Source: Thiotrichaceae bacterium
Lineage (GTDB): Bacteria; Pseudomonadota; Gammaproteobacteria; Eutrophobiales; Eutrophobiaceae
Direction: 5' to 3'
Assembly (NCBI GenBank): GCA_012960105.1
Contig: DUBV01000015.1
Coordinates: forward strand, 1 to 37,449
Length of the DNA stretch: 37,449 bases
Shown: in pieces, positions 1-37,449 of the stretch
How positions within the stretch are numbered: the first letter of the stretch is position 1
Layout of the letters: each line of letters starts with the position of its first letter
Program-made: the position numbers and the translations under genes
The notes under the pieces: generated by a model
The model's database searches: none
What the model was told of the DNA's origin: nothing
The model's input: the letters and a program-made list of their open reading frames with translations, nothing else

Positions 1-20
1 CGAAGTATTGGAGCTTAAAA

Positions 21-70
21 GTGTAACCCATGTGCCTGTACTTTTTTGTTACCTATGTCCCTGTTCGTAC
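21..70. repeat. degenerate tandem direct repeat, possible IS end
   Basis: Two imperfect direct copies lie at about 21-41 (GTGTAACCCATGTGCCTGTAC without its last base fits 21-40) and 48-70 (GTTACCTATGTCCCTG onward). They share the pattern GTnACCyATGTsCCTGt...GTAC. From memory, tandem motifs of this style occur at the ends of some IS21- and IS481-type insertion sequences, so this may be the end or relic of one. No transposase is visible in the window, so the link is weak. Confidence 0.3.
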
Positions 71-83
71 ACACCCCAAATGT

Positions 84-209
84 CTTGCCCTAACGGGTAC
101 CCTCGGTATTATTTTATTTCTTTCGGCGCGCGCATACGGACTCCTGTCCTAATGCGCTTTCGCTACAACCCTGTAGCTCAGCCGAGAAATAAAATAATAC
201 CTCGGCAAG
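84..209. repeat. large nested inverted repeat (cruciform-forming)
   Basis: A 17-bp perfect inverted repeat pairs 105-121 with 185-201 (GGTATTATTTTATTTCT and its complement). It continues inward as CGGC (124-127) with GCCG (181-184) after a two-base bulge, and outward as CTTGCC (84-89) with GGCAAG (204-209). The 53-base loop holds two smaller hairpins: GCGCAT/ATGCGC around an inner GGAC/GTCC, and CTACA/TGTAG. A 97-codon open frame runs through the structure but resembles no protein. No integron-type GTTRRRY ends are visible. Stretch 1-278 contains nothing else I can support. Confidence 0.65.
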
Positions 210-278
210 TCATAAGGGGATTAACGTCCGCCATACAAGCAAAGTACACAGTGCTGAGTCCAGCGCGTAGTGCAGTTG

Positions 279-941
279 TTAAGCAGATAGTACCCTTTTA
301 ATCATAGCGGTTGGATCCGTATCGGAAGCTGTCCAATCGGCTATACTTGGGTGGGTTGGAACTATAACTTTTATGCCACTTGAGCCTTGATATGCTCGAC
401 TACGCCAACGGCGATTATTAGTTTCAATAAATTCATCTATTTGTTTATTCGCGCCTACGATTTTACGAACAATATCTCCGGCTGTATTTCCGAAACAGAG
501 TATGGCCTTTGGCTCCAATTCTTCTAGGATTGCTTGATGGAAAGGCCAGCATTCATCAGCTAGTTGCCGTAGCTCATGCTTAATATTACTTTCTCTTCTT
601 GATCGCTGGAAGATAACATTACTTGCGGGAACTTTTCCTGCTTGATAGCCGAGTTTATTGAACAGATGTAATACTCTAGGTTGCATGCTCCAAGTTCCAG
701 GAACTGAATCCTTCCAAGATTCATCACGGTAAGCCGACCAATTATCTGGCTCATTTTGCAATACTTTTTTTGTATGCCACGCGATAGTCTCACTAGCCTG
801 CTCATCTGGGTCACCTCCCGGATTGATACCCAGAATATATAAGTCTGCTTTGTTGGAGAACGCATCTCTTCCAGAATAAAAGACGGAACCAGATTTTCTT
901 AAAAGTGTTGATGGAATATTTTTTGAAAATTCTTCAATCAT
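279..941 (-). CDS. uracil-DNA glycosylase superfamily protein
   Basis: This 220-residue protein has the two hallmark motifs of the uracil-DNA glycosylase fold. LGINPGGDP at residues 37-45 is the GxNPG-type water-activating loop, and THPS near residues 196-199 is the HPS-type minor-groove loop. Enzymes of this fold remove uracil or other damaged bases from DNA. The motifs do not match classical Ung (GQDPYH), so it belongs with the more divergent families and its substrate cannot be named. The start is an ATG with no strong ribosome binding site. It ends the minus-strand block beside the 84-209 inverted repeat and is separated from rsmJ by about 190 bp of AT-rich sequence with no gene. Confidence 0.75.
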   Translation of the reverse strand: MIEEFSKNIPSTLLRKSGSVFYSGRDAFSNKADLYILGINPGGDPDEQASETIAWHTKKVLQNEPDNWSAYRDESWKDSVPGTWSMQPRVLHLFNKLGYQAGKVPASNVIFQRSRRESNIKHELRQLADECWPFHQAILEELEPKAILCFGNTAGDIVRKIVGANKQIDEFIETNNRRWRSRAYQGSSGIKVIVPTHPSIADWTASDTDPTAMIKRVLSA

Positions 942-1132
942 AAAGTGATCTTAAAATTATCTTTTGGTTTAAGTATTGAATTTTGAATTTAAATGTAAAC
1001 GGTTTGCTCTTTCGAATAGATTGTAGCTGTGTTTGATATCTATTAATACGTTTGCCCATTCAAATATATTTTCCTAAGAAAAATATTCTGTGAATGTTTA
1101 CTTATTAAGTAAATAGAAGTTTATAACGTCAG

Positions 1133-1918
1133 CTACACATAAATATTAAAGTGCGCTGATTTGCCTTCTATTTGAAAGCTTGGTTTTGGTTCGATGTCTT
1201 TGGTTTTTTTGCCGGGTCTTTTTACGACTACTCGATGTTTTGCGCATAGGCGTGCTGCAGAAAATAATTCATCAAAGTCTTCATCTATTCCTAATGCTTG
1301 TTGTAGTAGTGAGATATCTTTTTTGACTTTAGCACTCTTGGTTCTAGCTGGGAACATGGGGTCTAGGTAGATGACATCAGGCTTATCTTGTTTTCCGCTA
1401 ATAATTATTTCTAGATAATCTTTTGCATCAATGTTGATTAATGTCATTTTATTTATAATCTTAATAACATCTTCATCTGCACTTTCTAATCCGCGGCGAA
1501 AACCGTCTTCAAGTAAAGCATGGATTATCGGTGAACGTTCTAGCAATGTAACAGTACAACCTAGGCTTGCCAGTATAAATGCGTCTTTGCCTAAACCTGC
1601 TGTAGTATCAAGTACTGTGGGGGACTTTAATTTATTAAGGCCTATGGCTTTGGCTATGCCTTGAGATTTACCTGAAGTTAAACGGCGGTGTGTTAGTCCA
1701 GCATCTAAGAAGTCTACTCGGGTTGGTGCAGCAGTATCTTGTTTTGTATTTAAATTATTAGTTAATAAACTTAAACCTTGTTGGTCTAAGCGTAATATAT
1801 GTGAGTAATCCTCAGTGATAATTGCATCTTGTCCATGCACAATATCAGAGTTTAGTGTTTCAATCAGTTCTTGTGTTTGAGAGCTATCTTGTTCACAAAG
1901 TTGAATGATGAGTTTCAT
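1133..1918 (-). CDS. rsmJ: 16S rRNA (guanine-1516-N2)-methyltransferase RsmJ
   Basis: RsmJ (formerly YhiQ) uses S-adenosylmethionine to methylate N2 of G1516 in 16S rRNA of the small ribosomal subunit. The 261-residue length fits the family. Recognisable segments are the central THRRLTSGKSQGIAKA region, the SAM-binding LDTTAGLGKDAFILASLG loop, and the catalytic-type motif YLDPMFPAR (DPMF in place of the DPPY of other N-methyltransferases). The start is an ATG with no upstream overlap, about 40 bp after the end of der. It is cytoplasmic, and its job has no obvious link to its neighbours beyond shared ribosome biogenesis with Der. Confidence 0.93.
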   Translation of the reverse strand: MKLIIQLCEQDSSQTQELIETLNSDIVHGQDAIITEDYSHILRLDQQGLSLLTNNLNTKQDTAAPTRVDFLDAGLTHRRLTSGKSQGIAKAIGLNKLKSPTVLDTTAGLGKDAFILASLGCTVTLLERSPIIHALLEDGFRRGLESADEDVIKIINKMTLINIDAKDYLEIIISGKQDKPDVIYLDPMFPARTKSAKVKKDISLLQQALGIDEDFDELFSAARLCAKHRVVVKRPGKKTKDIEPKPSFQIEGKSAHFNIYV

Positions 1919-1960
1919 TATTTAAACAGAAGGTTTAAATTTTAGGCGTTATGAAAATAC

Positions 1961-3367
1961 TTATCTTTTCTTCACAAATTTCATTAAACGTTTACGTTTA
2001 TTAATTTGTCTTTTGGTTAATTCATTTTTCTTATCTTTATACGGATTGTCACCACCTCGGAAATCAATTAATACAGTGGTGCCTACGAGACGTAATTTTT
2101 TGCGGAATATTTTTGTCAGATAACGTCGATATGAATCAGGTACCCGGTCTATTTGATTGCCGTGAATAATGACGCGGATTGGGTTGGTGCCACCGATATG
2201 TGCATAGCGTAATTTTATACGACGGTTATTTACCAATTGCGGTGGGTTTTTATTAACAGCGTATTCAAGGATATCGGTCATGTCTGAAGTCGAGACAGCG
2301 ATATCCAGTGATTTTTCTATTTTATTGACGCTCTTAAATATGTCGCCAACGCCAGTGCCATGTAGTGCTGAGATATCATGGTGTACTGCGTAATCAACAA
2401 ATACAAATTTTCTATCGAGTTGTGCCTTTACTCTTTCTTTATCGGCTGCGGGTATACCATCGACTTTATTAATGATGATGATGACGGATTTGCCGCTGTC
2501 TTCGATCATGCCTAATAAAGTACTGTCTTGATCGGTAACGCCTTCGGTGGCATCAAGTACCAGTATAATTATTGTTGCCGCTTCAATCGCTTCGAATGCT
2601 TTCAGTATGCTGAATTTTTCGATGACATCATGAACCTTACTTTTTCTACGTACACCCGCGGTATCGATTAGAATGTAATCTTTGCCATTTTTTTGAAACG
2701 GTACTTTTATACTGTCGCGCGTCGTACCGGGCATATCAAACGTTAGTACGCGTTCTTCACCGATCATTCTATTTACAAGAGTTGATTTACCAACATTGGG
2801 TCTACCGAGTACCGATATGGTAATACCATCGATGTCTTCTTCTGTTTCTTCTTCTGTCTCGGGAATAGCTTCAGCAATTGTATCGAGTAATGTGTTAACA
2901 CCATCACCACGTTTGGCAGAGATTGGTAATACAGAATCCAAACCCAGGCAATAAAAGTCGCTCATTGTTTGAGTGGCTTGATCGGGTTCAAAACCTTCTA
3001 CTTTATTAACAGCCAGAAAAATTGGTTTATCTAATTTTCGAAATTGAGTTATCAATGTTTCATCGACATTGGTAAGACCTGTACGTCCATCAACAATCCA
3101 GACCAGTACTGAAGCTTCACTTGCTGCTAGCATGGCTTGTTCTGTCATTAAGTCAGCAACATCTTTGCTGTCATGATCTTCTTCGCCAAGACCACCCGTA
3201 TCGATGACGATAAATACGCGAGATCCGTGACGAGTCGTGCCGTACTGACGATCACGAGTTACACCCGGACGATCTGCAACCAAAGCATCACGACTTGATG
3301 TAAGACGATTAAATAGAGTTGATTTGCCAACATTGGGACGACCAACGATGGCGATTACTGGTTTCAT
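1961..3367 (-). CDS. der: ribosome biogenesis GTPase Der (EngA)
   Basis: Der is an essential GTPase with two G domains in tandem plus a C-terminal KH-like domain, and it acts in maturation of the 50S subunit. The 468 residues show both P-loops (GRPNVGKST at about 9-17 and 188-196), both switch regions (DRPGVTRD and DMPGTTRD), DTGG/DTAG G3 motifs and a lysine/arginine-rich C-terminal tail ending in FVKKR. The first G4 motif reads NKVE (121-124) instead of NKxD, while the second is canonical NKVD. It follows bamB with about 48 bp between them, the order seen in other gammaproteobacteria. Confidence 0.97.
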   Translation of the reverse strand: MKPVIAIVGRPNVGKSTLFNRLTSSRDALVADRPGVTRDRQYGTTRHGSRVFIVIDTGGLGEEDHDSKDVADLMTEQAMLAASEASVLVWIVDGRTGLTNVDETLITQFRKLDKPIFLAVNKVEGFEPDQATQTMSDFYCLGLDSVLPISAKRGDGVNTLLDTIAEAIPETEEETEEDIDGITISVLGRPNVGKSTLVNRMIGEERVLTFDMPGTTRDSIKVPFQKNGKDYILIDTAGVRRKSKVHDVIEKFSILKAFEAIEAATIIILVLDATEGVTDQDSTLLGMIEDSGKSVIIIINKVDGIPAADKERVKAQLDRKFVFVDYAVHHDISALHGTGVGDIFKSVNKIEKSLDIAVSTSDMTDILEYAVNKNPPQLVNNRRIKLRYAHIGGTNPIRVIIHGNQIDRVPDSYRRYLTKIFRKKLRLVGTTVLIDFRGGDNPYKDKKNELTKRQINKRKRLMKFVKKR

Positions 3368-3415
3368 AAGGTGTTTAGCTGTTGCTTAGTGAGTTCATAA
3401 GTAATGTTGAGAAGA

Positions 3416-4819
3416 TTACTCCTCTTCATCATCACCTGTGAATATATCGATGAAGCTTCCAAATAGAGAGCTTTCTTCTTCTGCTTCTTCAGGAGTGTCT
3501 GTATTTTCGGTTTCAGAAACTTCTACTTCCGTAGTTTCATCTGTTGAAGCTTGTTCCTCTTCTTCTGTTGCCGGAGCAATGGTTTCTTCAACAATAACTT
3601 CTTTTTCAGCTACTGGTGCTACCGTGAAATCTTCAGGCTCTATGCCTTCGTAAATAAAGGCTGATAGTGTGCCGCCACTTGAGTAAGCAAAGAGTATATT
3701 ATTTTCAACGATAGGCTGAGTCAGGATAGCTGCCTTGTCTATTTGTGTGCGCGCACTAATATCACCGGTTTCTTTATCTAACCAATGTAAGTAACCTTCA
3801 AAATCACCTACGACTATTCTATCTCCTAAGATGGCAGGGCCGGTTATATGTCTGTGGGTTAGTTTCTCTTGTTTCCAGATAGATGTTCCTGAGAAGCGAT
3901 CTAATGCCCAAACATTACCTATCTCATCGGTGACATATAGATTTTTGGCGTCGGCGCTGAGTTCAGCATGGGAAGAAATATCTCGTTGCCAAAGTATCTG
4001 TCCATTTTCTAATGATAGAGCTGCAACGTTGGCCTGAAAGGTTGTGATATAAATTGCATCACCAACGATTAATGGTTGAGCATCGATATCAACCATGCGT
4101 TCAAGTTCGCTACGTCCTCTTGAGACAGCAGCTTTAGTTTCCCAAACTAATTTTCCCGTTTTAAGCTCGAGAGCAGAGATACGGCCTCCATCGAAGCCAG
4201 CGATAATTATGCCGTTGGCAATAACCGGCGTACTGGTTCCGCGCAGTGTTAAAGCAGGAACGGTACGATCATAAATCCAGATACGTTCGCCAGTTGTGGC
4301 ATCGAGTGCGAAGATTTTGCCATCGATGGTTCTGACGACGACGACACCATCTGATTCTCTTGGTGAAGAAAGGATTTCACTTGATACTTTTGAACGCCAG
4401 ACTTCATCCCCGTTTTCGGTTGATAGACTGAGAACATCACCTTCGTCTGTACCGACCATGACCAGATTTTCATCCGCTCCTGGTCCACCGGTAATAGATA
4501 AATCACTATCTTCACGCCAGACATTTTTACCTGTCTTTGCGTAAAGTGCAGCAATATTGCCGCGAGTATCGGCAATAAAGATTTTATCATTGAGAATAGC
4601 GGGAACGAGTTTGATAAATAACTCATTAGTACCGTCAACTACATCACGTGACCACAGTTCATCAAGACGAGTCGTTTCTGTAAAATCAACTAGTGCTGAA
4701 GGCGGTATTGAGTTATCAACGCCGGCGCCCATAAATCCGTCGAACACTTTTTTAGCTCCACAGCCAAAGCAGGTCGATAGAGTAAGTAGTAGGACAAAAA
4801 CACGTAGTTCGGCAACCAT
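3416..4819 (-). CDS. bamB: outer membrane assembly lipoprotein BamB
   Basis: BamB is the beta-propeller lipoprotein of the BAM complex, which inserts beta-barrel proteins into the outer membrane. Repeated PQQ-like blades are visible (patterns such as LYAKTGKNVWRED, ALDATTGERIWIYD, ALELKTGKLVWETK). I chose the ATG at 4819 because it gives a compact signal peptide (MVAELRVFVLLLTLSTCFGC) ending in a lipobox-like stretch, though that box is not canonical. A longer frame starts from TTG at 4858 and overlaps yfgM. After the propeller come about 75 residues rich in Glu, Thr and Ser, ending GDDEEE. E. coli BamB (392 residues) lacks such a tail. Confidence 0.92.
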   Translation of the reverse strand: MVAELRVFVLLLTLSTCFGCGAKKVFDGFMGAGVDNSIPPSALVDFTETTRLDELWSRDVVDGTNELFIKLVPAILNDKIFIADTRGNIAALYAKTGKNVWREDSDLSITGGPGADENLVMVGTDEGDVLSLSTENGDEVWRSKVSSEILSSPRESDGVVVVRTIDGKIFALDATTGERIWIYDRTVPALTLRGTSTPVIANGIIIAGFDGGRISALELKTGKLVWETKAAVSRGRSELERMVDIDAQPLIVGDAIYITTFQANVAALSLENGQILWQRDISSHAELSADAKNLYVTDEIGNVWALDRFSGTSIWKQEKLTHRHITGPAILGDRIVVGDFEGYLHWLDKETGDISARTQIDKAAILTQPIVENNILFAYSSGGTLSAFIYEGIEPEDFTVAPVAEKEVIVEETIAPATEEEEQASTDETTEVEVSETENTDTPEEAEEESSLFGSFIDIFTGDDEEE

Positions 4820-4835
4820 TATTGCTAAATAGCCT

Positions 4836-5468
4836 CTATATTCTGCCCAAATCATCAAGCTTCATTTGCAGGATTGATTGCTCGCCTTCAGCGGCAGCGG
4901 TATTCGCTAATGCTTTTTGGTAGGCTTGTCTTGCTTCTGCAATTTTTTCTTGTTTGACGAAGATATCACCACGTAATTCTTCATATCGAGCAAAGAAGTC
5001 TCCCTGCGTAATAATATTGAGAGTTTTTTCTGCCATATCCAGTTTATCTGCAGCGATTAATACGCGAGCTAGACGTAATCGCGCTACGTGCTTGAATTCC
5101 GCTTGTGAATTATTTTCCATTACCCAGCGTAAATGCGTTTCTGCTAGGTCTAGATCGCCAGTTTCAGCAGCTAATTTGGCTAACATCAGCTTAGCAAATG
5201 TAGCATAGGAGCTAGATTCATAGCCTTCAATAATGCGGTTTGCGTAAACACCTACATTTTCAGAATCGTTAGCGCGAGATGCAACCAACATTTGCTCATA
5301 TAGCATTGATGCTGCCTCGGCTTCTTGTGCGACATGATTATTGTAGCCACGTAGGCCAAATATCGCTGAAAGACCAACTACGATACCGGCAATAATAAAT
5401 TTGCCGTTTTCTTTCCACCATTTTTTCAGGGCTTCAGCTTGTTCTTCATCTGTTTTGTACTCACTCAC
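4836..5468 (-). CDS. yfgM: YfgM-like periplasmic chaperone, membrane-anchored TPR protein
   Basis: YfgM is an inner-membrane protein with a large periplasmic TPR domain. In E. coli it associates with the SecYEG translocon and PpiD to help secreted proteins fold. This 210-residue protein has a short acidic cytoplasmic N-terminus (TDEEQAEALKKWWKENG), one membrane helix at about residues 24-40, then TPR-like helices to the C-terminus. It starts at a GTG. It lies between hisS and bamB exactly as in E. coli and Pseudomonas, which supports the name more strongly than sequence alone. Confidence 0.9.
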   Translation of the reverse strand: MSEYKTDEEQAEALKKWWKENGKFIIAGIVVGLSAIFGLRGYNNHVAQEAEAASMLYEQMLVASRANDSENVGVYANRIIEGYESSSYATFAKLMLAKLAAETGDLDLAETHLRWVMENNSQAEFKHVARLRLARVLIAADKLDMAEKTLNIITQGDFFARYEELRGDIFVKQEKIAEARQAYQKALANTAAAEGEQSILQMKLDDLGRI

Positions 5469-5553
5469 TTCTCTTTTCTCTCCCGAAGGTGCATTTAAAA
5501 ATGCGCCTTACTCATTTTAAATATGTGAAATTATTGTCCACAAAAGGGCGCAC

Positions 5554-5581
5554 ATTATAACGTGGGTTTTACGTTTGTTTA
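5554..5581 (-). promoter_or_regulatory. putative sigma-70 promoter for yfgM-bamB-der
   Basis: On the minus strand a perfect TATAAT (5554-5559) sits 16 bp downstream of TAAACA (5576-5581, 4 of 6 matches to TTGACA), in the 126-bp gap between hisS and yfgM. A small hairpin (GGCGCATT with AATGCACC) follows in the presumed leader, then a purine-rich ribosome binding site. Confidence 0.5.
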
Positions 5582-5594
5582 GCCTTATAACACG

Positions 5595-6881
5595 CTATTT
5601 TGATGGAATTACTCGAATCGAGAGCGTTGTGCCCAGGAAATTCGCTAATTCTGGCCATTTAATTACCGTTTGTGCTTCTTCACTGCGCAAATACTTGATT
5701 GTCAGCTGGTTATTCTCAAGTTCATCTTCACCTAAAATTACAGCAAGCTCAGCTCCTGACTTATCGGCTTTCTTAAACTGGCTCTTAAAACTGCCGCCAC
5801 CACAATGGCTGAGAATACGAATACCAGGTAGTTGATTACGTATTTGTTCTGCTAGTAATAGACCCGGCTTTACAGCTTGTTCTCCGGAAATCAGTAAATA
5901 AATATGCGGCATGTGTGTATTAGGCGTATTTTCAAAATTTGCTAATTCTACTAAACGTTCAAGGCCTATGGCGAAACCCACCGCTGGCGTCGATGAGGCA
6001 CCATGATGTTCAACCAGGCCATCATAACGGCCACCTGCACAAACAGTACTTTGAGCACCGAGTTCGTTGCTAATCCATTCAAATACAGTTTTCCCATAAT
6101 AATCCAGACCGCGGACCAATCTTGGGTTTACTGTGTACTGAACATCGGCACCGTCTAGTATTTCTCTTAAGCCGGCAAAATGATCGGCAGATTCGTTATC
6201 AAGATGCTCATCCAGTGTTGGCGCAGCCTTGATTAAGGATGCCATATCTCTGTTTTTGCTATCGAGTATGCGCAAGGGATTCTGTGCTAGCCTGACCAAG
6301 CTATCTTCATCAAGTTGATCTTTATGAGCTGAAAAATAATCAACTAATATGCTTCTGTATTTTAAGCGCGACTCAGCAGTACCGAGCGAATTGATCTCCA
6401 GACTAAGGCCATTAATGTTTAATACTTGCCATATTCGTGCGCACATAAGGATTTGTTCGGCATCAATATCAGGGCCATTAAATCCAAAGGCTTCGATACC
6501 TATTTGATGAAATTGTCGTTGCCTGCCTTTTTGTGGTCGCTCATGACGAAACATCGGGCCGGTATACCAAAGTCGTTGTGTTTGGTTATGAAACAAGCCG
6601 TGTTCGATTCCGGCGCGTACACAGCCTGCAGTTCCTTCTGGTCTTAAGGTTAGGCTACTGTCATTACGATCATCGAAGCTATACATTTCCTTGGAAACAA
6701 TATCGGTATTATCGCCGATGGAACGTGTAAACAATTCAGTTTTTTCAACGATAGGCAGTCGAATTTCCTGATACGAATATTGGTTCAGGATATTTTTTAT
6801 GGATTTTTCCATAAACTGCCAACGCGGTGTGTCATGCATAAGAATATCGTGCATACCACGAACCGCCTGTAACTTAGCCAT
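5595..6881 (-). CDS. hisS: histidyl-tRNA synthetase
   Basis: HisRS is a class II aminoacyl-tRNA synthetase that charges tRNA-His in the cytoplasm. The 428-residue protein starts MAKLQAVRGMHDI, typical of bacterial HisRS. It contains motif 2 (around MFRHERPQKGRQRQFHQIG), the histidine-specific loops LVRGLDYYGKTVFEW and CAGGRYDGLV, motif 3 (VGFAIGLERL) and a C-terminal anticodon-binding domain. GAGGA precedes the ATG at good spacing. Only 29 bp separate it from rodZ, where related bacteria carry ispG. Confidence 0.97.
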   Translation of the reverse strand: MAKLQAVRGMHDILMHDTPRWQFMEKSIKNILNQYSYQEIRLPIVEKTELFTRSIGDNTDIVSKEMYSFDDRNDSSLTLRPEGTAGCVRAGIEHGLFHNQTQRLWYTGPMFRHERPQKGRQRQFHQIGIEAFGFNGPDIDAEQILMCARIWQVLNINGLSLEINSLGTAESRLKYRSILVDYFSAHKDQLDEDSLVRLAQNPLRILDSKNRDMASLIKAAPTLDEHLDNESADHFAGLREILDGADVQYTVNPRLVRGLDYYGKTVFEWISNELGAQSTVCAGGRYDGLVEHHGASSTPAVGFAIGLERLVELANFENTPNTHMPHIYLLISGEQAVKPGLLLAEQIRNQLPGIRILSHCGGGSFKSQFKKADKSGAELAVILGEDELENNQLTIKYLRSEEAQTVIKWPELANFLGTTLSIRVIPSK

Positions 6882-6910
6882 CTACAAGTCCTCTAAATTA
6901 TGGAAAATTT

Positions 6911-7846
6911 TTACTCGGGAAGAATAAAGTGAGCAACGCTACCATTGGAATGCGGCGCAATATCAAAAGGTTTGCCGTTAAATTTAATAGTGACACCAGC
7001 TGAAAAACCCAGTAATACGGTGATTGGTGCCGTGCCATTTATACTATATTGTCTTCCAGCTCGAGCGAGATCATGAAACAGACGATTGTCATTTGCATCT
7101 TGTATCTCTATCCAGGAGTCACTGGTTAATGTCATTTCAATTTTATCTGGCCCATAGCCTCTAACAGATAAAGGTGAATTCTCAGTTGTTGTTTCTTCAG
7201 GCGTTGCTTCTGTTGATGATGATTCAACGGCAGTCATTTCATCGATAGCCGTTATTATCTCAAGCTCATTGTTTTGTTCAAAAGGTTCAGCGGCTGTAGA
7301 TTCTTCGTTGTCTTTTTCGGCAATATTATTTGGTGACTGCCATGACTCAGGGTGGTTTATTACCGAGTATGTAACATCAGTGCCATTAATATTTGTAGGA
7401 GTATTCGCTTGTTCAGCGTCTGTTCGATTATCAACAACAAAATTACTTTGATACCAGATAAGAAGTAATAGTACGAGTCCTAAAGTTATAAAGTAGGTAA
7501 ACGCCTTAACAGGTTTGTCGTTACTGCTGATTTGTGATGGTGGTTTTACTTCAGGGAGTATTTCGGGTGGCGGTGGTGGTGAATCAGAATTATAGAGCTT
7601 GATCACTTCATCAGCATCGGCACCAACAACTTTGGCGTAACTACGTAAATAACCTCTCACATAAATAGCGGCAGGCATCCCTTCGGAACTATCATTTTCG
7701 ATAGCTTCAATGATCTTAACGTCTAGATGAATTCGCGTAGCGATTTCCTCTATCGAGAGTTTTTGTTTCTCTCGTTGCGAATGCAGCATTTGTCCGGGAG
7801 TTGCAAACATATCGCCGTTGCTATTATTTTTAGAGGTGTCAGACAT
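6911..7846 (-). CDS. rodZ: cytoskeletal protein RodZ
   Basis: RodZ links the MreB cytoskeleton to the cell-wall elongation machinery and helps set rod shape. The 311 residues show an N-terminal helix-turn-helix domain (about 15-85, including LSIEEIATRIHLDVKIIEAIE), a proline-rich stretch, one membrane helix at about 116-132, a periplasmic linker rich in Glu, Thr and Asn, and a C-terminal beta domain of DUF4115 type (from about residue 228). The gap to pilW is 3 bp, so the two are probably translated from one message. Confidence 0.92.
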   Translation of the reverse strand: MSDTSKNNSNGDMFATPGQMLHSQREKQKLSIEEIATRIHLDVKIIEAIENDSSEGMPAAIYVRGYLRSYAKVVGADADEVIKLYNSDSPPPPPEILPEVKPPSQISSNDKPVKAFTYFITLGLVLLLLIWYQSNFVVDNRTDAEQANTPTNINGTDVTYSVINHPESWQSPNNIAEKDNEESTAAEPFEQNNELEIITAIDEMTAVESSSTEATPEETTTENSPLSVRGYGPDKIEMTLTSDSWIEIQDANDNRLFHDLARAGRQYSINGTAPITVLLGFSAGVTIKFNGKPFDIAPHSNGSVAHFILPE

Positions 7847-7849
7847 TAT

Positions 7850-8632
7850 CTAGTTGTTTGACTCCAGTAATATCGCTGTTTCATTCGAATCAGGAAAGGT
7901 ATTTTTTAATAATAATGCATAACTCGAAACAGTATCTTTATCACCGAGCTCGCGTTCAATCTGTATACCTAACCACAGACTACGCGCTGTATGACGCGAC
8001 ACTTGTTGATAGCGTTGTATATAAGCTCTGGCAGAAAGGTAATTAAAATCATCCAGTGTTAACTCACACATTTTTATTAGCGCTTGTGGTACTTGGGGAT
8101 TGATATTCAATGCCTGTTGAAAATATTCTTTTGCTTCTTCTTTTTGCTTATTGCTATAAAGACATAAGCCTATATTGGTAATTGCAATTTCAGGTGTTCG
8201 ATAGAGTGGGTTATTCGCGGCTTTTAAGAAAGTCTTTTTGGCTTCTTTTAGACGATCTTGCTGGCATAGAAAACTACCATAATTATTCAGGCTTGATGAA
8301 TCATTGCTGTCTAGACTCAAAGCTCGCTTAAAACTTTTTTCAGCCTTTTTGGTATCGCCGATACGTTGATAGAGCAGACCAAATACATTATATGTTGCTG
8401 GATGCTCTGGGTCAGCTTCACGCGCTTTTTCCAGCTTATTTAAAGCATCGTTGTAATCACCTCGCTTTAAATAGGCGATGGCTAGATTAAGGTTTGCAGA
8501 AGCGACTTCATTGGTTACGTGAGTTGGGCGAATATTTCCGTTTGATGATGATCGAGTCTGAGCCGGATTACAGGCAGTAAGCATCATGGCTGTGATTAGC
8601 AGTAGAAAAATATGTAGATTATATTTTTTCAT
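7850..8632 (-). CDS. pilW: type IV pilus biogenesis lipoprotein PilW/PilF
   Basis: PilW (PilF in Pseudomonas) is an outer-membrane lipoprotein needed for multimerisation of the PilQ secretin of type IV pili. The 260 residues begin with a lipoprotein signal peptide whose lipobox is LTAC (cysteine at about residue 21). About six TPR repeats follow, for example NLAIAYLKRGDYNDALNKLE and TYNVFGLLYQRIGDTKKAE. The ATG overlaps the end of rlmN at a single base (8632), indicating translational coupling. Position between rlmN and rodZ matches other gammaproteobacteria. It implies that pilus genes exist elsewhere in this genome. Confidence 0.92.
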   Translation of the reverse strand: MKKYNLHIFLLLITAMMLTACNPAQTRSSSNGNIRPTHVTNEVASANLNLAIAYLKRGDYNDALNKLEKAREADPEHPATYNVFGLLYQRIGDTKKAEKSFKRALSLDSNDSSSLNNYGSFLCQQDRLKEAKKTFLKAANNPLYRTPEIAITNIGLCLYSNKQKEEAKEYFQQALNINPQVPQALIKMCELTLDDFNYLSARAYIQRYQQVSRHTARSLWLGIQIERELGDKDTVSSYALLLKNTFPDSNETAILLESNN

Positions 8633-9720
8633 TAATTTAGTTCAGTCAGAATTTTTTGATGTCTTGCTGCTTTGGCAGTAACTTTACCTACAAGTTGGCC
8701 ACATGCCGCATCAATATCATCACCACGAGTTTTACGGGTGATAGTAATGATTTTCGATTTTACTAAAACATCTCTGAATGAATTTATAGTTTTTATTTCT
8801 GAGCAATTGTAACTTGTTCCGGGAAAAGTGTTAAACGGAATCAAGTTTACTTTCGCCGGAATGCCTCGTAGGCACCCAACCAAATCATGCGCATCTTGCA
8901 AACTATCATTAACGTCTTTTAGCATGACATACTCAATAGTAATCGGTTCGTCATCTCTTGCCACAGTAAAGCGTTTACATGCTGCGAGCAAATCGCTTAT
9001 AGGATAAGAACGGTTAATTGGTACAATATCGTTGCGCAACTCATCATTACTTGCATGTAATGAGATGGCAAGACTGACATTAGTATCATCTTTCAACCGA
9101 TCTATTTCAGGAATAATCCCTGAAGTGCTGACGGTGACGCGTCGACGTGCCAGACCAAAACCTAAGTCGTCTGTAAGCAAGTTTATTGCCTTGAGGACAT
9201 TGTCGTAATTGAGCAAGGGTTCACCCATGCCCATGAAGACAATATTGGTGATGATGCGTTTATCGTTTTCAAAATAGCCGAGCGCCTTGTTAGCCGCCCA
9301 GACTTGCCCAATGATTTCACTGGTCGAAAGATTACGATTAAAACCTTGTTGACCAGTTGAGCAGAACTTACATTCTAGCGGGCAGCCAACCTGAGATGAG
9401 ATACAAAGTGTGCCTCTATCTTTTTCGGGAATAAAGACCGTTTCAACGGAACCGCCGCCTTTTACTTGAATTAGCCACTTACGCGTACCATCTTCTGATT
9501 TTTGTTCAGAGGTAATTTCCGGTAATTTTATACAAGCATTCTGTTCGAGATTTGCGCGTAAGTTCTTGCTGAGGTTGGTCATAGCTTCGAAATCAATAGC
9601 GCCTTGATGGTATATCCATTTGAGGACTTGTTGCGCACGAAATGATTTATCTCCAATCTCTATGAAGTAGGACCCCAGAGACTTCCGATCATAATCAAGT
9701 AAGTTCGCTTTATTGGTCAT
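8632..9720 (-). CDS. rlmN: dual-specificity RNA methyltransferase RlmN
   Basis: RlmN is a radical-SAM enzyme that makes 2-methyladenosine at A2503 of 23S rRNA and at A37 of certain tRNAs. The 362-residue protein has the CxxxCxxC cluster motif (Cys113, Cys117, Cys120 in VGCPLECKFC). Cys106 lies in LCISSQVGC, and a C-terminal cysteine in DDIDAACGQL corresponds to the methyl-carrying or thiyl cysteine of the E. coli enzyme. The conserved VFMGMGEPLLNYDNV segment is present. It follows ndk by 5 bp and runs directly into pilW, so it is almost certainly co-transcribed with both. Confidence 0.97.
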   Translation of the reverse strand: MTNKANLLDYDRKSLGSYFIEIGDKSFRAQQVLKWIYHQGAIDFEAMTNLSKNLRANLEQNACIKLPEITSEQKSEDGTRKWLIQVKGGGSVETVFIPEKDRGTLCISSQVGCPLECKFCSTGQQGFNRNLSTSEIIGQVWAANKALGYFENDKRIITNIVFMGMGEPLLNYDNVLKAINLLTDDLGFGLARRRVTVSTSGIIPEIDRLKDDTNVSLAISLHASNDELRNDIVPINRSYPISDLLAACKRFTVARDDEPITIEYVMLKDVNDSLQDAHDLVGCLRGIPAKVNLIPFNTFPGTSYNCSEIKTINSFRDVLVKSKIITITRKTRGDDIDAACGQLVGKVTAKAARHQKILTELN

Positions 9721-9725
9721 CGTTT

Positions 9726-10172
9726 TTATCGTGTTCTAGGACAAATTTCACTTTCATTAAAGAAAAAATCAATTTCCCTTTGGGCACTTTCAAGACTATC
9801 TGAGCCGTGTATCGCATTCTCATGTACTTCGCCATTAAAGTCGTGGTTAGCATAGAGATTACGAATTGTCCCAACTTCGGCTTCTTTCGGTATTGTGGCA
9901 CCCATCAAATCTCGTAGGATCTTAATGGCATTTTCACCTTCCAAAACCTGAACCATAACAGGGCCTGAAGTCATAAAATTCAATAATGGATTATAAAAAG
10001 GTCTTCCCTGATGTTCGGCATAAAGCTCTTCAGCCTTGCCGACGGATAAATGTAACATTTTTGCCGCAATAATGTTTAAACCGCTTTTTTCTATTAGCGC
10101 TAATATATTGCCAGTGAAATCGCTGGCTACCGCATCGGGTTTGATTATTGCGAGAGTTCTTTCCAGTGCCAT
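9726..10172 (-). CDS. ndk: nucleoside-diphosphate kinase
   Basis: Ndk transfers the terminal phosphate of ATP to other nucleoside diphosphates through a phosphohistidine. The 148 residues contain the active-site motif NAIHGSDS with His122, the substrate loop [15 protein letters not shown], and the start [15 protein letters not shown]. An AGGAG ribosome binding site sits about 10 bp before the ATG. It is the first gene of the ndk-rlmN-pilW-rodZ-hisS run. In Pseudomonas-type genomes ndk directly follows the ISC operon, and here it follows the SUF operon. Confidence 0.97.
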
Positions 10173-10216
10173 GTAAAACAGTCTCCTGAGACAGGTCTAT
10201 AAATAAGTATGGCGAG

Positions 10217-10245
10217 ATTATACGTGCTCATACCGCCGAATTAAA
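10217..10245 (-). promoter_or_regulatory. putative sigma-70 promoter for ndk operon
   Basis: A perfect minus-strand TATAAT (10217-10222) lies 17 bp downstream of TTTAAT (10240-10245), a weak -35. The site is about 45 bp before the ndk start codon, in a 180-bp gap that otherwise holds only AT-rich sequence. Confidence 0.5.
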
Positions 10246-10352
10246 TTATCTAAATGACGTGTTTGTAAGAAAAGCAGTAATTTAGGCCATTTTTTTAACT
10301 AAAAGTGAGAAATATCGCAAATTTATGTAAACGTGCTTTTTTTATAATGCTA

Positions 10353-10691
10353 TCAGTCGAAGCGATCATCGGTGACTTGCACCATGCCATTTTCAACTCT
10401 GACAGGAAAAGTGGGTGCTGGCTTATAGGCAGGAGCACTTAGGGCGCTACCTGTTTTGACACAAAAACGTGCACCATGACGCGGACATATTATTTCCGTG
10501 CCATCAATTATCTTTTCTGGCTCCAGACCACAACCAAGCATCGGGGCGCCATCATGCGTACAAACATCTTCAATTGCATAGTATTCACCGTCCAGATTAA
10601 AGACCGCGACCATGACGTTATCAATATCAACTAACTTTGCTTGCCCAGATGATAATTCTTCTTCTGGTGCAACATTAAACCAACCTGCCAC
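10353..10691 (-). CDS. Rieske-type [2Fe-2S] ferredoxin
   Basis: This small soluble Rieske ferredoxin has 112 residues and no signal or membrane segment. The cluster ligands are Cys44-Thr-His46 and Cys69-Pro-Arg-His72. It starts at a GTG and resembles the ferredoxin subunits of dioxygenase and nitrite-reductase systems. Here no oxygenase is nearby. It lies after sufT and before ndk, where the ISC operon of related bacteria ends with the ferredoxin gene fdx. I infer that it may supply electrons for iron-sulfur cluster assembly, but the family also includes other electron carriers. Confidence 0.85.
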   Translation of the reverse strand: MAGWFNVAPEEELSSGQAKLVDIDNVMVAVFNLDGEYYAIEDVCTHDGAPMLGCGLEPEKIIDGTEIICPRHGARFCVKTGSALSAPAYKPAPTFPVRVENGMVQVTDDRFD

Positions 10692-10764
10692 AAAATTTCT
10701 CCAAATAAATTATTAAATATTTAAAGAGCTTTGCATGACGTTATGAGCGAAGGCTAATCAAGGC

Positions 10765-10882
10765 AAATGTAGTCGAAAAAGCAGAATGTACACGTTAGTA
10801 CATGAGCATTTTGAGACTACATTTACCAACAGTAGGCGCTTTAGGCGACGCAGAGTAGCCGAGCACAATAGTCGTGCAGAGT
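10765..10882. repeat. intergenic palindromic repeat, copy 1
   Basis: AAATGTAGTC (10765-10774) is the exact complement of GACTACATTT (10815-10824). The 60-base hairpin continues inward in register with four A-T pairs and then a six-pair stem (ATGTAC/GTACAT) closed by ACGTTA. The right-hand part, from ATGAGCATT to the TCGTGC...GAGTTCT end and including GGCGCTTTAGGCGACG, recurs at 17194-17283. It fills the gap between sufT and the ferredoxin gene. Confidence 0.75.
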
Positions 10883-10887
10883 TCTTT

Positions 10888-11445
10888 TTAATACATACCT
10901 GTTTCTAAGCGAGCCGCCTCTGACATCATCTCCTGATTCCACGGAGGTTCAAATGTCAGTTCGACATTTACTCTATTAATATTAGGTAATGTTAATATTT
11001 TAGTGCGAACATCATCGGCAAGAAACTCACCCATACCACAACCTGCTGCAGTTAAAGTCATGACGATATCGACTTGGTTACCATCAGCACCCAAAGGCGT
11101 AATGTTACAGCCATAGATAAGGCCAAGCTCAACAATGTTGATTGGGATTTCCGGATCATAACAAGTGCGTAATTGATCCCAGACCTGATCTTCATCTACG
11201 CTACCGTCACCAGTGGCTTCTTTCTCTATAGTCGAATCGGGCTTGTCTTCAACTTCATAACCCAGTGCATCCGCATTTTTTGCATCAATGCGAGCGAGAT
11301 TGCCATTTACATTAACGGTATAACTACCGCCCAAAGCTTGCGTCACTAAAACAACAGTGCCTTCAGGCAAATTGATCGGTGTACCTACTGGTATTAAAAC
11401 TGCATCGCAGTCGCGTTCGAGTGTTATGGGTTTATTTTCTTGCAT
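10888..11445 (-). CDS. sufT: SufT-type iron-sulfur assembly protein (MIP18/DUF59)
   Basis: SufT proteins help mature iron-sulfur proteins in bacteria that use SUF. The 185 residues comprise an N-terminal SufT-specific portion of about 70 residues (CDAVLIPVGTPINLPEGT), a short acidic linker, and a MIP18/DUF59 domain (about 87-180) with DPEIPINIVELGLIYG, the cysteine motif TLTAAGCGMGEFL, and the C-terminal VELTFEPPW. It is the eighth gene of the iscR-suf cluster, 18 bp after sufU. Its partners are presumably SufU and SufBCD. Confidence 0.9.
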   Translation of the reverse strand: MQENKPITLERDCDAVLIPVGTPINLPEGTVVLVTQALGGSYTVNVNGNLARIDAKNADALGYEVEDKPDSTIEKEATGDGSVDEDQVWDQLRTCYDPEIPINIVELGLIYGCNITPLGADGNQVDIVMTLTAAGCGMGEFLADDVRTKILTLPNINRVNVELTFEPPWNQEMMSEAARLETGMY

Positions 11446-11463
11446 AATTAAATATCTGAGATC

Positions 11464-11910
11464 TTATTCGGTATGAACAGGCGTATTGTCGCCCTGTATG
11501 ACAGAGTGCATAGTGTGCCAACAAAGTGAAGCGCATTTGACTCTTGCGGGATAAGCTTTAACGCCTGCTAATGCAGCGAGCTTACCCAATTGTTCCATGT
11601 CCACATCATCATCCGTAGTGACTAAACTATGGAAGTGATTAAATAAACTTTCTGCTTCTTGCAGCGTTTTGCCTTTCATCGCATCGGTCATTAAAGAAGC
11701 AGATGCGACTGAAATAGCGCAGCCTGAACCATCAAAAGCAATGTCGTTAATTTTATCGCCATCGGTTTTAATATACAGCGTCAGTTTATCGCCACATAGT
11801 GGGTTATAACCTTCCAGTGTTCTATCGGCATCTTCGAGTTTGCCAAAGTTACGAGGACTACGATTGTGATCGACAATAACTTCTTGATAGAGATCTTTAA
11901 TATCAAACAT
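11464..11910 (-). CDS. sufU: SufU-type iron-sulfur scaffold / sulfur acceptor
   Basis: SufU accepts persulfide sulfur from SufS and passes it to SufBCD. It is best studied in Gram-positive bacteria. Taking the ATG at 11910 (preceded by AAGG; a TTG at 11931 overlaps sufS) gives 148 residues. The conserved ligands Cys39, Asp41, Cys64 and Cys126 appear in NPLCGDKL, GSGCAIS and VKCASLCWH. The insertion between the second and third cysteines is the SufU type and not the IscU type. No sufE is present, so this protein probably fills that role. Confidence 0.88.
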   Translation of the reverse strand: MFDIKDLYQEVIVDHNRSPRNFGKLEDADRTLEGYNPLCGDKLTLYIKTDGDKINDIAFDGSGCAISVASASLMTDAMKGKTLQEAESLFNHFHSLVTTDDDVDMEQLGKLAALAGVKAYPARVKCASLCWHTMHSVIQGDNTPVHTE

Positions 11911-11923
11911 GTTCTTAAATACC

Positions 11924-13180
11924 TTAGCCAAAGACCTTTTGGCATTTATCGATTGCTAGAATTAAAGCATCGACTTCTGCGAGGGTGTTATAAAAAGCAA
12001 ATGAAGCTCTGGCGGTAGCAGGAATACCAAAGCGTTCCATTACCGGCATAGCACAATGATGTCCTGCACGAACAGCGACACCTTCGCCATCGAGTATGGT
12101 GCCAATATCATGCGGGTGGATTCTTCCGAGTGTGAATGAAAGAATACTGGTCTTGTCTTTCGCTGTGCCGACAAATTTTAAATCGGATATTTGCGATGCT
12201 TGTTCATTAGCATAATCAAGTAATTCGTTTTCATATTGTGCTGTTACTGTAAGATCGAGTTCGTTTACATAATCAATGGCAGCACCCAAACCAATAACAC
12301 CGGCAATGTGTGGTGTGCCGGCTTCAAATTTATAAGGCAGGCTATTATAAGTTGATTTTATCATCGACACAGTCTGGATCATGTCGCCACCACTCTGGTA
12401 TGGTGGCATAGCATCTAACAAAGCTTCTTTGCCATACAGCACGCCAATACCGGTAGGGCCAAATAATTTATGTCCTGAGAAGACATAAAAATCACAACCC
12501 AGTTCTTTGACATTAACTTTTGTATGAGGAACAGCCTGAGCACCATCGACTAATATTTTTGCGCCAACGGCATGCGCCATATCAATAATTTTTTTAATTG
12601 GGTTAATCGTACCGAGTGCATTAGAAATATGACCGATGGCAACGATGCGTGTGTTTTTATTTAGAAGTTTTTCATACTCTTCGAGTATTAACTCACCAGC
12701 ATCATTAATCGGGATGTAGTTAAGTTTTGCACCAGTCTGTTCGCAGAGTATTTGCCATGGCACGATATTCGAATGATGTTCGAGTTCAGTAATAATGATT
12801 TCATCACCGGCACTGATCGTGTTTCTACCAAAGCTTTGTGCAACCAGATTGATAGCCTCAGTTGCACCGCGAACAAAAATAATTTCTTTTGTTGATTCGG
12901 CATTAAGAAAGGTTTTTACTTTTTCACGGGCTGCTTCATACACAGCTGTTCCTTTTTCGCTAAGGGTATGTACACCGCGGTGAATATTTGCATTATATTC
13001 CTGGTAATACGTATCAAGCGTTTCAATCACCTGCCTGGGCTTTTGCGACGTAGCGGCATTATCCAAATAGACTAATGGCTTACCATTGACCTGTTGTTGC
13101 AAGATCGGAAAATCGGCGCGTATTTTTTCAATATCAAATGTTGATGTGTCTGTGTTCATTGCGGTGTTTTGTTTATTCAT
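11924..13180 (-). CDS. sufS: cysteine desulfurase SufS
   Basis: SufS is a PLP-dependent group II cysteine desulfurase that takes sulfur from cysteine, leaving alanine, for cluster assembly. The PLP lysine is in FSGHKLFGPTG and the persulfide cysteine is in RAGHHCAMPVM, the short-loop group II arrangement. ELEHHSNIVPW is also typical. I chose the ATG at 13180 (418 residues), which overlaps the sufD stop by 8 bp. A GTG at 13192 and an ATG at 13159 are alternatives. It overlaps sufD upstream, indicating coupled translation. Confidence 0.94.
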   Translation of the reverse strand: MNKQNTAMNTDTSTFDIEKIRADFPILQQQVNGKPLVYLDNAATSQKPRQVIETLDTYYQEYNANIHRGVHTLSEKGTAVYEAAREKVKTFLNAESTKEIIFVRGATEAINLVAQSFGRNTISAGDEIIITELEHHSNIVPWQILCEQTGAKLNYIPINDAGELILEEYEKLLNKNTRIVAIGHISNALGTINPIKKIIDMAHAVGAKILVDGAQAVPHTKVNVKELGCDFYVFSGHKLFGPTGIGVLYGKEALLDAMPPYQSGGDMIQTVSMIKSTYNSLPYKFEAGTPHIAGVIGLGAAIDYVNELDLTVTAQYENELLDYANEQASQISDLKFVGTAKDKTSILSFTLGRIHPHDIGTILDGEGVAVRAGHHCAMPVMERFGIPATARASFAFYNTLAEVDALILAIDKCQKVFG

Positions 13181-14516
13181 TAGTAAATTCACGAATTAAT
13201 TCAGCGTCAGGTAACTGACCAATAATTAAATGTTCCAATCGATTTTTTATTGGAACAAGGCTAATGTCACTTATGATCTCGTTAACAAAGGCATAAGTTA
13301 GAAGGCTACGTGCGGTATCTTCATCGATGGCGCGTGAGCGTAGATAGAACAACATGTTTTTATCAAGCTGGCCGACGGTTGCACCATGGCTACATTTAAC
13401 ATCATCGGCATAGATTTCGAGTTCAGGTTTGGTATCGATTTCGGCATCGTCCGATAACAATAGATTCGCGTTGTTTTGATGTGCTTCAATTTTTTGTGCT
13501 TGTGGATGCACAACAACCTTGCCATTAAATACACCGCGACTTTTTCCATTTAAAACGCCACGATAATTTTCTGTGCTATGCGTGTTAGGTTTTAAGTGAT
13601 CGACACGAGTATGGTTATCAACGTGTTGTTTACCATCGGTCATATATAAACCATTCAGGACGATGCTTGCGCCTTCGGCAGCAAGTTGACCGTATATATC
13701 ATTTCGAACCAGAGAACCACCTAGCGAGATTGAATGTGATTTAAACAGACTATCTTTGCCCTGCGTCACATTCAAATTGCCAATATGGTAAGCATTCACA
13801 CTTTCTTGCTGAATTTTATAATGCTTGAGTATGGATGCAGTTGATAAGGAAACTTCCGTTACCACATTGGTAAAATAATTAGCATCATCAAGGCCAATAT
13901 AGTTTTCAATCAAAGTTGCTTCAGCATGCTCGCCCATGATGACTAAGTTTCTTGGATGTGTTGCTAAAGGCTGAGCATTATCTTTTGACAGATATAGAAT
14001 GTTTATTGGTTTATCAACAACGGTATTCTTCGGTACATTGATGTAGGTGCCATGTTGAATAAAAGCCGTGTTTAACGCCGTAAATGGGCTGACATTATTA
14101 TCGGCGTATTGTGATAAATGTTTTTCTAATAAATCTTTATCTTTAGCCAAAGCATCTGCCATGTTTTCAATGACGATGTTTTCAGTCAAGCCATCAAGGC
14201 GAGAATGTTCTTTAGAATAGACGCCGTTAATGAAAACCAGTTCGTAGCAATCAATATCTTGAAAACGAATCGCATCAATCTCTTCAGTCGTGATTGATGT
14301 TGTTGTGCTTACGTTAGAAAACGATTGTTTGGCAATAGGACGTACATCGGTATATTTCCAGTTTTCAAGACGTGAACTTGGGAAGCCCGTTTCTATAAAT
14401 AATTTCAATGCCGACTGACGTTGTTCAGAAAACCAGTCTCTTTCGACCGTCTCCTGAAATTGATCAAACTCAGCTAAATAATGTTGTGCATTGTTGTTCA
14501 TGTTTTCTTGGCTCAT
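13173..14516 (-). CDS. sufD: FeS assembly protein SufD
   Basis: SufD partners SufB and SufC in the SufBC2D scaffold where clusters are built. The 447 residues show the N-terminal helical region with [13 protein letters not shown], then a long beta-helix core of the SufB/SufD family with the C-terminal [15 protein letters not shown] and [14 protein letters not shown] motifs. Cys and His in that region match the SufB-SufD interface where cluster assembly takes place. Its ATG overlaps the sufC stop (ATGA, 14513-14516). Confidence 0.95.
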
Positions 14517-15280
14517 GCAGCTTCGTTCTCGCCCTTGTCGTCTTTAACAATCCAGTCGTAACCTTTTTCTTCGAGTTCTAATGCAAGCTCCGGCCCACCG
14601 GATTTAATAATTTTGCCGCCACTTAATACGTGTACATAATCAGGCTTAATATAATCAAGTAAACGTTGGTAATGAGTGACTAGAATAATTGAGCGTTCTT
14701 CATTGCGTAAACTATTAACGCCTTCAGATACAATTTTTAATGCGTCGATATCTAAACCGGAATCTGTTTCATCAAGTATGGCAAGTTTGGGTTCAAGCAC
14801 AGCCATCTGGAAAATTTCATTACGCTTCTTTTCGCCACCGGAAAAATCTTCGTTAACAGAACGACTCAATAGGTCGTCTTTCATTTTAACCAGTTTCATT
14901 TTATCTTTAATCAACGCTAAAAATTCAACCGCATCGAGTTCCTGTTCACCACGATTTTTGCGTATTGCGTTAACTGCCGCTTTTAATAAATAAACATTAT
15001 TAACACCAGGAATTTCTACCGGGTATTGAAAAGCGAGAAAGATACCCGCCCATGCACGTTCTTCAGGAGCAAGTTCAAGTAAGTCTTTGCCTTCATATTC
15101 AACGCTGCCTTGTGTAACTTCATAACCGTCTCTGCCAGCAAGCACATTTGCCAATGTACTTTTGCCAGAACCGTTAGGTCCCATAATGGCATGTACTTCG
15201 CCCGCTTTAATACTCAGATTTAAACCTTTGAGTATTTCTTTGTCGCCAATCTTTGTGTGTAAATTTTGTATTTCTAACAT
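14513..15280 (-). CDS. sufC: FeS assembly ATPase SufC
   Basis: SufC is an ABC-type ATPase that is soluble and drives conformational change in SufBCD. The 255 residues contain Walker A (GPNGSGKST, about 34-42), the Q-loop ([12 protein letters not shown]), the SufC-specific signature [11 protein letters not shown], Walker B ([12 protein letters not shown]) and the switch histidine in VTHYQRLL. It follows sufB with a 20-bp gap and overlaps sufD by 4 bp. Confidence 0.97.
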
Positions 15281-15300
15281 TATGCGTTCCTGTAAAATAT

Positions 15301-16749
15301 TTAACCCACTGCGCCCTCGAGCGTGATGCCTAATAATTTTTGTGCTTCAACGGCAAATTCCATCGGTAATTCTTTAAAGACTTCTTTGCAAAAGCCATTA
15401 ACGATCATGTTCACAGCATCTTCTTCTTTAATGCCGCGCTGTTTACAATAGAACAATTGGTCTTCACCAATTTTTGATGTCGTAGCTTCATGTTCAACGG
15501 TTGCGGTTGAGTTTTTCGCTTCTATATAAGGGAAGGTATGTGCGCCGCATTGATCGCCCATCAATAAAGAATCGCATTGCGTGTAGTTTCTGGCGTTATC
15601 AGCACTCTTGCTAATTTTTACCAATCCTCGATACGTCTGCTGCGCATGTCTTGCTGAAATACCTTTTGAAATAATTGTGCTGCGAGTGTTCTTGCCTATA
15701 TGAATCATCTTAGTGCCAGTATCGGCTTGTTGATAATTGTTGGTGACAGCAACAGAATAAAACTCACCAACCGAGTTATCACCTTTTAAAATACAACTTG
15801 GATATTTCCAGGTGATAGCCGATCCGGTTTCAACCTGTGTCCATGAGACTTTAGAATTATCACCACGGCAATCTGCGCGTTTGGTGACGAAGTTATAAAT
15901 ACCGCCGACACCATTCTCATCACCGGGATACCAGTTCTGAACAGTGGAATATTTTATTTCAGCATCTTTTAATACGATCAATTCAACCACTGCTGCATGT
16001 AATTGATTTTCATCACGCATCGGTGCAGTGCAGCCTTCCAAATAACTCACGTGGCTGTCTTCATCTGCAATAATTAATGTGCGTTCAAATTGACCCGTGT
16101 TCGATGCATTGATTCGAAAGTAAGTTGATAATTCCATCGGGCAACGTACGCCTTTAGGAATATAAACAAACGAACCATCGGTAAACACAGCGGAATTTAA
16201 TGCTGAGAAAAAATTATCTGCGGCAGGGACAACTGAACCCAAATATTTTTTTACTAATTCAGGATATTCTTTGACAGCTTCAGAAAACGAACAGAAAATA
16301 ACACCGGCATCAGCAAGCTTACCTTTAAATGTAGTTGCAACAGACACGCTATCGAATACCGCATCAACGGCAACGCCGGCTAAAAATTTTTGTTCTTGTA
16401 AAGGGATACCTAATTTTTCATAGGTTTCTAATAATTTTGGATCAACCTCATCCAAACTTTTTGGCCCATCGTCTTTAGATTTCGGTGCGGAATAATAAGA
16501 GATCGCCTGATAATCAATATGTTCTATATCTAGATGTGCCCAGGTAGGATCTTCCATTTTTAACCATTGACGGTAGGCTTTTAAACGCCATTCGAGTAAC
16601 CATTCAGGTTCATCTTTCTTTTTGGAAATAAAGGCAATGGTGTCTTCATTAAGACCTGGCGCAACCGTATCGGACTCGATGTCGGTGACAAAGCCGTGTT
16701 CATAGTCTTTGTTAACCAGGTCTTCCATGTTTTCGCTATTAGTAGACAT
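15301..16749 (-). CDS. sufB: FeS assembly protein SufB
   Basis: SufB is the main scaffold subunit of SufBC2D. The 482-residue protein has the family start with [20 protein letters not shown], the [31 protein letters not shown] core, the conserved cysteine in [20 protein letters not shown], and the C-terminal [19 protein letters not shown]. No intein interrupts it. It is separated from the A-type carrier gene by only 2 bp, so both are translated from the iscR-led message. Confidence 0.97.
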
Positions 16750-16751
16750 GT

Positions 16752-17105
16752 TTATTTCTCCAGACCTTCTTTAAGGCTAAAGCTTTCACCACAACCACAA
16801 GATTCTTCTACGTTTGGATTCTTGAATTTAAAACCGGAATTTAAACCTTCACGAGTAAAATCGAGTTCAGTACCAGCAAGGTAACGTAAGCTTTGTTCAT
16901 CAATAATGATGTTGATACCATTCGATACAATAGTTTTATCTTCTGCGTTAACTTCCTTGGCAGTTTCAATAATATATTGATAACCAGAACAACCGGTGGT
17001 TTTAACACCGATACGCAAGCCGATACCGTTCTCATCTTTCGCGAGAACTTTTTCGATGTGCTGCTTGGCACTGTCGGTCAGATTCATTGTTGCTTCAGTA
17101 GTCAT
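16752..17105 (-). CDS. sufA: A-type iron-sulfur carrier (SufA/IscA/ErpA family)
   Basis: A-type carriers receive assembled clusters and pass them to target enzymes. The 117 residues carry the three conserved cysteines, one in TTGCSGYQY and two in the C-terminal SCGCGESF. The ATG at 17105 is used; an ATG six codons later is equally plausible, since no strong ribosome binding site decides between them. It opens the SUF part of the operon, about 180 bp after iscR, with a repeat between. Sequence alone does not separate SufA from IscA or ErpA, so I name it by its neighbours. Confidence 0.85.
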
Positions 17106-17193
17106 AATATTTATTTAGAGTGTTTTGCAGGGATAGAGATTTTGTTCCAGGACGAGGAAAAAATGGGTACAGAAGCGGCGTTTATAAAATATA

Positions 17194-17283
17194 AATGAGC
17201 ATTCGAGCACATTTTCATCCACAGTGGGCGCTTTAGGCGACGAGGTATTATATGTAGGCAAAATATCATTCGTGCGAAGCTCT
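17194..17283. repeat. intergenic repeat, copy 2
   Basis: This stretch between iscR and the A-type carrier gene repeats the right half of the element at 10798-10882. Shared blocks are ATGAGCATT, CACAGTGGGCGCTTTAGGC with its one variable base, GGCGACG, and a TCGTGC...GCTCT end. The left arm that forms the long palindrome in copy 1 is degraded here. Confidence 0.6.
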
Positions 17284-17284
17284 G

Positions 17285-17749
17285 TTAGTGTTTTTGTTTG
17301 TTTAGCTGCATCATAATGACATCTTGTCGTTCAGATACTTGTTGTACATTGCTGCGTTGAACTAACTCACCCAGAGTCATGCTATTTAAAAAATCAGATA
17401 TATGACGGTTCAATTCCATCCAGAGGTCGTGCGTTAAACAACGTGCATTATCCTGACAATTTTGTTTGCCACCACAACGGGTAATATCAATAGGCTCGTC
17501 TACGGAATAGATAATCTTGGCGATAGTGATTTCGTCAGCACTTTGCGCTAAACGATAACCGCCGCCAGGACCGCGTGCGCTTTCAATTAATTCATGGCGT
17601 CTTAATTTGCCAAATAACTGTTCTAGATAAGTCAGAGAAATGTCCTGACGCTGAGAAATATCCGCCAGACTCACCGGCCCCTCACTGTCATGCAGCGCTA
17701 AATCCATTAATGCAGTTACCGCATATCGGCCTTTAGTTGTCATTTTCAT
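17285..17749 (-). CDS. iscR: Fe-S cluster-sensing Rrf2 regulator IscR
   Basis: IscR is a [2Fe-2S] transcription factor of the Rrf2 family that represses its own operon when clusters are plentiful. The 154 residues start MKMTTKGRYAVTALMDLALH. A winged helix-turn-helix follows (SLADISQRQDISLTYLEQLF). The cluster ligands Cys92, Cys98, Cys104 and His107 have spacing identical to E. coli IscR. Two IscR-type boxes lie 46-96 bp upstream of its start. It heads the SUF genes, which argues that it controls all of them. Confidence 0.95.
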   Translation of the reverse strand: MKMTTKGRYAVTALMDLALHDSEGPVSLADISQRQDISLTYLEQLFGKLRRHELIESARGPGGGYRLAQSADEITIAKIIYSVDEPIDITRCGGKQNCQDNARCLTHDLWMELNRHISDFLNSMTLGELVQRSNVQQVSERQDVIMMQLNKQKH

Positions 17750-17795
17750 TGTCTATTTCTCTATAAATTCCATATTTAGGGTTAGCAAGATTCAC

Positions 17796-17820
17796 ATAAC
17801 CCAGTAATTTAGTCAAGTAT
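17796..17820 (-). promoter_or_regulatory. IscR type-1 binding site, proximal
   Basis: The 25-bp minus-strand sequence begins ATACTTGACTAAATTAC. It matches my recollection of the E. coli type-1 consensus (ATASYYGACT, then a partly symmetrical half ending RRSTAT) at 22 of 25 positions. It includes TTGACT, a good -35 element, so bound IscR would block RNA polymerase. Confidence 0.75.
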
Positions 17821-17845
17821 ATAGTTGATTAGTTTAGTCGGGAAT
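17821..17845 (-). promoter_or_regulatory. IscR type-1 binding site, distal
   Basis: This second 25-bp box directly abuts the first. Minus strand, it begins ATTCCCGACTAAACTAATC and ends CAACTAT. It also fits the type-1 pattern at 22 of 25 positions by my count. Tandem sites are known at the E. coli iscR promoter. Confidence 0.7.
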
Positions 17846-17972
17846 TATTCTCATTTAATAACCTATAGATATCAATCAGATACAGGTTTAAAATATTTCT
17901 TGTGATTAAATCTGTAAGGCCTTTGCAAACTAAAGAAGAAACAGCGGTCAGATATTTACAGGCTCATTTTTT

Positions 17973-17997
17973 TATAATTACAAAAAATATTGAGGGA
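17973..17997 (+). promoter_or_regulatory. putative -10 box and ribosome binding site of lepB
   Basis: TATAAT at 17973-17978 is followed at 17992-17997 by GAGGGA, a good ribosome binding site just before the lepB ATG. No convincing -35 is present at standard spacing, and the distance from the -10 to the ATG implies a very short leader. Confidence 0.35.
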
Positions 17998-18002
17998 AGC
18001 AT

Positions 18003-18653
18003 ATGAAAAGTCGAATTACGGAATTTTTGAAAGAGAATAAGTCTTTCTTACTTTTATTGATTTTAATGTTTGTTTTCCGTAGTTCTTTTGCTGATTGGAA
18101 TACGGTTCCTACTAGTTCAATGAAACCCACCATTTTAATTGGTGATCGAATTCTAGTTAATAAAATGGCCTATGATATTCGATTGCCTTTTACTCATGTC
18201 TCTCTATTTAAAATTTCTGATCCTGAACGTGGCGATATAATTATTTTTGACTCAAAGGTCTCTAATAAAAAACTGGTTAAAAGAGTTATTGGATTGCCTG
18301 GAGACATCATTCAATTAAAAAATAATGTTCTTTATATCAATGGCGAAGAACTTCTTTACGAAGATGTAGCTTTGTCAGATATGACGACAGATAGAATCGA
18401 GAACTTGTTAGGTATGGAACATTTTGTACGTGTTAAGAAAACGGGAACAATAATGTCTAGCTTCTTGCCAGTGAAGGTCCCCGAAGGTTTTTATCTGGCA
18501 CTTGGCGACAATAGAGATAATAGTGCAGACTCAAGAGTAATAGGTTTTGTACCTAGAAAAGAAATAGTAGGAAGGTCAAGAAGCGTTGTTATGTCATTAA
18601 ACTATGAGAATTATTATATACCTCGTACCGACAGGTTTTTTCATACTCTTTAG
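18003..18653 (+). CDS. lepB: signal peptidase I
   Basis: Signal peptidase I cleaves signal peptides from exported proteins at the periplasmic face of the inner membrane. This is a short form (216 residues, one N-terminal membrane segment at about 14-30), against 324 residues in E. coli LepB. The catalytic serine is Ser39 in PTSSMKPT and the general-base lysine is Lys93 in LVKRVIGLPGD. GDNRDNSADSR is the box E motif. It is the only plus-strand gene among its neighbours, sitting between iscR and cysE, and may be a second copy beside a main lepB elsewhere. Confidence 0.92.
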   Translation: MKSRITEFLKENKSFLLLLILMFVFRSSFADWNTVPTSSMKPTILIGDRILVNKMAYDIRLPFTHVSLFKISDPERGDIIIFDSKVSNKKLVKRVIGLPGDIIQLKNNVLYINGEELLYEDVALSDMTTDRIENLLGMEHFVRVKKTGTIMSSFLPVKVPEGFYLALGDNRDNSADSRVIGFVPRKEIVGRSRSVVMSLNYENYYIPRTDRFFHTL

Positions 18654-18666
18654 CTTGCAAAGATTG

Positions 18667-18882
18667 TTACATCGCAAAATGCAGTATTAATTGTACGATT
18701 CCAAACAAAGTGATTAATAAACAAAAAACCAAAAAGAAGCCCATGATGATATAAACTTTAATTCCTTTCTTTTCGATATATCTTTCATCTCTAGCCATAT
18801 TTTCTTTATTTTGAACACCACAAAAAGCCGCAAGCAGGCTTAGTGCGATTTGAAAAATACTCGGATCTTTTTCTTCAGTCAT
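18667..18882 (-). CDS. small DUF2970-like membrane protein
   Basis: This 71-residue protein has an N-terminal amphipathic stretch (SIFQIALSLLAAFCGVQNKENMARD) that resembles DUF2970 proteins, and one strong C-terminal membrane helix (about 43-68). The function of this family is unknown. It is convergent with lepB (13 bp between them) and follows cysE by 5 bp, so it is probably expressed with cysE. The assignment rests on resemblance to the SLLAAFxGVQ pattern. Confidence 0.7.
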   Translation of the reverse strand: MTEEKDPSIFQIALSLLAAFCGVQNKENMARDERYIEKKGIKVYIIMGFFLVFCLLITLFGIVQLILHFAM

Positions 18883-18887
18883 AATCT

Positions 18888-19568
18888 TTATTTTTTCTTT
18901 AACTCTTCAAGTTCGTTTTCAACTTTTTGCATATGGTCGAGCATTGAATCCAATGCATTCTGTATAGGGTCAGACATATCTTTACTTTCTGCATAAGCTT
19001 CGAAACCAATCTTCTTCGCCATAGCTTCGCGCTGTGCTGATTTTCCAGTAGTCTCTTTTTTGACAACTATGTGCCCTGGTACACCAACGATGGTTGAGTC
19101 TTCGGGTACATCTTTGACTACAACCGCATTACAACCGACACGTACACCATCAGATAAAGTGATAGGTCCCAGTATTTTTGCACCAGCACCAATAACAACA
19201 TTATTCTTCAGAGTCGGATGGCGTTTGCCCTTATTCCAGGTTGTGCCGCCAAGTGTGACGCCATGATAGATGGAAACATCATCGCCAACTTCAGAAGTTT
19301 CGCCAATTACTATGCCCATACCATGATCAATAAAAAAACGTCGGCCGATAACAGCACCAGGATGAATTTCTATGCCCGTCATGAAGCGTGCGACATGCGC
19401 AGTCAGGCGTGCCAGTAAGTGTAGTTTATGATTCCAAAGCCAATGATTAAAACGATGAAAGATAATGGCCTGAAAACCGGGGCAAGCGAAGATCGTTTCG
19501 AGCACTGACCGTGCTGCCGGATCCCGCTCAAATACAACCTGTATTTCTTCTTTTATCGTGCTTAACAT
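18888..19568 (-). CDS. cysE: serine O-acetyltransferase
   Basis: CysE acetylates serine with acetyl-CoA to give O-acetylserine, the precursor of cysteine. The 226 residues are of the shorter bacterial type. They have the N-terminal helical part ([21 protein letters not shown]) and then a left-handed beta-helix with hexapeptide repeats, the active-site [17 protein letters not shown] and the YHGVTLGGT loop. A C-terminal Lys/Glu-rich helix follows. Its ATG overlaps the valS stop (TAATG). Cysteine supply fits the nearby SUF genes, which use cysteine as a sulfur source, and cysE sits beside iscR in many gammaproteobacteria. Confidence 0.94.
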
Positions 19569-22357
19569 TACTTATCTAATAGTTTTGATATAGAAACTAA
19601 TTGTACCTGGTACGTTTTAATCTCGTTTAGTATATCAGCTAGACGTTGTTTCACACCTTCGACTACGTCGGCAGGAGCTCGTTCAACAAAGTTTTTATTT
19701 TCCAGCTTATTTTCAATACCTGATTTTTCCTTTGCCAGTTTTTCAATGATATTAACAATGCGAGCTTTTTCAGCTTCGGGATCAATAATATCAGCTAATG
19801 GAACGAGTAAGGTCATTTCTCCTGCCAATGCCATAACGGCATCGTCCATCTCACCTTCGGTATTACTAATAGAACCAATTTTACCGAGTGATTTTATGTA
19901 AGACTGATTTTCAGATAAGCATTTTAATTCCTTTTCAGTACCATTACGAACAAATACATTGAGCGATTTACCCGGTGAAATGTCACGTTCGGCACGAATA
20001 CGGCGAACACCTAAGATGAATAATTTAATCCACTCAATCTGTTCGGCAGAATCAGCATCACTTTCTAGATCATCCTGTTTTGGAAAAGATTCGAGCATGA
20101 TGCTTTCGCCTTCCTTTTCTATCAGTGGTGCAACACGATGCCAAAGTTCTTCCGTAATAAAAGGCATAAACGGATGTAGTGTGCGCAATAATGTTTCAAG
20201 TACATTTAACAATGTAAATAAGGTTCCGCGCTTTTCTGCTTCGCTAGTTTCATCACTGTTTAATGTGGTCTTGGATAACTCAAGGTACCAATCGCAATAT
20301 TGATCCCATGTAAATTCATAAAGCGCTTGTGATGCAAGATCAAAACGATAAGTACGAATGCCTTCGTGTGTCGTTGCGATAACTTCAGATAGCTTTGTAT
20401 TAATCCAACGTTCAGCAAGACCGAATTTTTTATCACCATTGTTGAAATCAATGGACTGTGATTCTACGTTCATCATGACGTAACGTGTTGCATTCCAGAT
20501 TTTGTTACAGAAATTTCTGTAACCTTCTATACGCGCAATATCGAAACGAATATCTCTGCCTTGTGTTGCCATTGTGGCAAAAGTAAAACGTAGTGCGTCG
20601 GTACCATAAGCAGGAATGCCATCAGGAAAATGTTTGCGTGTCGACTTTTCAATCTTCGCTGCCATCTTCGGCTGCATTAAGCCTGTGGTTCGTTTAGTAA
20701 CTAAGGCTTCCAAATCAATACCATCAATAACATCTAATGGATCAATGACATTACCTTTAGACTTAGACATCTTTTGTCCATCGGAATCACGAACCAGACC
20801 ATGAATATAAATTTCCTTGAATGGCACATCACCCATGAACTTCAACCCCATCATGATCATGCGTGCGACCCAGAAAAAGATAATATCGAAACCGGTAACC
20901 AGAACGTTAGTCGGATAAAATTTATCTAGTTCAGGTGTTTTCTCTGGCCAACCTAAAGTTGAATAGGGCCATAGGGCAGAAGAGAACCAGGTATCTAATA
21001 CATCTTCATCTTGTTTAAGATTAATGTCATCGTCAAGATTATTTTTTGATCTGGCTTCAGCTTCATCACGACCAACATAAATATTACCTTCGTCGTCATA
21101 CCAGGCAGGAATACGATGCCCCCACCAGAGTTGGCGCGAGATACACCAGTCTTCAATGTTGTTCATCCATTCAAAATAAGTTTTGTCCCAATTACCAGGT
21201 ACAAATTTTATATCGCCGTCTTTTACTGCTTTGATAGCAGGATCAGCTAACGGTTGAATTTTTACATACCACTGATCGGTTAGATAAGGTTCGACAACGG
21301 CGTGTGAACGATCACCACGAGGTACCATTAATTTATGATCATCTATCTTTTCTATCAAACCTAGTTCTTCGAGATCGGCAAGAATTTGTTTACGTGCAAC
21401 GTATCGATCTAAACCACGATATTTTTCTGGGACATCTTCGTTGAGTGCAGCATCAATGGTAAAAATATTTATTTTTTCCAGATTATGTCGTTGTCCCATT
21501 TCATAATCGTTAAAATCATGCGCGGGTGTAATCTTTACGCAACCGGTTCCGAAATCAGGATCGACATAATCATCGGCAATAACCGGTAAGCTTCGATCTG
21601 TTAATGGCAGCAGTACTTCTTTATCGATTAAATTTTTATAACGTTCATCATCAGGATGAACCGCAACGGCAGCATCACCAAGCATAGTTTCAGGTCTAGT
21701 AGTTGCGACTACAATATATTCAAGACCGTCAACGGGTTCTTTTAGTGGATAACGCATATGCCAGAGATGACCGTTCTCTTCTTCAGAGATAACTTCGAGA
21801 TCGGAAATAGCCGTATGTAGAACAGGGTCCCAGTTCACTAGGCGTTTGCCGCGATAGATTAAGCCCTCGTCATGTAATCGAACAAAGACTTCTTTAACCG
21901 CATCCGACAAACCCTCATCCATGGTGAAACGTTCGCGTGACCAGTCCATAGAGGTGCCGAGACGACGAGATTGACGCGTAATGGTATTACCGGAATGTTC
22001 CTTCCAGTTCCAGATTTCATCAATAAATTTTTCGCGTCCGAGATCGTGGCGCGAAATATCTTTTTGTTGCAGTTGACGTTCAACCACCATCTGCGTGGCG
22101 ATGCCTGCATGGTCAGTACCACATTGCCATAAGGTATCGTGATCATTCATGCGATGGTAGCGCGTTAATACATCCATCAATGTTTGTTGGAATGCATGCC
22201 CCATGTGCAAACTACCGGTGACATTAGGTGGTGGCAACATGATGCAGTAAGAGTTGCCCTGGTTCTCGCCATTATTTTGTGGCGCAAAGTAATTATTCTT
22301 TTCCCAATTGTTATAACAATTAGTTTCTATCGATTCGGGTTTGTAAGTTTTTTCCAT
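19568..22357 (-). CDS. valS: valyl-tRNA synthetase
   Basis: ValRS charges tRNA-Val and edits mischarged threonine. The class I signatures are HMGH (in [16 protein letters not shown]) and KMSKS (in [15 protein letters not shown]). An editing domain ([17 protein letters not shown]) and a C-terminal coiled coil are also present. I chose the ATG at 22357 (929 residues), because the longer frame starts at a TTG four codons upstream without a better ribosome binding site. It lies between an uncharacterised gene and cysE. Confidence 0.97.
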
Positions 22358-22378
22358 TATGTAATGCAATTATATTTA

Positions 22379-22906
22379 TTATTTATCTTTTAGGTTTTTG
22401 TAAAAATCAGGTTTAACGATTTTCAATTCTTTTAATAAGCGTGTTTTTACTTCATCAATGATGCTGTCTTTAAGCATGAGGATTAATTCATCGAGATCTT
22501 CAGTAATTTCTTTATCTATTTTATCGATAATGTCATTAATGATTTGTTCATCTTTATTCTCACTTCTATTATCAACCTCTAGTCGAGGTCCTAATGTTTG
22601 TTTCTTCTCAGAACTAAATCCCTCTTCGGCTACAGGTTCTACTAAAACAGGGATGCCATCTGTGCCGACATTGAGTTGAGGTAAAGTTGATTCCTCTGCT
22701 ATTGTTTTGGCCTTTGCCTGAGCCTTTGCTTCGGCCTCCACCTCCGCTTCGGCTTTTTTTGCTGCGAGTAAATTTTCCAGTTCATCAATCTGGCTGATTA
22801 AATTGTCTTTATCTAATCCAGGAAATGATGTGTCAGGTAAAGGCTCGGCTAATGTTTCAGGAGATATACCCGTAGATGTTTCCGGTTTCTTGGGTAAATC
22901 AACCAT
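22379..22906 (-). CDS. uncharacterised acidic coiled-coil protein
   Basis: This 175-residue protein is not one I recognise. The N-terminal 35 residues are Pro/Thr-rich. A coiled coil of the Ala/Glu/Lys type follows (about 38-70, with a run of AEAEVEAEAKAQAKAK). A low-complexity linker leads to a predicted helical C-terminal half (about 120-175), strongly acidic and then basic. There is no signal peptide. It overlaps holC by 8 bp and ends 22 bp before valS, so it is part of the pepA-holC-valS run. The overlap suggests a role near DNA polymerase III chi, but nothing in the sequence shows that. Confidence 0.7.
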   Translation of the reverse strand: MVDLPKKPETSTGISPETLAEPLPDTSFPGLDKDNLISQIDELENLLAAKKAEAEVEAEAKAQAKAKTIAEESTLPQLNVGTDGIPVLVEPVAEEGFSSEKKQTLGPRLEVDNRSENKDEQIINDIIDKIDKEITEDLDELILMLKDSIIDEVKTRLLKELKIVKPDFYKNLKDK

Positions 22907-23345
22907 GGTCTTGCAGCTTATCTATTTTGTGATCATGTGTTTCGTAATCGCCACCTTTATATTGTCGATATCGTTGTCGCGCAAATTTCTTATTGTTTTC
23001 ATCGCCACCAACAATTTCTACTATGCGATTAAACTTTGTTACAAAGGCTGGAATTTCCAGATCTAAATTAATGATAACTTGTGATTGTTCCGGGAAAGCA
23101 TTGCCGTAACCAATAGTGATCGGTGTGTCTTCATCGACAATACTATCGTCATTATATAACTCGTGTGGAATGAAACTGATATCGCGAAACGTCCATAATA
23201 AATCATCCATACCTTTGGCTTTTTCTTCTGACTGCGTATGTATATGCACGCGGTTACCGGTAGACCATGCTTTTTTTGCAATGGAACAAGCGAACCTGTC
23301 CGTGCCAGCACCTTCGGGCAAGATATAAAAGTCAACGCGTGACAT
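22899..23345 (-). CDS. holC: DNA polymerase III chi subunit
   Basis: HolC (chi) links the clamp loader to single-stranded-DNA-binding protein at the replication fork. The 148 residues start MSRVDFYILPEGAGTDRFAC and contain the RVHIHTQSEEKAKGMDDLLWTF core with the conserved DDLLWTF segment and FIPHEL, all typical of chi. It is 24 bp downstream of pepA and overlaps the next gene. The pepA-holC-valS order is conserved in gammaproteobacteria. Confidence 0.94.
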   Translation of the reverse strand: MSRVDFYILPEGAGTDRFACSIAKKAWSTGNRVHIHTQSEEKAKGMDDLLWTFRDISFIPHELYNDDSIVDEDTPITIGYGNAFPEQSQVIINLDLEIPAFVTKFNRIVEIVGGDENNKKFARQRYRQYKGGDYETHDHKIDKLQDHG

Positions 23346-23369
23346 GAAAGATAGTTTCCGAGAGTCTAC

Positions 23370-24860
23370 TTAAACTTGATTAAAAATATACTGCATTAAT
23401 AAAGAGACAGGACGTCCAGTCGCACCTTTATTTGCGCCAGATAACCAGGCAGTACCGGCAATATCAAGATGTGCCCAATGATATTTTTCAGCAAAGCGAG
23501 ATAAGAAACAGGCAGCGGTTACGGTTCCTGCTTCACGACCACCAATGTTTGCCATATCTGCAAATGGGCTACTTAGTTGTTGCTGATACTCATCCCATAA
23601 CGGTAATTGCCATGCACGATCACCAGACTCTTCGCCTGCATTCAGCAGTTCTCTAGCCAACGGATTATGGTTACTTAATAATCCGGTCGCATGTTTGCCT
23701 AATGCAATGACGCATGCTCCGGTTAAAGTTGCGATATCTATAACGACTTCAGGGTTAAAGCGTTCACTATAAGTAAGTGCATCACATAAAATCAAACGGC
23801 CTTCAGCATCGGTGTTTAGCACTTCAATCGTTTGTCCCGACATACTGGTAAATATATCACCGGGATTCGTTGCTGTTCCGCTAGGCATGTTTTCAACCGT
23901 TGGAATAACGCCAACAACATTGATAGGCAAACCAATTTCGGCAACGGCAGCAAGGGTTCCTAAAACGGAAGCAGCGCCACACATATCGTATTTCATTTCA
24001 TCCATTGCCGGAGACGGTTTGATTGAAATACCGCCGGTATCGAAAGTAACACCTTTGCCAACGAGCACAATAGGTTTTTGTGTTTTCTTGGTGCCTTTAT
24101 ATTCCAGCGTAATTAATTTTGCCGGTTTAGCCGAACCTTGAGAAACAGAGAGCAATGAGCCCATCCCCAGTTTTTTCATGTCCGCTTCTTCTAAAATATT
24201 CACTGTCAGCGAACGATTGCCTTTGGATAATTCGGTAGCTTGTTTAGCTAAATACGTTGGCGTACATACATTAGAAGGGCGGTTGGCAAGATCACGCGTG
24301 AATTTAATGCCATTCGCAATAGCGCGTCCTTCATTCAATGCCGTTTCGCCTAATGGCAATTCTCTACGAGTAGGAACGGTAAAAGTAATTTTGCGCAAAG
24401 GTGGTCGCTTACTTTTTTTCTTTTTACTTTTTAATTCGTCAAATTTATAAAGTGTGTGTTCAGCAACTTGCACGGCTTGTCGTAATTTCCATTTGTGGTC
24501 ACGACTCTTTATCGTTAATTCGCTCAGATAACTAACGCATTCCAATGAACCGGTGTTGTTTAATGCACGTATGCTATTGGCAATAATTTTGCGATATGTT
24601 CTATCATCAATTTCTCTTTCCTTGCCGCAACCAATAAGAAGAACGCGGTCGGCGATCATTCCCGGAACATTATGTAGTAGTAAAGATTGTCCTTTATTGC
24701 CATCCATGTCACCACGGCGGATCAGATTGGATAGATATTTATCGCTAACCGTATCAATTGCTTTGGCGGCAGCAGACAACCGTCTTGATTCAAATATGCC
24801 AACGATGACACACGCAGTACGTTGTTTTTCCGGGTTGCCACTTTTAATATTGAAATCCAT
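23370..24860 (-). CDS. pepA: leucyl aminopeptidase (PepA)
   Basis: PepA is a hexameric M17 aminopeptidase with two metal ions that removes N-terminal residues from peptides. In E. coli it also binds DNA in site-specific recombination. The 496 residues include the metal-binding block [15 protein letters not shown] and the [14 protein letters not shown] signature, plus a C-terminal [17 protein letters not shown] segment. A GGAG ribosome binding site lies close upstream of the ATG. It is divergent from lptF, the same arrangement as in E. coli. Confidence 0.97.
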
Positions 24861-24885
24861 GCCTGCTCCAAAATAGCTTTTGCTA

Positions 24886-24914
24886 TATAAATATTCGATT
24901 TTTGTGAATGTAAA
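24886..24914 (-). promoter_or_regulatory. putative sigma-70 promoter for pepA-holC-valS
   Basis: On the minus strand TTTACA (24909-24914, 5 of 6 to TTGACA) is 17 bp from TTTATA (24886-24891). It lies in the 224-bp divergent pepA-lptF gap. No equally clear promoter for lptF was found by eye. Confidence 0.4.
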
Positions 24915-25084
24915 AGCTTACGTTTAGTTGAGTTAATTTATTCTGCGCTGACGCTTTAAGCGTGTCATAATCGCTGCGATTTTTGTTAAAAACAGAGAAA
25001 AACGACCAAAACCGTGCTTTTATACAAGTTTATTCATTTATCTTCGACTAAGCAAAGCCGTATTACAATAAATACATCAAAATT

Positions 25085-26203
25085 GTGATCATTCAACGTT
25101 ATATCTACACCGAGTTGCTACAAAAGCTGGCATGGATACTGAGTTTGTTGATTCTGGTTCTCGCCAGTAATAGATTCGTCGGTTTTCTCGCCGATGCGGC
25201 AGAAGGTCATTTGCCCGCCGATATGGTTTTTTTGATGTTGGGTTTCAAAATGTTAGCGACCTTGCCCAAAATTTTACCTGTTTCAATTCTTGTTGCTATG
25301 TTGCTGGCATTTTCGCGTATGGCCAGTGATAGAGAGTTGGTCATATTGGCCGCAGCAGGTGTCAGTAAACTCTTTCAAGTAAAAGTCGTCGTACGTTTCG
25401 CACTGGTTTTTTGTTTTTTTGTCTCTGTTATCACCCTTTATCTTGCACCCTGGGCTGAGAAAAATATTCATGAACTTAAACAAAGGGCTAGGCAAGAATC
25501 TGATATCTCTGGTATCGCACCAGGGCAATTTAAAGAATTCAGTCAGGGTGATCGTGTCGTTTATGTGCAAAATGCATCGGTTGAAAAAGGTTCAATGGAA
25601 GAAGTCTTTTTACAAGTACGACAAGATGGCAAACTTGGTGTGCTCACTTCTGATAGTGCCCGTTTTAAAATTGATGAAAAGTCTGGAAATAAATATGTAA
25701 TTTTTAGTGAAGGTCGTCGATATGTTGGCGAACCAGGTTTGTTGGATTATCAAATCACTGAATACGAAAAATACGCCATCCAGACCGAGAGCGCTAAAGC
25801 TAGCACCATAGGTGGTAAAATTGCCGGTTTACCTACTTCTGAGATATTTAGCTCAGATAACAAGGTACATCAAGCAGAATTCCAATGGCGAATTTCCTTG
25901 ATTATCTCCTGTTTATTATTGTCCATATTGGCAATTTTATTGATGCAATCTCATGCCAGTGAGCGTCGCTATACTCCTTTTATTATCGGTATATCCATTT
26001 ATCTTATTTACAGTAACTTACTCAGTATCGCGCAAACATTATTGAAACGTGATGCGATTCCGTCAATTATCGGTTTGTGGTGGGTGCACTTAATATTAAT
26101 CGCTATCTTGTTTTTACTTTATTATTTGCCGCAGATTCGTTACATGATAAGTCAAGATGATGAACATCAACTCATTCCCGCCGAAGACTCACAGGAACGA
26201 TAG
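25085..26203 (+). CDS. lptF: LPS export permease LptF
   Basis: LptF is one of the two membrane subunits of the LptB2FG ABC transporter, which extracts lipopolysaccharide from the inner membrane and feeds it to the Lpt bridge. The 372 residues show the family start MIIQRYIYTELLQ and three N-terminal membrane helices. A periplasmic beta-jellyroll domain spans about 130-265, and three C-terminal helices follow. It begins at a GTG. It is followed by lptG with 9 bp between, as in other gammaproteobacteria. Confidence 0.94.
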   Translation: MIIQRYIYTELLQKLAWILSLLILVLASNRFVGFLADAAEGHLPADMVFLMLGFKMLATLPKILPVSILVAMLLAFSRMASDRELVILAAAGVSKLFQVKVVVRFALVFCFFVSVITLYLAPWAEKNIHELKQRARQESDISGIAPGQFKEFSQGDRVVYVQNASVEKGSMEEVFLQVRQDGKLGVLTSDSARFKIDEKSGNKYVIFSEGRRYVGEPGLLDYQITEYEKYAIQTESAKASTIGGKIAGLPTSEIFSSDNKVHQAEFQWRISLIISCLLLSILAILLMQSHASERRYTPFIIGISIYLIYSNLLSIAQTLLKRDAIPSIIGLWWVHLILIAILFLLYYLPQIRYMISQDDEHQLIPAEDSQER

Positions 26204-26212
26204 TTTAATAAA

Positions 26213-27274
26213 ATGATACTCGATCGTTACATAGGAAAAAGTATTCTAGGGATAAGCCTGTTGGCGTTATTTTCTTTAGTCGCTATTTTTTCCTTTTTCA
26301 CTTTAGTAGATCAGCTTGATGATACGGGCCGTGGCAGTTATGGCGTCATGGAAGCTATACAATATGTTTTATTAACTGTGCCTCGGTTATGTTACGAGTT
26401 ATTTCCGATAGCAACCGTTATCGGCAGCATGGCGGCATTGGGTTTGTTGGCAAACACCAGTGAGCTAGCCGTAATCAGGACATCAGGCGTCTCGCAGATG
26501 CGAATGGCGTTCTCACTAATGAAGACGGGACTAATCTTTGTTGTCATTAGTGTCTTGATAGGTGAAGTGGTTGCGCCTATTAGTGAGCAGGCAGCACAAC
26601 GAAAACGCTCTATTGCTTTAACCGAACAAATATCATTAAAAACCAAGAATGGTTTTTGGTCTCGCGATGGTGACAACTACATTAATATAAGAAAAATATT
26701 GCCGAATGATCGAGTTGAAGAGATTTATATTTATGAATTTGATGAAGATCATAAATTACGCTCAAGCATACGTGCAAGCAGTGCGGAGTATGATCAGGAT
26801 AAATGGATACTGCATGATATTTTGAAAACGGAAATATCAGATCAGCGAATAACCACCAAACGCTATAAGACAGCAGAATGGGAAGCCTTGTTAAACCCGG
26901 AAGTAATAAATCTAGTTACTATTAAACCGCGATATTTATCGATTAAGGGTTTGATGAATTATATCGAATACCTCAAGGCGAATAACCAAAGTAGCAATCT
27001 TTATGTGCAGGCATTCTGGTCGAAGATAGTTAATCCTTTTGCAATCATGGCAATGATGTTGTTGGCGATATGTGTTGTTAAATGTGAAGGTCGCCCTGTC
27101 GGTATAGGTCAGCGTGTTTTTATTGGTGCCATACTTGGCGTTTCCTTTCATTTAATAAATCAGGTCTCAGGTCATCTTGGTATTGTTTACGGAGTTCCCG
27201 CATTCCTTAGTGCAACCTTGCCAACCATTTTGGTTCTTTCTTATATTTTCTATACCATCAATAAAAAATATTAG
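26213..27274 (+). CDS. lptG: LPS export permease LptG
   Basis: LptG is the second permease subunit of LptB2FG. The 353 residues start MILDRYIGKSILGISLLALF, with a membrane/periplasm/membrane layout like LptF: helices at about 10-120, a periplasmic domain about 130-255, and three helices to the C-terminus. The segment PISEQAAQRKRSIAL is typical of the family. It is translated with lptF. The downstream gene is convergent and only 22 bp away, and no strong terminator hairpin is visible there. Confidence 0.94.
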   Translation: MILDRYIGKSILGISLLALFSLVAIFSFFTLVDQLDDTGRGSYGVMEAIQYVLLTVPRLCYELFPIATVIGSMAALGLLANTSELAVIRTSGVSQMRMAFSLMKTGLIFVVISVLIGEVVAPISEQAAQRKRSIALTEQISLKTKNGFWSRDGDNYINIRKILPNDRVEEIYIYEFDEDHKLRSSIRASSAEYDQDKWILHDILKTEISDQRITTKRYKTAEWEALLNPEVINLVTIKPRYLSIKGLMNYIEYLKANNQSSNLYVQAFWSKIVNPFAIMAMMLLAICVVKCEGRPVGIGQRVFIGAILGVSFHLINQVSGHLGIVYGVPAFLSATLPTILVLSYIFYTINKKY

Positions 27275-27296
27275 CGAACTACGTCTGAGTATGTAA

Positions 27297-27728
27297 TCAC
27301 TGGATGTTTTTACTGACGACTAATCTTGTTTTAGAAAGATGGTCGTGTAACGCTAGCTTCTTTTTATCAAATATTGCCCAAATAAAACCTAGGCTACATA
27401 TAACTAACGATAATAATGCAGCAAGGTATCTTAGTGACGCTTGTTTCCAGCTGAGCGTTGTATTTGATTCGTTAACAACATAAACATACCAACTACGCAT
27501 GCCTAAAGTCTGCTTGCCCTTTACCCAATGCCAACAAAAATACAGGTAAGAAAGTAATAACAAAAAAGTATTGTAATAGAGATTTCCACTTTCAATGGCG
27601 CCATCACTAATAGATGAAATCAATATAAATGTGGCACAAAAAAATACTGAGCCAAGCAATAAGGTGTCATAAAATATTGCAGCCAGGCGTCGTAAAAAAG
27701 AACAGGGGAGTGTAGTTATTGTATTCAA
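27297..27728 (-). CDS. RDD family membrane protein
   Basis: This 143-residue inner-membrane protein belongs to the RDD family. It has LRRLAAIFYDTLLLG near the start, with Arg-Arg and Asp in the diagnostic positions, three membrane helices (about 18-38, 48-66, 100-122) and a KQTLGMRSW motif between the second and third. The function is not established for most members, though some have been linked to ion or drug transport. The only start in frame is a TTG at 27728. RDD genes commonly sit next to lptG in gammaproteobacteria. Confidence 0.8.
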   Translation of the reverse strand: MNTITTLPCSFLRRLAAIFYDTLLLGSVFFCATFILISSISDGAIESGNLYYNTFLLLLSYLYFCWHWVKGKQTLGMRSWYVYVVNESNTTLSWKQASLRYLAALLSLVICSLGFIWAIFDKKKLALHDHLSKTRLVVSKNIQ

Positions 27729-27760
27729 GAAGATTTATCAGTTATTTTATTTATTATTCC

Positions 27761-27826
27761 ATAATGGTATCTATTAATATCTCAGTCTCATATATGGTTT
27801 GAGTATCCATTTTCCTATACCATTAT
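27761..27826. repeat. 10-bp inverted repeat in divergent intergenic region
   Basis: ATAATGGTAT (27761-27770) is the exact complement of ATACCATTAT (27817-27826). A shorter CTCA...TGAG pair lies inside the 46-bp spacer. The region separates the RDD gene from the methyltransferase gene and could be a two-site operator or a looping structure. No regulator is adjacent. Confidence 0.5.
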
Positions 27827-27889
27827 AGATAGATTAAGTTATAAAAATTATTGTTGCCATAGTGTTTAAAATGTAAATGAGATACTTGT

Positions 27890-28627
27890 ATGGAAGATAG
27901 AATCTTTAAAGATATGTTTGATGTAGAAAAATACCATTGGTGGTTTGTCGCCAGACGAAAAATAATTGCTAATGTGATTAAAAATCTAGGTTTACCAAAT
28001 ATCTCAAAAATATTAGATGTAGGATGTGGAAATGGTGATAATTTGGCTTTATTATCCGGATTTGGAGAAGTAATTGCTATCGAAAAAGAGAGTGATGCTA
28101 TTGAGCGCGCAAGATTAAGAAAATCCGGTAAAGTTTATGAAGGAGCACTACCGGATAATTTGCCAGACAGTCTTGGTGCTGATTTTGATTTAATAGTACT
28201 GTTGGATGTGTTGGAACATATTGATGATGACAGTGGAAGCTTAACTTCAGTAAGAAAACTGATCAGCGAAAATGGAAAATTATTAATTACAGTGCCAGCT
28301 TTTCAATGGCTATGGACAAATCGTGATAAACTTCACCATCATAAAAGAAGATACACGGTAGTAGATATCAGGCAGTTATTAGAAGATAGCGGATTTGAAA
28401 TACAGTATATTTCCTATTTCAATACCTTTCTATTTCCTCTTGCAATACTTGAACGTATCAAGCAGAAAATAATTCCTCCGTCCGAGACTGAATTGTTAAA
28501 CATGCCAGATTCATTACTAAATTATGTATTAGAGAAAATATTTTCCATGGAAATTTATTTTATAAGAAAAATATCATTTCCATTCGGGTTGTCAGTCATA
28601 GCTGTTGCAGAGAAGAGTAATACATAA
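27890..28627 (+). CDS. class I SAM-dependent methyltransferase
   Basis: The 245 residues hold a Rossmann-type methyltransferase domain. The SAM loop is ILDVGCGNGD (about 41-50), the acidic end of beta-2 is AIEKE, and the post-motif is LIVLLDVLEHIDDD. The C-terminal part (LHHHKRRYTVVDIRQLLEDSGFEI) resembles methyltransferases of surface-polysaccharide clusters. Its stop overlaps the next start (TAATG), so it is coupled to the GT2 gene. I infer that it modifies a glycan or its lipid carrier; the substrate cannot be read from the sequence. Confidence 0.85.
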   Translation: MEDRIFKDMFDVEKYHWWFVARRKIIANVIKNLGLPNISKILDVGCGNGDNLALLSGFGEVIAIEKESDAIERARLRKSGKVYEGALPDNLPDSLGADFDLIVLLDVLEHIDDDSGSLTSVRKLISENGKLLITVPAFQWLWTNRDKLHHHKRRYTVVDIRQLLEDSGFEIQYISYFNTFLFPLAILERIKQKIIPPSETELLNMPDSLLNYVLEKIFSMEIYFIRKISFPFGLSVIAVAEKSNT

Positions 28628-29613
28628 TGAATCCAGATGAGTTAGAAAAAAGAAAAATATTATCAATTGTATCGCCTGCTTACAATGAAAGCGCGAATTT
28701 GGATGAATTCTATTCTAGAGTTATTAGCGCCACTAAAGATTTAAATCTAGAAGTAGAAATTGTTTATGTAAACGATGGTAGTCAGGATAATACTATTGAT
28801 GTGATGCTCAACCAACGTAAAAATGATAAACGTATTAGTATTATTGATTTAAGTAGAAATTTTGGAAAAGAGATAGCTCTTACAGCTGGCCTGGATCACG
28901 CATCAGGTGATGCCATAGTTATTATTGATGCAGATTTACAGGATCCTCCTGAATTGATTAACGAATTTGTTAAACATTGGCGTGCTGGATATGATGTTGT
29001 TAGTGCAAAAAGAAGCAAGAGAGAGGGTGAAAGTCATTTAAAAAAATTGACCTCCTATGTTTATTACCGTTTATTATTTCTTCTTAGTGACATTAATATA
29101 CCAAAGGATACTGGTGACTTTCGTTTGCTTGATAGAAAAGCACTTGAAGCTTTATTGAAGTTAAGAGAAAAGCACCGTTATATGAAAGGCCTTTTTGCCT
29201 GGGTTGGTTTCAAGCAATTAGAAATTGAATATGAGAGAGATGCTCGTTTTAAAGGTAAAACTAAATGGAATTATTTTAGTTTGTTAAATTTAGCCTTTGA
29301 TGGTTTAACTTCATTTTCGGTTCTCCCGTTACGGATGGCATCAATCGTCGGAGTCTTCTCTGCAATGATTGCATTTTTGTATGGTGCTTTTATAACGGTT
29401 AAAACTGTCTTCTTCGGTGACCCGGTAGCAGGCTACTCATCACTTGTTGTGATAATTACTTTTATTGGCGGAATACAACTTCTTGCCCTTGGAATTATAG
29501 GCGAGTATTTAGGTAGAATTTTTAACGAAACAAAGAATCGGCCGCTTTATATTGTAAAAAATGCGCAAAGTTCTATGTTTTTTTCTAAAAATTTAAATGA
29601 GAAATCCATATAA
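28627..29613 (+). CDS. GT2 polyprenyl-phosphate glycosyltransferase (DPM1/GtrB-like)
   Basis: This family transfers a sugar from a nucleotide donor to polyprenyl phosphate at the inner membrane. The 328 residues have the GT-A fold motifs SIVSPAYNES (about 13-22), YVNDGSQDNT, the metal-binding IIDADLQDPPE (about 99-109) and TGDFRLLDR. Two C-terminal membrane helices (about 236-260 and 270-295) follow. This is the GtrB or dolichol-phosphate-mannose-synthase architecture. It would supply a lipid-linked sugar for a GT-C enzyme such as the next gene. It overlaps the methyltransferase gene upstream. Confidence 0.88.
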   Translation: MNPDELEKRKILSIVSPAYNESANLDEFYSRVISATKDLNLEVEIVYVNDGSQDNTIDVMLNQRKNDKRISIIDLSRNFGKEIALTAGLDHASGDAIVIIDADLQDPPELINEFVKHWRAGYDVVSAKRSKREGESHLKKLTSYVYYRLLFLLSDINIPKDTGDFRLLDRKALEALLKLREKHRYMKGLFAWVGFKQLEIEYERDARFKGKTKWNYFSLLNLAFDGLTSFSVLPLRMASIVGVFSAMIAFLYGAFITVKTVFFGDPVAGYSSLVVIITFIGGIQLLALGIIGEYLGRIFNETKNRPLYIVKNAQSSMFFSKNLNEKSI

Positions 29614-29732
29614 AATAACTCGGGTATTACACTTGTTTTTATAATTCGGTTCCCATTATCATCGACAATACTTTTTAATTATGTATTGATAAACTAAACA
29701 ATTTAAATAATCTGATATATAAAAATATAAAC

Positions 29733-31211
29733 ATGAGAGTAATTCCTAAAAATTGGCTTATTTTCGCAGTATTTATTTATCTTTTAGCGGCGTGGTCTAG
29801 TGTCGGCCATTATCATGACGATGAGTACTATCAAATATTAGATTTTACTGCATTGAAGCTCGGTTTTGAGATGCAAAATGCAGTAATGTGGGAATATGAG
29901 GCAGGTGTAAGAAGTGGGTTACAGCCACTTATCGCTTTTTTGGTTGTGAAAGCGATGATGTCTATTGACATTACATCACCGTTTCTTTGGGCTTTTTGTC
30001 TTCGCTTAATAAGTTTGATGGTTTCGCTAGTGTCAATAATTGTTTTTATTCAAGCGATTAAAGATCAAATAAAATCAGATACGATTTTCAGGTGGACAGT
30101 TTTTTTTCTACTGTATTCATGGCTTTTTATATTCTTAAATGTGAGGTTCTCTTCCGAAAGCTGGGCCTTATCTTTATTTATACTTGCCTATGGGATTTAT
30201 TTTAGTCAAGACTCACTAAATGATAAAAAATGTTTTTATGTTGGATTAGTTCTCGGCTTTGCGTTTCTTGCAAGGTATCAAATGGGATTTTTATTGCTGG
30301 GGTTTGTTTGCTGGATGTTATTTCAGAGACATGAAAAATTACGAAATTTATTAATTATAGTTACAGGAGGTGTTACAGCACTGATATTGGGTGTTGCTAT
30401 TGATTATTGGCTTTATGGCACTTTCACGCTGAGTGGCTGGAATTATTTTGAATGGCATATTCTAAAAGGTTCATTAGACAATATCGTTCACGAACCATGG
30501 TGGTACTATAGTTATTATTCAGCGGTTCAATTGATACCCCCGATTACATTACTGCTACCAATTGTTGTATTAATATTCTGGATGTTGTTCCCTCGTCATC
30601 CAATAACATGGTCAGTATTGCCCTTTGTTTTATTTCACCATTATTTCGGTCACAAGGAAATGAGATATCTCTTTCCCGTTTTACCATTTGCACCGGTTAT
30701 GTTTGCAATGGTGTTGGAGAAATTAATTTATCGATTTAGATTTCTAGAGACTAATAAATTTATTTATCCATGGAAAATAATTATCGGCGTATCTGTATTT
30801 TTAAATACTATCTTAATAGTACTCGTCTTGACATTGCCTGCCAGTAAGGAAGTAGCGCTTTGGCAAAATTGTTTGTCCAGAAATTTATCGGTAGATACAT
30901 CAGTATTGCTAGTATACGATCCTGATGGTTCAAGTTCATCCACAGGAGAATTAGAGCTCGATTTTTATAATAAAGATAATATTCCTGTTATCTCAGTTAG
31001 TAATGAGTCAGAAATTGCTGACAAAATAATTGAATTACCCGATAAGCAACTGTTTTATGCTTCAAGGAAGAAAAATAGAGAAAAGGATCTAAGCGCAGCA
31101 GAAATATCTCATAAGCTTGTCTGCCAGGCATTACCTAACTGGTTGTTAAAAATAAACATCAATGATTGGACTTCACGCACAAGTATGTGGCGAATTTGGT
31201 CAGTAAAATAG
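29733..31211 (+). CDS. GT-C membrane mannosyltransferase, GT22-like
   Basis: This multi-pass protein of 492 residues has roughly ten hydrophobic segments and a periplasm-facing C-terminal tail. After the first helix it reads HYHDDEYYQ (about 26-34), then WEYEAGVRSGLQPLI (53-67). These correspond to the HPDEYWQ and WEW...RS motifs of GT22 enzymes (ALG9 and PIG-B type), which use lipid-linked mannose, though Pro is replaced by Asp here. It follows the GT2 gene by 119 bp, so the pair could make and use a lipid-phosphate sugar. The assignment to GT22 is by motif; the sugar is inferred. Confidence 0.75.
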   Translation: MRVIPKNWLIFAVFIYLLAAWSSVGHYHDDEYYQILDFTALKLGFEMQNAVMWEYEAGVRSGLQPLIAFLVVKAMMSIDITSPFLWAFCLRLISLMVSLVSIIVFIQAIKDQIKSDTIFRWTVFFLLYSWLFIFLNVRFSSESWALSLFILAYGIYFSQDSLNDKKCFYVGLVLGFAFLARYQMGFLLLGFVCWMLFQRHEKLRNLLIIVTGGVTALILGVAIDYWLYGTFTLSGWNYFEWHILKGSLDNIVHEPWWYYSYYSAVQLIPPITLLLPIVVLIFWMLFPRHPITWSVLPFVLFHHYFGHKEMRYLFPVLPFAPVMFAMVLEKLIYRFRFLETNKFIYPWKIIIGVSVFLNTILIVLVLTLPASKEVALWQNCLSRNLSVDTSVLLVYDPDGSSSSTGELELDFYNKDNIPVISVSNESEIADKIIELPDKQLFYASRKKNREKDLSAAEISHKLVCQALPNWLLKININDWTSRTSMWRIWSVK

Positions 31212-31298
31212 TAATCTTTTTTATTTAGTTTGTAACATTAGTGCCTAAGTTATATTCAACGTAAACATTTTTTCTCCGCGGATCTATATTTGCGAATT

Positions 31299-31342
31299 TG
31301 GCGCTCCCTAGGGGACTCGAACCCCTGTTTCCGCCGTGAGAG
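31299..31342 (-). tRNA. 3' fragment of tRNA-Glu(CUC), attachment-site core
   Basis: Read on the minus strand, this 44-bp piece gives the 3' half of a tRNA. It holds an anticodon loop CTCTCAC (anticodon CTC), stem GGCGG, variable loop AAAC, T-arm AGGGG-TTCGAGT-CCCCT, acceptor strand AGGGAGC, discriminator G and CCA. It aligns with bacterial tRNA-Glu. The 5' half is absent: upstream bases do not pair with the GGCGG stem. Integrases of this type insert into tRNA 3' ends and leave such copies, so this is the left attachment site. The intact tRNA should lie at the far end, beyond the window. Confidence 0.85.
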
Positions 31343-31348
31343 AATGGT

Positions 31349-31472
31349 AAAGTGGACATTCGTGGACTTCCATAAACATTAAAAACCCTTTAGAATTGCG
31401 GTTATCGTCCACTTTTGTCTTTTGGAGTCCATGGAGATATACCCCCATAATTTACCTAAAAGTTACCTAAAA
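31349..31472. repeat. candidate integrase arm sites
   Basis: Between the tRNA core and int are an inverted repeat, AAAGTGGAC (31349-31357) with GTCCACTTT (31407-31415), and a direct repeat TTACCTAAAA at 31452-31461 and 31463-31472. The direct copies are 11 bp apart, about one helical turn. Short repeats like these flank attachment cores of tyrosine integrases and bind the integrase arm domain or Xis. Stretch 31212-31510 has no gene. Confidence 0.45.
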
Positions 31473-31510
31473 AATATTCTTGGGTATCTCATAGCGTCTG
31501 TAAGGTCATT

Positions 31511-32773
31511 ATGGCACGTCTAGCACAAGACTCGAAGTTACTAACAAGAGAGGCAAGAAGTAAGCTGAAACCTTCTCACGAGCCGTATTGGAAGGTAATA
31601 GAGCCGGGCTTTCATCTTGGTTATAGAAAGGGAAAGCAAGGTAAGGCGGGAACATGGATCGCACGATATTCTCTTGAAGGTAAATATAAGAAAAAGAGTT
31701 TAGGTAATGCGGATGACTATCGTGATGATAATGGTGTTGATGTTTTAAAATTTGGTACGGCTCAGATTAAAGCTAGAGAGTGGGCAACATCATTAATTAA
31801 AAAATCGAAAGGGATTCATGAAGGCCCGTTTAAAGTTAAGGATGCGATTAAGGAATACATGGACTGGTTCGAAGTTCATCGTAAATCAGTTAACAATACG
31901 CAGAGTGTTTTTGATTTCCATATCATTCCAAAATTTGGCGACATTGAAGTTTCTGAGATAACGACACGTCAAATCAGAAAGTGGCATGAGTCACTGGCTA
32001 AGCAACCAGCAAAAATAAGAACTGGGAAAACAAGTGAAAAGACAAACTACAAAAAGGTCAATGATGATCGTTCAAGGAAGGCAACTGCTAACCGTGTGTT
32101 GACCGTTTTCAAAGCGGCATTGAATCATGCTTGGCGTGAAGGGTTCGTAGAGTCCGATAACGCATGGCGGCGAGTAAGGCCATTTCGAAATGTTGATCAG
32201 GCTAAGATTCAATATTTAACTGAGAAAGAATGTAAGCGATTGATAAACGTTTGCCCCGCTGATTTCCGATCATTAGTACAAGGTGCGCTCTATACTGGTT
32301 GCAGATACGGTGAATTGATTAATATGAAGTGTGAAGACTTCAACACAAGGGCAAGAGTTATTTCTATCCCTGATTCAAAAAGTGGCAAGACGAGACATGT
32401 CCCTGTGACTGATCAAGGGAAGGAGTTCTTTAAGCGTCAGAAGGCCGGTCGAAAAGGAAGTGAACTGATGTTTCGAAAGAAAAATGGTGAGCAGTGGGGC
32501 AAGTCTCACCAAATCAGACTGATTAAAAATGCAAGTAAGACAGCTAAGATCGATCCTCCCGCAACATTTCATATCTTGAGACATACATACGGATCTGGTT
32601 TGGCAATGAATGCCGTACCACTGCAAGTAATAGCTGAGGCATTGGGTCATGCTGATACACGGATCACCAATAAACATTACGCACATCTGATGCCTTCTTA
32701 TGTGGCTGATACTATCCGAGCGAACCTTCCAGACTTTGGGAAGTTTGAGAAGGATAATGTGAGGGAAATATAA
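31511..32773 (+). CDS. int: tyrosine-type site-specific integrase
   Basis: The 420 residues hold an N-terminal arm-binding domain, a SAM-like core-binding domain (about 105-215) and a C-terminal catalytic domain. The catalytic residues are Arg265 (TGCRYGE), Lys290, His354 and Arg357 (HILRHTYG), His380 (LGHAD) and the nucleophile Tyr390 (HYAHL), so the enzyme looks complete. It should integrate and excise the island at the tRNA-Glu attachment site about 170 bp upstream. The following gene starts 2 bp after its stop. Confidence 0.95.
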   Translation: MARLAQDSKLLTREARSKLKPSHEPYWKVIEPGFHLGYRKGKQGKAGTWIARYSLEGKYKKKSLGNADDYRDDNGVDVLKFGTAQIKAREWATSLIKKSKGIHEGPFKVKDAIKEYMDWFEVHRKSVNNTQSVFDFHIIPKFGDIEVSEITTRQIRKWHESLAKQPAKIRTGKTSEKTNYKKVNDDRSRKATANRVLTVFKAALNHAWREGFVESDNAWRRVRPFRNVDQAKIQYLTEKECKRLINVCPADFRSLVQGALYTGCRYGELINMKCEDFNTRARVISIPDSKSGKTRHVPVTDQGKEFFKRQKAGRKGSELMFRKKNGEQWGKSHQIRLIKNASKTAKIDPPATFHILRHTYGSGLAMNAVPLQVIAEALGHADTRITNKHYAHLMPSYVADTIRANLPDFGKFEKDNVREI

Positions 32774-32775
32774 GG

Positions 32776-33393
32776 ATGACAAAGAAAAAGAAAGATATCA
32801 GGGACAATGTCATTAGTGGATGGTTGGATAAGTCGATTCCAGAAGATAAAATAATAATTTCGTTTGAAGGTTACTTTAAAGAAGACGACACGAATAGAAT
32901 CATTGAACAGATAAAATACATAATTGGTTACTATCGTTCATTGGTCGAGTTAAAAGAAAATAAAGAAACAGTGGGCGAGGAGATTAAACGGATTGATAAG
33001 ATAAACGAACAGATAGACGAATTAGATAAACAATTACAATATTATCCTATTAATGCAAATCTAACCTTAGATTACAAATCTTTTAAAGGCGGAGGTGATT
33101 GGTCAAAATTAATTAAATCTACAAGAAATTCATTGAATAGAATACGAAGATATGGAATTTTTGCGCAACGTAAATTAAATGAAATTCCACTAAAGACAAA
33201 ACCGAATAAGTATCCTAGAGATAGACTCATTTTTTCGTTGTCGGGAATATTTGATGATTATTATGCTTACAAAAAAGTGGGGAATCTTATAAATTCAAGA
33301 AACGATTTCATTAAAGAAATTCTAGAAATATTGGAGATTGATTGCCCTGACCACATCAATAAGATTATCCAGAAATATCCCCCCTCAGAGTAG
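32776..33393 (+). CDS. uncharacterised island protein
   Basis: I do not recognise this 205-residue protein. It is rich in Lys, Glu, Ile and Asn, with a long central helical region (about 70-100, EIKRIDKINEQIDELDKQLQ) that could form a coiled coil. There is no signal peptide, membrane helix or cysteine motif. Its ATG is 2 bp after int, with AAGG before it, so it is translated with int. A gene between int and alpA is a common cargo position in satellites, where defence or interference genes are often found, but the sequence does not show such a role. Confidence 0.7.
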   Translation: MTKKKKDIRDNVISGWLDKSIPEDKIIISFEGYFKEDDTNRIIEQIKYIIGYYRSLVELKENKETVGEEIKRIDKINEQIDELDKQLQYYPINANLTLDYKSFKGGGDWSKLIKSTRNSLNRIRRYGIFAQRKLNEIPLKTKPNKYPRDRLIFSLSGIFDDYYAYKKVGNLINSRNDFIKEILEILEIDCPDHINKIIQKYPPSE

Positions 33394-33497
33394 GGACTGA
33401 ATTTTCCAGACCCATATTTATATTGTGATTTAATTCCCCAATCGACATTAGTCATTCCCAGTAAGTTTGGATAACCATTGATGAGTTGGAGGAATTT

Positions 33498-33731
33498 ATG
33501 AAAATGAAATCTATACTAAATAATTCTGATATGCAGATCTATAGTGTTGCGTCGTTTTGCAAAGCACATGGTATCTGTAGAGGGCATTTCTATAATCTTT
33601 TATCGGAAGGGCTCGCTCCAAAAATAATCAAATTAGGAAGAAGAACGTTGATCTCGTGTGAGGCCGCAGCAGAGTGGCGTAAACAAATGGAACAACGAAG
33701 CGAGCAAAGCATAAAGGGTACGCAGAAATGA
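33498..33731 (+). CDS. alpA: AlpA-like DNA-binding regulator / excisionase
   Basis: This 77-residue protein has a helix-turn-helix (about 13-60: YSVASFCKAHGICRGHFYNLLSEGLAPKIIKLG, shown here only as its outline SVASFCKAHG to GLAPKIIKLG). A winged portion RRTLIS and the helix CEAAAEWRKQM follow. AlpA proteins are small regulators that in P4-like and PICI elements activate int or excision. I chose the ATG at 33498 over an upstream TTG because GGAGG at 33488-33492 is placed to serve it. Its stop overlaps the next start (ATGA). About 100 bp upstream hold the presumed promoter. Confidence 0.8.
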   Translation: MKMKSILNNSDMQIYSVASFCKAHGICRGHFYNLLSEGLAPKIIKLGRRTLISCEAAAEWRKQMEQRSEQSIKGTQK

Positions 33732-33898
33732 AGCCGGAAATAATACCCGCCGCCCTGGGCAAAGGGAAAGCGTGCTTGTCAAGACTTAGCGATAATAAGC
33801 ACAACAAACAATTCAATATCAGCAAGGACATAAAGCAGTACAGACTTTTACCGACTGAAATGAATAAAGCGGTAAAGATTTTAGAGGTATCCGCATGA
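33728..33898 (+). CDS. small hypothetical island protein (56 aa)
   Basis: A 56-codon frame from ATG at 33728 overlaps the stops and starts of both neighbours by 4 bp (ATGA at 33728-33731 and at 33895-33898). That tight packing is the main evidence that it is real. The peptide starts MKPEIIPAALGKGKACLSRL and is basic, with one cysteine and no clear motif. It lies in the replication operon. I do not recognise it. Confidence 0.55.
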   Translation: MKPEIIPAALGKGKACLSRLSDNKHNKQFNISKDIKQYRLLPTEMNKAVKILEVSA

Positions 33899-34299
33899 GT
33901 CAGTATTTAAATGAAATTGAAGACGATATATCAAAACAATTTAAAAGGGCTATGTTTGAATCTGGTATTGATACAGATGAAATTCCTATCGCAGATGGAC
34001 AGCTCCATCGGATCAAGATCGATGGTGTCAAGAATGGGAAAACGAGTGGCGGGTATGTCTTATTCGGTGATGGTAATCCGGCTGGATGTTTTTGGTCATT
34101 TAAACTGGGGATAAATGAAACATGGACTTTAAAATATATAAAAGAATTATCCCCGCAAGAACGTACAGAGTTTACCAAGCGAATGGACAAGGCAAAAAAG
34201 GAGAGAGATAAAGCACAAGCAATCGTGCACAAAGAAGCTAGAGTTGAAGCTGAACGTATTTGGAGTAATGACTATTACACCGACATAAGGCTGCCATAA
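33895..34299 (+). CDS. primase-associated N-terminal-like protein
   Basis: This 134-residue protein has the segment DGQLHRIKIDGVKNGKTSGG followed by GYVLFGDGNPAGCFWSFKLG. The pattern is familiar from the N-terminal region of phage and plasmid primase-helicases of the TOPRIM group. A charged helix (about 92-124) ends it. No TOPRIM or catalytic aspartates are visible, so it is probably a DNA-binding or regulatory piece of a split primase. It overlaps the 56-codon gene and is 4 bp from the CHC2 gene. The name rests on pattern memory. Confidence 0.65.
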   Translation: MSQYLNEIEDDISKQFKRAMFESGIDTDEIPIADGQLHRIKIDGVKNGKTSGGYVLFGDGNPAGCFWSFKLGINETWTLKYIKELSPQERTEFTKRMDKAKKERDKAQAIVHKEARVEAERIWSNDYYTDIRLP

Positions 34300-34303
34300 A
34301 TTG

Positions 34304-34699
34304 ATGATTGCCGATAAATTAATTCATGTCCTTAATGGTGTGCGGGAAACAGGCGAAGGCAGATGGTTGGCTTGTTGCCCAGCGCACGATGACAGATCTC
34401 CCTCGCTTTCAATGCGTGAAATAGATGATCGATTATTGATACATTGCTTCGCTGGGTGCGACGTTAACGAAGTAGTCAATGCAGTTGGTCTTGAATTATC
34501 CGACCTCTTTCCTGAGAAGAGAACAACCAAATATAACAAGTCACAACGATTATATTTTAAGGCTGATGATGTTTTAGAGGCTCTTCAAGATGAAATCACA
34601 ATGTTACAAAAAATCGCGGCAAGAATGAATATCTCAGAATTTGATGAAAGACTCGCACTGGCTAGTCAGCGTTTTCAATCAGCAAGGGATCTAATATGA
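34304..34699 (+). CDS. stand-alone CHC2 zinc-finger (primase-type) protein
   Basis: The 131 residues start MIADKLIHVLNGVRETGEGR and hold a CHC2-type zinc finger. Cys25-Pro-Ala-His28 is followed by DDRSPSLSM and then Cys48-Phe-Ala-Gly-Cys52, matching primase zinc-binding domains that read template DNA. The remaining half is helical. It has no TOPRIM catalytic domain. The ATG at 34304 is preferred over a TTG at 34301. It overlaps the DUF3631 gene by 4 bp. I infer that it works with that ATPase in replication initiation. Confidence 0.82.
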   Translation: MIADKLIHVLNGVRETGEGRWLACCPAHDDRSPSLSMREIDDRLLIHCFAGCDVNEVVNAVGLELSDLFPEKRTTKYNKSQRLYFKADDVLEALQDEITMLQKIAARMNISEFDERLALASQRFQSARDLI

Positions 34700-36267
34700 A
34701 TGCTGAAAATGGGCGAGCTATTTTGGATAATAATACTGTCAATGAGCCTATTGAAGGGAATGATGTCACAACTGTTTCTTCTAATGTCTCTAATATATTT
34801 GAAAGTCTTGCATTATTATCATTTGTTGAATATGACCAGAGAAGAAAGAGTGAAGCAAAAGCATTAGGTATTAGGGTCGGCACACTCGACAGGGAAGTGG
34901 AACTAGCCAGAAAGGTTGTCAATGAACAGGATTCAACAAATTCTCTTTTCTCTGTTACGGAACCTTGGCCTGATAGGGTAGATGGCAATCACCTACTGTT
35001 AGAACTCCAAAGTGTATTCAAACAATATTCAATCATCCCAGATGGTGCTGAAATAGCCTTACCCTTATGGGTACTTGGCACGTATGTTTTCGATATATTT
35101 CGTATTTATCCTATGTTGGGATTGGTATCACCTGAAAAACGATGCGGAAAAAGCACTGTGATGACTATACTCAAGGCGATAAGTCAACGGTCGATTCTTG
35201 CATCAAATATTAGTCGTGCTGCGGTATACCGTGTGATTGAAGCATGGAGACCTACATTACTCATTGATGAGGCTGATACCTTTCTTAAAGGCAATGATGA
35301 ACTTAGGGGAATCATTAATTCAGGACATACTAAAGATGCTGCGTTCGTAATACGAACCGAAGGGGATAATCACGAACCCAAGAAATTTTCTACATGGGCA
35401 CCAAAGGCTATTGCGATGATTGGCGATATGCCTGATACCAATCGTGATAGGTCAATTGTCTTGACAATGCGTCGGCGCAAACCAGGTGAACGAATTAATA
35501 AAATTGCCTTGGGTTTTGGAGAAAATTGCGAATCGTTGAGGCAAAAATGTCTACGGTGGGCAATGGATAATCAGTTAAACCTAGGCAATGCTTGTACTGT
35601 GGTGCCAGATATTGGTAATGATCGGGCTAGTGACAATTGGACATCTCTACTCACCATAGCCGAAGTAATCGGGGGGGACTGGATGAAGGAAGCCATAAAA
35701 GCAATGAAGATTTTATCTGAGTATGATGAGGGAGATAATATCGGGCCAATGCTACTCAATGACATAAAGACGATATTTGAAGATAAGAATGTCGAGCAAA
35801 TATTTTCAGAAGATTTGGTAAAGACGCTGATAGAGTTGGAAGAAAGACCTTGGGGTGAATGGAGTAAAGGTAAACCGATTTCGACAAATAAACTTTCAAG
35901 ATTATTAAAGCCATACAAGATACGAACTCAGACAATCAGATTCAATTTAGAAACAAAGAAAGGGTATAAATTAAAGTCATTTGATGATGTTTTTTCCCGA
36001 TATCTTTCTACAGAACCTCAAAATATAGAACATTCAAACGTCACACCGTCACAAGTCAATTGTGAAGCAGGTATTAAAGACAATCAAAACGACACACCAA
36101 ACGAAAATGTGACGGATCATAACGACACATATCACAATGATGTGACGGATGAAAATATGTTAAGACCCAATAATGGTAAGGATTGTGACGGTGTGACTGA
36201 TGAAAACACCACTTCAGGGACGTGTGAAAAGAATATTTCTAAACCAGACAGAAGAGTGGAAATATGA
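34696..36267 (+). CDS. DUF3631 replication ATPase
   Basis: This 523-residue protein has a P-loop ATPase core of the DUF3631 type. Walker A-like PEKRCGKST spans about 146-154 and Walker B TLLIDEAD about 187-194. Conserved WAPKAIAMIGDMPDT and DRSIVLTMRRR follow, the latter with likely arginine-finger residues. DUF3631 proteins occur in phage, plasmid and island replication modules, often joined to CHC2 or TOPRIM domains. About 80 C-terminal residues are low complexity, rich in Asn, Asp, Thr and Val, with repeated VTDEN-like units. The DNA there holds the repeats listed at 36038-36199. It overlaps both neighbours by 4 bp. Confidence 0.85.
   Translation: MNAENGRAILDNNTVNEPIEGNDVTTVSSNVSNIFESLALLSFVEYDQRRKSEAKALGIRVGTLDREVELARKVVNEQDSTNSLFSVTEPWPDRVDGNHLLLELQSVFKQYSIIPDGAEIALPLWVLGTYVFDIFRIYPMLGLVSPEKRCGKSTVMTILKAISQRSILASNISRAAVYRVIEAWRPTLLIDEADTFLKGNDELRGIINSGHTKDAAFVIRTEGDNHEPKKFSTWAPKAIAMIGDMPDTNRDRSIVLTMRRRKPGERINKIALGFGENCESLRQKCLRWAMDNQLNLGNACTVVPDIGNDRASDNWTSLLTIAEVIGGDWMKEAIKAMKILSEYDEGDNIGPMLLNDIKTIFEDKNVEQIFSEDLVKTLIELEERPWGEWSKGKPISTNKLSRLLKPYKIRTQTIRFNLETKKGYKLKSFDDVFSRYLSTEPQNIEHSNVTPSQVNCEAGIKDNQNDTPNENVTDHNDTYHNDVTDENMLRPNNGKDCDGVTDENTTSGTCEKNISKPDRRVEI
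36038..36199. repeat. six 8-bp iteron-like repeats, candidate replication origin
   Basis: The unit is TGTGACGG. Reverse-strand copies abut at 36038-36045 (TGTGACGT read on the minus strand) and 36046-36053. Forward copies stand at 36108-36115, 36141-36148, and as an abutting pair at 36184-36191 and 36192-36199 (TGTGACTG). So two head-to-tail pairs face each other across two single copies. All lie in the 3' end of the DUF3631 gene, where they encode its VT-rich tail. Confidence 0.5.
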
Positions 36268-36590
36268 ATACTGCTTCTGACATATTGGCCTATACCTCTC
36301 AGTACCAAATTCGTTTGGCTGTAGAAAATGGAAATCTGATCATGGAAGCCCCAGAAAATATCCTGACAGATGAATTTGTAACAACTGCAAAGCAACATAA
36401 AGCTGAATTGCTTGAAGTACTTACTAAACCTGATCGGTGGGATCCAGAGTTAGCAGCAGTAGGATATCAATGGTGTCTTGACTGCAGATATTTAAATGAG
36501 GTTTGTATTCATCCTGATAATCCATTTCGTCAGCAGTGCCCACAAGCACCCAGAAAATGTCAGTGGTATGAGACAGGAGAGAAATTGTAA
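36264..36590 (+). CDS. TubC-N-like / cysteine-rich island protein
   Basis: This 108-residue protein has two parts. Residues about 4-53 (LRLAV-type strand, ENGNLIMEAPENILTDEF, then KQHKAELLEVL) resemble the TubC N-terminal docking domain found in many phage and island proteins. Residues 70-100 hold five cysteines (71, 74, 81, 92, 99) that could bind zinc. It overlaps the DUF3631 gene by 4 bp and is the last gene before the non-coding region upstream of terS. Its function is unknown; a role in protein contacts within the replication module is inference. Confidence 0.7.
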   Translation: MNTASDILAYTSQYQIRLAVENGNLIMEAPENILTDEFVTTAKQHKAELLEVLTKPDRWDPELAAVGYQWCLDCRYLNEVCIHPDNPFRQQCPQAPRKCQWYETGEKL

Positions 36591-36620
36591 ATATAAATTG
36601 AGTTTAAGATTTAATAAAGA

Positions 36621-36720
36621 ATAGGGGTACGGGGGCGGTTTTATTTCTACAGTCTGAACAGTGCCTAACGTGGCCCCATCCTTTGCACGTTTTTCCGCGT
36701 TATTTTCATTTGGGGAGCAA
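36621..36720 (+). other. candidate cos/packaging region
   Basis: The 178-bp gap before terS carries GGGGTACGGGGGCGGTTTTA (36624-36643), then TTCTACAG, GTGGCCCC and a GCACGTTTTTCCGCG stretch. A G-rich block next to TCTACAG directly upstream of a P27-type small terminase is an arrangement I recall from HK97-like cos phages. No cleavage site can be fixed by eye. Confidence 0.35.
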
Positions 36721-36768
36721 TATATTGATCAATAACTTACAACCTAATATCAGAAAGAGGGTTAGATA

Positions 36769-37215
36769 ATGGGACGAAAAGCAAAACCGACGAAATTGAA
36801 ATTGCTTCAAGGCAATCCAGGTAAACGTCCGATCAACGAGTCGGAACCAAACGCTAATCCTGCCAGTGTTAGATCTCCGACGTGGTTATCCGATGGTGCG
36901 CGCAAGTGTTGGGATATGAACGCAGCGACCATGATCGGAGCGGGTGTATTGACAAAACTCGATGCCGATATGTTTTCGGCATATTGCGAGTCTTTTAGCC
37001 TTTGGCAACGCGCGCATGAACAACTCGAGGGTTCGTCCTTAATACATGAAAACGAATCAGGCTATAAACAACAAAATGGACTTATCGGAATTATTAATAA
37101 GTCGCAAGATCAACTCGTTAAACTTGCTAGAGAATTTGGTATGACGCCGAGCGCGAGAACGAACATTCGATTGACGGTCGAGAACGATGACAACGAATGG
37201 AATGATTTCGACTAA
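36769..37215 (+). CDS. terS: phage terminase small subunit, P27 family
   Basis: The small terminase recognises packaging DNA and recruits the large subunit. The 148 residues follow the P27 family pattern: MGRKAKPTKLKLLQGNPGKR at the start, then PxWLSDGARKCWD, the LDADMFSAYCESFSLWQRA helix, NGLIGIINKSQDQLVKLAREFGMTPSAR, and an acidic tail. GAGGG precedes the ATG. The codon use is visibly richer in G and C (for example CGCGCGCATG) than in the AT-rich genes just upstream, so the packaging module may have a separate origin. The large subunit is expected next but is not in the window. Confidence 0.88.
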   Translation: MGRKAKPTKLKLLQGNPGKRPINESEPNANPASVRSPTWLSDGARKCWDMNAATMIGAGVLTKLDADMFSAYCESFSLWQRAHEQLEGSSLIHENESGYKQQNGLIGIINKSQDQLVKLAREFGMTPSARTNIRLTVENDDNEWNDFD

Positions 37216-37248
37216 TAACCTATTAACTAGTTAAGGGGTATCACAATT

Positions 37249-37416
37249 ATGGAAAATATATTAGAAGATGAATATCGAGAAACGCTACAGGATCGCGATC
37301 AGTTTTTGGGGCTAGTAGAAACGGCTATTGAATATGTTAATGAGGAAGAAGAACCATGCGATAGTATGGAGTGTACCCCGTCAGCACCATGTGGACCAAT
37401 TAGCCTGATTGCCTAA
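37249..37416 (+). CDS. small acidic ORF after terS (55 aa)
   Basis: A 55-codon frame starts at ATG 37249, about 10 bp after AAGGGG (37233-37238). The peptide is strongly acidic (MENILEDEYRETLQDRDQF at the start), with three cysteines near the end (CDSMECTPSAPC). It lies 33 bp after terS in the same direction. I do not recognise it. The good ribosome binding site and position between packaging genes make it a fair candidate for a real gene. Confidence 0.5.
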   Translation: MENILEDEYRETLQDRDQFLGLVETAIEYVNEEEEPCDSMECTPSAPCGPISLIA

Positions 37417-37449
37417 GAGATAGTTTTAGTTCATCGTTAACCTGAGAGG

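Follow-up and report, generated by a model that had tools for sequence, protein, structure and literature searches.

A probable PICI-like satellite at tRNA-Glu in a Thiotrichaceae bacterium, with a DUF3631 replication gene and its own terminase small subunit

An integrase, replication genes and a terminase gene follow one another at the end of contig DUBV01000015.1 (assembly GCA_012960105.1, Thiotrichaceae bacterium), of which positions 1-37,449 form the window analysed here. Is this island a satellite moved by phages, and does it encode its own heads? A first-pass annotation had leaned towards yes on both questions, proposing a possible capsid-forming satellite at tRNA-Glu. In our analysis, genes were named from the list of open reading frames (ORFs) and from Pfam and PHROG profile searches. 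We think that the island is probably an integrated PICI-like satellite that carries its own terminase small subunit (TerS), probably lacks virion genes and would be packaged by a helper phage. This reading draws on an att repeat, arm-like motifs at both ends, a replication module with iteron-like repeats, the TerS gene and a sister island that gave no virion-gene match.

Window positions 31298-37371 are the left portion of an island at tRNA-Glu(CTC). The annotated tRNA 3' fragment is present as the left attachment core (31298-31342, reverse strand), which corresponds to the 3' end of tRNA-Glu(CTC) and whose 45 bp are identical to C6:1494-1538, where C numbers denote other contigs of the same assembly. 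ARAGORN called no tRNA within the window and an intact tRNA-Glu(CTC) on C6, inside which the second core lies. A 20-bp motif at 31452-31471 (forward strand) has an exact copy at C6:1431, recurs at each end of the sister island, and occurs in 5 of 14 loci scanned. It is probably an arm-type site that the integrase would bind, recombining the tRNA-Glu core through the arm-like sites at both ends. The left-end integrase and direct att repeats that mark site-specific integration in PICIs are thus found here, and likewise in the sister species. At least 6.1 kb of the island are seen in the window and 1.5 kb on C6, the middle being missing from the assembly; two right-end ORFs on C6 had no match in Pfam, PADLOC or PHROG.

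All genes in the 6 kb of the island seen in the window are transcribed rightward, as had been annotated, and lie on the forward strand. The tyrosine integrase is complete (31511-32773, 420 amino acids; PF00589, E 6.6e-29) and is 82% identical to that of the sister island. It is followed by a protein of 205 amino acids (32776-33393) with weak matches only, to FlxA (E 0.0042) and phrog_13138 (E 0.0048). An ORF does exist where an AlpA-like gene had been claimed (33486-33731, TTG start, 81 amino acids), and its helix-turn-helix product is 56% identical over 61 amino acids to a counterpart in the sister island, but the name is weak because the HTH_17 match (E 0.0048) falls below the family cut-off. 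By analogy with Gram-negative PICIs, this protein may act as an excision or activation switch. A small ORF of 56 amino acids (33728-33898) belongs to no family in Pfam or PHROG. Next are a primase-related protein (33895-34299, 134 amino acids; phrog_35358 DNA primase, E 1.7e-8) and a CHC2 zinc-finger primase fragment (34301-34699, 132 amino acids), which matches phrog_6088 with E 8e-15 and PF01807 with E 3e-5, at 24.2 bits, just under the cut-off of 24.9.

The replication module that had been recognized from the sequence is completed by a P-loop ATPase with conserved Walker-like motifs (34696-36267, 523 amino acids), which belongs to the DUF3631 family (PF12307, E 1.8e-37) and is probably an initiator-helicase. 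It has no meaningful sequence-level match among solved structures in the PDB. A low-confidence structure model (pLDDT 62.7) has its best fold match in PriRep1 (7pds; E 4.1e-4), with a TM-score of 0.26 and 11% identity. PriRep1 is a staphylococcal pathogenicity-island replication protein. Five copies of the iteron-like 7-mer CGTCACA/TGTGACG are located at 36033-36206, a number reached by 4 of 500 shuffles and by 2 of 366 other windows. Such repeats occupy the 3' end of a replication gene in the window island and the sister island alike, which is just where PICI origins have been described (PMC6092414), and the order of primase and replication genes followed by iteron-like repeats is also that of PICIs. 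The repeats are probably a replication origin, from which replication would be initiated by the DUF3631 ATPase together with the primase pieces. A TubC_N-domain protein of 108 amino acids (36264-36590; PF18563, E 1.3e-8) separates the ATPase gene from the packaging region.

In this region, a P27-family TerS of 148 amino acids (36769-37215) bears out the annotated P27 small terminase (Terminase_4, E 2.4e-20; phrog_83, E 6.7e-38), and the G-rich gap noted upstream of it is real. The latter is a cos-like region at 36624-36678 on the forward strand, in which a run with 10 G in 14 nucleotides is followed 55 nucleotides on by a C-rich stretch. Of 4964 windows from the same sequence, 29 reach this G content, and 10 or more G per 14 nucleotides are seen at two positions of the 37 kb, 36624 and 7565. 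In phages of the HK97, D3 and SfV type, too, a G-run precedes a P27-family TerS (13 of 14 proteobacterial phages, Vibrio Len being without one). A profile built from the 13 phage cos regions, with Vibrio Len omitted for having no G-run, finds L063 (E 0.0011) and L089 (E 2.3e-7), the latter being one genomic place with L071. L031 and L033 score no better than chance (E 8 or more), and the profile does not find the cos-like site of the window; its best match in the window is 5.0 bits at 5953. A local alignment between the G-rich regions of the window and sister islands, at a level reached by 1 of 1000 shuffles, is not exceptional; the same level is attained by 15 of 869 other windows when one strand of L129 is taken and by 14 of 890 for the opposite strand. 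Reading 36624-36678 as cos-like thus rests on the G-run and its location. The P27 TerS would recognize this adjoining site and direct a helper phage's TerL and heads to island DNA.

Since the cos site is unproven and the cos profile missed it, one might instead suppose that phages do not move this element, and that it is a genomic island that has captured a TerS gene. DUF3631 islands with no packaging match in the stretch read do exist (L082, L084 and L086), and DUF3631 occurs in three actinobacterial records of a plasmid collection. However, the G-run and an intact TerS gene are found together, downstream of replication genes, and no relaxase or conjugation gene is among the family matches of the island part in the window. 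We regard this explanation as improbable.

The sister species, G007, offers a complete island of 16.8 kb at the same tRNA, which contains the related integrase and an AlpA-like protein. No match to TerL, portal, protease, capsid, adaptor or tape-measure genes was found in it, and Pfam or PHROG searches with 13 of its proteins returned no virion-gene match. In tblastn searches it lacks both DUF3631 and the TerS of the window, and it is therefore a stand-in for the window island rather than a copy of it. A TerS of this island is not established. A weak candidate is the ORF at 4301-4684, matched by phmmer (E 0.0028) and by BLASTP to the L031 TerS in a single comparison (3e-6), with no match to the D3 TerS and none in the phage collection. 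Another ORF, at 3883-4293, is not supported: BLASTP gave no support, HMM scores were negative, hhalign gave a probability of 0.7%, and no phage match was found.

Together, the two islands resemble the Gram-negative PICIs EcCICFT073 and PmCI172 in the left-end integrase, the specific att site and the repeats at the replication gene's 3' end. The window island further shares with them a rightward primase and replication module, a tentatively named AlpA-like regulator and, as in some members, TerS; those PICIs are about 15 kb long, compared with 16.8 kb for the sister island (PMC6092414). The window island differs in that its replication gene is DUF3631, and in the sister island the cargo half is oriented leftward.

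The capsid-forming part of the original proposal was not supported. In the 13 annotated phages (13 of 13), TerL directly follows TerS and is itself followed by portal, protease and capsid genes. By contrast, the gene that begins 33 nucleotides after the window TerS (37249-37371, forward strand) is not TerL-like by Pfam or PHROG, as far as the short piece tells, and is cut by an insertion sequence (IS) after its first 41 codons. Neither the TerL family PF03354 nor the capsid families PF05065 and PF25209 occur anywhere in the assembly, in which the island middle is missing, and searches of the sister island turned up no head gene. Capsid-forming PICIs such as EcCIEDL933 carry genes for capsid, portal, protease, connectors and HNH as well as for both terminases (PMC11389934, PMC13230959). 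The window island shares with them an integrase, a regulator, replication genes, a P27-type TerS and a cos-like site, but only TerS is seen of the terminases they are described as encoding together. No capsid, portal, protease or connector gene is present in the island part seen, nor is the HK97-type operon of TerS, TerL, portal, protease and capsid found in the window.

Head genes or a TerL might still lie beyond the IS insertion, in a gap of undefined size, and a P27 TerS with a cos-like G-run typically adjoins an HK97-type head operon; some DUF3631 relatives carry capsid genes. Given a TerS with no TerL after it and no HNH gene before it, the families absent from the assembly and the lack of any head-gene match in the searches of the complete sister island, we consider a capsid-forming PICI unlikely. 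The contig end directly after TerS would also suit a prophage, ordinary or decayed, with late genes that the assembly lacks, and the P27 TerS is a normal phage gene, matched by 460 phage records. However, no lysis or HNH gene precedes TerS, DUF3631 is matched in only 1 of 50,697 phage records, and the sister island at the same site is without virion matches. A prophage is accordingly quite unlikely. Viral-contig scans with the DUF3631 protein alone gave 0 of 2, and those with the integrase gave nothing or weak matches.

Among DUF3631 relatives, capsid genes accompany the family in L020, L031, L032, L033 and L089. L031, L033 and L089 encode a protease and an HK97 capsid, L020 encodes a ClpP-capsid fusion, and L032 a capsid with both terminases. 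L028 is ambiguous: TerL, protease, capsid and portal genes are on one side of its integrase and an AlpA-like gene and DUF3631 on the other, and it is not counted as a proven satellite because the contig may be circularly permuted or hold two neighbouring elements. The small islands with protease and capsid genes indicate that the DUF3631 replication module occurs with several packaging modules. We tentatively suggest, as a possibility short of an even chance, a widespread satellite lineage in which the gene for a DUF3631 initiator-helicase carries its own iteron origin, and in which integrase, AlpA-like and replication genes stay constant while the packaging strategy is swapped among a lone TerS (as in the window), protease with HK97 capsid, ClpP-capsid fusion, and capsid with both terminases.

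A helper-packaged satellite at this locus would extend PICI-like satellites to a genus and a replication-gene family with no satellite report in the literature searched, where DUF3631 is not named together with satellites and by itself turns up in one paper. DUF3631 would gain a likely role, with a testable origin, and the related small islands would form a natural series for comparing use of a helper's particles, redirected packaging and own heads.

The contig stops where it does because an IS3-family element, a repeat, starts at 37372. Its left end (37372-37449, forward strand), outside the island proper, is 97.4% identical over 78 bp to C52:7984; further copies exist in the genome, including a two-ORF copy in C52. 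Perfect matches to the contig's final 28 bp are found at C4 and at two places in C52, and a match with three mismatches at C16. The ORF at 37249-37416 is a chimera, because the last 78 bp of the contig belong to this element, and the window copy of the island may be impaired because the IS interrupts the gene after TerS. No target-site duplication fitting the window flank was seen by eye, and the island continuation was not recovered from the IS copies. A first guess that placed the IS right end at C21 and C86 was wrong, as the sequences there resemble the left ends of a related IS. Instead, the right end lies on C52, C58 and C107, with flanks that read as host DNA. On C58, it adjoins a remnant, named by eye, of an IS1182-like transposase.

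The left part of the island (31298-37371) opens with a 45-bp core, the 3' end of tRNA-Glu, and continues rightward through genes for an integrase, a 205-aa unknown protein, an AlpA-like HTH protein, a 56-aa ORF, two primase-related proteins, a DUF3631 (PF12307) ATPase and a TubC_N protein to a G-rich gap and a P27 small terminase (TerS). The parts named in the first-pass annotation (tRNA fragment, integrase, AlpA-like gene, replication module, G-rich gap and P27 TerS) are all present here. An identical 45 bp lies within an intact tRNA-Glu(CTC) on another contig, C6, and these are the only two copies in the genome. Beyond the tRNA on C6, we named ORFs by eye as pcnB, folK, deoxynucleoside kinase, panB, panC and panD, and C6 to the left of its core is therefore the right end of an island. 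A 20-bp motif, probably an integrase arm site, lies near each core, beginning 110 bp to the right of the left one and 63 bp to the left of the right one; it occurs in five of 14 loci scanned (the window, C6, both ends of a sister island, and two other sister sites). Because this motif links C6 to an integrase of the same type and the cores are unique to the two contigs, we infer that C6 and the window carry two ends of one island. Site-specific integration, a feature of Gram-negative PICIs, is thus present. G+C content is 39.3% both inside and outside the island. Just inside the right end, ~100 bp from tRNA-Glu, a stretch of C6 (1273-1323) reads as the 3' half of tRNA-Gln; it recurs at the same place in genome G006 of the genus (98% identical over 51 bp, in the L130 gap), as though the element carried a second tRNA fragment along.

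The window is the full length of its contig, C15, and its last 78 bp are 97.4% identical to the left end of an IS3-family element, a two-ORF copy of which is present at C52:7984-9484. The element cuts short the ORF that follows TerS, leaving 41 codons. Contigs carrying its right end have host-like flanking sequence, and the island middle is therefore absent from the assembly. Profiles for TerL (PF03354) and capsid (PF05065 and PF25209) matched nothing in this assembly, which is 98.5% complete but lacks the island middle, so that their absence is weak evidence; as controls, they matched in 3, 4 and 2 of 14 genomes, respectively. Solo left ends of the IS element, 78 to 86 bp long and without transposase, occur at L013 2874-2959 (on C52), at L014 175-252 and at the end of L015, and one sits between two tRNA-Arg 3'-end copies next to another integrase; they may be one-ended products of the element or remnants of a MITE-like kind. 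Coiled-coil proteins whose N-termini are nearly identical also recur at several places in the genome (C6 7301-8410; L025 747-1562).

The neighbour gene pcnB was searched in 12 genomes of the genus, where some matches are weak and probably paralogous (for example, in G009), and eight sister sites were examined. tRNA-Glu is present at seven of the eight, and the window-type integrase at one, in G007 (82% identity over 420 aa); the DUF3631 protein, TerS and the two primase-related proteins were found at none. G006 and G008 keep an arm motif beside the tRNA, probably as island remnants. The G007 island, L129, lies within one contig of an 80% complete genome and extends ~16.8 kb, from a core at 876 to an intact tRNA at 17644-17717, with ~42 bp identical between the cores as read by eye. 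Its genes encode an integrase, a 168-aa protein, an AlpA-like protein (56% identical to that of the window over 61 aa) and a replication-initiator-like protein (a weak match to phrog_678, E 0.0022), followed by repeats, a G-run, two small ORFs, a 661-aa TIG protein and then cargo that is mostly leftward. At the DNA level the two islands match only along their first 1.48 kb, which holds att and int, with 78.6% identity.

L129 serves as the closest substitute at hand for the gene list, read rightward to a second core, by which the first-pass annotation proposed to check its guess of a capsid-forming PICI. The head genes expected on that guess are not seen in it: Pfam and PHROG revealed no virion or lysis families in 13 of its proteins (10 given to each, overlapping), and phmmer with TerL, portal, protease, capsid, adaptor and tape-measure references, a packaging and structural set without a lysis reference, found none among ORFs of at least 40 codons. 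Candidate defence cargo includes a leftward gene pair of 155 and 233 aa (7073-8171) that is toxin-antitoxin-like by eye, and a hydrolase-like protein with a 756-aa protein of no family (13161-16740). The sole PADLOC match in the cargo is a weak one, of mad1 to the 233-aa protein (E 0.0009).

In 13 of 14 proteobacterial P27 phages, the exception being Vibrio Len, the ~230 nt ahead of TerS contain a G-run, defined as at least 10 G in 14 nt; PotUPM1 has its counted run far upstream and another one nearer. Streptococcus Javan244 and viral locus L041 lack it, and satellite-like L031 has it. The window has 10 G in 14 nt, 145 nt upstream of TerS, a density that 29 of 4964 windows drawn from the same sequence reach, and in L129 a similar run precedes the first small ORF by ~100 nt. 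The HK97 and D3 records start at cos, 49 and 36 nt ahead of TerS. A profile built from 13 cos regions gave no match at the G-rich site of the window, which we describe as cos-like rather than cos; in L089 the profile did pick out a strong site, located between DUF3631 and the protease gene. TerL starts within 20 nt of the end of TerS, or overlaps it, in 13 of 13 annotated phages, and follows TerS directly in HK97/D3-type phages, whereas in the window a different ORF starts 33 nt past TerS. Thus, the pairing of TerS with TerL described for capsid-forming PICIs in PMC11389934 and PMC13230959 does not appear in the part seen.

Five copies of CGTCACA (either strand) lie in the final 300 nt of the DUF3631 gene, a count also reached by 4 of 500 shuffles and by 2 of 366 other windows. 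Among 11 DUF3631 gene ends, this one included, eight have 7-mer counts reached in at most 5% of other windows (the window, L012, L028, L030, L031, L033, L085 and L027, the last with 6/121), and three exceed that level (L020, 12/53; L021, 9/33; L089, 15/130). The window's 7-mer recurs in L030; each remaining end has its own motif. In L129 the initiator-like gene carries three copies of a 30-nt repeat (60-100% alike) at its 3' end; the top 9-mer count there is reached in 0 of 173 other windows, and that of the top 7-mer in 2 of 173. PICI origins lie just 3' of the replication gene, according to PMC6092414.

The DUF3631 ATPase has conserved PEKRCGKS and LIDE motifs. Its low-confidence model (pLDDT 62.7, pTM 0.44) is closest in fold to PriRep1 (7pds; E 4.1e-4, TM 0.26), followed by MCM, AAV Rep40 and D5 helicases (E > 0.001). 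Because of these motifs and fold matches, the protein fits a replicative initiator-helicase, and this fit, TerS and the island anatomy together make a PICI's way of life likely. The island would excise when a helper phage is active and replicate from the iteron-like repeats, and TerS would divert the helper's packaging. It shares with Gram-negative PICIs its integration and its replication/origin features (primase matches and iteron-like repeats, a putative origin). Compared with them, the window part runs rightward from 31298, and the cargo of the ~16.8-kb stand-in, against ~15 kb for PICIs, is mostly leftward. The AlpA-like name comes from an HTH_17 match (E 0.0048) that falls short of the family cut-off. 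On present evidence, we suggest that the island works like a PICI, and do not claim membership as such.

Of 17 candidate stretches in genome_contigs, two hold a DUF3631 relative, as do 26 of the 42 from viral contigs; among 369 genomes of the class, 14 have one (this genome included), and three plasmid-collection records and one phage record add to these. Of 37 loci compared for synteny, five of which themselves supplied some references, 10 have a match to a head or TerL reference and three to a P27 TerS reference; several of the 10 may be whole phages. In some loci that are small contigs or islands, int and DUF3631 have head genes next to them: L020 (a ClpP-capsid_4 fusion), L031, L033 and L089 (S78 protease and capsid), and L032 (gp13-like capsid, a 152-aa protein at the TerS position, and TerL); L028 is ambiguous. 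Packaging references matched nothing in the stretches read of L082, L084 and L086. Since packaging content differs in this way, DUF3631 marks a replication module common to islands of varied packaging.

L033 (IMGVR_UViG_2630968629_000004, 1-10958), a compact contig that resembles an island, encodes an integrase, an AlpA-like protein, a primase, DUF3631, an S78 protease, a capsid and one tail-assembly-like protein; TerL and portal were not seen in it. Its integrase is at one end and a host PPK2 gene at the other; one ORF reads by eye as lambda tail-assembly protein, and phrog_32 matched one of 25 proteins searched. L089 (G137:C142, 700-7650), a DUF3631 island adjoining tRNA-Ser, has a broken-looking integrase, S78 protease and capsid without terminase, and gave the best cos-profile match (E 2.3e-7); it is a candidate for another capsid-bearing satellite. 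Pseudomonas phage Phipami28 (L012; PV029746.1), the single phage record that DUF3631 matched, also contains ABC-transporter, dehydrogenase and Rhs-like genes; instead of a plain phage, it may for this reason hold an island within bacterial chromosome sequence.
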